A DNA stretch of 64,000 nucleotides, from assembly GCA_017632345.1 (NCBI GenBank), contig JAGBRL010000070.1:17036-81035 (forward strand), read 5' to 3'. The stretch comes from Paludibacteraceae bacterium. GTDB taxonomy: Bacteria; Bacteroidota; Bacteroidia; Bacteroidales; Paludibacteraceae. The position numbers and the translations under genes were made by a program. The notes beneath the pieces are model-generated. The model searched no databases. It saw nothing but the letters and a program-made list of their open reading frames with translations, and was not told the DNA's origin. Shown piece after piece: positions 1 to 64,000 of the stretch (its first letter is position 1; every line of letters starts with the position of its first letter).

Positions 1-1
1 C

Positions 2-625
2 TGGATTTACAGAGAAAATGCCGCTTTCAAAAAAATGTTTGACTCAAACGAAGAGGTCTTTGTGGTTACCGTTGTGCTAATAATCATCCTCATCGGATTT
101 ACAAAACCAATAATGGAGTACTTCAACCACGGCAAGAGCATCGGCAAGATCTGCACCGGCACGGCTGTTGTCATGCGAAACGGCTCTGCGCCTACCTTGT
201 CCGCCTGCATGCTGAGGCACATTCTGCTAACTGTGGACCAGTTTTTCTGGGGCGCTCCGGCTATCATCGCATACCTGAACTCAAAAGACAAGCAGCGCAT
301 CGGCGACCTTGCTGCAGGAACTGTGGTTGTGCTGACCTCTTTGTCCGGAGCAGAAAAAGTGTCGCTCTCCAACGACTTCAAATATCTGAACGACAGATAT
401 AAGGTAAGATACCCCGAAGCCGGAAATCTCTCTCAAAGCGAGATTGAGGAGATTGGCTCCGCTCTGTTCAAAAAAGGCCGCCCAGACAACACCAACAGAA
501 AAATTGGAGAAACAGCAATCAAATACAAAAAGCAGCTCGGACTGAAAGTAAACCCGGGCACGCCTGCTGAAGATTTTCTGCACAAACTGTGGAACGACTA
601 CTACTTCCTTCAGCTCAACTCTTAA
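2..625 (+). CDS. RDD family membrane protein, 5'-truncated by window edge
   Basis: The reading frame is open to the left edge, so the true start lies outside; 207 residues are visible. The visible part begins inside an RDD domain: a hydrophobic segment (VVTVVLIIILIGF), then the typical 'HGKSIGKICTGTAVV' stretch, a second membrane region and 'DKQRIGDLAAGTVVV', a pattern usual for the last part of RDD proteins. About 100 soluble residues follow, rich in charged residues. RDD proteins are inner-membrane proteins of mostly unknown function, some linked to ion transport. The first methionine in view (position 35) is internal to the domain and should not be taken as the start. Family assignment is from motif recognition; the function is not known. 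Confidence 0.75.
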   Translation, partial: WIYRENAAFKKMFDSNEEVFVVTVVLIIILIGFTKPIMEYFNHGKSIGKICTGTAVVMRNGSAPTLSACMLRHILLTVDQFFWGAPAIIAYLNSKDKQRIGDLAAGTVVVLTSLSGAEKVSLSNDFKYLNDRYKVRYPEAGNLSQSEIEEIGSALFKKGRPDNTNRKIGETAIKYKKQLGLKVNPGTPAEDFLHKLWNDYYFLQLNS

Positions 626-690
626 CACTTAACGAAAGAACACGGACTTCCCTTTCATTTAAAAGCTCAGTTATTCCGCCTTGCGCTTTC

Positions 691-783
691 CCTGCCTGGA
701 AGGCAGCACAAAGCGCTGCGTCGGTAACCCGTGACGAAGTCTCGGGCAAGGTCTGACATGGAGAGAACCTGCCTGGAAGGCAG
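691..783. repeat. Two copies of a 16-bp hairpin-forming repeat
   Basis: The same 16 bases (CCTGCCTGGAAGGCAG) occur at 691-706 and 768-783. Each copy contains a CTGCC/GGCAG dyad with a 5-base loop. Neither is followed by a T-run, so they do not look like terminators. Function unknown. Confidence 0.4.
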
Positions 784-1041
784 TACCAAGCTATTGAGCC
801 TTAAGAAATTTTCAGATAATAAAAGAACCTCACATAAATTCACCCCCACAAAACTGATTTTATGACAAAACACCATAAAACAGCCTGTTCAACGCAAACA
901 CCAAAGGCAAAACTTCTGTTTTTTTATTGACCCACATCAACAAACGCCACTTTTAAAGAAAAAAATCCGTTTTTATAAAATACTAAATATCAAACATTTA
1001 TAAAAAAAGTATGATTTTTATCAAAAAAAATCCCCGATTTA

Positions 1042-1073
1042 TTTGTTTATATAAAATTAATGTCTGATATTTG
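1042..1073 (+). promoter_or_regulatory. Bacteroidetes-type promoter without a downstream gene
   Basis: A perfect -33 TTTG (1042-1045) is followed after exactly 20 bases by GATATTTG (1066-1073), which matches the -7 consensus TAnnTTTG except for the first base. Initiation would fall near 1079-1081, only about 80 bases before the strong terminator at 1123-1158. Confidence 0.5.
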
Positions 1074-1079
1074 CATCAG

Positions 1080-1158
1080 ACAAACAAAACAGGTAAATTT
1101 TTTCATAGTTAAAAAAATGAAGTTACGAGGGACTGGGAAGTTCCTCGTAATTTTTTTT
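1080..1158 (+). ncRNA. Candidate small RNA (about 80 nt)
   Basis: This segment lies between a well-spaced promoter (1042-1073) and a textbook intrinsic terminator: stem TTACGAGG (1123-1130) with CCTCGTAA (1143-1150), 12-nt loop, then eight T (1151-1158). The 5' half is A-rich and unstructured. A 22-codon ORF starting at 1117 runs through the hairpin but has no other support. The unit could be a trans-acting sRNA or an attenuated leader of the MerR gene, but the MerR gene has its own -7 box at 1263, which favours a separate transcript. No family was recognised. Confidence 0.4.
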
Positions 1159-1262
1159 GCTCGGTTCAGACAACGAACTGACTGATATGACAAAAAAAAG
1201 AAATTGCGCCACCCTACATCACTTTATTTCATTGACAAGCACCCAATTCCGATAAATTTATC

Positions 1263-1270
1263 TATTTTTG
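1263..1270 (+). promoter_or_regulatory. -7 box of the MerR/TRIC operon
   Basis: TATTTTTG is a perfect match to TAnnTTTG, 45 bases before the start codon at 1316. No clear TTTG is seen at the expected -33 distance. Confidence 0.5.
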
Positions 1271-1315
1271 CAACCGTAAACGCAGACTTGCGCTGTCTGC
1301 AAAACAACAAGGCAA

Positions 1316-1702
1316 ATGGAAGAGCAGGAACTTACAAAACTCTATTACGGCATCAGCGAGGTTGCAGAGCTTCTGGGCGTGGAGCAGTCCACACTGAGGT
1401 ACTGGGAGAAGGAGTTTGCCGAATTTGCCGAACTCTGCCCCGTCAGGCACAACTCCAAACGGCGCAAATACACGCCCGAGGTCATCACAAACATAAAGCA
1501 TCTGCAGCACCTGCTGCACAGCAAGGGCCTGACCATCGAAGGAGCGAAAAAACATTTGCGAGACAGCAAACTGGGCCTGAAAGCGTCAAACAAAGGGCTG
1601 AGCAACGCAGACGCCGCCGTACTGAAGCTGAAGACCATACGAGAAGAGCTTCTTGCCATGCAGCGAATGCTGGACGACATTTCCAAAAATAAAACAACAT
1701 AA
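1316..1702 (+). CDS. MerR family transcriptional regulator
   Basis: 128 residues. The N-terminus carries the MerR winged helix-turn-helix: 'YYGISEVAELLGVEQSTLRYWEKEF' (about residues 10-34) is the recognition region, followed by the wing with 'SKRRKYTPEVI' and 'LLHSKGLTIEGAKKHL'. The C-terminal half is a short predicted dimerisation helix without cysteines or a ligand domain, so this is a small orphan MerR protein; its signal cannot be inferred. The gene ends six bases before the TRIC-type channel gene, so the two are probably one transcription unit, from the -7 box at 1263. Confidence 0.85.
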   Translation: MEEQELTKLYYGISEVAELLGVEQSTLRYWEKEFAEFAELCPVRHNSKRRKYTPEVITNIKHLQHLLHSKGLTIEGAKKHLRDSKLGLKASNKGLSNADAAVLKLKTIREELLAMQRMLDDISKNKTT

Positions 1703-1708
1703 AAAAAG

Positions 1709-2329
1709 ATGTCAAACATCAATATAAGTTTCATATTAGAGGCCTTGGGCACATTCGCATTTGCCATAAGCGGGATAAGGCTTGCGGCGCAGAAGGACTT
1801 CGACCTGTTCGGGGCCTTTGTCGTAGGATTCGTCACGGCTGTCGGAGGCGGCACAATCAGAGACCTGCTGCTGGACACAAGACCGTTCTGGATGACAGAC
1901 TCCATATACCTCATCTGGACGCTCACTGCCCTGCTGTTCGTGATACTCTTCCGCAAATACCTCATCAAGATGAACAACACGTTCTTCATCTTCGACACGA
2001 TAGGGCTTGCCCTGTTCACCGTGGTGGGGATAGAGAAAAGCCTCATTGCGGAGTTTCCGTTCTGGGTGGCAATAATCATGGGCACGATAACCGGAGTTGC
2101 CGGCGGCATAATGCGCGACATCTGCATAAACGAGATTCCGCTGATCTTCCGCAAGGAAATCTACGCGCTGGCGTGCATATTCGGAGGCATTTGCTACCAC
2201 GTGTGCCACATCAACGGGCTGGACCAGATGTTCACGCAAATAGCGACCTGCTCAACCGTGCTTGTGATAAGGATTCTTGCTGTGAAACTGAAAATAAGCC
2301 TGCCAAAGATAAAAGGCGAAAACGCATGA
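1709..2329 (+). CDS. Trimeric intracellular cation channel (TRIC/UPF0126) family protein
   Basis: 206 residues with about six to seven hydrophobic segments in two related halves. The bacterial TRIC/UPF0126 signatures are visible: 'LGTFAFAISG' near residue 13, 'VVGFVTAVGGGTIRDLLL' in the first half and the repeat-like 'IIMGTITGVAGGIMRDI' in the second half. Family members form homotrimeric monovalent-cation channels in the inner membrane. It follows the MerR gene by six bases, suggesting co-regulation. A weak hairpin (2451-2469) lies downstream. Confidence 0.88.
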   Translation: MSNINISFILEALGTFAFAISGIRLAAQKDFDLFGAFVVGFVTAVGGGTIRDLLLDTRPFWMTDSIYLIWTLTALLFVILFRKYLIKMNNTFFIFDTIGLALFTVVGIEKSLIAEFPFWVAIIMGTITGVAGGIMRDICINEIPLIFRKEIYALACIFGGICYHVCHINGLDQMFTQIATCSTVLVIRILAVKLKISLPKIKGENA

Positions 2330-2450
2330 CGGCAAAGCGAACGTTTTGTCTGCCTTATACTCAAAAGGCCGTTTCTGAAAAATGCAATTTCAAATTTTGC
2401 GGAAACGCATCGCAAGCTTCGTGACCTGACAGTTTTGCCGCCGGCTCACT

Positions 2451-2473
2451 AACGTGACCATTTCACGTTTTAT
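2451..2473 (+). terminator. Possible weak terminator after the TRIC gene
   Basis: AACGTGA (2451-2457) pairs with TCACGTT (2463-2469) across a 5-base loop and is followed by a short T-rich tail. The stem is only 7 bp and 120 bases past the stop codon. Confidence 0.35.
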
Positions 2474-2529
2474 GCAGCGCACGATATTTTAGCGTACAGC
2501 AATATTTTTCAAAAATAACGCTCAACAAA

Positions 2530-2561
2530 TTTGCGAACTAACCAAAAATCACCTATATTTA
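2530..2561 (+). promoter_or_regulatory. Promoter of the T9SS cargo gene
   Basis: TTTG (2530-2533), a 20-base spacer, then TATATTTA (2554-2561), one mismatch from TAnnTTTG. The start codon at 2608 lies about 40 bases past the expected transcription start. Confidence 0.6.
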
Positions 2562-2607
2562 CGGCAATTTTATTCAGAACTATTTGTGTAACCAAAAATA
2601 TTAAAGG

Positions 2608-3657
2608 ATGAAAAAAACTTATACATTGATTATCAGCTTGTTCGCGGCACTTACGGCATTTGCGCAGAATACAATTACATATCAGGCGAATGCTCTTAGA
2701 GAAGGGGATTCTAGAGATTTGCAGGAGATTGAATATAAAGCTTACAAACAAGGCGGAGCCAATCAGGTTTGGGACTACTCGAACTCAAAAGTAATCGGTT
2801 CGATGAACATCAAACAGAACGGCAACAGCAACAACGCTATCGGCGGACTTGTGTTTAACAACAGCGACATATTCCTTGCCTGCAACGAAGGCCCGAACAA
2901 AAAGACTTACTTCGAAATAACGAAGAGCGAAAAGCAGTACTGGGGACTTGAGTCCGGCTCTACCAAAATAGAGTTCGCTCAGCCTATTATCGACATGAAG
3001 TTCCCTTTCGCGTTCAACGACATGGTTTCCGGTGTTATGGACGGAGTTTATCGTGAAGGCGAAAACGAGTATCCTATCAACGGTAACTACTTCACTTCCG
3101 CTGACGCGTTCGGCAAGCTTTTGCTTCCTGACGGCGTCATCTATGATGATGTGCTGCGCGTGAAGGTGGAAAAGGTTTACGAACAGAAGATGGGCAGCTT
3201 GAACTACGACATTCATACTGTCAGATACCAGTATTTCGCAAAGGGCGTGAGGTATCCGGTCCTTATCGTTATGGAAAACGAAGTGAAGTCTGACTGTAAC
3301 TGCACTTGCGGCAATTACACTACGACGACAGCTTATTACCATCCTCAGGCTGCTGAAGCTGTAGTTGACGGCGGAGCTATCGCTTCTGTCGGCGGAATGA
3401 GCATCAGCAACATCGAGGCTACTCCAAATCCGTTCGACTACGAGATTTTGGTCTCATTCACCTCTTCTGACAACCAGAAGGCAAGCTTCACTCTAATCGG
3501 CACTGACGGCGACGTGGCTAAGGAGTTTGGCGTTAAGGACGCTGCAGCCGGAGCAAACACCGTTAAGCTTGAAACTTCTGATGTCAAGGCTGGCCTTTAC
3601 ACTCTTTTGGTTAAGGTAGGAAAAGAGACTAAAGCCTTGAAACTCGTTAAGAAATAA
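2608..3657 (+). CDS. T9SS type A cargo protein, function unknown
   Basis: 349 residues. A signal peptide is clear (KK, hydrophobic core, ALTAFAQ cleavage region near residue 20). Residues about 270-349 form a type A T9SS C-terminal sorting domain: 'ATPNPFDYEILVSF' followed by beta strands, 'DVKAGLYTLLVKVG' and 'KALKLVKK'. The protein is therefore expected to be carried across the outer membrane and anchored or released at the surface. The middle region has a 'CNCTCGNYTTTTAYY' Cys cluster near residue 230 but resembles no catalytic family I can name. It has its own promoter and ends in a strong terminator (3695-3728), so it is monocistronic apart from read-through. Confidence 0.8.
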   Translation: MKKTYTLIISLFAALTAFAQNTITYQANALREGDSRDLQEIEYKAYKQGGANQVWDYSNSKVIGSMNIKQNGNSNNAIGGLVFNNSDIFLACNEGPNKKTYFEITKSEKQYWGLESGSTKIEFAQPIIDMKFPFAFNDMVSGVMDGVYREGENEYPINGNYFTSADAFGKLLLPDGVIYDDVLRVKVEKVYEQKMGSLNYDIHTVRYQYFAKGVRYPVLIVMENEVKSDCNCTCGNYTTTTAYYHPQAAEAVVDGGAIASVGGMSISNIEATPNPFDYEILVSFTSSDNQKASFTLIGTDGDVAKEFGVKDAAAGANTVKLETSDVKAGLYTLLVKVGKETKALKLVKK

Positions 3658-3694
3658 CTCTTTTTTAAAATTTGTATAGTATTTTATTCAATTG

Positions 3695-3728
3695 CAAAGA
3701 GAGCTGTGAAGTTCTCTTTGTTTTTTTT
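3695..3728 (+). terminator. Intrinsic terminator directly before the flippase gene
   Basis: CAAAGAGA (3695-3702) and TCTCTTTG (3713-3720) form an 8-bp stem with a 10-base loop, followed by eight T (3721-3728). It ends the T9SS cargo transcript. The next start codon (3732) is only three bases further on. Confidence 0.8.
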
Positions 3729-3731
3729 ATT

Positions 3732-4739
3732 ATGAACTGGCAAAAAAGCATAAACAATCTGTTTCTGATAATAGGCGTTGTGGCGCTCGTTGCAATGTGC
3801 CACAGCCTTGGTTTTCAAGAAATCATAGCTCAGGTGAAGCAGACCGGGCTTTGGCTCGTACCTATACTCGGCGTGTGGGCTGCAGGCTACGCTCTAAACA
3901 CAGTGTCTTACAAACTCATAATAGACACGCCGGAGAAGAGCAAAGTACCATTCATCATACTCTATAAAATAACTGTCTCCACATTTGCGATAAACAACGC
4001 GACGCCAATGGGACTTGCCGGCGGCGAGCCGTACAAAATCATGGCCATGTCTCCGCTAATCGGCAAAAAGAAAGCTGCATCGTCTGTCATTCTGTTCTCC
4101 ATGATGCACTTCACCGCGCACTTCATATTTTGGATGCTGTCTGCGCTGCTGGCTGTATTCCTAATACCGATGGACAGCACCTTGGCTGTCACGCTCACCG
4201 CAACGTTCGCAGTATGCTTCACGCTCACCGTCATAACATTCAAGGGTCAACAAAGCGGGATGATAAGCAAAACGCTGAAACTCCTGCGAAAGATGCCCCT
4301 CCTCGGCAAACCGGCCGCACGTTTTGCCGAAGAACGCCGCGAAACGATAGAGACTATAGACGAGCAGATAGCCTCTTTGCACAAGCACAGCAAAACCAGA
4401 TTTTACACCGTGCTAGCCAACGAGCTGGCAGCCCGCGTTCTGAACTGCGCCGAAATACACTTCATGCTGCTGGCGTTCGGAGGCAAGCCAGATTTTGCAG
4501 ACAGCATCATAATCATGGCTTTCGTGTCGCTCTTCACAAACATACTCTTCTTCTCGCCAATGCAAATAGGCACAAGAGAAGCGTCCTTCATCTTAATATT
4601 CAAGATATTAGCATTAAATCCGGTCTGGGCTATGTCTGTGAGCTTCATCACTCGTATCAGGGAAATATTCTGGATATTCATAGGTGTTGTTCTAATGAAG
4701 ATAAAAGACGGCAAGGTAGAAAAGCGGCAATCACCCTGA
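3732..4739 (+). CDS. Flippase-like integral membrane protein (UPF0104/LPG synthase TM family)
   Basis: 335 residues, about eight hydrophobic helices, with the family's 'YKITVSTFAINNATPMGLAGGEPYKI' region near residue 90 and 'FFSPMQIGTREASFILIF' near residue 280, equivalent to the conserved 'P...G..E' loops of lysylphosphatidylglycerol-synthase-type membrane domains. Members are proposed to move or modify lipids in the inner membrane; the substrate is unknown. I chose ATG 3732 over an in-frame TTG at 3672 because the extension would run through the terminator at 3695-3728. No separate promoter is obvious, so expression may rely on read-through. A second family member is at 22481-23461. Confidence 0.82.
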   Translation: MNWQKSINNLFLIIGVVALVAMCHSLGFQEIIAQVKQTGLWLVPILGVWAAGYALNTVSYKLIIDTPEKSKVPFIILYKITVSTFAINNATPMGLAGGEPYKIMAMSPLIGKKKAASSVILFSMMHFTAHFIFWMLSALLAVFLIPMDSTLAVTLTATFAVCFTLTVITFKGQQSGMISKTLKLLRKMPLLGKPAARFAEERRETIETIDEQIASLHKHSKTRFYTVLANELAARVLNCAEIHFMLLAFGGKPDFADSIIIMAFVSLFTNILFFSPMQIGTREASFILIFKILALNPVWAMSVSFITRIREIFWIFIGVVLMKIKDGKVEKRQSP

Positions 4740-4886
4740 GGGCGCTATTTAGCACGGAACAAAACGTCTCCATCTAAAAACAGCAACCGAAAGGCAAAAG
4801 ATGGTTTTTACAATCAATTCATAAAAAAAAGCACTTGCACATCTATTTTTTAACTAAAAAAAAGAAAGCAAAATATTTTATTTGCT

Positions 4887-4894
4887 TATATTTG
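4887..4894 (+). promoter_or_regulatory. -7 box of the serine palmitoyltransferase-like gene
   Basis: TATATTTG is a perfect TAnnTTTG, giving a leader of about 70 bases before the ATG at 4971. No good -33 element is seen; the region upstream is A-rich. Confidence 0.5.
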
Positions 4895-4970
4895 CACAGC
4901 AAAAAAAGAATTTAACATTTTTTAACGTTTCGCAAGCGAAATCGTTCAAAAAAATTATACAAGGAACAAT

Positions 4971-6155
4971 ATGAAGTTGTTGCAAGAAAAATTATCAAAG
5001 TATGACATACCGCAGAAAGCAAAGGCTGCCGGTATATACCCTTATTTCAGACCCATAGAGAGCGATCAGGACACAGAGGTCATGATTAATGGCAAAAAGG
5101 TTCTGATGTTTGGCTCTAACAGCTACTTAGGTCTTACAAACCACCCGAAAATTAAAGAGGCCTCTATAGAGGCGATAAAGAAGTACGGATCTGGCTGCGC
5201 AGGTTCAAGATTTTTGAACGGCACATTGGATTTGCATATCGAACTGGAAAACAAGCTCGCTGAATTTGTAGGCAAGGAGTCTGCAATTATCTACTCGGCC
5301 GGCTTCAATGTGAACATGGGGGTAATCTCCGCCCTCACAGGCAGAGAGGACTACATCATATTTGACGAGCTGGACCACGCCTCGATCATGGCAGGCAAGC
5401 AGCTATCGTTCTCCAAGACATTAAAGTTCAAGCACAACGACATGAACTCGCTCGAAAAGGTTCTGCAGAAATGCGAGCCGGACAAAGTCAAGCTCATCGT
5501 TGTGGACGGCGTGTTCAGCATGGAAGGCGATATCGCCAAGCTGCCGGAGATTGTCTCTTTAGCTAAAAAATACGACGCAAACGTTTACGTTGACGAGGCT
5601 CACGGCATTGGAGTTCTTGGCAAGCTTGGACGAGGCACTTGCGACCATTTCGGCGTGACAGATGATGTTGACGTGATAATGGGAACATTCAGCAAGTCTT
5701 TGGCTTCCGTAGGCGGATTTGTGGCGGCTGACGAATGCGTCATCAACTGGCTAAGACATAATTCCCGCCCTTACATTTTCAGCGCGAGCGCCACTCCGTC
5801 GGCTGTAGCCGCCGCTCTCGCCGCTCTTGAGATCATGAAGAGCGAGCCAGAACGCATCGAACATCTTTGGGATGTGACAAACTTCGCCCTTGACGGATTC
5901 CGCAACTTAGGTTTTGAAATAGGACACACATCAACTCCGATTATACCTCTGTTTGTGCGCGACAACGAAAAGACTTTCATGTTCACAAAGATGGCGTTCG
6001 ACGAAGGCATCTTCATCAATCCGGTGGTTAGTCCGGCCGTGCCGCCTTCAGACACGCTTGTGCGCATCTCGCTGATGGCTACCCACACTAAAGAACAGGT
6101 TGCCACTATGCTTGAAAAGATGGGCAAGATAGGCAAACAGTTGGGCATTATATAA
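4971..6155 (+). CDS. spt: Serine palmitoyltransferase (alpha-oxoamine synthase family)
   Basis: 394 residues, the usual length for the family. PLP-dependent fold type I enzyme joining an amino acid to an acyl-CoA. Visible motifs: 'FGSNSYLGL' near residue 48, His136 in 'DELDHASI' that stacks on PLP, 'VYVDEAHGIG' with Asp208 and His211, and the Schiff-base lysine Lys242 in 'GTFSKSLASVGG'. In Bacteroidetes, close relatives condense L-serine with palmitoyl-CoA or branched acyl donors in the first step of sphingolipid synthesis; glycine C-acetyltransferase (Kbl) and BioF are the main alternatives. The long 'YFRPIESDQDTEVMINGKKVLMFGSNSYLGL' start is characteristic of the Spt group, so I prefer that call. 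A strong terminator follows. Confidence 0.85.
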   Translation: MKLLQEKLSKYDIPQKAKAAGIYPYFRPIESDQDTEVMINGKKVLMFGSNSYLGLTNHPKIKEASIEAIKKYGSGCAGSRFLNGTLDLHIELENKLAEFVGKESAIIYSAGFNVNMGVISALTGREDYIIFDELDHASIMAGKQLSFSKTLKFKHNDMNSLEKVLQKCEPDKVKLIVVDGVFSMEGDIAKLPEIVSLAKKYDANVYVDEAHGIGVLGKLGRGTCDHFGVTDDVDVIMGTFSKSLASVGGFVAADECVINWLRHNSRPYIFSASATPSAVAAALAALEIMKSEPERIEHLWDVTNFALDGFRNLGFEIGHTSTPIIPLFVRDNEKTFMFTKMAFDEGIFINPVVSPAVPPSDTLVRISLMATHTKEQVATMLEKMGKIGKQLGII

Positions 6156-6197
6156 TATGCCTTCGATTTTCATAATTTAAATATTTCAAATGGTTCG

Positions 6198-6242
6198 GAA
6201 ATTGCTTTTGAAGAAATTCAAGAGCAATTTCTGTTTTATTTA
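6198..6242 (+). terminator. Intrinsic terminator of spt
   Basis: A 14-bp stem with one G-U pair (6198-6211 with 6218-6231) and a 6-base loop, followed by a T-rich tail (CTGTTTTATTT). Confidence 0.8.
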
Positions 6243-6243
6243 A

Positions 6244-6468
6244 CATGATGCTGCTTTTCGTTTATGGGAACATCCTCAAGGCAAATCCTATAAATTTGGC
6301 AGAGATGACTTTGTAATATATTTCGCCCCTATTGTTAATTATATTGGCGAAAAGCAGAACTACACGGCTCTTTCACAAAAGAACTTTATGAGCTGTCTTT
6401 CTGATAGAATTAAAGGCGAAAAAACGCGATTTCTAAATGAAAGAGCCGTGCTTTTGCGTAATCTATAA
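6244..6468 (+). pseudogene. Start-less ORF fragment (about 74 codons), possible gene remnant
   Basis: The frame beginning just after the stop at 6241-6243 is open to TAA 6466-6468. Its translation looks protein-like, not random: it starts 'HDAAFRLWEHPQGKSYKFG', continues 'RDDFVIYFAPIVNYIG' and ends 'TRFLNERAVLLRNL'. There is no upstream start codon and no promoter, and the fragment starts right after the spt terminator. It may be the 3' end of a lost gene, or coincidence. A 13-bp perfect inverted repeat (6363-6375 and 6438-6450) lies within it. I do not recognise the family. Confidence 0.3.
6363..6450. repeat. 13-bp perfect inverted repeat, 62-bp spacer
   Basis: CACGGCTCTTTCA (6363-6375) is repeated in reverse complement at 6438-6450. 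It lies inside the ORF fragment. It could form a long-loop hairpin in RNA or mark a small insertion; no target-site duplication was recognised. Confidence 0.5.
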
Positions 6469-6530
6469 CCGAACAGATATAATCAGCCTGACAAAACCTA
6501 TACGCTTGAAAAGGAATGCCTTGAACTTAG

Positions 6531-7952
6531 CTACGGAACCAACACCCTGACTGTCTCTTTGCCAGAGCGAACCAAATAGACTCCGCTCCGCTCCACTTTG
6601 CACATCAGGTTCTCTCCTGCCCCATCAAAAAGTCTGTTTCCGCATACGTCAAACACAGTCACATCGTCCGCTGCGCCCTCTATGAACAAACACAGCCCAA
6701 CTGCAAAAACTTTAAACGCCTCCATTTCCACACTCTCAGCGGCAGTCATCTCGTCAGGGTCAAAGTCCGGCTCGCACCCTATTTTTCCAACACCGCACCA
6801 CTCTTCAAGCAAAGCAGGAACGCTCTCCGCCTCATCCGCCACATAAGAATAGAAATCCGACGGTTTAAAATCAGCCTCCTCATAGCCGAACGACGATTTG
6901 ACCTTTGCTCCATCCACATTACTAAACCCCTCAGGCAAATTGGAACATCCGGCAAACACAGCGTCAACAACAGTCACCCTCCCGCCTTCGCTGGCTTTAA
7001 CCTTTATCGGACTTTTCGTATCCTTAAAATAACAGCCCTCCACATAGCCATTGCTCTTTATCCTCAGATCGTAACCATCTTCGCAACCGTTCTGATAATT
7101 ATTAAGATAATGATAATGTCCGAACCTCTGCAACGGCAAACGAGAGCCTTCGATTTTATGGAAATAGTTATGATGCATAGTCACAAGCCTGTCGTAATTA
7201 TCCGAATTGCCCTTTCCGCTAAGACAAGACTTCTTATGGTCATGAAAATAGCACCACGATATTGTCACATACTTCACATTATTCTTCATATCCAGCAGTC
7301 CGTCATAACGGTCTGTATTTGGCGACCAACCATTATAAAATTCACAATGATCAATCCATATATGATGCGACGCGATACTCTCCGAAGCACTTGGAAAATC
7401 CGCCTGAATGCTGACGCAGTCCGGGTCGCCAGCCAGAACCTCAGCGCCGTCTCTCAGCGCCACAATCTTGTTCTCTCCGCTCTTGTCTATCGGCACATGC
7501 CTCATTGTAAACTTCACATTCTTTATAATCACATTGCTTTGAGTCTGAATATTAAGTCCAATACGATTAAAGAAAGCCTTGTCGCACACACCTATGATGC
7601 TCTTGTTTGAGCCGACCTTCAGAATCTCGCCATAAGTAGATTCCACCGAAGAGGCACCACCCGAAGACAGATGTCCGCTCGTTGTGTCAACCATGCACGG
7701 CTTTTCCGTCGTAAACTCTCTGTCAACATAAATCATATAAGGAGCAGAAGGCTCTTCCACATACTGTTTAAGCTCATCAAAAGACTTCGGCACAACCACC
7801 TGTCCGCCCTGTCCGCCAGTCGTTCCTCCCTTATTATAAGTCACGCCCTCACCTTCAAGAGAGGCAAATCCCATCAGCGAAAAATCAGGAGTCTGAGCCA
7901 AAACATTCGCCGCCGTAAAAACTGCTGTAAAAATCAATATACGCTTTACCAT
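6531..7952 (-). CDS. Secreted pectate lyase (PL1-like) with T9SS-type tail
   Basis: 473 residues from the chosen start, which directly precedes a signal peptide (VKRILIFTAVFTAANVLAQ); an in-frame extension to 8180 would overlap nrdG and is rejected. The body is a right-handed parallel beta-helix of the pectate lyase type: 'SNKSIIGV', 'NVIIKNVKF', 'DCVSIQ', 'HHIWIDHCEFYNG', 'YDGLLDMKNNVKYVTISWCYFHDHKKSCLSG', then 'HHNYFHKIEGSRLPLQRFG' holding the basic residues typical of the active site. Such enzymes cut polygalacturonate by calcium-dependent beta-elimination. The last 60 residues ('VTVFDVCGNRLFDG', 'SGVYLVRSGKETVRVLVP') look like a type A T9SS sorting domain, so surface delivery is inferred. 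Confidence 0.87.
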   Translation of the reverse strand: MVKRILIFTAVFTAANVLAQTPDFSLMGFASLEGEGVTYNKGGTTGGQGGQVVVPKSFDELKQYVEEPSAPYMIYVDREFTTEKPCMVDTTSGHLSSGGASSVESTYGEILKVGSNKSIIGVCDKAFFNRIGLNIQTQSNVIIKNVKFTMRHVPIDKSGENKIVALRDGAEVLAGDPDCVSIQADFPSASESIASHHIWIDHCEFYNGWSPNTDRYDGLLDMKNNVKYVTISWCYFHDHKKSCLSGKGNSDNYDRLVTMHHNYFHKIEGSRLPLQRFGHYHYLNNYQNGCEDGYDLRIKSNGYVEGCYFKDTKSPIKVKASEGGRVTVVDAVFAGCSNLPEGFSNVDGAKVKSSFGYEEADFKPSDFYSYVADEAESVPALLEEWCGVGKIGCEPDFDPDEMTAAESVEMEAFKVFAVGLCLFIEGAADDVTVFDVCGNRLFDGAGENLMCKVERSGVYLVRSGKETVRVLVP

Positions 7953-8097
7953 AAAAACACCCTTTAAGTTCATGAAAAAAACGGTTTCAAAACCAGTTGC
8001 AAGTTGCATTTTTCTCGATGAAAAGGGCCTTTTTTTCGTACCAAACAAGAAGACTAAAAAAGAAATGCTCAACGGCAGATGTAACATTTTCGGATAA

Positions 8098-8105
8098 CAA
8101 AAGTA
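8098..8105 (-). promoter_or_regulatory. -7 box upstream of the pectate lyase
   Basis: On the minus strand this reads TACTTTTG, a perfect TAnnTTTG, between nrdG and the pectate lyase. It would give a leader of about 140 bases. No -33 match. Confidence 0.35.
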
Positions 8106-8157
8106 CCACACAGCAAAACAAGCCAGCGCCATTGACATGGCCGCAAAAAACAAGAGA

Positions 8158-8670
8158 CTAAGCCATCGGATCATAATCAAAGATCACAACCTCTCCGCTC
8201 TCCAACGAACGTTTCACATCTATCAGCCGCTGGTTCGAGCTTCCTCTGAAATATAACTTTTCGGACCTCAACGCTTGCATAAAAGGGCCGTCAACAAGCA
8301 CATCTACAAGTTCAAGCAACTTTCTTGCCTTATGATTTTTCGCCAGAGCCTCGAATTTATAACCTGTGTAGCACCATATAGTTTTGCGCGTTTCACTCTT
8401 CACCCGCTCCGCCAACGCCGCAAACCCGTCAATCTGAAAAAACGGGTCGCCGCCAGAAAAAGTGACGTTAGAGAACTCGTTAAAAAGGATACGTTCAAAA
8501 ATTTCGTCAACAGACACCTTTTTTCCATTGTTAATATCCCAAGACTCCGGATTATGACATCCCGGACAAGCGTTTTCGCATCCGGCTCCGTACACAGAAG
8601 TTCTAAGACCAGGACCGTCAACCGTGGTGTCGTCAACAATATCCAATATATATATAAAATTATCCTCCAT
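8158..8670 (-). CDS. nrdG: Anaerobic ribonucleotide reductase activating protein
   Basis: 170 residues from ATG 8670. Radical SAM enzyme that makes the glycyl radical on NrdD. The cluster motif is 'GAGCENACPGCHNPESW' (C-x3-C-x2-C), preceded by 'TTVDGPGLRTSVY' and followed by 'VTFSGGDPFFQ', all usual for NrdG. The longer in-frame start at 8709 would translate through the hairpin at 8680-8705, so the shorter start is preferred. It lies downstream of nrdD, separated by a terminator-like hairpin. Confidence 0.9.
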   Translation of the reverse strand: MEDNFIYILDIVDDTTVDGPGLRTSVYGAGCENACPGCHNPESWDINNGKKVSVDEIFERILFNEFSNVTFSGGDPFFQIDGFAALAERVKSETRKTIWCYTGYKFEALAKNHKARKLLELVDVLVDGPFMQALRSEKLYFRGSSNQRLIDVKRSLESGEVVIFDYDPMA

Positions 8671-8676
8671 CCTAAG

Positions 8677-8705
8677 CAAAACAAAAGGGCGGCAATAAAC
8701 CGCCC
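8677..8705 (-). terminator. Terminator or attenuator between nrdD and nrdG
   Basis: On the minus strand GGGCGG and CCGCCC (8700-8705 and 8687-8692) form a stem with a 7-base loop followed by TTTTGTTTT. It ends about seven bases before the nrdG start codon, so nrdG is expressed either by read-through or at a lower level than nrdD. Confidence 0.6.
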
Positions 8706-8731
8706 GCACTTATAAGAAATTCACAAAAACA

Positions 8732-10939
8732 TCATTCATGCACAACACGGTCCTTCAGTTCCGCAAGCTTAGCCGCATTCCAACGGTCCGTAGTACCCAC
8801 AAGATATCCGGTGATGCGCTGCAGCTTGTCGATATTAGAGCTTCCGCATTCAGGACAAACCTCCATCTCCTTCTCAGCATTCTCATAGCCGCATACCATA
8901 CATCTGTTACGATTATGATTAACCGAGCCATATCCCACATCGTACTTGTCCATAATATCCACAATCTGCATAATAGCCTCCGGATTATGCGTAGCGTCCC
9001 CGTCCATCTCAACGTAGAAGATATGTCCGCCGCCAGTCAGAGCATGATAAGGAGCCTCTATTTCCGCCTTGCGCTTAGCGCTGCATTTGAAGTAAACCGG
9101 CACATGATTTGAGTTTGTGTAATACTCTTTGTCCGTAACCCCCGGAATCACGCCGAACTTTTTCCTGTCAAACTTGGTGAAACGGCCAGAAAGCCCCTCG
9201 GCAGGAGTTGCCAACACGCTGTAGTTATGCTGATACTCCTCGCTGAAAGAGACGACACGGTCTCTCATATACGTCACAATCTTCAGTCCGAGTTCCTGCG
9301 CCTCCTCGTCCTCTCCGTGATGCTTGCCTATCAGCGCGATCAGACACTCAGCGAGACCGATAAAACCGATACCGAGAGTACCTTGATTAATAACCGACTC
9401 GATAGTGTCGTCCGGCTTCAAATTTTCGCTGCCGTTCCAAAGTCCGGACATAAGCAGAGGGAACTGCTTGGCCATGGCCGTCTTTTGGAAATTGAAACGC
9501 TCGTTCAGCTGTTGCGCCGCGATATTAAGCACCTCGTCAAGCTTAGCGAAGAATCGGTTGACCCTAAGCGCCTTGTCGTCTATATACATACATTCGAGAG
9601 CCACCCTCACGATATTCACCGTAGTAAAAGACAAGTTTCCGCGCCCTATCGAAGTCTTTGCCCCGAAACGGTTTTCAAAAACGCGCGTTCTGCAGCCCAT
9701 TGTCGCCAGCTCATATTGATAACGATTCGGATCGTTTATGTCCCATTTCTCGTGCTGATTGAACGGAGCGTCCAGATTCACGAAATTCGGGAAGAACCTG
9801 CGAGCCGTAACCTTGCACGCCAGTTTATAGAGGTCATAGTTCTTATCTTCCGGCAAATAACTCACTCCACGTTTCTTCTTCCAGATCTGAATAGGAAAGA
9901 TGGCAGTGCTTCCGTTACCCACGCCTCTGTATGTGCTGTTCAGAAGTTCCCTGATAACGCATCGGCCTTCCGCAGAAGTGTCAGTTCCATAATTTATCGA
10001 ACTGAAAACCACCTGATTGCCGCCTCTAGAATGAATCGTGTTCATATTGTGAATAAAAGCCTCCAGAGCCTGATACACACGTGACACAGTCTTATTTATG
10101 GCAAACTGCTTGGCGCGCTCAGTCCCCTGCAAAAAGTCAAGTTCTCTGACCACGTAGTCGTCAATCTCAACATCGTACAGATTGCTGTAGTCATTTCCCG
10201 TAAGCTGTTCCAACGACTTCAGTTCCTCTATAAACGTGCGGCGCACATAAGGAGCGAGGTAAAAGTCGAACGCCGGAATAGCCTGTCCTCCGTGCATTTC
10301 GTTCTGAGCCGTCTCCATAGAGATGCAGCCCAAGATGCTCGCCGTCTCTATACGCTTAGCCGGACGCGAAGCCCCGTGCCCAGCCACAAGCCCTCCGCTC
10401 AGAATCTTATCCAACGGATGCTGCACACAAGTCAAGCTCTTTGTCGGATAATAATCTTTGTCATGAATATGCAGATAATTGTTCTTAACAGCCTCGCGCA
10501 CCCTCTGGCTCAGCAAATAGTCGTCAACAAAAGGCTTTGTAGTTTCGCTTGCGAACTTCATCATCATCCCTGCGGGCGTGTCCGCATTCATGTTTGCATT
10601 TTCTCTGGTAACATCATTAGACTTTGTCTCTATGATTTCCTTGAACATATCGTGCGTCTTGGCCTTGCGCGCGATGCTTCGCTTGTCTCTATAAGCGATA
10701 TACTTCTTCGCAACATCTTTGCGCTCGCTGTTCATCAGCTCCATTTCAACCATATCCTGAATCTCCTCCACGCTCATCTGCTCCTTGCCGATATAAGCAA
10801 TACGGTCCGCAATCTGGTTCAGCACCGGAGCGTCCTCGCCCAACGAAGTGCTAAGCATCGCTTTCCTTATCGCCGCCTTAATTTTCTCCTCATTAAAGCC
10901 CACTATACGTCCATCTCTTTTGACAACAGTCTGAATCAT
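8732..10939 (-). CDS. nrdD: Anaerobic ribonucleoside-triphosphate reductase
   Basis: 735 residues, full length for class III enzymes, which make dNTPs without oxygen. The N-terminal 90 residues are an ATP-cone ('VVKRDGRIVGFNEEKIKAAIRKA'), the site of allosteric activity control. The catalytic barrel follows, with 'HIHDKDYYPTKSLTCVQHPL' and 'MHGGQAIPAFDFYLAPYV'. The C-terminus holds a zinc site 'CMVCGYENAEKEMEVCPECG' and the glycyl-radical loop 'RITGYLVGTTDRWN', with the radical Gly in 'TGYL' context. It has its own well-spaced promoter (11006-11037) and is followed by nrdG. Confidence 0.95.
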   Translation of the reverse strand: MIQTVVKRDGRIVGFNEEKIKAAIRKAMLSTSLGEDAPVLNQIADRIAYIGKEQMSVEEIQDMVEMELMNSERKDVAKKYIAYRDKRSIARKAKTHDMFKEIIETKSNDVTRENANMNADTPAGMMMKFASETTKPFVDDYLLSQRVREAVKNNYLHIHDKDYYPTKSLTCVQHPLDKILSGGLVAGHGASRPAKRIETASILGCISMETAQNEMHGGQAIPAFDFYLAPYVRRTFIEELKSLEQLTGNDYSNLYDVEIDDYVVRELDFLQGTERAKQFAINKTVSRVYQALEAFIHNMNTIHSRGGNQVVFSSINYGTDTSAEGRCVIRELLNSTYRGVGNGSTAIFPIQIWKKKRGVSYLPEDKNYDLYKLACKVTARRFFPNFVNLDAPFNQHEKWDINDPNRYQYELATMGCRTRVFENRFGAKTSIGRGNLSFTTVNIVRVALECMYIDDKALRVNRFFAKLDEVLNIAAQQLNERFNFQKTAMAKQFPLLMSGLWNGSENLKPDDTIESVINQGTLGIGFIGLAECLIALIGKHHGEDEEAQELGLKIVTYMRDRVVSFSEEYQHNYSVLATPAEGLSGRFTKFDRKKFGVIPGVTDKEYYTNSNHVPVYFKCSAKRKAEIEAPYHALTGGGHIFYVEMDGDATHNPEAIMQIVDIMDKYDVGYGSVNHNRNRCMVCGYENAEKEMEVCPECGSSNIDKLQRITGYLVGTTDRWNAAKLAELKDRVVHE

Positions 10940-11327
10940 GCTATATTATTCTCTATATGAAATTCTGAAATATTTTACTAGTCTCCGCAGGACTTTCCCG
11001 CACTGCAAAATTATAACAATAAAATATTTTAGTCAACATTAACGCGACATATTTTAGTAAAGTTTTCCAAAAAAAAATACAACAAACTGATTATCAGATA
11101 TATAATTTTTCAAAATAACCAAAAAGTTTCCCAAAAAGAAAATCTGCATAAACGACTAATAAAAATTAATTTTCAAATCGCACATTCGCTCAAAAACATA
11201 TCTATCAACACTTTAGAACAGAACCAAACAAAGAGCAACCTTTAGTCAGAGAAATAAAACACAGGCGAAACATTACAGATACAATATTTACCCGGACGCA
11301 AAAGAAACCCAAAGACATAAGCCAACA
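10940..11327. other. 388-bp AT-rich intergenic region
   Basis: It holds the nrdD promoter at 11006-11037 with the ATATTTTAGT direct repeats. From about 11060 to 11327 I see only AT-rich sequence with no ORF, hairpin or promoter of note. Confidence 0.5.
11006..11037 (-). promoter_or_regulatory. Promoter of nrdD-nrdG
   Basis: On the minus strand GTTG (11037-11034), a 20-base spacer and TAATTTTG (11013-11006, perfect TAnnTTTG). The leader is about 60 bases. Two direct copies of ATATTTTAGT (11024-11033 and 11049-11058), 25 bases apart, overlap and flank the -33 element and could be an operator. Confidence 0.6.
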
Positions 11328-12242
11328 TCAAAATCTAAAAACTCGTCCGTCTTCTGCCAGCTCAGTATTTTCAAAAACAGAACGAGCCTCGGACAAGAAA
11401 GCCTTATGGTCTTCGTAACGTGCCGAGAAATGCCCTATGACAAGCCGCTTCACCTTTGCCTTCACCGCAATTTCCGCAGCCTGCAAAGCCGTAGAATGCA
11501 TCGTTTCCCTCGCCCTGCCCTTCTGCACGTCTAGAAATGTAGCCTCATGAAACAGGCAGTCAACACCCTCAATGTACGGCAGTATCTTCTCCGAATACGC
11601 CGTGTCCGAGCAGTACGCAAAGCTCACTGACGGGTCGGCAGGTTTAGTCAGACGGTCGTTCGGCACCACCTCGCCATCCTCCGTCACAAAATCTGCCCCA
11701 TTCTTTATATGCTGCATCTCTCTGATTGGAACTTTATAAAAGTCCGCCATATCCCTGCGGATATGCCTTTGCTTAGGCTTCTCCTTAAAGAGAAAACCGC
11801 AAGTTGGCACCTTGTGCTTCAAAGGGATTGTCCTAACTTCAATAGAATTGTCTTCGTAAATAACCTCCGACACCTTAGGGTCTATATGATGAAAAATCAC
11901 ATTAAAAGCCAAGCCTTGACAGAAATAATCGAGCTGAGGCCTTACAAGCCGTTCCAGATCCTTATGCGCATACACATGAAAATCAGAAGTGCGACCTAGC
12001 AAATCCAATGTCGATATAAGCCCAACAACGCCGAAGCAATGGTCGCCATGAAGATGCGACACAAAGAGATGATTCAATCTTGATATTCTCACGTTAAGCC
12101 TCCTCATCTGGCATTGAGTGCCCTCGCCACAATCTATCATAAAAAGTTTGTCGTGCGTTTCCACTATCTGGGAAGCCTGATTAGACATCTTCGTTGGCAA
12201 AGCGGAACCGCTCCCTAAAATCCTCAATTTAAAATTTTCCAT
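11328..12242 (-). CDS. rnz: Ribonuclease Z
   Basis: 304 residues from ATG 12242. Metallo-beta-lactamase fold endonuclease that trims tRNA 3' ends. Motifs: 'LGSGSALPT' at the N-terminus, 'IDCGEGTQCQMRR', the zinc motif 'SHLHGDHCFG' (HxHxDH), 'PLKHKVPTCGFLF', 'SFAYCSDTAY', 'FHEATF' and 'IGHFSARY'. Length and motif order fit the short (non-duplicated) bacterial RNase Z. The upstream in-frame extension to 12299 would be encoded by the OmpA terminator and is rejected. No independent promoter was found, so read-through past the terminator is possible. Confidence 0.93.
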   Translation of the reverse strand: MENFKLRILGSGSALPTKMSNQASQIVETHDKLFMIDCGEGTQCQMRRLNVRISRLNHLFVSHLHGDHCFGVVGLISTLDLLGRTSDFHVYAHKDLERLVRPQLDYFCQGLAFNVIFHHIDPKVSEVIYEDNSIEVRTIPLKHKVPTCGFLFKEKPKQRHIRRDMADFYKVPIREMQHIKNGADFVTEDGEVVPNDRLTKPADPSVSFAYCSDTAYSEKILPYIEGVDCLFHEATFLDVQKGRARETMHSTALQAAEIAVKAKVKRLVIGHFSARYEDHKAFLSEARSVFENTELAEDGRVFRF

Positions 12243-12249
12243 ATCACGC

Positions 12250-12288
12250 ATAATAAAACAAAAGGGGACGCAAGTTTTTGCGTCCCCT
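12250..12288 (-). terminator. Intrinsic terminator of the OmpA-family gene
   Basis: On the minus strand an 11-bp perfect stem (12288-12278 with 12273-12263), 4-base loop, then TTTTGTTTTATTA. It stops only eight bases before the rnz start codon. Confidence 0.88.
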
Positions 12289-12314
12289 AAGTGTATCAAA
12301 TATATAATCTAAAA

Positions 12315-13574
12315 TTATTTAGAGAACAATTCGATTTCAACACGACGGTTCTTAGCTCTACCTGCAAGAGTTGCGTTAGAAGCAATTGGGTTAGCGCTAC
12401 CGTAACCGAATGACTGGATGTGAGCTGCAGAAACACCTTTTCTGATCAAGTAGTTCTTAACAGCAGCAGCACGGTCCTTAGACAACTGAAGGTTCTTAGC
12501 TGCGTTACCAGTGTTGTCAGTATAACCCTTAAGGATTACAGACCATTCTGGGTGAGACTTCAACAACTGAGCCAAACCATCCAATGAAGAGAAAGAAGAC
12601 TGCTTGATGATAGCCTTGTTAGTTTCGAATTCCAACTGAGAGAATGCAGTCTTGATGATTTCATCTTCTTCCTTAGTAGGAACGTACTTAACTGGTTCTC
12701 TTGTAGCTCTGATGTGGCTATCCAAAGAATCCTGAGTCATCTTAACCTGATCCTGCAACTTGCGGATTGCGATGTTCTGGTTAACGATCTGTTCTTCCAA
12801 CTGAGAAGTCATTTCAGCGCACTGACGCTTCTGTTCTTCCAACAATGGAGTCAAATCTGGCACTTCAACCTTTGGTTCGTAGTCAACCAACGCAATGTTT
12901 CTTACGTTGTTTTCGTGACCGAACATGTAACGAACACCCAAGTTTACGCCGAAGTTAGAACGACCACCTTCTGGAACGACTGTTCTAGTCTTGAAACGCA
13001 TCTGACCTTCCAAACCGATAGCCAAGAAATCAGTTACGTTATATTCGAAGTTCAAACCTCCAAGAACCATAGGACGAACACCGTCATCTTCCTTAGCAGC
13101 ACCCCAGTTTCCTGTGTAATCTTCCCACTTGTAGATAGCTACACCCAAACCAGCGTTTGCGTAAACGTTCAACTTCTGCAAACCAGAAGAACGATACTTA
13201 GCAACGATGTTAGAAAGGTTGAAAGAAGAGAACAAGTTAATGTCGTGAGACATTGCGTCGAAATTAACCTGATTGTTCATCACATACATGTATTCAACGC
13301 CCAAACCCCACAATGGATTGAATGTGTACTCAACAACACCACCGAAAGCAGGGTTGATGTCGCTACCCAAAAAATCGCTGTTAGCTGAAGTTGAACCCTT
13401 CAATACGTTGATACCACCTTTAAGACCAACAGACAAGTGGCACAAGCCAGCGTCTGCAGATGCTGTTGTATCTTCTGCTGCAACAGGAGCAGCAGCTGTT
13501 TCCTGAGATTCCTGAGCAAATACATTACCTACGAGGCACGAAGCTACGAATAGGCCTAACAATTTTCTTTTCAT
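12315..13574 (-). CDS. OmpA-family outer-membrane porin
   Basis: 419 residues. Signal peptide at the N-terminus (KRKLLGLFVASCLVGNVFAQ). Residues about 45-215 form an eight-stranded-type beta-barrel ('LSVGLKGGINVLKGS', 'WGLGVEYMYVM', 'FGVNLGVRYMFGH'). A coiled-coil linker (about 235-285, 'LLEEQKRQCAEMTSQLEEQIVNQ') leads to a C-terminal OmpA peptidoglycan-binding domain with 'LKGYTDNTGNAAKNLQLSKDRAAAVKNYL' and 'GSANPIASNATLAGRAKNRRVEI'. It anchors the outer membrane to peptidoglycan and is usually abundant. It sits 45 bases after rpsA, with no clear own promoter, and ends in a strong terminator. Confidence 0.9.
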   Translation of the reverse strand: MKRKLLGLFVASCLVGNVFAQESQETAAAPVAAEDTTASADAGLCHLSVGLKGGINVLKGSTSANSDFLGSDINPAFGGVVEYTFNPLWGLGVEYMYVMNNQVNFDAMSHDINLFSSFNLSNIVAKYRSSGLQKLNVYANAGLGVAIYKWEDYTGNWGAAKEDDGVRPMVLGGLNFEYNVTDFLAIGLEGQMRFKTRTVVPEGGRSNFGVNLGVRYMFGHENNVRNIALVDYEPKVEVPDLTPLLEEQKRQCAEMTSQLEEQIVNQNIAIRKLQDQVKMTQDSLDSHIRATREPVKYVPTKEEDEIIKTAFSQLEFETNKAIIKQSSFSSLDGLAQLLKSHPEWSVILKGYTDNTGNAAKNLQLSKDRAAAVKNYLIRKGVSAAHIQSFGYGSANPIASNATLAGRAKNRRVEIELFSK

Positions 13575-13619
13575 ATATTCAATTAAAAATTTAAATTATT
13601 GTTCTTAAAAATTTAACAA

Positions 13620-15407
13620 TTATTTTCCCTTAGCATCCAACTGGTCTTTCAAAGCAGCCAATTCTTCAATGTCACCAAGAGTTGTCTTTTCCAAAGAAGT
13701 GCTTACAGCCTCTGCCTTCTTTCCAGCAGACTTCTTCTTTCTGAAATCCTTCTTTTCACCATCTTCCTTCTGAGTATCTTCGAAGATACGGCTGTGAGAA
13801 AGGATAATTCTCTTAGAGTCCTTGTTGAATTCGATAACCTTGAATTCCAATTTTTCTTCAACTTGTGCTTGCGAGCCATCTTCCTTAACCAAGTGCTTTG
13901 GAGTAGCAAAACCTTCTACACCATAAGGAAGAGCGACTACCGCACCCTTGTCCATCATTTCAGTTATAGTACCTTCGTGGATTGAGTCAACTGTGAACAC
14001 AGTTTCAAACACATCCCAAGGATTTTCTTCAAGCTGTTTGTGTCCTAGACTCAAACGGCGGTTTTCTTTGTCGATTTCAAGAACCTGAACTTCGATGTCA
14101 GCACCGATCTGAGTAAATTCTGACGGATGCTTAACCTTCTTAGTCCAAGAAAGGTCAGAAATGTGAATCAAGCCATCAACACCCTCTTCGATTTCAACGA
14201 ACACACCAAAGTTTGTGAAGTTGCGAACCTTAGCAGTGTGCTTGCTGCCCACAGCATATTTAGTTTCGATAGCGTCCCATGGATCAGCCTTAAGCTGCTT
14301 GATACCCAAAGACATCTTTCTTTCTTCGCGGTCCAAAGTCAAGATAACAGCCTCAACTTCGTCACCAACATTCATGAAGTCCTGAGCGCTGCGCAAGTGC
14401 TGAGACCAAGACATTTCAGAAACGTGAATCAAACCTTCTACGCCAGTTGCGATTTCAACGAAAGCTCCGTAGTCAGCCATAACGACAACTTTACCCTTAA
14501 CCTTGTCGCCAACCTTCAAATCAGCACTAAGAGCATCCCATGGGTGCGGAGTCAACTGCTTCAAGCCCAATGCGATACGCTTCTTGTCGTCATCAAACTC
14601 AAGGATAACAACGTTAAGCTTCTGATCCAAAGAAACAACTTCTTCCGGATGAGTTACACGACCCCAAGAAAGGTCTGTGATATGAATCAAACCATCTACG
14701 CCACCAAGGTCGATGAATACACCGTAAGAAGTGATATTTTTAACAGTACCTTCAAGTATCTGACCTTTTTCCAACTTAGAGATGATGTCTTTTCTCTGCT
14801 GTTCAAGCTCAGCTTCGATAAGAGCCTTGTGAGAAACGACAACATTCTTAAATTCGTGGTTAATTTTCACAACCTTGAATTCCATAGTCTTGCCAACGAA
14901 CACATCGTAGTCACGGATTGGCTTAACGTCAATCTGAGAACCTGGCAAGAAAGCCTCAATGCCGAACACATCAACAATCATACCGCCCTTAGTGCGACAT
15001 TTGATGTATCCCTTGATAATTTCATTGTTTTCAAGAGCTGCGTTAACACGTTCCCAAGAACGAGCCGCACGAGCCTTCTTGTGCGAAAGAACCAACTGTC
15101 CCTTCTTGTCTTCCGGACTTTCGATGTAAACTTCAACTTCGTCTCCAATCTTAAGATCCGGATTGTAACGGAATTCGCTCATAGGAACGATACCGTCTGA
15201 CTTGTAGCCAACATTAACTACAACTTCTCTTTTGTTCATTGAAATTACAGTACCAACCATAACGTCCTTGTCCTTAAGAACATTAAGAGTCTGTTCGTAC
15301 TTGTTTTCCAACTCTTCTTTGCTTACGTTTGCGAACACGTCGCCGTTTTCATAAACATCCCAGTCAAATCCTTCCAAAGGATTAACCTTGTTTGTTAAAT
15401 CGCTCAT
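13620..15407 (-). CDS. rpsA: 30S ribosomal protein S1
   Basis: 595 residues with six S1 (OB-fold) RNA-binding repeats, seen as recurring 'GxVxxxxxxGxxVxxxGxxGxxHxSxxSW' blocks, for example 'GTVKNITSYGVFIDLGGVDGLIHITDLSW' and 'AKVRNFTNFGVFVEIEEGVDGLIHISDLSW'. The first two repeats are divergent, as usual for S1. A lysine-rich tail of about 50 residues follows the last repeat ('EKKDFRKKKSAGKKAEA'). S1 brings mRNA to the ribosome, which is of special weight in Bacteroidetes where Shine-Dalgarno sequences are rarely used. Followed by the OmpA-family gene. Confidence 0.96.
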   Translation of the reverse strand: MSDLTNKVNPLEGFDWDVYENGDVFANVSKEELENKYEQTLNVLKDKDVMVGTVISMNKREVVVNVGYKSDGIVPMSEFRYNPDLKIGDEVEVYIESPEDKKGQLVLSHKKARAARSWERVNAALENNEIIKGYIKCRTKGGMIVDVFGIEAFLPGSQIDVKPIRDYDVFVGKTMEFKVVKINHEFKNVVVSHKALIEAELEQQRKDIISKLEKGQILEGTVKNITSYGVFIDLGGVDGLIHITDLSWGRVTHPEEVVSLDQKLNVVILEFDDDKKRIALGLKQLTPHPWDALSADLKVGDKVKGKVVVMADYGAFVEIATGVEGLIHVSEMSWSQHLRSAQDFMNVGDEVEAVILTLDREERKMSLGIKQLKADPWDAIETKYAVGSKHTAKVRNFTNFGVFVEIEEGVDGLIHISDLSWTKKVKHPSEFTQIGADIEVQVLEIDKENRRLSLGHKQLEENPWDVFETVFTVDSIHEGTITEMMDKGAVVALPYGVEGFATPKHLVKEDGSQAQVEEKLEFKVIEFNKDSKRIILSHSRIFEDTQKEDGEKKDFRKKKSAGKKAEAVSTSLEKTTLGDIEELAALKDQLDAKGK

Positions 15408-15469
15408 TTAATTAATTAGTTAATAAAAAGTTTAATTAGTAATTAGACATTATATTGTATAATCACACG

Positions 15470-15501
15470 CAAAAATACAACTTTATTTTAAATATTGCAC
15501 A
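15470..15501 (-). promoter_or_regulatory. Promoter of rpsA
   Basis: On the minus strand TGTG (15501-15498), a 20-base spacer, then TATTTTTG (15477-15470), a perfect TAnnTTTG. The leader to the start codon at 15407 is about 55 bases. Confidence 0.5.
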
Positions 15502-15711
15502 CATCTATGCGTTTTTTTTCAAAAAAAATGCTATTTTTTAAGAGGTTACCTCTTTTTTTGCGACCTCAAATGTACGTTTCTGAAAAAAATCCGCCAGAAA
15601 AAAAACTCGCAAAGAGCCTCTTTCTTGACGTTCGGGCCCGTTTTCGAACTCTTTTTCTTCGTCTCTCCAATATTTAACACTTAAAATCGCTATTCGTTCA
15701 CATTATTTTTA

Positions 15712-15745
15712 TAAATTTGCAAGCCGCATATTTTTTTCTTGCGGC
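15712..15745 (+). promoter_or_regulatory. -7 box and leader hairpin of asnS
   Basis: TAAATTTG (15712-15719) is a perfect TAnnTTTG. The leader contains a small hairpin, GCCGCA (15723-15728) with TGCGGC (15740-15745), around a T-rich loop. It is not a T-box. Confidence 0.45.
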
Positions 15746-15772
15746 ATAAAAGAAACTTTACATATATATAAA

Positions 15773-17176
15773 ATGGACATTCGTAGGACTAAGATTGCAG
15801 ACGCAATCAAAATGACAGACTTCGGCAAGCAAGTCAACATCAAAGGATGGGTCAGAACTAAGCGCGGCAACAAGAACGTCAGTTTTGTAGCTCTAAACGA
15901 CGGTTCTACCATCAACAACATACAGATTGTTATCGACGCAGACAAGATCAGCGAGTCAGTTCTGAAGGACATCACGACAGGCGCCTGCATAAGCGTTGTC
16001 GGCACGCTCACCGAGTCGCTTGGCAAAGGCCAGACAGTGGAGGTGCAAGCTGAAAGCATCGAAATATACGGGCTTGCAGACCCTAACACCTATCCCCTTC
16101 AGAAAAAGGGGCACTCGATGGAGTTCCTCCGCGAGATTGCGCATTTGCGTCCGCGCACAAACACTTTCGGCGCTGTGTTCCGCATCCGTCACAACATGGC
16201 GATTGCAATCCACAAGTTCTTCCATGACAGAGGGTTCTTCTATTTCCACACTCCAATCATCACAGCTTCTGACTGCGAGGGTGCCGGACAGATGTTCCAG
16301 GTTACAACTATGAACTTGTACGACCTGAAGAAGGACGAGAACGGTTCTATCAAATATGACAGCGACTTCTTTGGAAAGCAGGCAAGCTTGACTGTGTCTG
16401 GTCAGCTGGAAGGTGAACTTGCGGCTACGGCTCTCGGCGCGATCTACACATTCGGTCCTACTTTCCGTGCAGAAAACTCCAACACTCCGCGCCACCTTGC
16501 CGAGTTCTGGATGATTGAGCCGGAAGTTGCGTTCAACGACATCAACGACAACATGGACTTGGCTGAAGAGTTCATCAAATATTGCGTTCAGTGGGCTTTG
16601 GACAATTGCGCTGACGACATCAAGTTCCTCAACGACATGATAGACAAGAGCCTTATCGAACGTCTGAAGAGCGTGCTCGAAGGCTCGTTCGTCCGCTTGC
16701 CTTACACAGACGGCATCAAGATTCTGGAAGATGCTGTGGCTAAGGGGCATAAGTTCGAGTTCCCTGTTTACTGGGGCTGCGACTTGGCTTCTGAACACGA
16801 ACGTTTCTTGGTGGAAGAGCACTTCAAGCGTCCGGTTATCTTGACAGATTATCCTAAAGAGATAAAGGCGTTCTACATGAAGCAGAACGAAGACGGAAAG
16901 ACTGTCCGCGCCATGGACGTTCTCTTCCCTGCAATCGGCGAGATTATCGGAGGTTCTGAACGTGAGGCTGATTACGACAAGTTGTCCAAGAGAATCGAAG
17001 AGCTTAACATCCCTATGAAAGACATGTGGTGGTATCTTGACACAAGACGCTTCGGCTCTTGCCCTCACTCCGGATTCGGACTTGGCTTCGAAAGATTGCT
17101 TCTGTTCGTAACTGGCATGTCCAACATCCGTGATGTCATTCCGTTCCCTCGTACTCCGAAGAGCGCGGATTTCTAA
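15773..17176 (+). CDS. asnS: Asparaginyl-tRNA synthetase
   Basis: 467 residues, the expected length. Class IIb synthetase: N-terminal OB-fold anticodon-binding domain (about residues 15-110, '[25 protein letters not shown]'), then the catalytic domain with motif 1 region '[23 protein letters not shown]', motif 2 '[25 protein letters not shown]' and motif 3 '[15 protein letters not shown]'. The '[15 protein letters not shown]' version of motif 2 is that of AsnRS rather than AspRS. Charges tRNA-Asn with asparagine. Ends in a hairpin terminator and stands alone. Confidence 0.96.
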
Positions 17177-17190
17177 TTTGAGTCACATAT

Positions 17191-17222
17191 AGAAGGCGGG
17201 CTTTCCTGCCTTCTTTGCTTCT
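17191..17222 (+). terminator. Terminator of asnS
   Basis: A 10-bp stem with one G-U pair (17191-17200 with 17205-17214) and a 4-base loop; the tail is only moderately T-rich. Confidence 0.65.
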
Positions 17223-17337
17223 ATTAATATGGTATGGAACTTATTTTGCGGTTCCATATCTTCCTATTTTACGGAGGCTGTCTTAATAACAGGAGTGGCA
17301 ACCTGCCCTCTTGCTTTTCTAATTTCCAACAATGGAT

Positions 17338-17345
17338 TAAATTTG
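17338..17345 (+). promoter_or_regulatory. -7 box abutting the GH9 start codon
   Basis: TAAATTTG, a perfect TAnnTTTG, ends seven bases before the ATG at 17352. If used, transcription would begin at or next to the start codon, giving a leaderless mRNA. No -33 match at the usual distance. Confidence 0.35.
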
Positions 17346-17351
17346 ATTTTT

Positions 17352-19139
17352 ATGAAGAACAAACTGTATTCTGCACTAATCGGCTCAGTTCTTTGCTGCG
17401 CGAGCGCTAACGCCTACGACTACTCGTCGTACAGTTCTAGCTTTTCTAACGACGATTACCGCACCGCACTGAACATGGGTCTGAAATTCTTTGGCGGACA
17501 ACGTTGCGGCGACACTCACAACTGGATGCTGAACGACAATCCGAACGTCTCTAAAAAATACTGCCATACTAAAGACGGACAAGGGTCTGTCAACGGCGGC
17601 GGCAACGGCAATTACGACCTCACCGGCGGCTGGCATGACTGCGGCGACCACATCAAGGTGGGCACAACTATGGGATATGCCGCAACATCGCTGCTCGTTG
17701 CATACGACTTGTGGCCTGAGGCTTTTCAAGACAACTACGACGGAGAGTATGGCGCTTCTAACGGCATTGCGGACGTGCTGGACGAGGCTAAAATTGCGAC
17801 TGACTATTTCATCAAATCATTCATAGACGACAACACTTTTGTTTACTATGTAGGCGACGCTTCTGACCACAGAGAGTGGAGAACTTCATCTGCTCAGTCT
17901 GACAGAGGAACGGCAAACGGCGGAGACCCGCGTCCGGTATGGACTGCCACAGACAAGGGCGGACCTCAGGCTGCGGCATACTCGGCTGCTCTCTCTTTGA
18001 TGGCTCGTCTCTACCCTGACAACGACTACAAAGAGCTTTGCAAAACTTACGCTGTAAAGGCTTATAATTTTGCAGTAAAAAACAAATCAGTTCACGCTCC
18101 TATCCCTGAGTTCTATGGAAGTCCAAACACAGAGTGGACAGACGAACTTTCTCTTGCCGCAATCCTGCTTTACGAACTGACTGGCGAAGACAAATACCTC
18201 TCTGACGCAACCGGCTATCTTCAGAACAAATGGGAGTCTAACTCGCCGTTGGCTTGGGATACTATGGCGGACTACGCTTATTACTACATTGCGAAGAACT
18301 CTCCTTCTGCAAACAATGGCGCCGGCGGAACGTTCGCAAGCTTCTTGCAGAAAAACGTGTTCGACTTGCACATAAGACATACAAAGCACGGCGAAATCAC
18401 ATCTAACGGTTTCCCTTACTATCAAAGCAGATGGGGAACAAACAAGCTTGCTCTTGGCGGAGCAGCCGCAGCCGCTCTTTATGTGAAACTTGTGGAAGAC
18501 GGCGTGATAACTTCTTCTGAGAATATTGAAGATGCTAAAAAATTCAATTTGAGGATTGTTGACTACGTGCTTGGCAACAACGAGTTCAACCACACGTTCC
18601 TTCACGGGTTCAAGGGCGACATGCACTTCCGCATTCACCACAGAAACGCGATGGGGCGCGACGACAACCCGCCTTCTAACGTGAAGAACTCTTGCGACTT
18701 CATGTTTGCGAGCGGCGGCGTTATCGGCGGACCTTCCAAATTTGGCACTTTTGAAAATGTTATTGAAGGCGGAGCAAGTTACACAGAGACAGAAGGCGGA
18801 TGCGACTATAACGCTCCGTTCATCGCGGCTATCGCAAGCATCGTCGCAGAAAAGGACCCTGTGCCTTCGACTTCAAACGCTCTTGTTCAGAACAACTTGA
18901 ACTACAATGTTTACCCAACGCTGTTTGAAAATTACATCGTGGCAGACCCTGTCGAAAACAACTGCGACGGAGAAATTACCGTTCAGCTCTTTGCTGCTAA
19001 CGGCACTGTTGTAAAGGTTGAAAAGATGAGCGGATTCTTCCCTGTCATCATCAAAACAGACGATTTGAGCAAAGGCGAGTACTTCGTGGTTATTTCAACA
19101 AACTGCGGCACAAAAGCTAGTTACAAAGTCATCAAATAA
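17352..19139 (+). CDS. Secreted glycoside hydrolase family 9 cellulase with T9SS-type tail
   Basis: 595 residues from ATG 17352, the methionine that begins a signal peptide (KNKLYSALIGSVLCCASANA); the ORF start at 17229 adds an unlikely leader. GH9 (alpha/alpha)6-barrel features: 'GGWHDCGDHIKVG' (family consensus DAGDHxK), 'HFRIHHRNAMG' with the conserved His, and 'TETEGGCDYNAPFIAAIA' supplying the catalytic Glu. The fold hydrolyses beta-1,4-glucan by inversion. No Ig-like or carbohydrate-binding module precedes the catalytic domain. The last 80 residues ('NVYPTLFENYIVADP', 'LSKGEYFVVIST', 'KASYKVIK') resemble a type A T9SS sorting domain. Ends in a strong terminator. Confidence 0.9.
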   Translation: MKNKLYSALIGSVLCCASANAYDYSSYSSSFSNDDYRTALNMGLKFFGGQRCGDTHNWMLNDNPNVSKKYCHTKDGQGSVNGGGNGNYDLTGGWHDCGDHIKVGTTMGYAATSLLVAYDLWPEAFQDNYDGEYGASNGIADVLDEAKIATDYFIKSFIDDNTFVYYVGDASDHREWRTSSAQSDRGTANGGDPRPVWTATDKGGPQAAAYSAALSLMARLYPDNDYKELCKTYAVKAYNFAVKNKSVHAPIPEFYGSPNTEWTDELSLAAILLYELTGEDKYLSDATGYLQNKWESNSPLAWDTMADYAYYYIAKNSPSANNGAGGTFASFLQKNVFDLHIRHTKHGEITSNGFPYYQSRWGTNKLALGGAAAAALYVKLVEDGVITSSENIEDAKKFNLRIVDYVLGNNEFNHTFLHGFKGDMHFRIHHRNAMGRDDNPPSNVKNSCDFMFASGGVIGGPSKFGTFENVIEGGASYTETEGGCDYNAPFIAAIASIVAEKDPVPSTSNALVQNNLNYNVYPTLFENYIVADPVENNCDGEITVQLFAANGTVVKVEKMSGFFPVIIKTDDLSKGEYFVVISTNCGTKASYKVIK

Positions 19140-19161
19140 ATCGACTAATTAACAAACTGAA

Positions 19162-19199
19162 AAAGCCGAAGAGCGTGATGCTCTTCGGCTTTCTTTATA
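19162..19199. terminator. Bidirectional terminator between GH9 and the aldo/keto reductase
   Basis: A 13-bp perfect stem (19162-19174 with 19180-19192) and a 5-base loop; T-rich tail on the plus strand and TTTTTCAG on the minus strand. Serves both converging genes. Confidence 0.9.
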
Positions 19200-19215
19200 T
19201 ATTCTGACAGATTTG

Positions 19216-21066
19216 TCAATAGACCTTGCCCTCTTTCAAATCCTTCATAAACTGCTCTATCACCGGCAATGCTTTATCTGCGCTGTCAATACCGTTCAGA
19301 CGGCTGTCCAAAGGGCATTGACCGTCCTTGTTCCTGTTTATAACGTGCGGCACAACCTCGTCATAAATAACCTTCACATTATTTTTCTTCAGCATCTCCA
19401 GAGCCGGCTTCGTCACAACACGAGTGCGTACACCCTTCACGCCGCCAAGCACCATAAGAGCTGCCGCGCCCTGCCCTACAATCTTATCCGCCATCAGTGC
19501 GCCGTCCAAAAACTTATCAGACGACTTATACAAATCATACAGATCATTCACGCCGCTCTTGCCAAACGTGCGCGTCTCTTCGCGATTGCTCACCACGCAA
19601 GAGTGCTTGCCATTTTCAAGAAGCCTAAAGAGAGAGGTGAGCCTTGCCACCTGACCGAGGTCTGCCCCGTCAATCTTCAGTTCCTCCACAATACGGTCTA
19701 TACGCTGCATCTCTTTGCCGATTTCGATTCTCTGCGGACAATGAGGCAGACAGTGACCACAATCTATGCAATGATTAGCCTGACGCAGCTTAGGCACCTT
19801 TCTGTCGTACCCAATCAAGAACGCCTTGCGCGCCTCCGCGTACCTTTTATCATTCCTGTCCTGTATCACATTGCCCTCGTCCAGACATTTGTTCAGATGC
19901 GAGAAAATACCCGGAATATCCAATCCGTACGGACAAGGCATGCAATACTGGCAAGCCGTGCAAGGCACTGCAAGCCTGTTATTTACAAACGCCACCGCAA
20001 TCTTTTCAAGCAGCTCGAACTCGTCGCTGTTCAACGGTTTCAACGGAGAATAAGTTTTGACATTCTCCTTCAGATGCTCAATATAAGTCATACCGCTGAT
20101 GACCGACAATATATTCTCCTGCGACCCTGCAAAACGGAAAGCCCACGAAGCCACGCTCGCCTCCGGCTCTCTCTCTTTCAGTCTCTTGTTAGACTTATTG
20201 CTGAGGGAAGCCAAGCGTCCGCCAAGAAGCGGCTCCATTACAAGCGCCGGTATGTTGCGCTTAACAAGCTCGCCGTAAAGATATTCCGAATTTGTGTTCC
20301 CCGGATTAATCTCCTTGGCATGATTCCAGTCCACATAATTATGCTGAATAAGGACAAAGTCCCACTTTATCTTGTCGTGCAGCGACAGCAAATAGTCGTA
20401 CACTCTAATATCTCCATGATACGAGAACCCAAGATTTCTGATTCGTCCGGCTTTTCTCTCCTCTATAAGGAAATCCAGCATGCCGTTGTTGAAGTAACGG
20501 TCGTAAAGCACCTTCATCGCATCCTCGCCGCCGCCAACCGCATGCAGCAGATAGTAATCAATGTAGTCAACCTGCAGCTCGGTGAACGAGTTTTTGTACA
20601 TTTCGAGAGACGCCTCACGAGAATAGTCGCCAAAATTAGACAACTTTGTAGAGATGAAAAAATCCTCCCTTTTATGTCTGCTCAGAGCTATCCCTATAGA
20701 CTTTTCCGAACGTCCCTGACAATAAGCCGGAGATGTGTCGAAGAAGTTCACACCATGCTCAATCGCATAGTCAACCATTTGGTTCACACGCTCTTGGTCT
20801 ATGTTGTTTTTGTCATCTTCCCTTCCGCTCATACCTTTCTCAGTAGGCAGACGCATACAGCCGTACCCGAGCAGCGAAACCTTGTCGCCATGCAGATTCG
20901 TCCGGTAAGTCATCTTGTCTGTCGGAACATTTTCGTTTGCCAGACCGCTCTTGGCCGTATTCTCTTTAGGCGTGCAACCTGCCATAATAGCAGTTGCAGT
21001 CACAGCGCCCGCACCAAACGCCTTTAAGAAAGAGCGTCGAGACATATTCTTTTCCTTTGTGTCCAT
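19216..21066 (-). CDS. Tat-exported aldo/keto reductase with 4Fe-4S motifs fused to DUF1893
   Basis: 616 residues with three parts. N-terminus: twin-arginine signal 'SRRSFLKAFGAG' and a cysteine near residue 30 (MAGCTPKE), so export by Tat, perhaps as a lipoprotein. Residues about 50-350: aldo/keto reductase barrel ('LLGYGCMRLP', 'GVNFFDTSPAYCQGRSE', 'YIDYYLLHAVGG'). Residues about 370-470: two Cys clusters, 'CTACQYCMPCPYG' and 'CIDCGHCLPHCPQ', that should bind 4Fe-4S clusters. The last 110 residues match the DUF1893 pattern ('HSCVVSNREETRTF', 'ADKIVGQGAAALMVLGGV', 'NRDGQCPL'-like end). The substrate is unknown. Stands alone, with a -7 box at 21175-21182. Confidence 0.85.
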   Translation of the reverse strand: MDTKEKNMSRRSFLKAFGAGAVTATAIMAGCTPKENTAKSGLANENVPTDKMTYRTNLHGDKVSLLGYGCMRLPTEKGMSGREDDKNNIDQERVNQMVDYAIEHGVNFFDTSPAYCQGRSEKSIGIALSRHKREDFFISTKLSNFGDYSREASLEMYKNSFTELQVDYIDYYLLHAVGGGEDAMKVLYDRYFNNGMLDFLIEERKAGRIRNLGFSYHGDIRVYDYLLSLHDKIKWDFVLIQHNYVDWNHAKEINPGNTNSEYLYGELVKRNIPALVMEPLLGGRLASLSNKSNKRLKEREPEASVASWAFRFAGSQENILSVISGMTYIEHLKENVKTYSPLKPLNSDEFELLEKIAVAFVNNRLAVPCTACQYCMPCPYGLDIPGIFSHLNKCLDEGNVIQDRNDKRYAEARKAFLIGYDRKVPKLRQANHCIDCGHCLPHCPQRIEIGKEMQRIDRIVEELKIDGADLGQVARLTSLFRLLENGKHSCVVSNREETRTFGKSGVNDLYDLYKSSDKFLDGALMADKIVGQGAAALMVLGGVKGVRTRVVTKPALEMLKKNNVKVIYDEVVPHVINRNKDGQCPLDSRLNGIDSADKALPVIEQFMKDLKEGKVY

Positions 21067-21174
21067 TTATACTTTAACAATTAAAAAATTTACCTAAAAA
21101 AGTAAGAGACATCTGCCAGCCAAATCCAAGGTTCTTGTCTTCAGACAAACAGAGCTGTTTTAACTTTCATGCCA

Positions 21175-21182
21175 CAAATATA
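21175..21182 (-). promoter_or_regulatory. -7 box of the aldo/keto reductase gene
   Basis: On the minus strand TATATTTG, a perfect TAnnTTTG, about 110 bases before the start codon. No -33 match. Confidence 0.4.
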
Positions 21183-21277
21183 GGTCTAAGTAATGAATTT
21201 TAAAAATATACCGGCAAAAACTCTGTCAATACTTCTTATTTTAGACAAAACTTTTTCTGTTTTTGCACCATAAACAC

Positions 21278-21285
21278 TATCTTTG
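21278..21285 (+). promoter_or_regulatory. -7 box abutting the O-methyltransferase start codon
   Basis: TATCTTTG, a perfect TAnnTTTG, ends six bases before ATG 21291, consistent with a leaderless transcript for the three-gene cluster. Confidence 0.45.
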
Positions 21286-21290
21286 CACAC

Positions 21291-21932
21291 ATGAAGGCAA
21301 ATGATGTACAACTCGAAGAGTATATTCTTCAACATATTGACAGGGAACCTGATTTTCTGAAAAAACTGACGCGCGACACCAATCTTTACACGCTGAAGCC
21401 GCGCATGCTGTCCGGACATCTGCAAGGCAGACTTCTGAAAATGTTCTGCAACATGATGTCGCCAAAAAACATCCTCGAAATCGGAACGTTCACAGGCTAT
21501 TCTGCTCTGTGCATGGCGGAGGCTCTTCCTGCCGACGGAGAACTGCACACCATCGAAATCAACGATGAAATGGAGGATTTTCTGCTGAATGTCTTTGACG
21601 AAGCCGGAACGGACGGAGCTAAAGTGAAGCTGCATATCGGCGACGCTCTGGACATCATACCCTCTCTCGACTTAACGTTTGACGTCGTCTTTATGGACGG
21701 TAACAAACGTCACTACGTGCAGTACCTCGACGCTGTCTATCCGAAACTGAAGAAAGGCGGGGTCATAATTGCAGACAACACTCTGTGGGACGGGCACGTG
21801 CTTGAGACGGACAGCAAAGACGCGCAAACCGTCGGAATAATGAAATTCAACGACCTTGTAGCCTCTGACGACAGGTTCGAAAAGGTTATCGTCCCTATTC
21901 GAGACGGAATGACTCTTATCAGAAAATTATAA
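21291..21932 (+). CDS. Class I SAM-dependent O-methyltransferase
   Basis: 213 residues, typical for the catechol/caffeoyl-CoA O-methyltransferase-like family (YrrM/TrmR group). SAM-binding motif I is 'ILEIGTFTGYSALCMAEALP' near residue 65, acidic loop 'LHTIEINDEME', then 'VKLHIGDALDII', 'FDVVFMDGNKRHYVQYLD' (metal and catalytic region) and 'GGVIIADNTLWDG'. Relatives methylate catechol-like compounds, or 5-hydroxyuridine in tRNA; which applies cannot be decided here. First gene of a cluster with the FKBP lipoprotein (nine bases later) and a flippase. Confidence 0.88.
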   Translation: MKANDVQLEEYILQHIDREPDFLKKLTRDTNLYTLKPRMLSGHLQGRLLKMFCNMMSPKNILEIGTFTGYSALCMAEALPADGELHTIEINDEMEDFLLNVFDEAGTDGAKVKLHIGDALDIIPSLDLTFDVVFMDGNKRHYVQYLDAVYPKLKKGGVIIADNTLWDGHVLETDSKDAQTVGIMKFNDLVASDDRFEKVIVPIRDGMTLIRKL

Positions 21933-21941
21933 TTTTATTAT

Positions 21942-22457
21942 ATGAAGACAAATTTATTATTTACCATCCTCTTGGCTTTGGCCTCTTTCTCTTTATGCTC
22001 GTGCAACGACGACGAAGATGAATACGAAGGAAAAAGCTCCACTCTTATAAATAGGGAGAACAAAGAAGCCGGGGAAAAATTTCTTGAAGACAACAAAAGC
22101 GCTGACGGTGTGAAAGAGACGTACACCGGTCTGCAATACTCTGTAATTACGAACGGCAAAGGCGAACAGCCTGCACTGAAAGACTCTGTCATCATCTCTT
22201 TCAAAGGGCAATTGATAGACAACACTGTCTTCTGCGACGTTGACTCGTTCAAAGTCCTTGTGTCAGACGAATCGGAAGGCATGCAGGAAGGCTTGTGTCT
22301 GATGTCCGAAGGCAGCGAATACAAACTTTTCGTCCCTTACTACCTTGCATTCGGAAGCAATTCAAAATCGTTCGCTTATAACAACAAGAACGTGTCTGTC
22401 GGGCCATATTCCGCCATCTTATACACTGTTGAACTGCACAAGGTCATAAAGAAATAA
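21942..22457 (+). CDS. FKBP-type peptidyl-prolyl isomerase lipoprotein
   Basis: 171 residues. The N-terminus is a lipoprotein signal with lipobox 'SLCSC', putting the lipidated Cys near residue 21, followed by an acidic stretch (NDDEDEYEG) that favours export from the inner membrane. The rest resembles a small FKBP domain: 'GLQYSVITNGKGEQPALKDSVIISFKGQLIDNTVF' matches the usual 'tGLqYkvi..G.G..p...d.V.v.Y.G.l.dG..F' and 'EGLCLMSEGSEYKLFVPYYLAFG' the 'alqlM..G.k..l.iP..laYG' motif. Several active-site aromatic residues differ, so isomerase activity is uncertain. It probably acts in the periplasm or at the surface. Confidence 0.8.
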   Translation: MKTNLLFTILLALASFSLCSCNDDEDEYEGKSSTLINRENKEAGEKFLEDNKSADGVKETYTGLQYSVITNGKGEQPALKDSVIISFKGQLIDNTVFCDVDSFKVLVSDESEGMQEGLCLMSEGSEYKLFVPYYLAFGSNSKSFAYNNKNVSVGPYSAILYTVELHKVIKK

Positions 22458-22480
22458 CGTCCGAATAAAAAAATTAAGCG

Positions 22481-23461
22481 ATGGAGAACAAAACGCTAAA
22501 AAACGCCATTCAGATTACCGTGTCGCTGCTAATTGGCGGCGGACTCTTCTGGTGGGTTTACAAAGACCAGGACATAGACCGCATGGTCAAGGACTTTCAA
22601 GGGGCTAAAATCTTCTGGATTCTGTTTCCTTTGGCACTTGGACTGCTGAGCCATTTCGTCAGAGCTTTAAGATGGAAGATGCTCATCGAGCCGCTTGGCA
22701 AGTCGCCGAAGACATCAAACGTATTTTGCTCCGTGCTGGTTGCTTATTTTGCGAACTTCATACTGCCAAGGGCTGGTGAAGTGGCGCGATGCGGCGTGCT
22801 GAAAAAGTACGAGGGAATTTCGTTCACAGGCCTGCTTGGCACTGTTATTGTGGAAAGAACTTTCGACATGATTGTTCTTCTGTGCATCGTGGCGGTTACG
22901 TTCGCGGCTCAGTTTGACGTGATTTACTCCTACCTGCACAGCGAAGGCATCATAGACAGTCTGGCCGGCCTAGCGTCACATCCGGTGTTTATAGGCCTTA
23001 CAGTGCTTTCGCTTGCCTTGCTGTTCTTCTTCAGAAAAAAGATTATGTCGCTGTCCATCTTCGACAAAGTCAGAGGAATGATAAACAATATGATTTCAGG
23101 TCTGAAATCGTTCACTAAGATGAAGAACAAATGGCTCTTCCTTTTTCACTCTGTAATGATTTTCGCTCTATATTACGGCATGCTCTATTTCAGCTTCTGG
23201 GCGTTTGACTTTACGGAAAACTTGAGCGTTCTTGCAGGTCTGGTTACATACGTGATAGGCAGTTTCGGCATTGTGGCGCCAGTGCAGGGCGGCATAGGAG
23301 CATGGCACTATCTCACAATCGGAGCGTTAGGTCTGTACGGGGTTGCCCATGAGCAAGCCGCGACGTTCGCATTTGTGGTGCATCTCGCTCAAATGCTAAT
23401 GCTTATAGGGGCAGGAGCAATATCTCTTGTTGTTCTGCAAGTTATAAACAGAAAGAAATAA
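22481..23461 (+). CDS. Flippase-like integral membrane protein (UPF0104/LPG synthase TM family)
   Basis: 326 residues with about eight membrane helices. Family motifs are 'HFVRALRWKMLIEPLG' near residue 60, 'NFILPRAGEVARCGVLKKYEGISF' near 90, 'VIVERTFDMIVLL' near 130 and 'APVQGGIGAWHYLTIGALGLYG' near 270. It is the more canonical of the two family members here (the other is at 3732-4739). A lipid or undecaprenyl-linked substrate is likely from the family, but unproven. Starts 24 bases after the FKBP gene and is followed by a strong terminator. Confidence 0.87.
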   Translation: MENKTLKNAIQITVSLLIGGGLFWWVYKDQDIDRMVKDFQGAKIFWILFPLALGLLSHFVRALRWKMLIEPLGKSPKTSNVFCSVLVAYFANFILPRAGEVARCGVLKKYEGISFTGLLGTVIVERTFDMIVLLCIVAVTFAAQFDVIYSYLHSEGIIDSLAGLASHPVFIGLTVLSLALLFFFRKKIMSLSIFDKVRGMINNMISGLKSFTKMKNKWLFLFHSVMIFALYYGMLYFSFWAFDFTENLSVLAGLVTYVIGSFGIVAPVQGGIGAWHYLTIGALGLYGVAHEQAATFAFVVHLAQMLMLIGAGAISLVVLQVINRKK

Positions 23462-23483
23462 AAGCGTAAAACACGCTTAACGC

Positions 23484-23517
23484 AGAAACGTAGGGGTCAC
23501 TCTACGTTTCTTTTTTT
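23484..23517 (+). terminator. Terminator of the O-methyltransferase cluster
   Basis: A 10-bp perfect stem (23484-23493 with 23502-23511), 8-base loop, then a run of T to 23517. Confidence 0.88.
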
Positions 23518-23526
23518 GACTTGTCT

Positions 23527-24648
23527 TCACGCAAAGAAATCCTTCACATTAGACACTATAAACTCAAGCTGCTCCTCGTCCAGTTCTGTGTGCATCGGCA
23601 ATGAAAGCACGCGCTTTGCCAGCCGCTCCGAAACAGGACAGTCGCCAACCTTAAAGCCAGAGCCTGCAAATGCCTTTTGCAAATGCAGCGGAATCGGATA
23701 ATAGACCATGGACGGAATGCCTCTTTCCGCCAGAAAAGCCTTCAGGTCATCACGCCTTTCGGTCTGAATTGTGTATTGATGAAAAACGTGCGCAGAATCC
23801 GCACTTCTAACCGGACACTTAATCTGCTCCACATCCATAAACGCAGAATCATAAAACTCCGCCGCACGCTGCCTTGCCCTTGTATAATCATCAAGATAGC
23901 GAAGCTTCACATCGAGCACAGCCGCCTGTATTCCGTCGAGCCGCGAATTCACCCCCACTCTGTCATGATGATAACGCACCTCCATGCCGTGATTGGCCAC
24001 AGAGCGGAGCACATTTGCAAGATTGTCATCATTTGTAAACATCGCGCCGCCGTCGCCAAAACAACCTAAGTTTTTAGACGGGAAGAAAGAAGTGCAGCCC
24101 ACATGCCCCATGCAGCCGGAGACCCCTTCCCGTCCGTCGGCAAAACGGTAACGCGCCGACACAGACTGGCAAGCATCCTCAATAACAAACAGCTCATGCT
24201 TTTCTGCCAGTTTCATAATCGCGTCCATATCCGCATTCTGACCGAAGAGATGCACCGGAACAATCGCCTTTGTGCGTTCCGTAATCAGAGCCTCAACCTT
24301 ATCAGCAGAGATGCAGAACGTATCCTCGTCAACATCGCAGAACACAGGTTTCAGACCGAGCAGAGCCGCCGCCTCCGCCGTTGCGATAAACGTGAACGAA
24401 GGCACAATAATCTCATCTCCCGGCTTCAGGCCAAGAGCCATCATCGAAATCTGCAAAGCGTCAGTGCCGTTGCCGCAAGGGATAACATGCTTCACGCAGA
24501 GGAACTGCTCCATATTGCGGCAAAAAAGCTCCACACCGGCACCCTTGACAAACGCAGCCGACGCAATCACGTCCGCAATCCGCTCGTCAACCTCTTTCTT
24601 TATCTTCAAATATTGACCTTTAAGGTCAACCATCTCTATCCGTCTCAT
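23527..24648 (-). CDS. DegT/DnrJ/EryC1/StrS family sugar aminotransferase
   Basis: 373 residues, normal for the family. PLP-dependent transaminase acting on nucleotide-linked keto-sugars during surface polysaccharide or glycan synthesis. Motifs: 'MVDLKGQY' at the start, 'GNGTDALQISMMALGLKPGDEIIVPSFTFIATAEA', 'VHLFGQNADMDAI', Asp158 in 'VIEDACQSVSA' and the PLP lysine Lys192 in 'SFFPSKNLGCFGDGG'. Relatives include WbpE and PglE types; the sugar cannot be named. A TAACTTTG box on the minus strand (24657-24650) is so close that initiation at the internal ATG 24633 is also possible. No other glycan gene lies beside it. Confidence 0.9.
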   Translation of the reverse strand: MRRIEMVDLKGQYLKIKKEVDERIADVIASAAFVKGAGVELFCRNMEQFLCVKHVIPCGNGTDALQISMMALGLKPGDEIIVPSFTFIATAEAAALLGLKPVFCDVDEDTFCISADKVEALITERTKAIVPVHLFGQNADMDAIMKLAEKHELFVIEDACQSVSARYRFADGREGVSGCMGHVGCTSFFPSKNLGCFGDGGAMFTNDDNLANVLRSVANHGMEVRYHHDRVGVNSRLDGIQAAVLDVKLRYLDDYTRARQRAAEFYDSAFMDVEQIKCPVRSADSAHVFHQYTIQTERRDDLKAFLAERGIPSMVYYPIPLHLQKAFAGSGFKVGDCPVSERLAKRVLSLPMHTELDEEQLEFIVSNVKDFFA

Positions 24649-25014
24649 ACAAAGTTAATTTGTACAAAGATGACGCTTTAATTTTATTAATGAAAGTTTC
24701 GGCACGTTTTTTTATCCTAAACGCCCTCGATTTAATCATAATTAGTTATCACAGCAACAAAAATTACCTACTTTTTTGTATTTATCAGCAAAACAAAAGT
24801 CACTAAATTTGCGTCATTTAAGGTAAGTTTTATCACAGGCAAAAAAAAGCAGTGACAACCGCACCTTATTTTAAGCCGCAATAATTATCTTTGCTACGGC
24901 TATCCGCGGCCTGCTTGCTGACACGTCAAAAACAGACGGGCCGTCATAGGCCAAGCTCCAACAGAGAGCCTCAACAAGGTTATCTTTTTCACAAATTTAA
25001 ACAGATTCTTAAAC
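24649..25014. other. 366-bp divergent intergenic region
   Basis: Contains one perfect -7 box for the minus strand (24650-24657) and two for the plus strand, TAAATTTG (24804-24811) and TATCTTTG (24886-24893), either of which could serve the hemerythrin/LuxR pair. None has a well-placed -33. The last 120 bases would be a long leader; I see no convincing fold in it. Confidence 0.45.
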
Positions 25015-25710
25015 ATGTACAAAATAGGACAATACAAAGCTACAGACCTGATGAGCGACTTGATTTGCAAGAACTATCCGATGCTTCTTGTCATGAGCCG
25101 TTTCGGCATTGCTCTTGGGTTCGGGGAGGACACCATAGATACGGCGTGCCGGAAAAACAATGTCGATACAGGCACGTTCCTGTCGGTAGTCAATCTGCTG
25201 ATAGGAGAAGAGATAGGCTACAGAGCTGAAACGCTTCCTAACATTTCAATTCCGTCTTTGGTTGAGTACCTGCGCAATTCGCATTCATACTTTCTCGACT
25301 TCAGGCTGCCGTCCATCAAGCACAGCCTGATTAACGCCCTAAGCGATATAGAGAACGACGCAAACTCCATAATCCTTAAATACTTCGACGAATATTACGA
25401 AGAGGTCAAAAGGCACATGAATTACGAAGAGGCCAACGTGTTCCCGTATGTCGAAGCTCTGCTTTCCGGCGAGAGCGTCCGCTCCGACTACAGAATAGAC
25501 ATCTTCAGCAAGCAGCACGACCATGTGGAGGAAAAACTTTCCGAGCTGAAAAACATCATCATAAAATATTATTCGGCAAACAACAACAAGCTGAACTGCG
25601 TTCTATTTGATATATTCTCATGTTCGGAAGACCTTGCCTCTCACAACAAGGTGGAAGACATGCTTTTTGTTCCGACAATAACACAAATAGAGATTCAAAA
25701 GGAGAAGTGA
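25015..25710 (+). CDS. Hemerythrin-domain di-iron protein
   Basis: 231 residues. The first 75 residues resemble the ScdA/DUF542-type N-terminal region of iron-sulfur-repair proteins ('MSRFGIALGFGEDTIDTACRKNNVD'). The rest is a helical hemerythrin-like bundle with candidate iron ligands: His in 'NSHSYFLDFRLPSIKH', Glu and His in 'EEVKRHMNYEEANVF', 'SKQHDHVEEKL' and the C-terminal 'SHNKVEDMLFVP'. Such proteins bind oxygen or NO or help repair Fe-S clusters in stress. The stop codon overlaps the start of the next gene, a LuxR-type regulator, so the pair is translationally coupled and probably forms a sensing unit. Confidence 0.82.
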   Translation: MYKIGQYKATDLMSDLICKNYPMLLVMSRFGIALGFGEDTIDTACRKNNVDTGTFLSVVNLLIGEEIGYRAETLPNISIPSLVEYLRNSHSYFLDFRLPSIKHSLINALSDIENDANSIILKYFDEYYEEVKRHMNYEEANVFPYVEALLSGESVRSDYRIDIFSKQHDHVEEKLSELKNIIIKYYSANNNKLNCVLFDIFSCSEDLASHNKVEDMLFVPTITQIEIQKEK

Positions 25711-26312
25711 TGGTCAGAAGAATTCACATAGCGATAGTGGAGCCTTCCGTTATTATACGCAACGGTATAGTCTCTGTGCTGAAAAGGCTCAATCTCGACA
25801 TTGACATTGTTGAGATTTCGGACATGCCCCAGCTGCAAAGCTTGCTGGAAAAGCACAACCCTGATGTTGTAATCATAGACCCGACTCAGATTGGAATGAT
25901 TTCCCTGCAGCACATCAAGGAAAATCTAAGCGGCTCTAAAAAGTTCATCGCTTTGCAAAGCAACCTTGCCGACGCATCCGCGCTGAAGGGTTACGACGAG
26001 TTCATCTCCCTCTATGACTCTGCAGAGCAGATCAAGGCAAAGGTGGAGTCTATCATTTCAGAAAACAAGCAGGACGATTCGGACAAACAGGAGCTTAGCC
26101 AACGCGAGAAAGAGATAGTCTCCTGCATTGTGAAAGGGCTGACAAACAAACAGATTGCAGAGGTGCTTCATCTTTCCGTACACACTGTAATGACGCACCG
26201 CAGAAACATTTCAGGCAAACTCCAGATACACTCTTCTGCCGGACTTGCCATTTATGCGATAGTAAACAAGCTTGTGTCGCTCGACGAGATAAAAGGCTTG
26301 AAAAACATCTGA
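25710..26312 (+). CDS. Response-regulator-like LuxR-type transcription factor
   Basis: 200 residues from ATG 25710, which shares one base with the preceding stop codon and has a good Shine-Dalgarno (AAGGAGAAG). Residues 1-120 form a receiver-like domain ('HIAIVEPSVIIRNGIVSVLKRL', 'HNPDVVIIDPTQIGM'). The phospho-acceptor position is 'IIDP', so Asp is kept, but the N-terminal acidic pair of classic receivers is replaced by EP. Residues 135-195 are a LuxR (GerE) helix-turn-helix: 'LSQREKEIVSCIVKGLTNKQIAEVLHLSVHTVMTHRRNISGKL'. No histidine kinase is nearby, so the signal may come through the coupled hemerythrin protein (inference). Confidence 0.88.
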   Translation: MVRRIHIAIVEPSVIIRNGIVSVLKRLNLDIDIVEISDMPQLQSLLEKHNPDVVIIDPTQIGMISLQHIKENLSGSKKFIALQSNLADASALKGYDEFISLYDSAEQIKAKVESIISENKQDDSDKQELSQREKEIVSCIVKGLTNKQIAEVLHLSVHTVMTHRRNISGKLQIHSSAGLAIYAIVNKLVSLDEIKGLKNI

Positions 26313-26324
26313 CCTCTATCGTTT

Positions 26325-26362
26325 TCAAAAAAAATGCAGGCCCGCAATAACGCACCTGCATT
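26325..26362 (-). terminator. Terminator of the TPR gene
   Basis: On the minus strand AATGCAGG (26362-26355) pairs with CCTGCATT (26340-26333) around a 14-base loop and is followed by a run of T. It lies 20 bases past the minus-strand stop codon. Confidence 0.7.
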
Positions 26363-26382
26363 GTCTCGTTCTGCGCGACGAT

Positions 26383-28440
26383 TCACTCTCCGGCCTTTTT
26401 CATTATCGTCATTTTCAAACTTTGAGAGTCAAAGCTTATTGCGCCAAGCGCCTCCAGACACTTTTTGCTCAGCACAATCTTAGACGACGGGGCTGCCACA
26501 ATCTTCAGCTTCAAATCCTTCAGTTCCAGCTCGCCAATCTTCAAAGAACGCAGAATGACCTCCGAATCCGCCTTGACATCTGCTACCGACACCTGTTCTG
26601 CTGAAGCAGCTGACGCAATATCCTTCTTATCCAAGAAACCATACTTGTACAAGAACTGCACGTCAAGCAAAGAAATCTGCATGACATCAGCCGTGTCACA
26701 AATAAACGTGGTGTTCCAGCCGTTTGCAACGCAGTCCATTTCATAGCGTTTATCCGCCGTCAGCTTCACGTCAACCACAACCGTATCAGCAAAAACCATA
26801 CTTGCCGAAGTATCTGCCGCCGAAACAGCTATCGTGCCAGTCTTCACTCTCCACTCGTACAGCAAAGTCTTGTAAGGGTGCGTTTTTCTCAAGCTATCCA
26901 TAAACACATTGCCATCGAGCTGCAAAAATCCACGGAAGCCCAGTTCAAAAGCGGTCTGCAGTCTGTCCAGAGCCACAGAATCTTTGTTCATGCACGCATA
27001 TAAAGAGGCCGCGTCATAATAGTTATGCACAGTCGGGAACTCGCCAAGCACACTCTCCTGCCACTGCTCCGCCTCCTCCTGCTTGCCCAAGAAACACAAA
27101 GCCAACGCCCTGCAGTTCTTTGATTTTTTTGCGAACGTCTCATTCTGCGCAATATCGGAGAAGTCGTTCATAGCCTGCTGCCTTTTATTCAGCTTATTCA
27201 GGCAAAGCAAAGCTCTGTTCAGCAACATCTCATTAGACTTGCACACCGAAAGCCCCACGTTATAATCATTCAACGCACCGTTAAAATCGCCGAGCGACTC
27301 TTTAGTTTTCGCTCTGAGCAGATACAAGCTGCCGTTCATAGGTCCAAGAGCCACCGCCTTGTCCAGATTCACCAAAGCCTGATTAGCCTCTCCGCGCGTC
27401 AGCTGAAGGTCTGCATACAAAGAGTAAGCGCGAGCAGACTCCTCCAGTTCAAGAGCAAGCTTATACTCGTCAGCCGCCCGGTTATAATCGCCCATCGACT
27501 TGTAACAATTAGCGCGGCCGATGCACAGCAACGCATATTTTTCGCCAAGCTTACTTTCCAAAAGGTTATAATCATCTATCGCCTTAGAGTATTGGCCAAG
27601 AGCCTCATACAAAGCGGCACGAGCCTGAAGCCACAGTTCCTCGTTCTCCATAAGCGCAACCTTGGAGCTAATTTTAGGCAAAGCGTAGTTGCTGCATTTC
27701 GTGGCGTAATCCACAAGCACAGGCAGGTCCGCCGAATAATCTTCGTTAAAAGTGATAAGCTCCATCATATCGTTAAAGGCCTGCATATTATCGCCCTTCA
27801 CCGCATAAGCCTCGCAACGATTTCTGTAAACGACCTCGTTTTGCGGATAGATTACATCAAGTTTGTTAAACGCCTCGATAGCCTTCAGATACTGTTTCTT
27901 GGCAACCTGATTGACTGCCAGTCCCATCAGAGCGTCAAAATTTGTCTCGTCAATCTGCAAAGCCTTTTTATAGTCCGCATCAGACTTGTTCAGTTGCCTT
28001 ATGCGCGCAAACACCTCGCCGCGCGACACCAATGCCTTCTCATCGTTAGGGTCAGACACCAGCGCTTCTGTAAAGTCCGCCAGAGCCTTGTTCATCTCCT
28101 CCATTGCTCGATAAACAACGCCGCGCTGAGTGAAAAGATGATTACGTTTGACCTCGCTTCTCTTAGACAATTTGTTTTCCAGCTTCAGAGCGCTGTTTAT
28201 GTCCGCCAGAGCCGCCACTTTGTTTCCCGCTCCAAGCAACGCCTGAGAACGATAGTAATACCCTACAGGGTCTGACTTGCTCTCGTTTATGTATTGCGTG
28301 AAGGCATTGCCCGCCTCCGTGTACTCTTTAAAGTTGAGGGAACTGATTCCAGACGACAAAAGGTCGTCCTTCTTTGCTGCAAATGCCATTTGGCACAATG
28401 CCAGAATTACAAATAATATAGAAAACCTGTTTTTCATCAT
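26383..28440 (-). CDS. TPR-repeat protein with degenerate retropepsin-like C-terminus
   Basis: 685 residues from the start chosen to precede the signal peptide (KNRFSILFVILALCQMAFA). About 14 tetratricopeptide repeats fill residues 25-510 ('YYYRSQALLGAGNKVAALADINSAL', 'FTQRGVVYRAMEEMNKALADFTEAL' and so on), a scaffold for protein contacts in the periplasm. The last 125 residues have the layout of a retropepsin-like aspartic protease domain: 'NTTFICDTADVMQISLLDVQFLYKYGF' takes the place of 'vDTGAs', then 'LRSLKIGELELKDLKLKIV' and 'LSKKCLEALGAISFDSQSLKMTI'. Gly-Ala of DTGA reads Ala-Asp, so the domain may be inactive and used for binding only. Confidence 0.75.
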   Translation of the reverse strand: MMKNRFSILFVILALCQMAFAAKKDDLLSSGISSLNFKEYTEAGNAFTQYINESKSDPVGYYYRSQALLGAGNKVAALADINSALKLENKLSKRSEVKRNHLFTQRGVVYRAMEEMNKALADFTEALVSDPNDEKALVSRGEVFARIRQLNKSDADYKKALQIDETNFDALMGLAVNQVAKKQYLKAIEAFNKLDVIYPQNEVVYRNRCEAYAVKGDNMQAFNDMMELITFNEDYSADLPVLVDYATKCSNYALPKISSKVALMENEELWLQARAALYEALGQYSKAIDDYNLLESKLGEKYALLCIGRANCYKSMGDYNRAADEYKLALELEESARAYSLYADLQLTRGEANQALVNLDKAVALGPMNGSLYLLRAKTKESLGDFNGALNDYNVGLSVCKSNEMLLNRALLCLNKLNKRQQAMNDFSDIAQNETFAKKSKNCRALALCFLGKQEEAEQWQESVLGEFPTVHNYYDAASLYACMNKDSVALDRLQTAFELGFRGFLQLDGNVFMDSLRKTHPYKTLLYEWRVKTGTIAVSAADTSASMVFADTVVVDVKLTADKRYEMDCVANGWNTTFICDTADVMQISLLDVQFLYKYGFLDKKDIASAASAEQVSVADVKADSEVILRSLKIGELELKDLKLKIVAAPSSKIVLSKKCLEALGAISFDSQSLKMTIMKKAGE

Positions 28441-28517
28441 TTTACGCTTAAAGCCGGCAAAGCTGTAACTGAGCCGGCGATTCAACATCCGAACCGTGCC
28501 ATTCTCTAAAGGCGTAC

Positions 28518-28550
28518 CAAATTTACAAACTTTTCTCCAAAATTCACAAT
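28518..28550 (-). promoter_or_regulatory. Promoter of the TPR gene
   Basis: On the minus strand ATTG (28550-28547), a 21-base spacer and TAAATTTG (28525-28518, perfect TAnnTTTG). Leader about 70 bases. Confidence 0.5.
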
Positions 28551-28566
28551 TCACAACTCACAAAAT

Positions 28567-28583
28567 CAGAATTCTTAATTCTG
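28567..28583 (-). terminator. Weak hairpin after the beta-propeller-like gene
   Basis: CAGAATT (28567-28573) and AATTCTG (28577-28583) form a 7-bp stem with a 3-base loop; on the minus strand ATTTTG follows. Possible end of the five-gene operon. Confidence 0.35.
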
Positions 28584-28665
28584 AAAGACACCTGCAACAG
28601 CAAAGGTTTGACCTTAGGGTTCGGGTGCAGCTCCGCAGGGAAACGGCGCGTTTTGACGGGACTGT

Positions 28666-29628
28666 TTACAGCTCATACACGCGCAGCTCGCCGGCGCCAC
28701 GGCTGAAAACATACACCTTGCCGTCCGAGACGATTGGAGCACCTACCTGACACCCTTTTTTAAAATTGAGAGGAATAGCCTCCACAAGCTCCCTTTTGCC
28801 GCAGTCTATGACGCCTAACTCGCACCCCGGACGGTTGCTGCCGTAGAATAGGCGGTTGTTGTGCATGGAAACAATCCAAGGACTCAAATGAAAATCCTCT
28901 TCCAGCTTCAGATTCCATGAGTCCAGTTTGCCTGTAACAGGGTCGAGCCTGTACAAAAAGAGGTCTTTGCAAAAATTGGACATACATCCATAAAGAGCCT
29001 TATCCTCGCCCTCAAACAAGTACTCAGGACAAAAATCACGCGTTTCCCAAAGCTTTTCGCCGGTGCGGATTCTGAAACCTTGCACTTTCCTTGGACCGCT
29101 TATTATAACCACAATATCATCCACCACAGGTATAGACATTGAAATCTCCTTATTCTCTTCTTCCTCCTCGTAAACCCACAGACGCTCGCCGGTCTTGGTG
29201 TAGAAGAAAAGTTTTCTGTCATCTGATTGTGGCAACATCAGAATTGAATGGGCTGGAGCGTATTTTGCAATGTTAAAAGACAAGTCAGACTCCACCTCGA
29301 AAAGATATTCTTTGCCATGCTCCCTAAAAGAATATTTTGACACATTGCCTTCTTGCTTTCTCGAATAGTAAACATCCGGCGCAAAGTAAATGTTGGCTCC
29401 TCCGTACACGACCTTCTCGTCTTCGAAAGATTCGCCGTTATACAGTTGACACTCATCTTTCCCCAACACGCCCTTTGTCAGACAATCATTCTCTACATAA
29501 TAATCATCTTTAGGATTCACGTCAAAAACTTTGTCGCCTATATGTATTTTGTCTTTATAGATTAGAACTTCCTCTCCTCTACAAAGATAAAAATTCATTA
29601 ACCCTTTTACTTTTTTTATCAGTTTCAT
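28666..29628 (-). CDS. Uncharacterised PQQ/WD40-like beta-propeller protein
   Basis: 320 residues from ATG 29628, which sits one base after the stop of the preceding ORF. No signal peptide, so probably cytoplasmic. The sequence reads as repeated four-stranded blades: 'LFFYTKTGERLWVYEEE', 'VQGFRIRTGEKLWETRDF', 'LFLYRLDPVTGKLDSW', 'VSDGKVYVFSRGAGELRVYEL', each with the 'TGxxLW' type turn seen in PQQ-like propellers. I cannot name a function. Its position as the last gene after a secreted protein operon with an 89-residue ORF between would also fit an immunity-type protein, but this is speculation. Confidence 0.6.
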   Translation of the reverse strand: MKLIKKVKGLMNFYLCRGEEVLIYKDKIHIGDKVFDVNPKDDYYVENDCLTKGVLGKDECQLYNGESFEDEKVVYGGANIYFAPDVYYSRKQEGNVSKYSFREHGKEYLFEVESDLSFNIAKYAPAHSILMLPQSDDRKLFFYTKTGERLWVYEEEEENKEISMSIPVVDDIVVIISGPRKVQGFRIRTGEKLWETRDFCPEYLFEGEDKALYGCMSNFCKDLFLYRLDPVTGKLDSWNLKLEEDFHLSPWIVSMHNNRLFYGSNRPGCELGVIDCGKRELVEAIPLNFKKGCQVGAPIVSDGKVYVFSRGAGELRVYEL

Positions 29629-29629
29629 T

Positions 29630-29899
29630 TTACTTAACTTGAAATATATTGTCAAAATTTTTTATTATGTCATTTTTCAACTCGTCCATGGATTCCGTGC
29701 CAAACTTTTTCAACGCCACCTTCGGCATATCCATCTTTCTTATCGCCTCCTCCATCTTCCCTTTGAAGTCATACCCTTCCGGGAACTTCTTACCGTCAAA
29801 AATCCACTTGAGCTGGCTGAGGTCTTTGACATCATCGTTCAGCAGATCTTTCACGAACTGGTCGTTGAAGTTGGGTGGCGGAACCTCTCTCACGAACAT
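29630..29899 (-). CDS. Small uncharacterised ORF overlapping the DUF1573 gene
   Basis: 89 residues from ATG 29899 (the frame is open to 29929). Protein-like composition: begins 'FVREVPPPNFNDQFVKDLL', contains 'WIFDGKKFPEGYDFKGKMEEAI' and ends in an amphipathic helix region 'MDELKNDIIKNFDNIFQVK'. It overlaps the 3' end of the DUF1573 gene in the +1 frame by 67 bases or more, and it is followed after one base by the beta-propeller gene. It may be a separate gene, or the true C-terminal part of the DUF1573 protein reached by a +1 shift. I do not recognise the family. Confidence 0.5.
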   Translation of the reverse strand: MFVREVPPPNFNDQFVKDLLNDDVKDLSQLKWIFDGKKFPEGYDFKGKMEEAIRKMDMPKVALKKFGTESMDELKNDIIKNFDNIFQVK

Positions 29900-30317
29900 T
29901 CTCGCCTCTCTTAGGTTTGACACAGACACCTTTCAGCACAACATTCACAGATTCCGACTTGCTCGGCGTCTTAAAAAACAGTTTTGCCTTGTTTCGGAAT
30001 TTGCCGCTTTTGTTATTTGCATACACCACAACTACAGAGCCGGTATCACCCGGAGCGACCGGTGTTTTCGTCCAGCCTGCATTGACACATCCGCAGTATG
30101 TGCGCACATTGCTTATGACCAGGCTCTCGTCACTCTCATTCTTCACTATAAACCTATGTTCCAAATCCTTCTCTTTTATAGAGACCGTCCCGAAATCAAA
30201 CTCATACTCGGAAACACTTGCCACAGTCAAGCCATCGTCTCCAGCCGAAACGTTCTGTCCGCACCAAAACGACAAACCAATCACCGCAATCAGATATTTA
30301 AAAGCATTCTTCATCAA
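29832..30317 (-). CDS. DUF1573 single-domain periplasmic protein
   Basis: 161 residues. Signal peptide (FKYLIAVIGLSFWCGQNVSAG) then one DUF1573 Ig-like domain: 'YEFDFGTVSIKEKDLEHRFIVKNESDESLVISNVRTYCGCVNAGWTKTPVAPGDTGSVVVVY', with the family's CGC motif and 'W.k.PvaPGdtG'. The domain ends at 'VNVVLKGVCVKPK'; the following 24 residues are Arg-rich and look like an out-of-frame read, while the +1 frame looks protein-like. The start overlaps the ccdA-like stop by four bases (ATGA). It shares the operon with the TlpA-like and CcdA-like genes and is a paralogue of 32437-33486. Confidence 0.78.
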   Translation of the reverse strand: MMKNAFKYLIAVIGLSFWCGQNVSAGDDGLTVASVSEYEFDFGTVSIKEKDLEHRFIVKNESDESLVISNVRTYCGCVNAGWTKTPVAPGDTGSVVVVYANNKSGKFRNKAKLFFKTPSKSESVNVVLKGVCVKPKRGENVRERGSATQLQRPVRERSAER

Positions 30318-31030
30318 TGTCCATGTTCAAAATAAAATTCCACAATAAAAAACACGCCCAGAATCATAAAAAGCAGAGCCACAATCACTTTCAGCATCTT
30401 CTCGTAATTTCTGAACCGCGCATACAAACGATTGAGGCGTTCCATTCCGAAAGCGACCCCCGCCACCAGCAGCAACACCGGCACGGCAGCCCCAAGCGCA
30501 AAAGCCAGAGGCACGGCGGCGCCCAACTCAGTTGAAAAAGAGAGCGGCACCATCATTCCGAAATACAGAATTCCGCTATACGGACAGAAAGCGAAGGCCA
30601 GAACCACGCCAAACACAAACGGGCTCCATCGCTTTTTGCTCAGTCCGGACATACTGACGAACCGGAAGCATCTGTCAGCCAAGCCATGCACATGCACAAT
30701 ATCCAGCATAAGAAATCCGACCGCCAAAAACAGCGGACCCACAATCTTGCCGAAGCATTCGTGAATCCATTGCCACACCTCCGTTCCTCCGGCAAAAGCC
30801 CAGAAGGCAAGTCCCAGAGATGTGTAAGACAACGTCCTTCCTAACGTATAAAGCAGTCCTTTCTGATAAAAAGAACCGTCTTTCTCTCCTTTGTCATAAA
30901 AAAACATGATGGCGGTCACATTCGTCGCCACCGTGCAAGGATTCACGGCAACCAGCAGCCCTAACAAAAAAGAGGCCAGCAAAGGCAAGTCCCGCCCCAC
31001 CTGCAATATTTCCGAAGCGTCAAAATTCAT
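30314..31030 (-). CDS. CcdA/DsbD-type membrane thiol-disulfide transporter
   Basis: 238 residues with about six membrane helices. The first helix carries 'LLGLLVAVNPCTVATNVTAIMFFY' and the fourth 'FVFGVVLAFAFCPYSGILYFGMMVPL', the two membrane cysteines (NPC and FCP) that move reducing equivalents from cytoplasmic thioredoxin to the periplasm in CcdA/DsbD-type proteins. There is no periplasmic thioredoxin domain, so the partner should be the TlpA-like lipoprotein just upstream, whose stop overlaps this start by four bases. A His-containing end (YFEHGH) and 'VHVHG' loop could be metal-linked, but that is not established. Confidence 0.85.
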   Translation of the reverse strand: MNFDASEILQVGRDLPLLASFLLGLLVAVNPCTVATNVTAIMFFYDKGEKDGSFYQKGLLYTLGRTLSYTSLGLAFWAFAGGTEVWQWIHECFGKIVGPLFLAVGFLMLDIVHVHGLADRCFRFVSMSGLSKKRWSPFVFGVVLAFAFCPYSGILYFGMMVPLSFSTELGAAVPLAFALGAAVPVLLLVAGVAFGMERLNRLYARFRNYEKMLKVIVALLFMILGVFFIVEFYFEHGH

Positions 31031-32139
31031 TTTTTCTTATCTATTTTCTTCAATTTAGCCTCCAGCATTCTGAACGACGGATTTATAGCGACCAGCTTGC
31101 CGTCTCCGTCGATAAGCACACCATAAGGGATTTTCTGAACCCTGTAGTACTTGGTCACCGGACTTTCCCAATACTTGAAATCGCAAGCCTGAAACCAAGG
31201 CAAAGCGTTCGACTCCACACTCCTAGCCCACTCCTCTCTATTCTTATCCAGATATACCGAGACAATTTCCAGTCCGCTGTCATGATACTTGTCATAAATA
31301 CGCTCCAAGTCAGCTCTTTGCGACATGCAGGCGCTGCACCATGTGGCCGTAAAATCAAGATACACGTATTTCCCCTTAAAGTCGGACAAAGAAACCTCAG
31401 CTCCATTCTGCAGCGGCAGACAGAAGTCATAGGCATCCATATTCAGCGCCAATCTCTGGTTCAGAAGCATCTCCTCCTTTATGTACTTCATATAATAAGT
31501 TTCAGATATCGAAGGGTCGAACAAGGAGACGATAGGCTCCAGTTTTTTCGAATCGTACTTCTGCGTAAGCATCAGATAATATATAAAATAAGAAGCGCCG
31601 ACCGACTTCGGATTCACATATACGAAATCCCTCGTGAACACAAACAGAGAGTCGTTCATGCGGTCGTACCTGCGTTTAAGTTCTTCCGTCCTCTTGTACT
31701 TTTTCGCCTTTTTGGCATTTACAATTTCGAGCCAGATCATATTTTTTTCAGACAGCAGTTCCCGCTCCTTCTTTTGCAAAACATCCAGGTCGGCGTCCGC
31801 CTTGGAGCCAGTCACCACAACCTCGTCTGGCAAATGTGCTGAATTATAAACTTTGATGTCACTGTTTTCCACAAAAAGCTTCACGGAGTTTCGTCGTCCA
31901 ACTCTGATTTGGCACACGACAGGGCTTTCCACCTTCCCAGTGAAGCGGAATTTCCCGTCATTGACCTTCGAGCTGTCCAGCAACACCTCATTGCCAAACA
32001 CCTCATCCACGAAGACAAGATAGGCCGTTTTCGCATTTGTATAGCCCAGTTCGCCCTCGATAGTGAACCTCTCCTCGTCTGAACAGGACAACAGCGCCAA
32101 CATGGCACACAGCACATATAAAATCTTAGCTACGCTCAC
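31027..32139 (-). CDS. TlpA-like thioredoxin-fold lipoprotein with DUF4369-like N-terminus
   Basis: 370 residues from GTG 32139, chosen because it gives a clean lipoprotein signal (AKILYVLCAMLALLSCS, lipidated Cys near residue 19); ATG 32235 would add a long hydrophobic leader and there is a terminator at 32267. The N-terminal 100 residues are DUF4369-like ('FTIEGELGYTNAKTAYLVFVDE', 'NDGKFRFTGKV'). The C-terminal 140 are a TlpA/ResA-type thioredoxin domain with 'LDFTATWCSACMSQRADLERIYDKY' (active-site CSAC) and the cis-Pro region 'VQKIPYGVLID'. It probably reduces disulfides outside the cytoplasm, fed by the CcdA-like protein encoded next. First gene of a five-gene, tightly overlapping operon. 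Confidence 0.85.
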   Translation of the reverse strand: MSVAKILYVLCAMLALLSCSDEERFTIEGELGYTNAKTAYLVFVDEVFGNEVLLDSSKVNDGKFRFTGKVESPVVCQIRVGRRNSVKLFVENSDIKVYNSAHLPDEVVVTGSKADADLDVLQKKERELLSEKNMIWLEIVNAKKAKKYKRTEELKRRYDRMNDSLFVFTRDFVYVNPKSVGASYFIYYLMLTQKYDSKKLEPIVSLFDPSISETYYMKYIKEEMLLNQRLALNMDAYDFCLPLQNGAEVSLSDFKGKYVYLDFTATWCSACMSQRADLERIYDKYHDSGLEIVSVYLDKNREEWARSVESNALPWFQACDFKYWESPVTKYYRVQKIPYGVLIDGDGKLVAINPSFRMLEAKLKKIDKKK

Positions 32140-32436
32140 ATTTATATTTTTACCTGACAATACAACAAGCCATTTCAAACGTTTGTTTGGTAAAAGTAAT
32201 AAAAAAACACAAAAAATTAACAGCCTTGCAAACAAAATATTTCAAAATTGCACAAAGCCAGGCGCGAAAAAAAAAACGGGGCAGACAAAATCCGCCCCGC
32301 ATAAACTTTCAGACCGCAATCAGAGAGACGCCCTAACGCAGTCTTCACACAAAGCCAACATCTATAAATTACACATTTCCGCAGTCTTCACATTCAGAAA
32401 GCCGCATCAACCTGTTTATAGAAGCCGAGCCTAAAT
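32140..32436. other. 297-bp gap between the DUF1573 gene and the TlpA operon
   Basis: Apart from the terminator at 32267-32300, I see no ORF. A good promoter for the TlpA operon was not found; the nearest candidate, AACGTTTG on the minus strand at 32183-32176, has one mismatch and no -33. Confidence 0.4.
32267..32300 (-). terminator. Terminator of the long DUF1573 gene
   Basis: On the minus strand a 10-bp stem with two G-U pairs (32300-32291 with 32285-32276) around TTTTG, followed by ten T. It separates this gene from the TlpA operon. Confidence 0.88.
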
Positions 32437-33486
32437 TTATTTAACATCACCAGTCAAAGAGATAACCTTCATGCTGTTGCTTGGGTCATTGCTGATGATA
32501 GTAACACGAGAGTTCAACTTTCCAGCCTCTTTGTTGGCGATAGTGATCTTGATATCACCCTTCTTTCCTGGCTTGATAGCCTTAGACGGAGCTTCCACCT
32601 TGATGTTTTCATCGTTAGAAGAAGCCTTGCGGATGATCAAGTCAGTCTTACCTTCGTTAGAAACAGAGAACTTAACAGTCTTTTTGCCCTTAGCCTTAAC
32701 TTCGCCCACGTTCACAGTGTTGCCCACCTTAAGAACAGGAGCGTTAGCCTTAGCGTCAGGAGTCAATTTTGCAAAGTTTTCGATAACATTAGCGTGAACC
32801 TTGATAGGCTTTTCAATTACAGTTCCGTTTTCAACAACATTGAACTGGTTAAGAACAGCGCCCCAGTCGTTAGCGTCCTTAGAGTTGAACACGATGTCGA
32901 TAGTTCCCTTTTCACCCGGCTTCAAAGATTCTGGAGAAGCCTTAACTTCGATATGAGAAGGCACGTTCTTGAAAGACACCTTGATGTCTTCCTTGCCGTT
33001 GTTAACCATCATCAAGCGGTTAGACTTGTTAGTAGGATATTCGATGTTCTTCATGTAAACGTTCTGAGATTTAATTCTCAAGCCGCCCATTTCGATTGGA
33101 TATTCATCCTCAACCTTTTTAGCTTTCGGGATAACCTCACCCTTGATGCTAAGACGCTGGTCACCTGCATTTGAAGTCACAGTGATAGTCTTAGTGAACG
33201 GTCCTGGACGTCCGCTCGCGTTATAAGTCACAGTCACAATACCTGTATCACCAGGAGCAACCGGAGTTTTAGTCCACTGAGGAGTTGTGCAGCCGCAAGA
33301 CGCACGCACCTTGTTCAAAACCAAATCAGCCTTACCTGTATTCTTGAAAGAGAACACGCAAGACACCTTTCCTTTTTCTTCCGGGAAAGTTCCGAAATCA
33401 TGTGAAATTTCCTTAAACGAAATCTCCTGAGCTATAGATGCAGCCGCAAGAGACAAAGCCGCAAAAAATAAACCTATTTTTCTCAT
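32437..33486 (-). CDS. DUF1573 multi-domain periplasmic protein
   Basis: 349 residues. Signal peptide (RKIGLFFAALSLAAASIAQ). The N-terminal domain is a clear DUF1573 unit ('ISHDFGTFPEEKGKVSCVFSFKNTGKADLVLNKVRASCGCTTPQWTKTPVAPGDTGIVTVTY') with the CGC motif. Two more Ig-like beta-sandwich units follow (about residues 125-235 and 240-349), seen as recurring 'KPGxKGxIxI' turns, for example 'SLKPGEKGTIDIVFNS' and 'AIKPGKKGDIKITIAN'. Such proteins are periplasmic or surface exposed in Bacteroidetes; the function is not established. Related to the short DUF1573 protein at 29832-30317; the gene has its own -7 box and terminator. Confidence 0.85.
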   Translation of the reverse strand: MRKIGLFFAALSLAAASIAQEISFKEISHDFGTFPEEKGKVSCVFSFKNTGKADLVLNKVRASCGCTTPQWTKTPVAPGDTGIVTVTYNASGRPGPFTKTITVTSNAGDQRLSIKGEVIPKAKKVEDEYPIEMGGLRIKSQNVYMKNIEYPTNKSNRLMMVNNGKEDIKVSFKNVPSHIEVKASPESLKPGEKGTIDIVFNSKDANDWGAVLNQFNVVENGTVIEKPIKVHANVIENFAKLTPDAKANAPVLKVGNTVNVGEVKAKGKKTVKFSVSNEGKTDLIIRKASSNDENIKVEAPSKAIKPGKKGDIKITIANKEAGKLNSRVTIISNDPSNSMKVISLTGDVK

Positions 33487-33811
33487 GACATTAATATTTG
33501 TTAAATTATTCTTTTCTTTTTTACTAAAACTTTTCAGAAAGACATTATCGCCCTCCGCCTTTCCGGTAAAAGCAAACGCAAAGTTACAATAAAACTCTAA
33601 TAATTAGCCCAAGAAATGTTAATATTTCTTAAAATGTGGAAAAAATTTTCTTTTATGTCGCTTTCGCACTCTTTTTTCGTTCAGTTTTCTTAACTTTGGA
33701 GGTTGAAAACGCAAGGATTCGCGCCTACGGACACGCCCACGCAACCGCCAAGCGCCTGAAACGGAGCCTTGCCCGACGCTTAGGCGTCAGTTAACATTAA
33801 ACGAATTTATA
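33487..33811. other. 325-bp divergent promoter region (DUF1573 / M23)
   Basis: Contains TAACTTTG on the minus strand (33586-33579) for the DUF1573 gene and TAACTTTG on the plus strand (33691-33698) for the M23 gene; both are perfect TAnnTTTG, without a good -33. The roughly 105-base M23 leader holds a small hairpin, GACGC (33775-33779) with GCGTC (33784-33788). Confidence 0.5.
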
Positions 33812-35521
33812 ATGAATAAAAAAATACGCAGATTAGCCTTTCTTATATGTATGTCAATCGTCGGCTCAGCCTTTGCCGCGGAACCGGAGGTGGCGTCTCC
33901 TGTCGATCCGGTCACAACGCTTAGCGGCAGTTACGCCGAAATGCGGCGCAACCACTTTCACGGAGGACTTGACTTCAGAACCGGAGGACAGGTGAACTGG
34001 CCAATATACTCGCTCAAAGACGGCTACATTTCTCACATATCCATAAGTTCAAGAAGCTACGGAGAAATGGCTATTGTCGTGCATCCGGACGGGCACTCTA
34101 CCCTATACGCGCACCTGAACTGCTTTGTGGACTCCATAGAGGCCATTGTGAGAAAACACCAGTACGAACAGCAAAAATACGAGGTGGAAGTGGACTTCGC
34201 TCCCGGCGAAATTCCGCTGAAGAAGGGGCAGCAGTTCGCATGGTCTGGAAATACCGGCTCCTCCGGAGGCCCGCACCTGCACTTCGAACTCAGAGACACG
34301 GAAAAAAACACTCAGATAAACCCTTTCATGTACAACCATATTTTCAAGTTCGAAGACCGCCGCAGGCCTGTGATATGGGGCGTGAAACTGAGCGGAATTG
34401 ACGGGAAGGGCACTGTGTTAGGAAGCAAGGCGAGAAAGTTCTCCACAACTCGCAGAAATAACAAAAAGACGCTGAACAACGGACACATTTCTGTGTGGGG
34501 CGAAATCGGAATCGCAATAAAGTCGAACGACTACATGACCGGAACGGGATTCACATACTCGCCTCGTATCATGAAACTTTACATAGACTCCGCTCTTGTG
34601 TCGCAAGTACACATCAAAGACATAAAGATTAGCGACACCCGCGCTCTGAACAGCTTCATTGACTTCGCCCAGCAACAGACCACCGGCGAGTTCTTCATGA
34701 AGTTCAATAAAGAGAAAAACAACCCGCTAACCATATACGACTCCATTGTCGGAAACGGGACGTTCAACTTCAACGAGGAGCGAGAATACAAAGTGAAATG
34801 TGAAGTGTTCGACGACTTTGGCCTGAAGGACGAAGTCTGCTTCAGTCTGTTCGGAGAAAAGCGCGACTTGCCTCCGGCTTCTGCACCGTCGCCAGACTTG
34901 ATCGACTGCAAAAAGGGCGGTTTCTTCGAAAAGGAGGATTTCCTCATGTACTTCCCAAACAACGCGCTTTACACAGACTTCGAGCCTAACTATACAAAAA
35001 GGCATGCGCCTTCGGCTCGTTATTTTTCAGACATCCACACTATCGGAAGCAAAGAGACGCCGCTGCACACAATGTGCGACATCTCTATCAAGATAAAGAA
35101 CGACACGCTTAAAGACAAGAACAAATATGTCGTGGCAACAATAAACCCTAACGGCACTGTCGGGCGAACCATTGCAGCAAATTACGTTGACGGATTTATG
35201 GTCGGGAAGACAAGGTTGCTCGGATCCTACGCGATAGTCACAGACAACACAAAGCCGCACATAGGGGCGCTGCACACAAAAAAGCTAACCGCGAACCCTC
35301 GCATTGTGCTGAAGATATATGACGGACTGTCCGGAATAGCAAGCTACAACGGCTACATAGACGGACGATGGGTGCTCTTTGAATACGACGCAAAAACTCA
35401 AACCGTATTCTGCAACCTGCGAGAACTGAATATCGAACGCAACAAACAGCACGAATTCAAATTCGTGGTGAAGGACAAATGCGGCAACGAGACTGTGTTC
35501 TCTCGAAACATTTTTTACTAA
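33812..35521 (+). CDS. M23 (LytM-type) metallopeptidase
   Basis: 569 residues. Signal peptide (RRLAFLICMSIVGSAFA). The peptidase domain is unusually close to the N-terminus (residues about 30-175) with zinc ligands His50 and Asp54 in 'HFHGGLDF', His101 in 'LYAHLN' and His155/His157 in 'GPHLHFEL'; all catalytic residues are present. M23 enzymes cut peptidoglycan cross-bridges. The remaining 390 residues are beta-rich without a domain I can name; they include a stretch 'YDGLSGIASYNGYIDGRWVLFEYD' that looks like an Ig-like unit. Expected in the periplasm. The C69-type gene starts 58 bases later. Confidence 0.9.
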   Translation: MNKKIRRLAFLICMSIVGSAFAAEPEVASPVDPVTTLSGSYAEMRRNHFHGGLDFRTGGQVNWPIYSLKDGYISHISISSRSYGEMAIVVHPDGHSTLYAHLNCFVDSIEAIVRKHQYEQQKYEVEVDFAPGEIPLKKGQQFAWSGNTGSSGGPHLHFELRDTEKNTQINPFMYNHIFKFEDRRRPVIWGVKLSGIDGKGTVLGSKARKFSTTRRNNKKTLNNGHISVWGEIGIAIKSNDYMTGTGFTYSPRIMKLYIDSALVSQVHIKDIKISDTRALNSFIDFAQQQTTGEFFMKFNKEKNNPLTIYDSIVGNGTFNFNEEREYKVKCEVFDDFGLKDEVCFSLFGEKRDLPPASAPSPDLIDCKKGGFFEKEDFLMYFPNNALYTDFEPNYTKRHAPSARYFSDIHTIGSKETPLHTMCDISIKIKNDTLKDKNKYVVATINPNGTVGRTIAANYVDGFMVGKTRLLGSYAIVTDNTKPHIGALHTKKLTANPRIVLKIYDGLSGIASYNGYIDGRWVLFEYDAKTQTVFCNLRELNIERNKQHEFKFVVKDKCGNETVFSRNIFY

Positions 35522-35578
35522 TATTTGTTTCTAAAAATAAAGATAAGCGATATCAAACACTTTCGAAAAAACAAAAAA

Positions 35579-37219
35579 ATGGACTTAAAAAAATTTGCTC
35601 TATACATTACTCTGTCGGCAATAACAATCGCCAACACATTTGCAGGGACTAACATACTTGTAGGCAAAAGCAGCTCGGTTGACGGCTCCACGTTCTGCAC
35701 CTACTCGGCAGACTCGTACTACTTGTACGGAGAGCTGAGCCACTACCCTGCGTCAGAGTATTCAAAATACACCATGCTCGACATATACGGCTGGGACACT
35801 CGCAAATACCAAGGCAAGATAAAGCAAGTGCCGTTCACCTACGCCGTATTAGGCAACATGAACGAGCACCAAGTGTGCATAACAGAATCTACATTCGGCG
35901 GAAGAAAAGAGCTGATAGACTCAACCGGGATACTCGACTACGGCAACCTCATCACCATAACACTGCAGCGTTCAAAAACGGCGAAGGAGGCACTGCAGAC
36001 CATGACAGAGCTTGTAGAAGAGTACGGCTACTGCAGTTCGGGCGAAACATTCACAATTGCAGACCCTAACGAGATATGGATAATGGAGATGATAGGCAAA
36101 GGTCCGGACATAAAAGGAGCCGTCTGGGTGGCGGTGAAAATACCGGACGACTGTATCAGCGCTCACGCCAATCACTCCAGAATAACAACCTTCCCTCTAA
36201 ACGACAGGGCCAACTGCATGTATTCTAAAGATGTAATCTCTTTTGCAAAAGAGATGGGATACTACTAAGGGAAAAACAGAGACTTCAGTTTCTCAGACGC
36301 ATACGACCCGATGTCTTTCACCGCGCGCAGGTTCTGCGACTCTCGCGTGTGGAGCGTGTTCCGCAAACTTGCCCCCGACATGGACAAATACGCAGACTAC
36401 ATACTAGGCAAGTCCGACGAGCGCCTGCCGCTTTACGTGAAGCCGGAAAAAAAGATTTCCATGCAGGAGCTAAAAAACTTGATGCGCGACCATTTCGAAG
36501 ACACTCCGTTGTCCATGACAAAAGACCCCGGAGCAGAGCCGTTTGACGCGGCATTCCGTTACGCTCCGCGCGAATGGACTATCGACGGAGCGACCTATTT
36601 CAACGAGAACCCCATCGCAGGCCCGCAAAACGCATTCTCATTCGTGGCCCAGATGCGCAACTGGCTGCCTAACATGGTTGGCGGCGTGTTATGGTTCGGC
36701 GTGGACGACGCGACATTCACCGTTTATGTGCCAATATACTGCGGCACAACAGAAATACCGGAATGCTTCAGAGCCGGCAACGGCAGCCTGCTGAAATTCT
36801 CTTGGACCTCAGCATACTGGGTTTTCAACTGGGTCTCAAATATGGCATACGCCAAGTATAACTACATGAGCGAAGATATTAAAAAGGTACAGCAAGAGCT
36901 AGAGAAGAAATTCGAAGACAACTACGAAGTAATCGAAGTTGCGGCAAAATCTCTATACACAAAATCTCCTGAATACGCAAGCCGGTTTCTTACGGAATAC
37001 TCCACAAACCAGTCTCTTATCGTAATCGAGCAATGGAAAGCTTTGGGCGAGTTCCTTATGGTAAAATATACCGACGGAAACATTAAACAAGAACGCAAAG
37101 GCAAATTTATAGACAACGGCTGGGGCGTTCCTGAAAACATCCAAAGGCCAGGATATTCAGAATGGTTTTACCGCCAAATCATAAACGAAACGGGCAACAA
37201 ATACAAGATGCCTGAATAA
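35579..37219 (+). pseudogene. C69-family dipeptidase, interrupted by an in-frame stop and lacking the catalytic Cys
   Basis: The frame from ATG 35579 gives 229 residues up to TAA 36266-36268, then continues open in the same frame to 37219, for about 546 codons, the length usual for C69 (PepD-like) dipeptidases of Bacteroidetes. The two parts join without a shift ('FAKEMGYY', stop, 'GKNRDFSFSDAYDPMSF'). C69 enzymes are N-terminal nucleophile hydrolases: after the signal peptide the family reads 'CTxxxVGKxAsxDGST'. Here it reads 'GTNILVGKSSSVDGST', so the nucleophile Cys is Gly (codon 35645-35647). Both changes point to loss of function. Signal peptide is present. A sequence error could explain the stop but not the Gly. 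Confidence 0.78.
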
Positions 37220-37264
37220 AAATTTGCGTTTGCAAATTTCATGTTCTGAAAAGTACAGAAAAAA

Positions 37265-37300
37265 GGCGAATGGGCTCTTATTCATTCGCCATACTTTTAT
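37265..37300 (+). terminator. Terminator of the C69-type gene
   Basis: GGCGAATG (37265-37272) and CATTCGCC (37283-37290) form an 8-bp stem with a 10-base loop and a modest T-rich tail. Confidence 0.65.
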
Positions 37301-37331
37301 TCAACATCACAAACAGAATATCGCAAAACCT

Positions 37332-37619
37332 CCACTTTTAAGGAATACAATCCTTAAAATATGCCACTTTTGAGGATTTAACTCCGTAAAATCAGCCACT
37401 TTTGAGGAATACAATCCTTAAAATACGCTACTTTTAAGGATTCAACTCCGTAAAATCAGCCACTTTTGAGGAATACAATCCTTAAAATATGTCACTTTTA
37501 AGGATTCAACTCCGTAAAATCAGCTACTTTTAAGGAATACAATCCTTAAAATATGCCACTTTTGAGGATTTAACTCCGCAAAATTAGCCACTTTTAAGGA
37601 ATACACTCCTTAAAAACGG
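37332..37619. repeat. Tandem array of nine 32-bp dyad repeats, two alternating types
   Basis: Nine units of exactly 32 bp with no spacers, starting at 37332, 37364, 37396, 37428, 37460, 37492, 37524, 37556 and 37588. Odd units (type A) contain the dyad TTTTRAGGA, six bases, TCCTTAAAA. Even units (type B) contain TTTTRAGGA, six bases, TCCGTAAAA with one mismatch in the arms. The true period is thus 64 bp in A-B pairs. The last unit differs most. 32 bp is three helical turns, so all dyads would face the same side of the DNA. The array stops eight bases before the -33 element of the AAA/DUF4143 gene. Confidence 0.92.
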
Positions 37620-37626
37620 CAAAATA

Positions 37627-37658
37627 TTTGGAATGCAACACAAAAAAACATACCTTTG
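37627..37658 (+). promoter_or_regulatory. Near-consensus promoter of the AAA/DUF4143 gene
   Basis: TTTG (37627-37630), exactly 20 bases, then TACCTTTG (37651-37658), both perfect matches. Leader about 20 bases. This is the best promoter in the window. Confidence 0.75.
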
Positions 37659-37683
37659 TCACACAAAATAAAAAAACAAACTT

Positions 37684-38832
37684 ATGATAAACCGAATACT
37701 AGCAGACAACATAAAAAAACAGCTTTTCCAATCAAAAGCAATAATACTAATGGGTTGCCGCCAAATAGGCAAGACCACACTATTAGAAAAACTGTTCAAA
37801 AACGACGAAGCCACACTTTGGCTTAACGGCGACGACTTTGACGTGCGCGCGATGTTCGACAAACCATCAGCCGACAGGCTAAGAAGCCTGATAGGAAACA
37901 AAAAAGTCATCATTATAGACGAAGCGCAACGCATAACAGACATCGGCGTAAAACTAAAGCTCATAACAGACCAAATAAAAGACGTGCAGTTAATAGCAAC
38001 CGGAAGTTCCTCTTTCGACCTGAGCAACGAAATAAACGAACCGTTAACAGGCCGCAAAAGAGAATTTCAGCTATACCCTTTGTCTTTTGCGGAAATGGTC
38101 GGGCACCACGGGCTGCTCACAGAAAAAAGGCTGCTGCCGCACAGGCTGATATACGGATACTACCCCGCCGTTGTCACTGCAAATGGCGACGAAAAGGTAA
38201 CGCTTAAGGAACTGGCTGACAGCTATCTATACAAAGACATCCTAAGATTCGGGATAATAAAAAAGTCCGAAAAGATAACAAAACTGCTTCAAGCCCTGGC
38301 TTATCAGATAGGCTCTCAAGTATCATACAACGAACTTGCGCAGCTTGTGGGCATAGACTCAAAAACAGTAGAGTCTTACATAACGATTTTAGAAAAATCG
38401 TACATAATATTCCGCCTGAACTGCTTCAGCAGAAATCTCATAAACGAGCTGAAGAGCACCCGTAAAATATATTTTTACGACAACGGAATACGCAATGCCC
38501 TCATCGCCAACTTCGCGCAGCCGGAAATGCGCGCCGACATGGGCTGCTTATGGGAGAACTTCATCATCAGCGAAAGGATAAAACGCAACACATACCAGAA
38601 CGTATGGGCGAACAAATACTTCTGGAGGACAAAATACCAGCAAGAGATTGACTATATTGAAGAGAGCGACGGCAAACTTTACGCTTACGAATTCAAATAC
38701 AACACAAACAAAAAAGTCAATATGCCAAAATCGTTTTCCGAATCATACCCGGACGCAACGTTTCAGATCATAACGCCAGACAACATCGAAGATTTCGTGC
38801 TGCAGGCAACCCCACAAGACCCAGCTGTCTAA
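37684..38832 (+). CDS. AAA_14/DUF4143 ATP-binding protein
   Basis: 382 residues. Walker A is 'MGCRQIGKTTLLEKLF' (Lys30, Thr31), Walker B 'KVIIIDEAQRI' (Asp79, Glu80), then a sensor-like 'IATGSSSFDLSNEINEPLTGRKREFQLYPLSFAEM' typical of AAA_14. A winged-helix region ('YNELAQLVGIDSKTVESYITILEKSYIIFRL') follows. The C-terminal DUF4143 region has a PD-(D/E)XK nuclease-like pattern: 'FWRTKYQQEIDYIEESDGKLYAYEFKYN' (E-x-D and E-x-K). The family is found in many copies in gut Bacteroidales; its role is unknown, with proposals linking it to DNA or mobile elements. Here it sits behind the dyad array and its own strong promoter, and ends in a terminator. Confidence 0.88.
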   Translation: MINRILADNIKKQLFQSKAIILMGCRQIGKTTLLEKLFKNDEATLWLNGDDFDVRAMFDKPSADRLRSLIGNKKVIIIDEAQRITDIGVKLKLITDQIKDVQLIATGSSSFDLSNEINEPLTGRKREFQLYPLSFAEMVGHHGLLTEKRLLPHRLIYGYYPAVVTANGDEKVTLKELADSYLYKDILRFGIIKKSEKITKLLQALAYQIGSQVSYNELAQLVGIDSKTVESYITILEKSYIIFRLNCFSRNLINELKSTRKIYFYDNGIRNALIANFAQPEMRADMGCLWENFIISERIKRNTYQNVWANKYFWRTKYQQEIDYIEESDGKLYAYEFKYNTNKKVNMPKSFSESYPDATFQIITPDNIEDFVLQATPQDPAV

Positions 38833-38858
38833 TTCACAGCTCAGGCTCACAAAACCGA

Positions 38859-38895
38859 TAAAAAAGGCGCTCCACACAGAGCGCCTTGCTTTTTC
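38859..38895. terminator. Bidirectional terminator between the AAA gene and the FadL gene
   Basis: A 9-bp stem (38864-38872 with 38879-38887) and a 6-base loop, with T-runs on both strands (CTTTTT on plus; six T on minus). Confidence 0.87.
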
Positions 38896-38907
38896 CGTCT
38901 GCAAAAA

Positions 38908-40398
38908 TCAGAACTTATAATTAACACCAAGAGCAAACGCAAAATTAGAACGGCTATAAGTGTCGCTGCCGTCTATTCCCAATCCTGCATAATCGTCAAC
39001 CTTCTTAGTTCTGTCTTCATAATCAGTAAAGAAACCTGCGAGGTCAAAATTCAGATGGTCATTAAGAGTATATCTCAAACCAAGGCCGAAATTATTGTTG
39101 CTCTGATTGAAGTTCAAGTCAGTCAGATAACCGTCAGACAAGCTGTACTGAGTTCTCAAATAACTCGCGCTCACAAGGAACGACTTGCATATATTCCACT
39201 CAACAGCAGCCGCATACTCCTTAGTGCCATGGTCTATTCTGTTCTGAGCGCCATTAGACAACTCAGCATCTTTGTCAAAATAATAACGATAACCAAGACA
39301 CAAAGTCCAATTATCCACAAAATTATAGTTCACGCCCAAAGCCCAAAGAGCAGGCACGTCAGAGCGAGACTTCTTTCCGTCAGGGAACATTCCGGTACCG
39401 TCAACCTCAGTTTCGTTTTCCAGTTCGATCTTAGTAGCGAACTCGTAACGAGAACCAATATTAAGTCTCCAGAACTTAAAGTCAACACCAAAGATAGGAG
39501 CGACGCCCACCCCGGTCTGCTTGCACTCAACCTCTTTATCACCAGCAGCCTTTGCGCTATTTTCCATCTCTGTCGCAGCACCTCTTGCCTGAGCGGCCGC
39601 CGCAGCGTATGTAGCCGACTTAGTCTCGTCGCCAGCATCTTTATACTGTTTAGCCGCAGCCTCAGCCTGCGCCGCCTGTACGTTAAGAGTTTCCGCCATC
39701 TGATTAAAGAAATCAGGAGCAGCGACCATCTGTCCGCCAGCAGCCTGCGGATTAATCTTTATATCACGTATATACCCCTCATATCTGTTAAGCGCATAGC
39801 TCACACGAGCGCCGGCCGAAGCCGAGAAGAAATCCGCAAACTTGTACGAAAAACCTAAAGTTGTTCCGACAATATACTGAGACCCCTCCATGCTGCACTC
39901 CACAGAATATTTGTCTGCCGCAAGCATAGACATAGCCGGGCTTTGAGCCGCAGCCGCAGTAAGTTTCAGCGGAATGTTGGACACCTGAGACTCAAAAGAA
40001 GGAAGACCATTATCATAAGTAGCCTTTCCGCCACCGCCAGAGACTGCAACATTCAAAGATAGAGCCCAGTCCTTCTTTTTATAAACAGCCTGCAAACTTG
40101 GCACAAACGGAGCAACCGCCTTGCCTTCAAACTTCTTAGGCTCATTGCCGAAGCCCAGATAACTACTTTCTATGTTTCTTTCTTGAAATGCGGACTGAGC
40201 AGAAAACGAGATGTAGAAGCCATCCTCCATAAATCCCAAACCAGCCGGATTACTGTAAGCCGCATCCATTTCTGTCGAAGCCTCGCGCGCAAAATTGCGC
40301 TGATACGCAGCATGTTGATTCGTGTTAGTGGCTATGCCTCCCGCATAACTCACTGCTGAAGCCGCCATCGCGGCAATCGTAAAAAATACTTTTTTCAT
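38908..40398 (-). CDS. OmpP1/FadL/TodX-family outer-membrane transporter
   Basis: 496 residues. Signal peptide (KKVFFTIAAMAASAVSYAGG). Family marks: 'ASTEMDAAYSNPAGLGFMEDGFYISFSAQ' (the conserved NPAG motif in the N-terminal hatch), and strands with C-terminal 'NFAFALGVNYKF' ending in Phe, as expected for Bam-dependent barrels. FadL proteins carry long-chain fatty acids or other hydrophobic compounds across the outer membrane. Residues about 232-290 form an Ala-rich insertion ('LNVQAAQAEAAAKQYKDAG', 'AAAAAQARGAATEMENSAKAAG') that is probably a helical coiled coil and not normal for the family. A -7 box lies at 40463-40470. Confidence 0.88.
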   Translation of the reverse strand: MKKVFFTIAAMAASAVSYAGGIATNTNQHAAYQRNFAREASTEMDAAYSNPAGLGFMEDGFYISFSAQSAFQERNIESSYLGFGNEPKKFEGKAVAPFVPSLQAVYKKKDWALSLNVAVSGGGGKATYDNGLPSFESQVSNIPLKLTAAAAQSPAMSMLAADKYSVECSMEGSQYIVGTTLGFSYKFADFFSASAGARVSYALNRYEGYIRDIKINPQAAGGQMVAAPDFFNQMAETLNVQAAQAEAAAKQYKDAGDETKSATYAAAAAQARGAATEMENSAKAAGDKEVECKQTGVGVAPIFGVDFKFWRLNIGSRYEFATKIELENETEVDGTGMFPDGKKSRSDVPALWALGVNYNFVDNWTLCLGYRYYFDKDAELSNGAQNRIDHGTKEYAAAVEWNICKSFLVSASYLRTQYSLSDGYLTDLNFNQSNNNFGLGLRYTLNDHLNFDLAGFFTDYEDRTKKVDDYAGLGIDGSDTYSRSNFAFALGVNYKF

Positions 40399-40462
40399 TT
40401 AATTTATATTTCAAAGCCGCACGATGCCAAAGCACCATGCAAACCTCTTGTAAAAAACACTG

Positions 40463-40470
40463 CAAAAATA
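40463..40470 (-). promoter_or_regulatory. -7 box of the FadL-family gene
   Basis: TATTTTTG on the minus strand, 65 bases before the start codon; no -33 match at 19-21 bases. Confidence 0.45.
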
Positions 40471-40983
40471 GTTGTGTTTGTCCAAATAATAAAGTATTCA
40501 CAAAAAAACTTCCGTTATGACCACAAAATTCAACCAAAGAACACAAACATCGGAAGATAACGAGAAAAAAACTATTTCGCACACAAGATTCCCAACAAAG
40601 AAACAAACCGTCGGGACAACCAGACGAGAAGCAAGGTTCAAAGAAGAACCGCGCAAAAAACGCAAAAAAAGTTCCAACCGCTTGTCTTTTTGCCTTTTAA
40701 ATCATATATTTGTCAACAATATAGGCATCGTTTATAAATTTACATCTTTCAAAAGTCAGGCTAATGCAAGGACTTTGACACGTAAACTAATGGATTTTGC
40801 CTATGATTTTAAGTTTTGTTTTCTGATATCGAAAAGAATCTAATTCAAGACAAACTCCATAAATCAGGCCGAAATGATTCTGAAGAGCATTTTTATGGAA
40901 GTTGTCTTCAAGTTCTCTCTGCAGTTTGTCTTTGCATAGCACACAAGAGAACACGGCGTCTGAAAACTTGATTTTCTGAAACC

Positions 40984-40991
40984 TAATATTG
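40984..40991 (+). promoter_or_regulatory. -7-like box abutting the TetR start codon
   Basis: TAATATTG, one mismatch from TAnnTTTG, ends eight bases before ATG 40999; it would give a leaderless mRNA. Less certain than the similar cases at 17338 and 21278. Confidence 0.3.
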
Positions 40992-40998
40992 CGCACAA

Positions 40999-41595
40999 AT
41001 GAAAACTACAAAAAGTGAAATAATAAGAAAAGCCGCCGGGCTGTTTGTCCACAACGGTTATCACGGAACTTCGCTTAACGACATAAGCGAGGCGGTAGGC
41101 ATAAAAAAAGCCGGCCTGTTCTTCCATTTCAAGAACAAAGAGGACCTGTACAAAGCTGTGCTGGAGCAGTACGTAACATCAATACCGTCGCCAAACATAC
41201 TTTTCGAGGAGAACATGCACTGTTCTCTGACCGAGTTCATAGAAGTCTTTTCAAACAAAAAGACATACTTCCTGAACACGATGAAAGACGTTATAGAGAA
41301 GGAGGAGATAAACTTCTCCCAAGCTATGTCCTTCCTTTTGGAAAGCGGCAGACTGGACAGCTCTTGCCACGAAGCCATCAAGAACTTCGACAAGGAGATG
41401 CTGGAGGTTTGGAAGATAATCGTGCTGAAATCACAACAATCAGAAGAGACAACAAACAAATACCCTGCAGAACAGATCGCCAACATCATATACATGGCGT
41501 ACAAAGGGCATCTTATGAGCAAAGCTTTCGGCACGGTGGACCCTGACAAAAGCAAGGAACTACTGGAAAAGGCATACGCCTTGTTCAAAAAATAG
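40999..41595 (+). CDS. TetR family transcriptional regulator
   Basis: 198 residues. Residues 5-52 form the TetR DNA-binding domain: 'SEIIRKAAGLFVHNGYHGTSLNDISEAVGIKKAGLFFHFKNKEDLYKAVLEQY', a close match to the family's helix-turn-helix. The C-terminal ligand domain is helical and unspecific in sequence. TetR proteins usually repress a neighbouring gene; the divergent FadL-family gene 600 bp away is the only candidate in view, since the gene itself ends in a terminator. Ligand unknown. Confidence 0.88.
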   Translation: MKTTKSEIIRKAAGLFVHNGYHGTSLNDISEAVGIKKAGLFFHFKNKEDLYKAVLEQYVTSIPSPNILFEENMHCSLTEFIEVFSNKKTYFLNTMKDVIEKEEINFSQAMSFLLESGRLDSSCHEAIKNFDKEMLEVWKIIVLKSQQSEETTNKYPAEQIANIIYMAYKGHLMSKAFGTVDPDKSKELLEKAYALFKK

Positions 41596-41625
41596 AGAAT
41601 CTTAATGTAACAAGACACAAGAAGC

Positions 41626-41675
41626 AAAGTGCAACAAACCAGGACATAAACAGACCTTTCGTTGCACTTTTCTTA
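41626..41675 (+). terminator. Terminator of the TetR gene
   Basis: A 10-bp perfect stem, AAAGTGCAAC (41626-41635) with GTTGCACTTT (41661-41670), around a 25-base loop, followed by TCTTAATTT. Confidence 0.65.
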
Positions 41676-41746
41676 ATTTGCTTGAAGAACACTCGCCACA
41701 AAAATCAAGCTCCAAACAAAGAAATTTTAAATCTTCCCCTCTAAAA

Positions 41747-41778
41747 ATTGTATATTAAGAAAAAAAAAGGCAAATTTG
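41747..41778 (+). promoter_or_regulatory. Promoter of the PPi-phosphofructokinase gene
   Basis: ATTG (41747-41750), exactly 20 bases, then CAAATTTG (41771-41778); each element has one mismatch. Leader about 45 bases. Confidence 0.5.
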
Positions 41779-41828
41779 CAGATGTTTTTTGACGAAATTT
41801 ATCATTAACAATTTAAAATATTAGTACA

Positions 41829-43445
41829 ATGGCAAAAAGTGCATTGCAAATCGCAAGAGCTTCTTACCAGCCTAAATTGCCAAAGGCTCTTAAAGGCGGT
41901 ATCGCTCTTAAAGAAGGACAAGCTACACAGTCTGTAGCAGACCAGGACGAAATCAAGAAATTGTTCCCTAACACTTACGGAATGCCAGTTGTGACATTCG
42001 AAGCTGCTGCAGAAAAGGTTTCTCTTCCAGCTATGAATGTCGGCGTTATCCTTTCTGGCGGTCAGGCTCCGGGCGGACACAACGTAATCTCTGGTATATT
42101 CGACGGCTTGAAGTCTTTGAACAAAGACTGCAAACTTTACGGTTTCCTTGGCGGTCCAAGCGGTTTGGTTGACCACAAATATATCGAGTTGACAGCAGAC
42201 ATCATCGACGAGTACCGCAACACTGGCGGTTTCGACATCATCGGTTCTGGCCGTACTAAGTTGGAAGAAACTTCTCAGTTCGACAGCGGTATCGAAATCT
42301 GCAACAAGCTTGGAATCAAGGCTTTGGTTATCATCGGCGGTGACGACTCTAACACAAACGCTTGCGTTCTTGCTGAATACTACTTGCAGAAGAACACTGG
42401 CATTCAGGTTATCGGCTGTCCTAAGACTATCGACGGCGACTTGAAGAACGACATGATCGAAACTTCTTTCGGTTTCGACACTGCTTGCAAGGTATATTCT
42501 GAAGTTATCGGAAACATCATGCGCGACGCTAACTCTGCAAAGAAATACTGGCACTTCATCAAGCTTATGGGACGTTCGGCTTCTCACATCGCTTTGGAAT
42601 GCGGTTTGCAGACTCAGCCAAACATCTGTATCGTTTCTGAAGAGGTAGAAGCTAAGAAGATGACTTTGGGTCAGATTGTTGGCGACATCGCAGAAACTGT
42701 GGCTGCTCGCGCTGCAAAGGGCAACAACTTCGGTGTTGTTCTTATCCCTGAAGGCTTGATCGAGTTCATCCCTGAAATGAAGGTTCTTATCGCAGAATTG
42801 AACGACTTGCTTGCTCACGAATCTGACGTTAAGGCTGCTTTGGCTAAGCTTACTCCTGCAAGCGCGTCTGTTTACAACAGCCTTCCTGAAGGAATCGCTA
42901 AGCAGTTGACTTTGGACCGTGACCCTCACGGAAACGTTCAGGTCTCTTTGATTGAGACTGAAAAGTTGCTTATCGAAATGGTTGGCAAGAAGTTGGCTGA
43001 AATGAAGGCAGAAGGCAAGTTCTCTGGCAAATTCTCTGGACTTGGACACTTCTTCGGTTACGAAGGACGTTGCGCTGCTCCTTCAAACTTCGACGCAGAC
43101 TACTGCTACTCATTGGGCTTCAACGCTGCGCAGCTTATCGCAAGCGGCAAGACTGGTTACATGTCTTTGATCCGCAACACTACAGCTCCTGCAGAACAGT
43201 GGATCGCAGGCGGTGTTCCTGTAACTATGATGATGAACATGGAACGTCGTCACGGCGAAATGAAGCCAGTTATCCGCAAAGCGTTGGTAGAGCTTAACGG
43301 CGCTCCTTTCAAGAAGTTGGCAGACAACCGCGCAGACTGGGCTATCAACACAAGCTACGTTTACCCTGGCCCAATCCAGTACTTCGGCCCATCTGAAGTA
43401 TGCGACCAGCCTACTAAGACTTTGATGTTGGAACAGGCTAAATAA
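41829..43445 (+). CDS. pfp: Diphosphate-fructose-6-phosphate 1-phosphotransferase (PPi-PFK)
   Basis: 538 residues, the long form typical of PPi-dependent enzymes. Motifs: '[24 protein letters not shown]' near residue 71, '[16 protein letters not shown]' (170-185) where the Asp after GGD marks PPi rather than ATP use, '[11 protein letters not shown]' (198-208) with the Lys typical of PPi enzymes, and '[19 protein letters not shown]'. It catalyses reversible phosphorylation of fructose 6-phosphate by pyrophosphate, so it can serve glycolysis and gluconeogenesis and saves ATP in anaerobes. Codon choice is strongly biased, suggesting high expression. Own promoter and terminator. Confidence 0.95.
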
Positions 43446-43466
43446 TAGCCAATACTCATAACTAAA

Positions 43467-43500
43467 AAAGAGAGGTGCACTACGCATCTCTCTTTCTTTA
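43467..43500. terminator. Terminator between pfp and truA
   Basis: A 12-bp stem with one G-U pair (43467-43478 with 43484-43495) and a 5-base loop; T-rich on both sides, so it can serve both converging genes. Confidence 0.85.
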
Positions 43501-43518
43501 TACCCAAACCTTAACAGT

Positions 43519-44247
43519 TCAATACTCTACATCAACAAGGAACAGACCCTGTGCCGGCGCTGATGTGCCAGCTTTGCAACGGTCTTTGCACTCTATAATC
43601 TCACGGAAACGCTCGACGGAAACCTTGCCTCTGCCGACCTCGATGAGCGTCCCCACAATCGCCCGCACCATATTTCGCAAAAAACGGTTCGCCTTTATCG
43701 TGAAAACCCAATAATCTCCCTCTCTGCTCCACTCCGCCTGCATCACGTCACAATCGTTGGTCTTCACATCAGTATGCAGTTTGCTGAAACTTGTAAAATC
43801 AGTAAACTCCAAGAGGATTTTCGCCGCCTCGTTCATCAGTTCAAAATCAAGAGGATAAGAGATATACGCCGCGCATTCCTTAGAAAATGGATTCTTGCAC
43901 GTTGTTACGTAATACTTATAAGTTCGGCTCTTTGCGTCAAACCGTGAGTGAGCGTCAGCCGCAACCTCCCTCAGGTCGCTCACGGCAATATCGTAAGGCA
44001 AAAGGCTGTTCAGCCTAGACACCACACTCGCGACGCCGCAAATCGGCTTAGACACGTCAAAATGAGCCACCATAGACTTTGCATGCACCCCCGTGTCCGT
44101 TCGTCCGGCACCAGTAAGCTGCACTGGCTCTCTAAGCACCAGAGACATTGCATTCTCCATTGTCTCCTGCACAGAAACTGCGTTCGGCTGAATCTGCCAG
44201 CCATGGTAATTTGTTCCGTTATAAGAAAAATATATAAAATAGCGCAT
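43519..44247 (-). CDS. truA: tRNA pseudouridine synthase A
   Basis: 242 residues from ATG 44247, which starts with the family's '[21 protein letters not shown]'. The catalytic Asp lies in '[19 protein letters not shown]'. Later motifs '[17 protein letters not shown]', '[10 protein letters not shown]' and '[22 protein letters not shown]' match TruA. It converts uridines 38-40 in the anticodon arm of many tRNAs to pseudouridine. The hydrophobic N-terminal extension possible from 44301 is not expected in TruA and is rejected. Confidence 0.94.
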
Positions 44248-44282
44248 CTTAAAAAAAGTGAAATAACGCAGCAAAAATAATA

Positions 44283-44330
44283 CAAAAAAGAGAAAAGACA
44301 AAAGGCAGACACCCGAGAGTATCTGCCTTT
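44283..44330 (-). terminator. Terminator of the giant adhesin/PorP operon
   Basis: On the minus strand a 9-bp stem (44330-44322 with 44309-44301) around a loop of about 12 bases, followed by a T-rich tail. It lies 22 bases past the PorP/SprF stop codon. Confidence 0.75.
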
Positions 44331-44352
44331 GTTCATAAGCCTCTAAGCCACA

Positions 44353-45360
44353 TTACCAGTAAATGATAGGGCAAGAGTATTTGTAATGTCTGTCAGGGAG
44401 CACATAGATGAACGACAATTCATGAGACCATGAGCCATTACCCTTTTTAGACGTGTACAAGTCGTAAATGTAATAGGCCTGAAAACCTTTGTAAGTTGCG
44501 CCCACCATGAACGAAACCGTATTAAGCCTTGAGTACACATCATTAAAGTCGTGCTTGTAAGAGATACCGAACAGCACAGGAGCCATCATTGCGCCAACAC
44601 CAGCATAAAGCTGTTTGTAGGCATACTTCACATTATTAGCAACGAAATCCTGCTGCTGATAAGACAACGACCCGAACACATAACTGCTAGACAAGCTACG
44701 GCGTCCCCACAAACCAGCGCGCGACTCAAGGTCGTGCAGATAATTTGCATGGAAAACATAACGACGACCAAGGTAGTTCGCGCTCTCTTCATTAAAGCCA
44801 TTGTTAGGCTCTGCAATGTGATAAATAGAAGCACCTACGGTCAACAAGTTTTCCACCACAAAAGCGGCTCCGACAGAGAAGTCAAGGAACGCCGTTTTGT
44901 AAGACTCTAACTGTTCCTGCGAAGTTGGCATAATCACGCCTTCCCTCATATACTGATCGTCAAAAATCAGATCATCATCAAGAACATTGTACATGAACGA
45001 GCCCTGAACCCCAAGACGGACATAATATCCGTCTTGAAGTCTAATATTGTGGCTATAAACCGCCGAGAACTCATTGTTCTTGATTACCCCGGCTTGATTG
45101 TCATGTACGTAAGAGACTCCGACCGACCCTATCTGGCGATAGAAATTCTGGTCATAAGTGAGCCTGATCGTATTGTACTTGTTCTTCAAAGTAGGCCATT
45201 GCATCCTGTAGTCCAAACCGAAACGCATTGCGTTAGCGTTACCGGCAAGCGACGGGTTCAGATTGTACGGCACAACATTATGATTAGTGAACGTATAGTC
45301 CTGGGCCATTGCTGTACCCGACAGCAATAAAGAGGCCAAAATAAATATAATCTTTTTCAT
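44353..45360 (-). CDS. PorP/SprF-family T9SS outer-membrane protein
   Basis: 335 residues. Signal peptide (KKIIFILASLLLSGTAMAQ), then 'DYTFTNHNVVPYNLNPSLAGNANAMRFGLDYRMQWPTLKNKYNTIRLTYDQNF', the characteristic start of the family (NPSLAG and 'YR.QWp'), and beta strands to the end. PorP/SprF proteins are barrels that bind type B sorting domains and let the T9SS export or anchor one particular cargo; in Flavobacterium, SprF is needed for the giant adhesin SprB. Here the gene starts seven bases after the giant adhesin gene, so it should be that protein's partner. Confidence 0.92.
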   Translation of the reverse strand: MKKIIFILASLLLSGTAMAQDYTFTNHNVVPYNLNPSLAGNANAMRFGLDYRMQWPTLKNKYNTIRLTYDQNFYRQIGSVGVSYVHDNQAGVIKNNEFSAVYSHNIRLQDGYYVRLGVQGSFMYNVLDDDLIFDDQYMREGVIMPTSQEQLESYKTAFLDFSVGAAFVVENLLTVGASIYHIAEPNNGFNEESANYLGRRYVFHANYLHDLESRAGLWGRRSLSSSYVFGSLSYQQQDFVANNVKYAYKQLYAGVGAMMAPVLFGISYKHDFNDVYSRLNTVSFMVGATYKGFQAYYIYDLYTSKKGNGSWSHELSFIYVLPDRHYKYSCPIIYW

Positions 45361-45367
45361 GTCCGTA

Positions 45368-48300
45368 TTATCTTACAATGGTTACCATTCCTTTTCTTTC
45401 TCCCTTTTTACTCAAAGTAGCTGAGTTATTGCCATACTTGACAGTCCAGCCATACACACCCGTAGGACAAGGTTCACCTTTATAGTTACCATCCCACTTA
45501 TCATCTATACTCTTACCTTCAAATATCACTTCACCCATACGGTTATAAATTATGAACGTGAACTCTTCGATAAAGTCACCTCCATGGAAATAGAACTCAT
45601 CATTTCTCTTGTCACCATTAGGAGTGAACGCTTCAGCAGCCCAGAAATCTCTCCATTTGTAAACCCATCCGGAACCGTCCTGGATACAGCCATGTTCGTC
45701 AACGCTTCTAACCTTAACCTCGAACGAATCTTTAAGAGGCAAGTCATACTTGTAAGTAACAACGTTTTTATCTGCACTACCTACAGTAATAGGTTCCAAA
45801 TCTTCGCCAGGAGTCCAAGTCCAAACCGCATTTTCATGATCTGGAACTTTTCCGCTGAAACGAACAGAAGGATTATCATTATCAATGCAGTTAGGATTGA
45901 TAACGAACTGCATAGGTTCAAGTTCACGCTGAGCGATAGTCTTTGTATCCGAAGCCTGACAACCCTTTTCATCAGTACCGACCACGGTAACAACAACATC
46001 TTCACCTTCGTTAAGAACAGCCCAGAAGTTCGTTTTGTCTGAGTTGTAGATGTCGATATCCGCAACAGCAGGAACACTGCTCCATTCGTAAGAAACTGCA
46101 CCTGTAGCGCTGAAATGAACGGTGTCTGGCTGACCAGGACAAACCATATTGTTATCTTTATTTGTTTCCATTTCTACCTTTGGAGGTTCTACAACAAGAA
46201 CTGTTCTCTTGACTGTAGAGTCGCAACCATGTTCATTAGTAGCGGTAACAGTGTAATAAGTTGACTTATTAGGAGCGACTTCTATCACCTTTTCTGTTTC
46301 GCCCGTGCTCCATTCAAACGTTACGCCAGCACCAGCCGTTGCGCGAAGTTCGCCAACAGAACCGCGACAAATGAATTCCGGCATATCAACTTCCAAGTTA
46401 GGAACTGCATTAACCATTATCGGAATTTCTCTTTCAGCTTTACAGTTAGACATATAGCCTTCAAGTATCAACTTAGTTTCAACATCCGGCTTGAATGTGT
46501 AACGAGCCTTGTCAGAAAGAAGATTTCCGTCAACATCTCTCCAATTGTACTTGCTTGCGCCATCAGCAAGAAGGCTTACTTCATCGCCAAGACACACAAC
46601 AGTATCGCCATGGAAGCTCAACTCTGGTATTTCAGTCACATTAACTGTAAACTCAGCCTTAGTCACGCAACCGTTAACATCGATACCCTCTGCAGTGAAC
46701 GTAGTCTTTTCGCTCACATGAGGCTTAATGTTTTCGCCCACGTTTCCGTTGCTCCAGTTGAATGCAGTGAAGCCTTCAGCATCCACAACATAAACTTCAG
46801 CCTGAGAACCAGCGCATACATTAGACGTACCAGCAAGATTCAAAGGAGTTCTCTGATTAACAACAACCGGAATCTCCATAGAAGTCACACAACCGTTTCC
46901 GTCTTTACCTGTCAACGTGTAAGTTGCAGACACAAGAGGTTTAGCCTCCATCTTATCACCCTTGTCGCCGTTGCTCCATGAGAATGTGCAACCTTCAGGA
47001 GCGCTATGTCCGAACAATATCAAAGAATCGCCAGAACAAATTTCGCTATCTCCGCTGTACGACAAAGAAGGAAGCATATTAACAGAAACCTCAATGTCAA
47101 AAGAGTCCACACAATTATTGTTAGAAGTACCGATTACACGGTAAATAGTATCCTGTTCAGGAGTATGTCTGTAACGGTTACCCGCAACCAAACTTCCGTC
47201 AGGCTGTTTCCAACCGTATGTAGCAGCACCAAACACGGTGATGTCAGCCTCTTCACCATCGCAAAGAATAAGTTTGCTACCCTCTGCAACACCAAGCACA
47301 GGAAGCGGCTTAACCTTAACCTTAACCACAGCTTCTGCATCACAACCAGTTTCCACAACCTTACCTTTGACAGTAAACGAAGTGTCTGACGTGATTATAG
47401 GTCTTACTGTAGTTTCAGAAGAGCTCAGTTCCACCCATTCGTAAGCCGCAGCACCAACAGCAGTAAGTTCAGCTTCAGAACCGAAACAGATGTTTCTTTC
47501 ACCTTCAACCTTGATTGTCGGCTTCGGATTAACTGTCACCGGAATTTCCAAAGTATTCTTACAGAAGATCTGATCTCCGTTATCGTCAAGAAGCACAACC
47601 GAACCAGACAAATAGATATTCTGGCTTGACAGCGGAGTCATGCTCATCATTTCGCCATTTTCCCCAGTCACTGTACCTGTGCTCCAAGTGAACTCAACCT
47701 TATCTTCTTCGTTCACATTAGTAGCCTTAGCAGTAAGTTCAAGCACTTCGCCCTGACATATTGGCTTCAAGCCTTCTGTATGAAGGATTGGAGGAGTCTG
47801 AACAGACAACGGCACGTGGATAGTGTCAGTACATCCGTTAAGAGTACCGGACATCACAAGCACCTCGTCAGTAGCAGCCTCGAACGAAATCTGGTCGCCC
47901 ACCTTAGCAGTGTCATTACCATAATAACCGTTTTCATCCATGAACCAAGCGTAAGTGTTAGCTCCCTGTCCATGCAAAGAGAACACGCCGCCCTTACAGA
48001 TTTCCTTAGTTCCGCGAACGTACAACTTAGGAAGAGCCTTAGGCTTAACAGTGAACGAAGCCTCAGCAGGACAGTTCAAGCTTGTGTAACCAGTTACCTT
48101 CAAAGTGTAATCTTCTTCAGTCATAGTCAAATCGCCAGAAGTTGCTTCTGTAGAGTGATTAGACCAAGCGAAGCTTTCAAAATTATCTTTAGTGTCATCA
48201 GTAACCTTCATCTGGAAATCTTCTCCCACACAAGCGAATGTAGGAGCGTCAATCTTGATTGTAGGAGTAGGCAACACTTTGACATTGATAGCCTGAGTTG

Positions 48301-51300
48301 TCTTACAACCATTAGCGCCAGTACCAGTTACAGTATAATGAGTGCTTCTAGTAGGCACCACAGTCAATCTGTCAGTAGTGCTTCCGCCTGTCCACTGATA
48401 AGTGTCAGCACCCTTCATTGTGATATCCAAAGTCTGCTTCTGACAAAGCAAGATAGAGTCTGCTGTTTCGTTCAGCTCATATTCACCTTCCCAGAACAAG
48501 ATTGGAGCCTCTTTCGCAGTGATGTCAACATCCAACGAAGAAACACAACCCTCTTTAGATTTACCCCACAACGTGTAAGTAGTGTTACCGTTCAGTTTAG
48601 TAGTTGCAAGATTACCCATAGCGATAGTATCCTTGCCGACAGACCACGCATAGTAGTCACCGCCACCAACACCAGTACCTGAACCTCTCAACGTTGCAGT
48701 GTTACCGTCGCAGAACTCAGTATCGCCGTTATAAGCAAGTACCGGAAGCTCTACCATTGTAACCTTGAACGAAACTTCGCTTTCACAACCGTTAGCATCC
48801 TTACCAACTACAGTGAACACAGAGTCTTTCGTGATAGTAGCTCTGATAGTGTCCTTACGCGAGCCTGTGCTCCACTTGTAAGATTCAGCACCAGTAACGT
48901 GCAATTCTGCAACCTCTCTGTAACAGATTCTGTCCTGATCTTTTTCGATGTCGATAGCAACTTCAGGCAGTGTGTTCATCTTGAACGTGAACTCTTCCTG
49001 AACAGAACAACCATTGTCACCTTCACCAGTAATGAAGTATGTCATAAGTCCATCAGCCTCTTCATCTACATAAGTCGCACCATTAGTACCCTTAGTTCCG
49101 TCAGGCATAGTGTAAGAGACTGCGTTACCGCCAACAACAAGTTTCACAGGCGAACCTTCGCAGTAAGCCAGTTCTCCATCTGGATGATTTGTCAAATAAA
49201 TCACAGGTGAAGGAATTGTCTTTACTGGAATTTCTAGTGTGCTAACACAACCTTCAGAAGAAGCCCCAGACACTTTATAAATAGTGTCACTGTCCGGCTT
49301 ATCTTTAATCCAGCCTCCGCTTATGACATTTCCTGCTTCATCTTTAATTGTAGAAGCTCCGCTTATACGAACATACAAATCATTCTTCATACAGATGTCA
49401 ACGATTTCCGGTGTTGCAGGATCGTTATCACTTCCCTGCGGATCAAACGTCAACACTGGCAAAGGATTCTTCGTCACTGAGAAGAATATAGTATCCACAC
49501 AACCGACAGTATCTTTCACCGACGCGAAGAAATCATCAACACCCGCTGTCTGAGCCAAAACATTCAGTTCTGTATCATAATCGATTGCAATTTTCGGATT
49601 TGCCTTATAGCCCCAATTATAGGTGTAATTACCTTCATCGTCCGCTGAATTAACGGCATAAGCCCTGATGTCAATTTCATCGTCAACACACACAACCTTA
49701 TCTCCGTCTACCGCAAATTTTGGTTTTGCAGTGTAAGTGATATCAGTGTATGTTTTAACAGTCTGGCAATTGTTCACAGTATCGATACCGACCAAGTCAA
49801 ACTTGTTATTTGGCGACGACAAAACTTCCACAATAAGATTCTTGCCTGTTTCCTGATCCTTCTCAATTTTGCGTCCTCTCCAATAGAATTCCACATTACT
49901 ATCGTTACAATGAGGTTCAAGCACAACTGGCGAACCTTCACAGACAGTCCTGTTGCCAACCAAATCGATGGATGGATTTGCCTTATGGCTAACAACGATA
50001 GTGCGCGAAGTTTCACAGCCTGGCATATAACCTTTAACGACGAACGTAGCCGCTGTTGTTATGACCGAATCCAGAGCAGAAACAGTAGTATCTACAGCAT
50101 CTCTATGATCCCATTTGTAAGTGTTGCTTCCGCTAACCACCAAATTCAGATCACCTCCGTTACAAACATCCAAATAAGCAATGCCATTTTCATTGAACTC
50201 AAGCTGCCCACTCTTAGGATTTCCAAAATCCACATTCATATTCACGTCAAGACTTGGCGAATTCAGCAATTTCACAAAATGCTCTACATCTTTCTTACAT
50301 CCATAGATGTTTGTCGCAGACAATTTGTAAGTCACATCTTGCGTAACAGAAACCTGCACTTCGTTGCCAGACCTGTTGAACGGATAACTAGAATTATCAG
50401 TCCAAATCAAAGATGTAATATCTTCATCTTCAGTCACAGCCTTCAAAGTCAGAACTCCGTCCATACAAGCTTTGTCACCTCCGTCTATCTGGACACTCGG
50501 AGTCTTTTTCACAGGGATTACAAATACAGAATCTGCTCTACACTCCACATCATCCATCTTCTTGTATCCAGTCAATTCTATTCTTATCGAACTCGCATTC
50601 GCTCCAATAGCAACTTCAGCCTTATTGTCTGCGTCCTGCTGTGCCAACGCACCTTTCCACATATAACGGTCTGCTCCGTACGCCGTAAACAACTCTTTTG
50701 TATCCTGACAAGGAGTCAAATTACCTCCTATAGACAAGTTTGGCTTCGGAAGCACGTCAATGTCAATAGTTGCATGAGCCTGGCATCCTTGATCCGAATA
50801 CCCTGTTGCGGAGAACCTTCTTGAATATTTCATGTCTCCTTCGGTGTACTTCATCGCTGTATCTTTTCCATTCCAAACAATAGAACTGATAGCATCACTA
50901 TTCACCGCATCGTGCATCAACACGACATCACTGCCCTCACAAAATACATTAGTTCCTGTTTCTGTTGTAAGCTTAAACTTAGGAGTAGGAACACTTGTTA
51001 CCACTACGTCCGTTTTTTTAGAGCAAGTGTACTCATCAACACCTATAACAAACACTTTGAGATTCGAGTTACCAATCGCAGGCTGATAATTGCTTCCTCC
51101 AGCCACGTTGTTCACAGGATTTCCAGCGGCATCCTCGTAACCCCACACATAAGAGACAGCTCCTGTTGCGGTCAAATTTGCATAAGTGTTTTCACAGACT
51201 GTAAAATCTCCGCCAATAGCAACATTTGGCTCTTCCCTCAAAGTAACAGTTACAGTTTTGCTTGCATCACAATGTTCCTTTGTCGGGTCTGTCGCCTTGA

Positions 51301-54300
51301 CTGTATACTGAGCTCCATCTACCATAGGAACTACAGAGAGGTCCGGACCAGAAGCTGCTGCTCCTACCCACTCGTAAACCAAACCTTCGGTCTGAGATGT
51401 AGCCTGCAGATTCATTGTTGAGCCACGACACACCATTGTGTTACCAACAACACTAATAGCAGGAGCGCTGACAATATATACCGGAATAGTAAGTTTCTTA
51501 GTACATACGCCATAAGTACCTTCTACAGTATATGAAGTGTTAGACACCGGCGACACCTGCATCTGCGAAGATGTGTTTGTCGGGTCATCTTCCCACTTGT
51601 AATCTGTAGCTCCCTCAACCTTAAGCGTTACTGCCGAACCTTCACAAACCTTAGTGTTGACATCATCAGCCAGTTTAATGTCAAAGCCGTCAGGGTCCTG
51701 AGCCGTAATCATAACAGAGTCCTTAACAAAACAGTTGTTTGTGTCTCGACCTGTCACGAAAATCTTAGTGTCACCCATAATCAGACTACTGATAGAGTCG
51801 CCCTTTTCTCCTGTGCTCCAGATGAAATCCACATAAGGCTGCTTGCCGTTCAAGCTCACACCCTCAGCCTTAATCTTTGCATTGTCTCCAGCACAAACCT
51901 TGTTTTCGCCAAGCATATTAATTCTTGACTTAGGCAAAATCTTCACAGTAGCGCTCGCAGATGCCGTACATGTCTTTTCTGTGGTTCTATCAACAACCTT
52001 AGTGCCATGCACTGTATAATCGAAGGACACAGCAGCTGACTGAGGCTTAACCTTAACATAGTTATCTGTCAAGCCGTTGACATCTGCACCGCTCCACAAA
52101 TACGTTTCCGCACCTGAAGCAATCATCATCACATCCACATCCGGACAAGATGTTTCTGGAGCAGACAAGCTTACGTTAGGCGCTGCATACACCATCAAAT
52201 TCACAATCGTATCCGCCTCACAGATCAGAACCTCGCCGCTCGTAAACTGATGCACACCATAACCCTTTATCGCATACTCATTAACAGTACCGGCTACGTG
52301 ATCCATACCAATATTTAGCTGACCTCCGTTTACTGCCTCTGCATTCAGGTCATCATACATAGTACCCTTATTCCACCTATAAGCATTTGCTCCACCCAAG
52401 TTCAATGTCACAGACTCATTAGAACAAACCGAATCCGAAGGCGTGAATGATGCTGAAATTTTAGGTTTGCCAACAACTGTGATGTTAATCTCTTTAGTTG
52501 ACTTGCACACCGTATTTCCATCATACACCATGATACCCTCCAAATAATATTTGCCTGACTTAGCCGGAGTTACAGAAACTTCCGACCTATCACTGAACGG
52601 AATATACTCTTCGTTCAGCCACTGCCATTCCACATCATTCTGCAAGTCCAACGAATAAACTACAGCAGTCAGTTCAACAGATGAACCTTCGCAAATACTG
52701 TTAGATCTATCCTTCAATGTTAGATCTTTAGGTTCCAAACCTATTGCAGGACTGTCATAAATTTTATAATCCTTACTCAAAGTTTGTATACAGCCATCCA
52801 AAGTTGCAGTAACTTCCAGTTTCACCTGATCTCCAATCAAAGTGTAATCCAACTGGGCCGAGTTCTTTTTGCTTAGAGGAGCAGTCCAACTAATCTCAGC
52901 CCCATCAGATGAAAAAGCCTTAAAGACAACATCGGTGCCTTCGCAAAGGCCAACCATACGCCCTGTCTTTGGATCGTACGGACCATCAACCGTCAATTCT
53001 ATCGGAGCCTTCACTCCAACTGTGAATTCCTTAGATGCGTAACATCCGTTACCTCCTTGAACCGTAACAGTGTAAGTTGTATCTGACGAGCCTCTTACAA
53101 AATTATGCGATACAAAAGTACTCTGATCAGACCTCAGACTACCTGCCATAGTCCACTCTACATTTTTCAATCCACTAGTATTTGTTGACTTGACACTAAG
53201 ATTAGCCGCTTCTCCTTCACAAACCAGCACTTTTCCATAAGACGGACCAAAAATATCTGAACCTGCTTTGTCAAAAACTGAAAACTCAGGAGTTGCATTT
53301 CTCTTTATCGTCTTTTCTGCAACTTTAGAAACACAACCAGTTGAGACCATCCTTGCCGTCAAAGTGACCAGCACGTCACTTTCTATTTGTCCTAAAGCAG
53401 CAGTCTGAGCCGTTCCGCCTCCTTCAATCACACCTTCCCTGTCAAACTTCCATTCATATGCGATGTCTGAATTTTGAGAATCAGAACAGTCTGCATCATG
53501 ACAAGCCTTAAGACTCACTTGTTCATATTCATCACAAACAGCCTCCTTGCTTGCCGAAACATAGACAACTGGCGATGGCGTAGTTTTAAACGTAACGGTA
53601 GCCTTTGTCGGACATCCGTTTCCGTTGTCATCCCTAACTTCCACAGTGAAAGGATACAAACCTGAGCTTCCTCCGCTCAACGTCTGAACATAAGTTGCCT
53701 CTTTTGAACTCTGAGACCAAGAATACGTGTAGTTGCCAACACCTCCTGAAGCCGTTGCAGTAAGTTCCACAGACTCATTTTCACAAGCATCAACTACTCT
53801 GCCCTGCAAATTACCGCCTCGCTCAGGCTCTGAAATAGACACCATCGGCGCAGTCTTGACTTTCGCCGTCACTTCTTCTACATTAGAGTAACAAGCTCCT
53901 GGTTCTCCTGCCAAAGCCGAAATTCCCTGGAACTTGAAAATTTTGTCAGAATACAAAACTTCTCTATATTCATTACCAGTTACTGGAAAATCTCCTTCCG
54001 GAGCAACAACAACATAATACTGCGCACCTGTAAGTTGTATAACAGTTTCTGAACCAGGACAAACATCCGCAGGTGCAACAGCCACCACTTCCGGACGCTT
54101 ATCCACATTTACAGTAAAGACAGCTTCTGAAGATGTACATCCGTTAACGTCAGTAACCTTGACTCCGTACCTTTCGCTATAATACGAATTGCCGTTAAAC
54201 TTAGGATCGTCATTGTCCGCAAGTTTCACGTTCATATAAGACTGAGAAACGTTTTGTTGCACACCATTCAAAGTCCACGTGAAACTTTCCGGCTCCACAC

Positions 54301-57300
54301 CTCCGCCAAGTTCTGTCTCCAAAGTAACAGGAGACATTGGATCTGCACAATAACGGTGGCTATTTGCTTGGTCTCCGCTCGCTCCGTCAAAAACAGTAAT
54401 CGTAGGAGCCAAATTCACACTCACAAGCTGTTCTGCCGAACCTGCACATCCGTTATTATCCACAACCACCACTTTTACTGTATGGTCACTTACATTACTA
54501 AAGCTATATTCACTTGATGTTCCTACACCAAATCCCCAGTCATAACTTACCGCAGTCTGACCTGTTGTAATTTCCGCCTTCAGGACTATCGGCCCTTCAT
54601 TGCTACAACGTTCAAAATCACTTGCATTTCCGTTAGCATTTTTAATTTCAACTTTAGGCAACGGATTTACTGTCACAGACACTCGCTTGACATCTGTCAC
54701 ACAACCGTCATGAGACACGCCATAGACCTTATAATAGCTTGTTGTCTTAGCCGGATCCGGCTTGATCATAAACGAAGAATTACTTACCGTATCATCCGGG
54801 AAAAGCTTGTTTGCCTGGTCTTCATCAGCCCATCTGAATTCTTTGATATTCTGAGCATAACCTGTATTGTTTGCTCCTACCATATTGAATGTAGCAAACG
54901 AACCTGCACATGTTTTTGCATCAGCCACACTGAACGACGGCACTGGGTACGGAGTTACCGTAAATTCCGCAGAGCTACTGCAATAAGCGCCGTTACCATC
55001 CGGAATAGTCACTTCAACTTTATAATAGACAGTCTTGTTTTCTTCTGTCAATCTCTGCGAAATTTCATCTTTACCTTGGTCTATCGGAGCAGAGCCGTAC
55101 ACAGCCTTTCCGTTTGCGTCCAATTCGTCTCCTTTATACCAACGTATTGCTACTCCGTCCGCCATCTTAACAGTCGAATTCAATTTAAAGTTTGTGTTCA
55201 AACAAACTCCTGAAGGCCCCATAATTGTAACCGAAGGAGCAGTCACAGGATTCACAATATGTTCAATCTCTGTTATACATCCATTGCTTCCTGTAACCTG
55301 CAACTTAACCACATCACCTGCTTGCGGATTTTGCAATTCGTAAGTTTTGTCTTTTGCTGCCGCATCACCATTCCACACAAGTGTCGCGCCCTCTTCGTTT
55401 ACAGTTGCATTCAGCACTCCTGGCATGCCAGAACATACATTAGCAGTAATTACCGCTACCGGATTTGGCTTGCCCACATAAGAGATTTCCTTGCTGCTTA
55501 CACAAGCGTCCACCTCCGCCTCAACTATCAGACCTATCTCATTAGCGCTGTTCGGAGTCACTGTCAACGAATTGCCGTTCGCACCGTCCACCGACGTTCC
55601 GTCCCTCTTCTTCCATCTAAACGTAGTTTCGGCATTTGACTGTTTTTTATTACTTGCCACAAGAGTCATCGGTGTTCCGATACACTCTTCGAAAAATACG
55701 CCAGGTATGTTGTCAACTTCAACAACAATATCCGGATTAGCCAACACGTCAACTTTGAAATCTATAGTATCCGAGCAACCGTAAGTTTCGCTATAAGCCG
55801 CAACACCGTACATAGCTGAACTTGGGTTGAAAGTTGCTTCAAACGTTTCACCCTCATTCTTATACGAGTATTTCTTCTCGTCGTCCGATGTATTTGGCAT
55901 TCCGTCAGGTCCGTTCTCAACCACAACAGAGAACCATTTGTAATTGGCTATACTGCCTTCTGCTATTGTCGCGTTTGCCTTCACTTCAAAATCAGAGCCG
56001 GCACAACCAGACGGCTGATCTTCTATTGACACTATTGGATTAGGATGAACTACAACGTTATGAGTAGCCTCTTCTGACCAGCATCCGTTAGCATTCTTAA
56101 CCTTAACTTTATAAATCTTAGAATCGTTTACAGCACAAAGAATGTCTTTGGTTTTCTCAGAAGTGCTCCATTCATAAACATCATCACCTACTCCGCCATT
56201 CCAAAGTTCAGACGCTTGCAGACCTACTGCAGACAACGTCACAGTCTCTCCCTTACAAATGTCAGACACGCCAGATGTCTTCTTGCTGCTTGCAATGCTC
56301 ACGCTGAACGGACGTTCTACGTTTACAGTGACAGTAGAAGTCACAGCCGAACAGCCCTTCTTAGCCACTGCCGTAACAGTGTAAGTAGCAGTCTTATCCG
56401 CTATAATGCTTTCTGTTTGCGTTTTACCGCCAAACAAGCCATCTACCGTAGCCACAACATTGCCGGCGTGGTCTGTAACTGTATAAGTCACCACATCCGA
56501 GTAGTTGCTTCTTGACTCGTCGAACTCCAAGAAGAACTCTTCATTTGGACACAGTTTGGCATTTCCAATATCAGAACCGTCGTTCTTCTTCGCCACAACT
56601 GTGAATGTTGGCTTGTGAATCACGTCAACTTCAACCTTCTTAGAAGATACGCAATACATACTTGCATTGTAAGATGTGTTCTTATAACAAGCGTACACAT
56701 CAAACGCCAGTTTGTTATTTACAACATCACTTTCAGAGAACAAACTTTCCAGAGACACAGGGTCCTTGCTGCCGTTGTTCAAAGAAGTAAAGTTGTTAGT
56801 CAAACTATACAATAAACTAGAATTCTGAGTATCGTACCATCCGCCATCCTTGACTTTAGACGCTGTGAACTTAACGTTTGCTCCGTCGTCTTCAAGACAA
56901 ACTGGACTTTCAGGCTCTACATTAAAGTTTGGTGCAGGATGGAAATAAACAGTATGAGACGCTGTTTGCGTACATCCATATGTATCCGTCACTTTTATCT
57001 TATAAACAACTGTCGTTCTCTCTTTAGAATTTGGATCTGGAGAACGCGGATTCAGAACGATATTCTGATGGTCATTTCCTTTTTGTGTGCCAGCCTCAAA
57101 TTCCCAAGACTTTATTGTTTCACTAGCATTAACACACTTGATTGGCAACTCTCCAGCAAAATCACTACATACAAAAGAGTAATTACATTCTGGTTGATAA
57201 TTACCTGTCGTGAAAACTGTAGGTGCATCTTTAACTATTACCTTAAATTTATGGTATGCCACGCAACTGTCATTAGTAATCGCTCTGATTTCATACTCAT

Positions 57301-60300
57301 GAGTTTTGTCTGCATTTAAAGTAAACGTGTAATAATTATCATACGTCTGCGGATTTTTCCCCCATGTGTACAAACTTCCAGGAGTCAAACGGCTTAACTG
57401 ATATATTGTTGACTTCGCACCTGACGTGTTTCTTATTTTCAACTTAACGGTCGAATTTTTACAAACAGGTCCATACGCGTCACCGTTTGCAATAGTTATA
57501 GATTCGTCTGTTGCATCAACAAGTTCCAGCACCGGAGTATTAGACATGTTCACTGCCACTTTCTGAGAAGAGAAACAGCCTGCGTCTTCCGCTTCAATTT
57601 CGTAAACAGTGTTCTGTCCGATAAACGGAGTTTTGTAGATGTAGTAAGTTCTGTCAATAGTTCCTGTCACTACACCATTTTCATCTGTCACATTTTCCGT
57701 TTTCACGAACTCTGTCTCTACAACCTTCTGCGACGCCTGAATTCTGTTTCCATCAGCATCCAGCGTGTAGGCTTTATAGATGTAATTGTTCTGCATGTTG
57801 TTGCCGTCTGACACCATGATTGTGTCAAGACAGTTTTCACACACAGGATCCAAAGTAGCCCATGCCGTGAACGACGGCGATTTAACAACAGAAACTTTCA
57901 AAGTAGTCTGCTCGCTCTGGCAACCATTTTCAGTGACAACAAGGTAGAACTCGTTGTTTTCGCCTTCTTTGAAAACAGGAGTCACACTCATTGTCGCTTC
58001 TGTGCTTGAAGAACCTATGTTAGATGTCCACGAATAAGAGTCCGCTCCATAAGCGCTGCTCAAAGTCAACTGTGTATTTTCACAGACTTCATAAACACCA
58101 TCTGCTCCTGTCCTCACATTGCCAGAAACCAATATTCTCGCAACCGGACGAGGAGCGATTTTCACCTCTGTCTTTGACGAGCCGCCACATTCGCCACCAA
58201 CGACCTTCCATGAGAAGTTTACAACGTCTGCAGAGTTGTTTACCGGAGAGAAAGGACCTATCACAACATTTCCGTTTGCAGGAACAGCTTCCAATTTCGA
58301 ATCCGTCTTAACTTCTCCGTTAATATCCAAATCAACATCAATCATTTCGCCTGTGGCTCCTGTCAGCTGACTTGCCACTTTCAAATAATATTTCGAATAA
58401 TCACATATCGGACCATTCGCAGGATTCTGATTTTCATCCAAAACCTCTACCGTAACGACAGGCACCGGTTTGGATGTGACTGTTACTTGTTTTTCAACAA
58501 AACAGAACTTGTCAGAGGTATTGGACCAATACGTAGGTTTTGCCCCATAATAAGAATTACCAGCACGCACATCCAATGTAACATTACTTCCCATCAAATC
58601 GCCAGTAACCACTCTTGATGCCGTCTTTGGCGATGACGTGTTGTCTCTGCCATCTTGCCAAGATACATCTTCCCAATTGCCAGTTGTTGCGTTCTTTGAA
58701 TAGTAATATGTATGCACTCTATCCGACGTACCAATCAGCTCAACTTGCAGCGCTTCATTTTCGCACAGTTCCGAAGGCTTCGCAACAACTTCAAACTCAG
58801 GCTTTCTCACGTTATATATTTTCTGAGTTTCTTCTGTACGTTTACATCCCTGCGCTGTCGTTATCGTAGCTTTATACGTACGATAATCAGAACCTTCAAC
58901 AAAAACTACAGTTCCTGACAATTCTCCTTTTTCTGCATCAAAGACTTGACTTCCCACTGTTCCAGCTGTCCACTGTATATATTGAGTTGTTTTATCAAAT
59001 TCAGCACCAGTTGTCGGATTAGTAGCATTCACGGCCTTAATTTCTATAGGCCCAGCAGTTCCATCCTTGTAAGACGATCCATCCTCACAAACAAAGTTTC
59101 TGACATAATCAAACGATAGCATAGGACGTGGATTAATTTCAACTATCAACGTTCTTTCCACTCTACATCCTTCGCTTGTTTCCATCACAATGGAGAACTC
59201 TTCCTTCTGGCCTTTTATAACAACATCTATTGCTGTAAAAGCTCCAACGTCAACTCTCTGTCCAAAACTAGCAGAAGAGCTCTTTACTGTTCCATCTCTC
59301 TTACGCGTTACTGTTGCCTTGTATTTGCCGGCATAAACCGCGTTCGCGTCTCTCAAGACCATCTCCATATTAAGCCAGAAGTTCGTCCCTGCACAAACAC
59401 TGTACACTCCATTTACTGGCAAATTATCCACAACCGGAGACTGACTTGTACGAATAGCATCTACTTTTATATCAAACTCAGGATAAGCCGACACAGTAAC
59501 ATCCAATGTGCCAACACAGCCATTAGATGCCATAGCCGCCACCTTTACTGTCTGAGGATTGGTTGCTGTTGCTGTAACTTCCACATCTTTTTTATAACCT
59601 TCATCACTGACATCAAACGCACCATTTTCCCAAGAATATCCCTTTGTAATCTGCGTATTATTGTAATTGTGCTTGTGACTTCCACCATACAAATCTTTAG
59701 CTTCCAATGTAACGTACGTAGGTTTGCCTACAGGATTGCCAGCGGCATCAGTTTCTCTTGGACAGCCAGTCACATCAGGCACAACAAACTTAGGAAGAGG
59801 CTTCACCCAAATCTCCTTTGAACTAACACCAATACAACCTTTTTCATCTTCCACACGAACAGCATACTTATATGAGTACAAATCATAGCCTTTGTTGTAA
59901 CTATTTCCGTTCTCTCCTACCGTGTAATAAATAGAGTTTGCTGTTGTTCCGTTTTCCTGATCTCCGAGCATTCCGTTACCAAGATTTTGATATGGTGTCT
60001 TGGTAGGGTCATACCATGTATATGAAACAACATTCCCGTCAGATAATCCAGAAGCCGTAAGTTTTACAGCAGAACCAACACAAGCCTGATCTGTACTTGA
60101 AGAAGCTTCGCTTCCATCAACAGAGACGTTCCATGTCACAGTCGGAGTCTGACGCGACTGAATTTTGATAGTATAAACATCTTCACATATAACAGTCTTG
60201 GCGTCATCAAATGTATGTGTTGTCACGACAAGCGTATATTCGTCTGTAGTTGCGTAACTTGCATTCGGCAGCAAATCTCGTTGATAACTTGTTCCCCCTG

Positions 60301-63300
60301 GCTGATAATTTGTTCTCCAGACATTTTCATCTTTACCCTCCACAATACCTGTATTCTTGTACCAAGTATAGTGCATATAGCAATTCTTAGCCCCTACATT
60401 AGGATTTTTAACTGCAACATTAACTCTATTGTTATTAAAGTCAGCATTATAACCACAAAGAGGGCTACATGTAAATGTCTTAGTCGTGGCATCATATTTC
60501 ACTTCCATAGGATCTCCAGTCTTAGATTCATTAGGGACTATTATAAAATCCTTCTTGGGACTACCATCCGCATTCGCTGGCACACTCTGTTTGAACGTGA
60601 ACGTAAAGTCCGGTCTTGCTGCTGGACGTTCTTCAAACATGAATGGTATATTGAAGTTACAACCTTTGTCGTCTGTTCCTTTCACATAATATTGAGAAGT
60701 GAAATCGGCTTCGCCCAACGCAAACTCGTATTCGCCGGCAGCTAACTGCTCTTCTTTTTGAATTGCATTGCCTTGGTCGTCTATTGCGCTAACAAGCTTA
60801 CCCCACTCTACATAACCTTTCTCTATGTTCACTAAAGACGCCTCTACCGGACCGGGAGCACAAACAGCCGGACCCACTTCCAACTTAACATCCTGCGACC
60901 CTTCTACAACAGACACATAAATCCTTGACGTACAATTCCCATTGCTCATATCTACCGAATGAGTACCCTTGGCAAGTGTCTTGTTATTAGTTTCATAAGA
61001 GCCGTTAAGGATATTAGAATAAGACATGTCGTCTGTTGCTCCGTCTGACCATGTCAAACCATACTTGCCATCACACTCCAAATGCAAAGTGACACTCTTG
61101 TCCTTACAAACACCAACCTGCCACTCGCTATATCTGATAGTTGCAGTCTCCGTCTTCATTACACCTTCTTTAACCCTGGTCAAGCCCACGTTGTCAGTTG
61201 CTATCGGAAGAGCATTCGGCACTTCATAGACTTCATACTCCGTATTTACGTTATATATGCAGTAATTTTCTTTGCCGGACTCGTCTTCCCACGTGTCCTT
61301 CACAAGAAACTTTCTTACAATATTCCCAGCCCTTACAGCTTCCGGATCTATATCTACCTGCGTTCCTCCTTCCATACGAGACACCCAAGTTGCACCTTCG
61401 TCGAAAGAGTATGAAATATTATTCTTCAGATAGTACAAATAATCATTTCTCAGATAATCACTTGCGTTAAAACCTTCAGCCTTAACTTGATCCTCAGTCG
61501 GACGACCTACACCCGGTTTGAAATAAGCGTCGTCCAAGTTCTGCCAGTCTGCATAATTTACCGGCACATTCTTCACAGTCCCAAATACCGGACTATATAG
61601 ACAAGCATTCTTTATCACAACAGTATTCACCGGCACAAAACGAGGCACGATTTTCTTACAGATCAGACCCTCGCAACCTGAAACTGTTTTAACTTCCATC
61701 ACAACCCACTGGCCTTCTGCATCAAGAACACTTCCGTAATTTCTTTTTGAACTACTTTGGAAGTCAGCCCGATCTCCTTTTGCATCTTGAAACAAGAACC
61801 TGCCGTCTGCATCTTTGTCCACTGCATAATAAACGGCATTAGAAGCACTTTGCTTGACACCGTCTATAACTGGATCGGCCCCTGCCGGGAACACAGTCCA
61901 GTTCCAGATGACAACAGAATCGCTTGCTCCAGAACCGCTGGCAGACTCTGATGTAGATGCATCAACAAAATCCACATAACGGTTACAACCATATTTAGGT
62001 GTGAAATTAGGCCGCAAATCTGTAGGCGATATTATTGTATCCAACTCAATAGGGCAACCTGTAGAGTTCATCTTCATTGTCACATGGAAATGGTTGTTAC
62101 TTGAACCGACAGAACCGGCACCTAGTTCCCACTTATTACCTTTAATATCATCATTAGACTGCATTGTCGCACTCCAAACGTCCGTTTCGCCCATTTGATA
62201 CCAAGTGTAGGAGTCATAACCAGCAGGAGCTGTAATAGTCACAGGCTCGTTTGACTTACAAAACTCTACATCTATTTTTAGAGGCTTAACCTCTGCACGG
62301 AAGTACATGTAGCATGCGTGACCGCCTGCATCACTCACAGAACCATAGCAACAGTCTGTAACGTAAGCTTGAAGTCGAATCTTTTTACCCCTATACTTAT
62401 ACTCTCCTTTTGTGTCCTTTTCCGTCAAATCAAATGCAACACTTTCCCAATTCGTTGTAACAACATCATCGTTTGTAGAACCCTTTTTGTTATCACACCT
62501 CAACATATCATCTGTATTTTTGACCGTAGCTCCACATGTTATAGCATTCCATTTTGAAGAAACTTCATCATAACATTCTGCCTTTATGTAGTAAAGAGGC
62601 TTTGCAACTACGCCACCTCCAGAATGTCCACTTGGATTCATCGCAATAGCACAATAATCAACAATCAACATACCCATCTGCTCTGTACACACAAACTCAT
62701 ACTCCATCATTTCAGCACTTGCGACATGCTTCTCCAATATATCGTTATCCCCTTTTAGCCCTTGCTCTTTTCCATAATACTGCAACTCACAACCTCGTCC
62801 TGATTTTATACCATGATTAGTTCCCAATCTACAAGTTCTTGCAAATCCACCAGTCACATCTATTCTTGTATCTTTACAATTGTTATTCTGAACAGACGTA
62901 CTTCCTGGTATAGAGTTGCCCACCCCAAAGTTTATATCATTTTCGGGCGTTGAACCTTTGGTATATACGTTAAATCTTCTATATGGTGCATTATTTGCCC
63001 CATCTCCTTTCCACGCATCAAAAGAGCTCCAATAATAATCTCCTGACCCATAGACACAATTTTCTCCTTCTTCCGACCCACTAGCACCTCCTGAGAAAAT
63101 GTCTGCAATCTTAAAGGTCATATCACTACCTTTAAGATTATCCCGTTGTCCATTAGACCCATACCCTGTTTTAAACTGATGTTCTGCAGACTTAACGTTA
63201 GCCGTAATTGCACCTGCGTCAACAGCTTGATCATAATTCCAACAAAACTGGTGCGTTTGGATATCACCACCATACTTTACCACCCCATGATAAAGTTTCC

Positions 63301-63454
63301 ATCCCGCCAAACCTTCTTTAAAGTCGAGATTCAGAGCCGCATTAGGATCTTTTATCTGCCCAGCTGCCCCGATAGGCACAGCGAGCACCGCTACCAAAAC
63401 CATCAGCCTCAGCCGTCGGAGGTGATGAGAATAATTAAGTAACCTTTCTCTCAT
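45368..63454 (-). CDS. Giant SprB-like surface adhesin with about 58 Ig/PKD-like repeats and type B T9SS sorting domain
   Basis: 6028 residues (about 640 kDa). N-terminal signal peptide (LMVLVAVLAVPIGAAGQ). Residues about 35-400 are a unique region with a jelly-roll-like composition. Then about 58 divergent repeats of 75-100 residues, each starting near 'vCxGxxvxLxaxGaxxYxW', with 'txYxVxGxdxxGC' near the end and 'PxxxixG' linkers: in most repeats one Cys opens and one closes the unit. The last 92 residues are a type B (CHU_C/gliding-associated) sorting domain: 'AEAFTPNGDKRNDEFYF', 'IYNRMGEVIFEGKS', 'WDGNYKGEPCPTGVYGWTVKY'. Size, architecture and the downstream SprF-family gene closely resemble SprB of Flavobacterium johnsoniae. 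It is presumably a cell-surface fibre; ligand unknown. Confidence 0.9.
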   Translation of the reverse strand: MRERLLNYSHHLRRLRLMVLVAVLAVPIGAAGQIKDPNAALNLDFKEGLAGWKLYHGVVKYGGDIQTHQFCWNYDQAVDAGAITANVKSAEHQFKTGYGSNGQRDNLKGSDMTFKIADIFSGGASGSEEGENCVYGSGDYYWSSFDAWKGDGANNAPYRRFNVYTKGSTPENDINFGVGNSIPGSTSVQNNNCKDTRIDVTGGFARTCRLGTNHGIKSGRGCELQYYGKEQGLKGDNDILEKHVASAEMMEYEFVCTEQMGMLIVDYCAIAMNPSGHSGGGVVAKPLYYIKAECYDEVSSKWNAITCGATVKNTDDMLRCDNKKGSTNDDVVTTNWESVAFDLTEKDTKGEYKYRGKKIRLQAYVTDCCYGSVSDAGGHACYMYFRAEVKPLKIDVEFCKSNEPVTITAPAGYDSYTWYQMGETDVWSATMQSNDDIKGNKWELGAGSVGSSNNHFHVTMKMNSTGCPIELDTIISPTDLRPNFTPKYGCNRYVDFVDASTSESASGSGASDSVVIWNWTVFPAGADPVIDGVKQSASNAVYYAVDKDADGRFLFQDAKGDRADFQSSSKRNYGSVLDAEGQWVVMEVKTVSGCEGLICKKIVPRFVPVNTVVIKNACLYSPVFGTVKNVPVNYADWQNLDDAYFKPGVGRPTEDQVKAEGFNASDYLRNDYLYYLKNNISYSFDEGATWVSRMEGGTQVDIDPEAVRAGNIVRKFLVKDTWEDESGKENYCIYNVNTEYEVYEVPNALPIATDNVGLTRVKEGVMKTETATIRYSEWQVGVCKDKSVTLHLECDGKYGLTWSDGATDDMSYSNILNGSYETNNKTLAKGTHSVDMSNGNCTSRIYVSVVEGSQDVKLEVGPAVCAPGPVEASLVNIEKGYVEWGKLVSAIDDQGNAIQKEEQLAAGEYEFALGEADFTSQYYVKGTDDKGCNFNIPFMFEERPAARPDFTFTFKQSVPANADGSPKKDFIIVPNESKTGDPMEVKYDATTKTFTCSPLCGYNADFNNNRVNVAVKNPNVGAKNCYMHYTWYKNTGIVEGKDENVWRTNYQPGGTSYQRDLLPNASYATTDEYTLVVTTHTFDDAKTVICEDVYTIKIQSRQTPTVTWNVSVDGSEASSSTDQACVGSAVKLTASGLSDGNVVSYTWYDPTKTPYQNLGNGMLGDQENGTTANSIYYTVGENGNSYNKGYDLYSYKYAVRVEDEKGCIGVSSKEIWVKPLPKFVVPDVTGCPRETDAAGNPVGKPTYVTLEAKDLYGGSHKHNYNNTQITKGYSWENGAFDVSDEGYKKDVEVTATATNPQTVKVAAMASNGCVGTLDVTVSAYPEFDIKVDAIRTSQSPVVDNLPVNGVYSVCAGTNFWLNMEMVLRDANAVYAGKYKATVTRKRDGTVKSSSASFGQRVDVGAFTAIDVVIKGQKEEFSIVMETSEGCRVERTLIVEINPRPMLSFDYVRNFVCEDGSSYKDGTAGPIEIKAVNATNPTTGAEFDKTTQYIQWTAGTVGSQVFDAEKGELSGTVVFVEGSDYRTYKATITTAQGCKRTEETQKIYNVRKPEFEVVAKPSELCENEALQVELIGTSDRVHTYYYSKNATTGNWEDVSWQDGRDNTSSPKTASRVVTGDLMGSNVTLDVRAGNSYYGAKPTYWSNTSDKFCFVEKQVTVTSKPVPVVTVEVLDENQNPANGPICDYSKYYLKVASQLTGATGEMIDVDLDINGEVKTDSKLEAVPANGNVVIGPFSPVNNSADVVNFSWKVVGGECGGSSKTEVKIAPRPVARILVSGNVRTGADGVYEVCENTQLTLSSAYGADSYSWTSNIGSSSTEATMSVTPVFKEGENNEFYLVVTENGCQSEQTTLKVSVVKSPSFTAWATLDPVCENCLDTIMVSDGNNMQNNYIYKAYTLDADGNRIQASQKVVETEFVKTENVTDENGVVTGTIDRTYYIYKTPFIGQNTVYEIEAEDAGCFSSQKVAVNMSNTPVLELVDATDESITIANGDAYGPVCKNSTVKLKIRNTSGAKSTIYQLSRLTPGSLYTWGKNPQTYDNYYTFTLNADKTHEYEIRAITNDSCVAYHKFKVIVKDAPTVFTTGNYQPECNYSFVCSDFAGELPIKCVNASETIKSWEFEAGTQKGNDHQNIVLNPRSPDPNSKERTTVVYKIKVTDTYGCTQTASHTVYFHPAPNFNVEPESPVCLEDDGANVKFTASKVKDGGWYDTQNSSLLYSLTNNFTSLNNGSKDPVSLESLFSESDVVNNKLAFDVYACYKNTSYNASMYCVSSKKVEVDVIHKPTFTVVAKKNDGSDIGNAKLCPNEEFFLEFDESRSNYSDVVTYTVTDHAGNVVATVDGLFGGKTQTESIIADKTATYTVTAVAKKGCSAVTSTVTVNVERPFSVSIASSKKTSGVSDICKGETVTLSAVGLQASELWNGGVGDDVYEWSTSEKTKDILCAVNDSKIYKVKVKNANGCWSEEATHNVVVHPNPIVSIEDQPSGCAGSDFEVKANATIAEGSIANYKWFSVVVENGPDGMPNTSDDEKKYSYKNEGETFEATFNPSSAMYGVAAYSETYGCSDTIDFKVDVLANPDIVVEVDNIPGVFFEECIGTPMTLVASNKKQSNAETTFRWKKRDGTSVDGANGNSLTVTPNSANEIGLIVEAEVDACVSSKEISYVGKPNPVAVITANVCSGMPGVLNATVNEEGATLVWNGDAAAKDKTYELQNPQAGDVVKLQVTGSNGCITEIEHIVNPVTAPSVTIMGPSGVCLNTNFKLNSTVKMADGVAIRWYKGDELDANGKAVYGSAPIDQGKDEISQRLTEENKTVYYKVEVTIPDGNGAYCSSSAEFTVTPYPVPSFSVADAKTCAGSFATFNMVGANNTGYAQNIKEFRWADEDQANKLFPDDTVSNSSFMIKPDPAKTTSYYKVYGVSHDGCVTDVKRVSVTVNPLPKVEIKNANGNASDFERCSNEGPIVLKAEITTGQTAVSYDWGFGVGTSSEYSFSNVSDHTVKVVVVDNNGCAGSAEQLVSVNLAPTITVFDGASGDQANSHRYCADPMSPVTLETELGGGVEPESFTWTLNGVQQNVSQSYMNVKLADNDDPKFNGNSYYSERYGVKVTDVNGCTSSEAVFTVNVDKRPEVVAVAPADVCPGSETVIQLTGAQYYVVVAPEGDFPVTGNEYREVLYSDKIFKFQGISALAGEPGACYSNVEEVTAKVKTAPMVSISEPERGGNLQGRVVDACENESVELTATASGGVGNYTYSWSQSSKEATYVQTLSGGSSGLYPFTVEVRDDNGNGCPTKATVTFKTTPSPVVYVSASKEAVCDEYEQVSLKACHDADCSDSQNSDIAYEWKFDREGVIEGGGTAQTAALGQIESDVLVTLTARMVSTGCVSKVAEKTIKRNATPEFSVFDKAGSDIFGPSYGKVLVCEGEAANLSVKSTNTSGLKNVEWTMAGSLRSDQSTFVSHNFVRGSSDTTYTVTVQGGNGCYASKEFTVGVKAPIELTVDGPYDPKTGRMVGLCEGTDVVFKAFSSDGAEISWTAPLSKKNSAQLDYTLIGDQVKLEVTATLDGCIQTLSKDYKIYDSPAIGLEPKDLTLKDRSNSICEGSSVELTAVVYSLDLQNDVEWQWLNEEYIPFSDRSEVSVTPAKSGKYYLEGIMVYDGNTVCKSTKEINITVVGKPKISASFTPSDSVCSNESVTLNLGGANAYRWNKGTMYDDLNAEAVNGGQLNIGMDHVAGTVNEYAIKGYGVHQFTSGEVLICEADTIVNLMVYAAPNVSLSAPETSCPDVDVMMIASGAETYLWSGADVNGLTDNYVKVKPQSAAVSFDYTVHGTKVVDRTTEKTCTASASATVKILPKSRINMLGENKVCAGDNAKIKAEGVSLNGKQPYVDFIWSTGEKGDSISSLIMGDTKIFVTGRDTNNCFVKDSVMITAQDPDGFDIKLADDVNTKVCEGSAVTLKVEGATDYKWEDDPTNTSSQMQVSPVSNTSYTVEGTYGVCTKKLTIPVYIVSAPAISVVGNTMVCRGSTMNLQATSQTEGLVYEWVGAAASGPDLSVVPMVDGAQYTVKATDPTKEHCDASKTVTVTLREEPNVAIGGDFTVCENTYANLTATGAVSYVWGYEDAAGNPVNNVAGGSNYQPAIGNSNLKVFVIGVDEYTCSKKTDVVVTSVPTPKFKLTTETGTNVFCEGSDVVLMHDAVNSDAISSIVWNGKDTAMKYTEGDMKYSRRFSATGYSDQGCQAHATIDIDVLPKPNLSIGGNLTPCQDTKELFTAYGADRYMWKGALAQQDADNKAEVAIGANASSIRIELTGYKKMDDVECRADSVFVIPVKKTPSVQIDGGDKACMDGVLTLKAVTEDEDITSLIWTDNSSYPFNRSGNEVQVSVTQDVTYKLSATNIYGCKKDVEHFVKLLNSPSLDVNMNVDFGNPKSGQLEFNENGIAYLDVCNGGDLNLVVSGSNTYKWDHRDAVDTTVSALDSVITTAATFVVKGYMPGCETSRTIVVSHKANPSIDLVGNRTVCEGSPVVLEPHCNDSNVEFYWRGRKIEKDQETGKNLIVEVLSSPNNKFDLVGIDTVNNCQTVKTYTDITYTAKPKFAVDGDKVVCVDDEIDIRAYAVNSADDEGNYTYNWGYKANPKIAIDYDTELNVLAQTAGVDDFFASVKDTVGCVDTIFFSVTKNPLPVLTFDPQGSDNDPATPEIVDICMKNDLYVRISGASTIKDEAGNVISGGWIKDKPDSDTIYKVSGASSEGCVSTLEIPVKTIPSPVIYLTNHPDGELAYCEGSPVKLVVGGNAVSYTMPDGTKGTNGATYVDEEADGLMTYFITGEGDNGCSVQEEFTFKMNTLPEVAIDIEKDQDRICYREVAELHVTGAESYKWSTGSRKDTIRATITKDSVFTVVGKDANGCESEVSFKVTMVELPVLAYNGDTEFCDGNTATLRGSGTGVGGGDYYAWSVGKDTIAMGNLATTKLNGNTTYTLWGKSKEGCVSSLDVDITAKEAPILFWEGEYELNETADSILLCQKQTLDITMKGADTYQWTGGSTTDRLTVVPTRSTHYTVTGTGANGCKTTQAINVKVLPTPTIKIDAPTFACVGEDFQMKVTDDTKDNFESFAWSNHSTEATSGDLTMTEEDYTLKVTGYTSLNCPAEASFTVKPKALPKLYVRGTKEICKGGVFSLHGQGANTYAWFMDENGYYGNDTAKVGDQISFEAATDEVLVMSGTLNGCTDTIHVPLSVQTPPILHTEGLKPICQGEVLELTAKATNVNEEDKVEFTWSTGTVTGENGEMMSMTPLSSQNIYLSGSVVLLDDNGDQIFCKNTLEIPVTVNPKPTIKVEGERNICFGSEAELTAVGAAAYEWVELSSSETTVRPIITSDTSFTVKGKVVETGCDAEAVVKVKVKPLPVLGVAEGSKLILCDGEEADITVFGAATYGWKQPDGSLVAGNRYRHTPEQDTIYRVIGTSNNNCVDSFDIEVSVNMLPSLSYSGDSEICSGDSLILFGHSAPEGCTFSWSNGDKGDKMEAKPLVSATYTLTGKDGNGCVTSMEIPVVVNQRTPLNLAGTSNVCAGSQAEVYVVDAEGFTAFNWSNGNVGENIKPHVSEKTTFTAEGIDVNGCVTKAEFTVNVTEIPELSFHGDTVVCLGDEVSLLADGASKYNWRDVDGNLLSDKARYTFKPDVETKLILEGYMSNCKAEREIPIMVNAVPNLEVDMPEFICRGSVGELRATAGAGVTFEWSTGETEKVIEVAPNKSTYYTVTATNEHGCDSTVKRTVLVVEPPKVEMETNKDNNMVCPGQPDTVHFSATGAVSYEWSSVPAVADIDIYNSDKTNFWAVLNEGEDVVVTVVGTDEKGCQASDTKTIAQRELEPMQFVINPNCIDNDNPSVRFSGKVPDHENAVWTWTPGEDLEPITVGSADKNVVTYKYDLPLKDSFEVKVRSVDEHGCIQDGSGWVYKWRDFWAAEAFTPNGDKRNDEFYFHGGDFIEEFTFIIYNRMGEVIFEGKSIDDKWDGNYKGEPCPTGVYGWTVKYGNNSATLSKKGERKGMVTIVR

Positions 63455-63586
63455 AATTTATAATTTTAGTTTTACATTATTTTTTATAGTCTCTTTAGGT
63501 CTCACGTGCGCGCTGCCCCATCAGCCGCCCCGCAGTTAAAACCGTTTCGTACATACACCTCCACAGTCTGGAGAATATAAGACAAA

Positions 63587-63594
63587 CAAATGTA
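63587..63594 (-). promoter_or_regulatory. -7 box of the giant adhesin operon
   Basis: On the minus strand TACATTTG, a perfect TAnnTTTG, about 130 bases before the start codon. No clear -33. Confidence 0.4.
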
Positions 63595-63693
63595 TAATAT
63601 ATTTTTCGATTTTTTAACAGGTTTTAACATTTTTTTTGAATAAACAGGCGTTTTTTTGTTAAAATGGCTCAAGCCAGCTATTTGCAATTAATA

Positions 63694-63725
63694 ATTGGGA
63701 AGCAATATTGTCCTATATAATTTTA
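63694..63725 (+). promoter_or_regulatory. Promoter-like element of the 63731-63816 unit
   Basis: ATTG (63694-63697), exactly 20 bases, then TAATTTTA (63718-63725); one mismatch in each element. Confidence 0.4.
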
Positions 63726-63730
63726 TAGTA

Positions 63731-63816
63731 CCTCCACTGGTATGACCAAGGAGGAGATTGGCAATCTGTAGGTTTCTCCATTGTAGAGACGTGGCGCGCT
63801 ACGTCTCTTTTTTTTT
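63731..63816 (+). ncRNA. Candidate structured small RNA or dispersed hairpin element (about 86 nt)
   Basis: From the expected transcription start the segment can fold into three hairpins in series: CCTCC (63731-63735) with GGAGG (63750-63754), GATT (63756-63759) with AATC (63763-63766), and a terminator of 10 bp with loop CGCG (63785-63794 with 63799-63808) followed by nine T. GGAGA (63753-63757) can pair instead with TCTCC (63775-63779), so two folds compete. No gene lies upstream on the plus strand, so the terminator needs another transcript to end. The 'GTAGAGACGT' hairpin type could also be a dispersed palindromic repeat. No known RNA family was recognised. Confidence 0.4.
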
Positions 63817-63846
63817 GTTCTTGTCGCAATTTTTTTAGTCTGCACT

Positions 63847-63878
63847 CTTGTGCAACAATTGCATTTGCCGTATTTTTG
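63847..63878 (+). promoter_or_regulatory. Promoter of the Rpn-family gene
   Basis: CTTG (63847-63850), exactly 20 bases, then TATTTTTG (63871-63878, perfect TAnnTTTG). Leader about 30 bases. Confidence 0.55.
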
Positions 63879-63914
63879 CGCCATATGTTTATGATTTTCA
63901 AATAATTTATAACC

Positions 63915-64000
63915 ATGACAAAGTACGTTAATTTAAAGACCGACTGGGCCTTCAAGAAGCTGATGGGCCAGGAGCCTCAGATGCGTTCGTTCCTGAACAG
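63915..64000 (+). CDS. Rpn-family recombination-promoting nuclease / putative transposase, 3'-truncated by window edge
   Basis: Only the first 28 codons are in view, starting at ATG 63915: 'TKYVNLKTDWAFKKLMGQE' and then 'QMRSFLN'. The 'L.KTD.aFKklfG.e' start is the hallmark of the PD-(D/E)XK Rpn (PDDEXK_2, 'putative transposase') family, which is found in many copies in Bacteroidales genomes and acts as a DNA nuclease linked to recombination. The catalytic region is outside the window. It has its own well-spaced promoter. Confidence 0.7.
   Translation, partial: MTKYVNLKTDWAFKKLMGQEPQMRSFLN

Follow-up and report, generated by a model that had tools for sequence, protein, structure and literature searches.

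The question raised by this locus is what a tandem array of 32-bp dyads does upstream of the gene for a putative ATPase-nuclease. The locus lies in a 64,000-nucleotide stretch (hereafter, the window) of contig JAGBRL010000070.1 from a Paludibacteraceae bacterium. The product of the gene matches PDC-S01, a single-gene phage-defence candidate of PADLOC with the architecture AAA_14-DUF4143 (COG1373). From sequence comparisons and a structural model, we consider it probable (roughly 0.8) that the array is a cooperative self-operator of the PDC-S01 gene, read by the winged helix of the ATPase-nuclease itself. The features involved are listed in Table 1.

Table 1. Positions of the array, the predicted promoter and the parts of the PDC-S01 gene in the window
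Feature	Position	Strand	Basis
Hairpin GGCGAATG/CATTCGCC, 3′ of the upstream peptidase gene	37265..37290	+	Sequence, by eye
Predicted self-operator array of nine 32-bp dyads in tandem, with A and B units in alternation	37332..37619	.	Repeat finding and reading by eye
Degenerate tenth unit, in exact register with the other nine and across the predicted promoter	37620..37651	.	GGA spacing
-33 box TTTG, Bacteroidota-type, within the tenth unit (predicted)	37627..37630	+	TTTG-N20-TACCTTTG
-7 box TACCTTTG (predicted)	37651..37658	+	20 bp after TTTG
PDC-S01 gene, AAA_14 ATPase - winged helix - DUF4143, 382 aa	37684..38832	+	Pfam, PADLOC, model
Predicted recognition helix SKTVESYITILEK, codons 226-238	38359..38397	+	DSSP on model, translation
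Predicted nuclease motif D323 ... E336-x-K338	38650..38697	+	Translation, conservation

Tandem Repeats Finder reported a single array in the 64-kb window, at 37332-37615. At a period of 32 it contained 8.9 copies with 73% match, and at a period of 64 it contained 4.4 copies with 92% match. The latter value bears out the 64-bp higher-order period of alternating A and B units that had been noticed in the original prediction. As the 64-bp period fits better than the 32-bp period, the array probably grew through duplication of A+B pairs. The A units read CTTTTRAGGA-N6-TCCTTAAAA and the B units CTTTTRAGGA-N6-TCCG(T/C)AAAA. Nine exact units without spacers had also been described. The 32-bp period is indeed exact and free of spacers, but the units differ from one another and the tenth, degenerate unit was overlooked. 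Its GGA (37630-37632) lies 32 bp past the GGA of unit 9 (37598-37600). Likewise, the AAGGA arm ascribed to all odd units does not hold for A units 3 and 5, which have GAGGA instead. Among the 33 upstream regions of window open reading frames of at least 200 aa, only that of the array reached a self-match score of 16. The array unit, with up to three mismatches, occurs nine times in the 2.82-Mb genome, every time in the array. No tRNAs were found in the window. The hairpin that precedes the array, judged from its sequence, is likely the terminator of the upstream Peptidase C69 gene (35525-37219). This gene has one in-frame stop (36266-36268) with homology on both sides of it, and is either a pseudogene or the victim of an assembly error. 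Farther downstream, the minus strand carries one open reading frame of 6028 aa (45368-63454), which by eye looks like a surface protein of repetitive sequence whose C terminus is gliding/type IX-like.

In the window protein, AAA_14 and DUF4143 both exceed their Pfam cut-offs. Residues 1-372 align with positions 1-373 of the 375 positions in the PADLOC PDC-S01 model PDLC04789 (E = 4e-167). This full-length match, together with the fusion of an AAA ATPase to a PD-(D/E)XK-type domain, places the gene in PDC-S01, and its product is a candidate anti-phage protein. Residue D323 of the predicted nuclease motif was invariant in 75 of 75 rows, where E336 and K338 were conserved at 90% or above; all three were invariant in 17 of 17 rows. 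The AlphaFold model of the protein had a pLDDT of 89.8. DSSP assigned helices to residues 195-207, 215-222 and 226-238 and strands to residues 242-247 and 260-264; in the model, residues 195-264 look like a helix-turn-helix with a wing, that is, a winged helix. Residue 227 (Lys; codon at 38362-38364) comes second in the third helix, which is the predicted recognition helix. Structural neighbours of the model included DNA-bound Cdc6/Orc1, and a profile search of PDB sequences gave no match at E 0.01. NLR/CED-4 proteins were also matched, the winged helix of which is not known to read DNA.

The original prediction proposed to look for the 32-bp unit in related genomes. Since the exact 32-mer is absent from relatives, such a search would find nothing; it is the architecture that is shared. 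The exact degenerate version of the unit had no match in the genome contigs database. At up to two mismatches, a scattered match occurred in seven of 100 other relatives, compared with nine for a reversed control pattern. A DNA search of 200 same-family genomes, including the source genome, gave matches at E 0.01 in 36 of them, and the top three matches outside the source genome, in other genera, were 32-bp dyad sites adjoining AAA_14-DUF4143 genes. The anticipated repeated association with AAA_14/DUF4143 genes was therefore found, and with it came a period that tracks the protein group, a register with the promoter and a recognition-helix residue that tracks the repeat letters.

In the first genome samples, a self-match of at least 16 was present upstream of 43 of 96 DUF4143 genes. 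The lags were 32 (22 genes), 33 (10), 23 (4), 22 (2), 34 (2), and 64, 51 and 14 (one each), so that 38 of the 43 were at lag 22, 23, 32 or 33. Comparatively, score 16 was reached downstream in 7 of 95 cases, within the gene in none of 99, and in none of the 96 shuffled upstream regions, which shows that the array is not a product of chance. The TetR control genes had such matches upstream in one of 29 cases (lag 14) and downstream in three of 28 (lags 14, 19 and 36). Arrays were unevenly distributed, with 19 in 30 relatives of the window protein, seven in 22 genes of the same-family DUF4143 sample and four in 29 of the phylum-wide sample. In the best-scoring DUF4143 group (L092-L105, L107, L121-L134), just one of 28 had an array. 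Four loci (L031, L068, L070 and L079) had arrays on both sides of the gene. The source genome itself had 13 DUF4143 matches, one of them nearly without upstream DNA and one a fragment. Among the remaining 11 genes, eight had an upstream array with a period of 22, 23, 32 or 33 and three had none. These eight arrays all differ in sequence; that of the window scores best at 64. The seven other array-bearing paralogues also match PADLOC PDC-S01 models.

We found that the period varied with the protein group. In the window group (the best 80 of 568 relatives from the genome contigs database), 43 of 45 arrays had lag 32 at score 16. Relatives of the 430-aa paralogue from the source genome, sampled across the order, had lag 23 in 22 of 22 arrays at score 14 (27 tested), and those of the 458-aa paralogue had lag 33 in 19 of 24 (29 tested); the corresponding counts at score 16 were 20 of 20 and 17 of 21. 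By eye, the 22/23-bp and 33-bp arrays looked more like direct repeats than dyads. Among relatives of the window protein that included some more distant ones (L063-L091; 30 tested), 12 arrays were at lag 32 and seven at lag 33. The period is not strictly set by closeness to the window protein.

The rules were found on earlier sets (96 upstream regions, the nearest 80 loci and 63 arrays) and were then tested on a held-out set. The latter comprised 28 loci from one set and 100 of 120 further listed matches, eight of the 20 omitted being already in use. Removal of eight duplicates from these 128 loci left 120 genes, 117 of which had enough upstream DNA. Sixty of the 117 had arrays: 48 at lag 32, two at 64, one at 33, one at 65 and eight at unrelated lags. 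As the held-out genes are relatives from the same subfamily, this test depends on ancestry. In total, 119 of 236 window-subfamily genes had no lag-32 array at score 16. The 117 lag-32 arrays had two units in 76 cases, three in 36 and seven or more in three, and the array of the window was the longest of them all. Many relatives are metagenome bins with possibly wrong organism labels (e.g. the L262 contig, labelled Lokiarchaeota).

Plasmids and viral contigs also carry relatives of the gene. Eight plasmid loci were obtained from 495 records. Lag 32 was found in two of them (Bacteroides uniformis and Treponema saccharophilum), lag 33 in one (B. finegoldii) and lag 23 in one (Sinorhizobium chiapasense), and four had no array at score 16. 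The 23-bp locus of S. chiapasense (L362) and the 32-bp locus of T. saccharophilum (L357) are in complete plasmid records from outside Bacteroidota. Seven of 30 viral loci reached score 16, at lags 22, 32, 33 and 66 and, in three cases, 59-60. In three viral contigs (L328, L330 and L339), ATPase relatives at 26-30% identity are preceded by 59-60 bp self-matches near TATAAT-like promoters, which are possibly another lattice class. A search for consensus dyads in viral contigs gave three single sites, with no ATPase relative in the stretches covered. One GGA dyad (L492:8062-8087) lies beside a tRNA-like sequence (by eye), with no ATPase relative in the 11.8 kb covered, and is either a decoy or a chance occurrence.

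A predicted promoter overlaps the gene-side end of the array. We take TTTG-N20-TACCTTTG to be a -33/-7 promoter of the Bacteroidota type. The dyad centre of unit 9 is 47 bp upstream of the predicted -7 box. When upstream regions of the window group were aligned on TAnnTTTG, which was present in 81 of 119, the dyad centres lay 16, 48 and 80 bp before this -7 box. The left arm of the last dyad contains the -33 TTTG, and its right arm finishes near the -7 box. With the same anchor, 47 of 63 dyad centres were at phase 16-17 of 32; in the held-out genes, 68 of 82 were at phase 14-17. The nearest dyad was phased (R = 0.80, mean 16.0 of 32) in the 105 genes that had both a box and a dyad. Of 237 genes, 171 had a TAnnTTTG at 14-60 bp before the start, taken as the first ATG by guess, as did 13 of 30 TetR controls and, after shuffling, 8 of 237 sequences. 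It is the register rather than the TAnnTTTG box itself that is informative. The sites thus overlap or abut the predicted promoter boxes in a fixed register, as in an autoregulatory array. As the array lies upstream of and across the predicted promoter, and not within the transcript, an operator is favoured and RNA-based readings are disfavoured.

We also asked which part of the protein varies with the repeats. Repeat similarity tracked protein similarity (Mantel r = 0.41, P = 0.0005) in 63 arrays, a set from which L069 was excluded for a repeat that is far upstream and barely a dyad. Common ancestry accounts in part for this co-variation. In a scan of 339 alignment columns for repeat similarity beyond overall identity, residue 227 ranked top (r = 0.519), followed by a column at 0.323. 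The winged-helix region as a whole was not enriched in the top 30 columns (5 versus a null mean of 6.3); the signal of the scan is that of one residue. K227 accompanied GGA-N6-TCC, Q/E227 accompanied CGA-N6-TCG and N227 accompanied TGA-N6-TCA. These pairings agree with the textbook contacts Lys-G, Glu-C and Asn-A. In the held-out genes, the GGA dyad was found in 26 of 29 genes with K227 and in 5 of 89 others (P = 6e-18). The respective frequencies were 9/33 and 3/85 for Q/E227 and the CGA dyad (P = 5e-4) and 12/18 and 13/100 for N227 and the TGA dyad (P = 5e-6). Outside the 63-array set, 14 of 18 K227 genes had at least one GGA dyad and four had none.

Independent pairs were then drawn from a 230-row tree built without the residue 227 column. 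For K227, eight pairs gave 6.9 concordant and 0.0 opposite dyads (median P = 0.016), and with the 112 rows that had a single dyad class, 7.6 of 8 pairs were concordant (P = 0.008). The tests for N/TGA (4.2 to 0.4) and Q/E/CGA (2.5 to 0.3) went in the right direction without reaching significance. For K, a previous test on 117 rows lacked power, with four pairs and a median P of 0.5. When the columns of the 23-bp and 33-bp subfamilies were scanned, none stood out clearly, the highest r being 0.26 and 0.30, respectively. The top column of the 33-bp scan (n = 24) aligns with residue 232 of the recognition helix. Because both the spacing and the letters of the repeats track the protein among many relatives, we predict that the protein binds its own repeats.

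It seems that the PDC-S01 protein would bind to every 32-bp dyad with its own winged helix, by way of the recognition helix. As 32 bp is about three turns, dimers would lie side by side on one face of the DNA, and the protein would fill the lattice cooperatively, in keeping with the guess of the original prediction that a dimeric protein binds here in a cooperative manner. Once bound, the protein would sit over the promoter that is predicted in the last unit of the array. The likely effect is that the protein turns its own gene down, i.e. repression and not activation. The nine or ten units of the window array might give a sharper or deeper response; most array-bearing relatives have two or three. 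As a guess, some trigger such as an infecting phage or an ATPase ligand might free the protein or start the nuclease. The gene appears to stand alone, as the commonest neighbour family was seen at 4 of the 80 loci. Between the window and eight relatives with 57-65% identity, no other gene was common within flanks of 1.5-2.5 kb. A more ambitious idea, which we regard as rather doubtful, is a two-part element made up of a STAND-like ATPase-nuclease and its own DNA lattice. The protein would be stored inactive while it shuts the promoter, and an invader signal would free the active nuclease. The lattice period would be set by the subfamily (22, 23, 32 or 33 bp), and the array length would serve as both store and threshold.

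Other functions of the array have to be weighed against a self-operator. The dyads could be operators for a host transcription factor that is encoded elsewhere and controls the PDC-S01 gene, and the promoter register would be compatible with any regulator. However, the seven further PDC-S01 genes in this genome are preceded by arrays that differ in sequence (periods 22, 23, 32, 33), and the window unit occurs at no second genomic place. The repeat letters track a residue of the gene's own product, and arrays adjoin the gene in distant organisms that share no neighbour (bin labels are possibly wrong). We consider a host factor unlikely. Slightly more unlikely still is an array that serves the nuclease chiefly as a docking site, a store or a target, for licensing, partition or gene mobility, with promoter control being secondary. 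The conserved PD-(D/E)XK residues, the four loci with arrays flanking the gene, the occurrence of the gene in unrelated neighbourhoods and on plasmids, and the length of some arrays, which seems beyond the needs of simple repression, would all suit such a site. It is at odds with the rarity of downstream self-matches (7/95 versus 43/96 upstream) and with the locking of the dyads to the promoter. One search for an empty site found none: the neighbouring barrel-protein gene was present in five other genomes of 80, with different flanks.

The array might also act as RNA. It could serve as a leader or repeat antitoxin of the kind found in type III toxin-antitoxin systems (ToxIN), or it could be a guide precursor. 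In ToxIN, a tandem array stands before the toxin gene, and here too a tandem array precedes the gene for a possibly toxic protein. In addition, R opposite T in the window could pair as A-U or G-U. Nevertheless, G-T mismatches were not clearly above A-C (16 to 10). The predicted -7 box at the gene-side end (a box found in 171/237 genes) would leave the array upstream of the transcript; a second promoter may lie upstream of the array. No Rfam match at gathering score was found within the window, and both Pfam and the fold search identified the protein as an AAA ATPase. An RNA role is highly improbable in our judgement. As for ToxIN itself, no ToxN-family endoribonuclease lies downstream: the domains detected by Pfam are AAA_14 and DUF4143, with none from a toxin family. 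If the array were a dispersed repeat or neutral minisatellite that came here by chance, this would agree with the 64-bp period, which suggests tandem duplication of pairs, and with the absence of the exact unit from the relatives searched. Such an origin can hardly be reconciled with the recurring period, the promoter register and the protein co-variation across genera, and we give it next to no credence. The original prediction had already set aside a CRISPR and a coding repeat. For CRISPR this was right, as there are no spacers and the 64-bp period consists of two 32-bp halves that each represent a version of the same dyad. A CRISPR, an RNA antitoxin and a dispersed repeat are all disfavoured as readings of the array. 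As for an iteron origin, the window protein is not a Rep by Pfam, and its fold resembles Cdc6/Orc1.

How does a self-operator compare with known systems? The closest solved structures are those of the archaeal AAA+ ATPases SSO1545 (2fna) and PABY2304 (2qen), with 14-19% identity to the window protein; we know of no function and no DNA site for either of them. Cdc6/Orc1 initiators on origin DNA (2qby) have a similar fold. They function at origins and are not known to have a nuclease domain or a promoter-locked array. In mycobacteria, IniR has an AAA+ domain predicted to be SSO1545-like, and it binds and controls a promoter (PMC5760070). IniR consists of 818 residues, its DNA-binding domain is a distinct one at the C terminus, and it is the activator of another operon; unlike for the window protein, no nuclease domain is named in the available text (PMC5760070).

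PDC-S01 is described as ranking fourth among the most common defences of prokaryotes as a whole, and as the fusion of an ATPase with a PD-(D/E)XK member; most candidates of this sort still await validation (PMC12988326). The main text of that paper mentions no operator, tandem repeat, direct repeat or promoter (PMC12988326). We found no ligand or mechanism of PDC-S01 in the literature searched. Titles and abstracts gave no report of arrays or operators at DUF4143/AAA_14/PDC-S01 genes, most subscription journals being outside this reach. The present analysis would supply PDC-S01 with a DNA ligand and an operator, both of them predicted, together with a three-way code and a residue that is a candidate for recognition. 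The recurring period and the promoter register also make up a sequence rule by which PDC-S01 members can be found and sorted. If our interpretation is true, a nuclease effector would be its own sequence-specific regulator.

A further likeness is RptR, which represses a type I restriction/DarTG2 defence island through repeated palindromes that overlap the promoter (PMC12255303). RptR, however, is a repressor protein of its own, 9 kDa in size, and has three sites of 6 bp (PMC12255303), whereas for PDC-S01 the ATPase-nuclease is the predicted reader of 32-bp dyads, which come in arrays of 2 to 10 units. RptR is thus a known case of a repressor that acts on the promoter repeats of a defence island, and the putative self-operator array of PDC-S01 seems to be new, as far as the literature found can tell.
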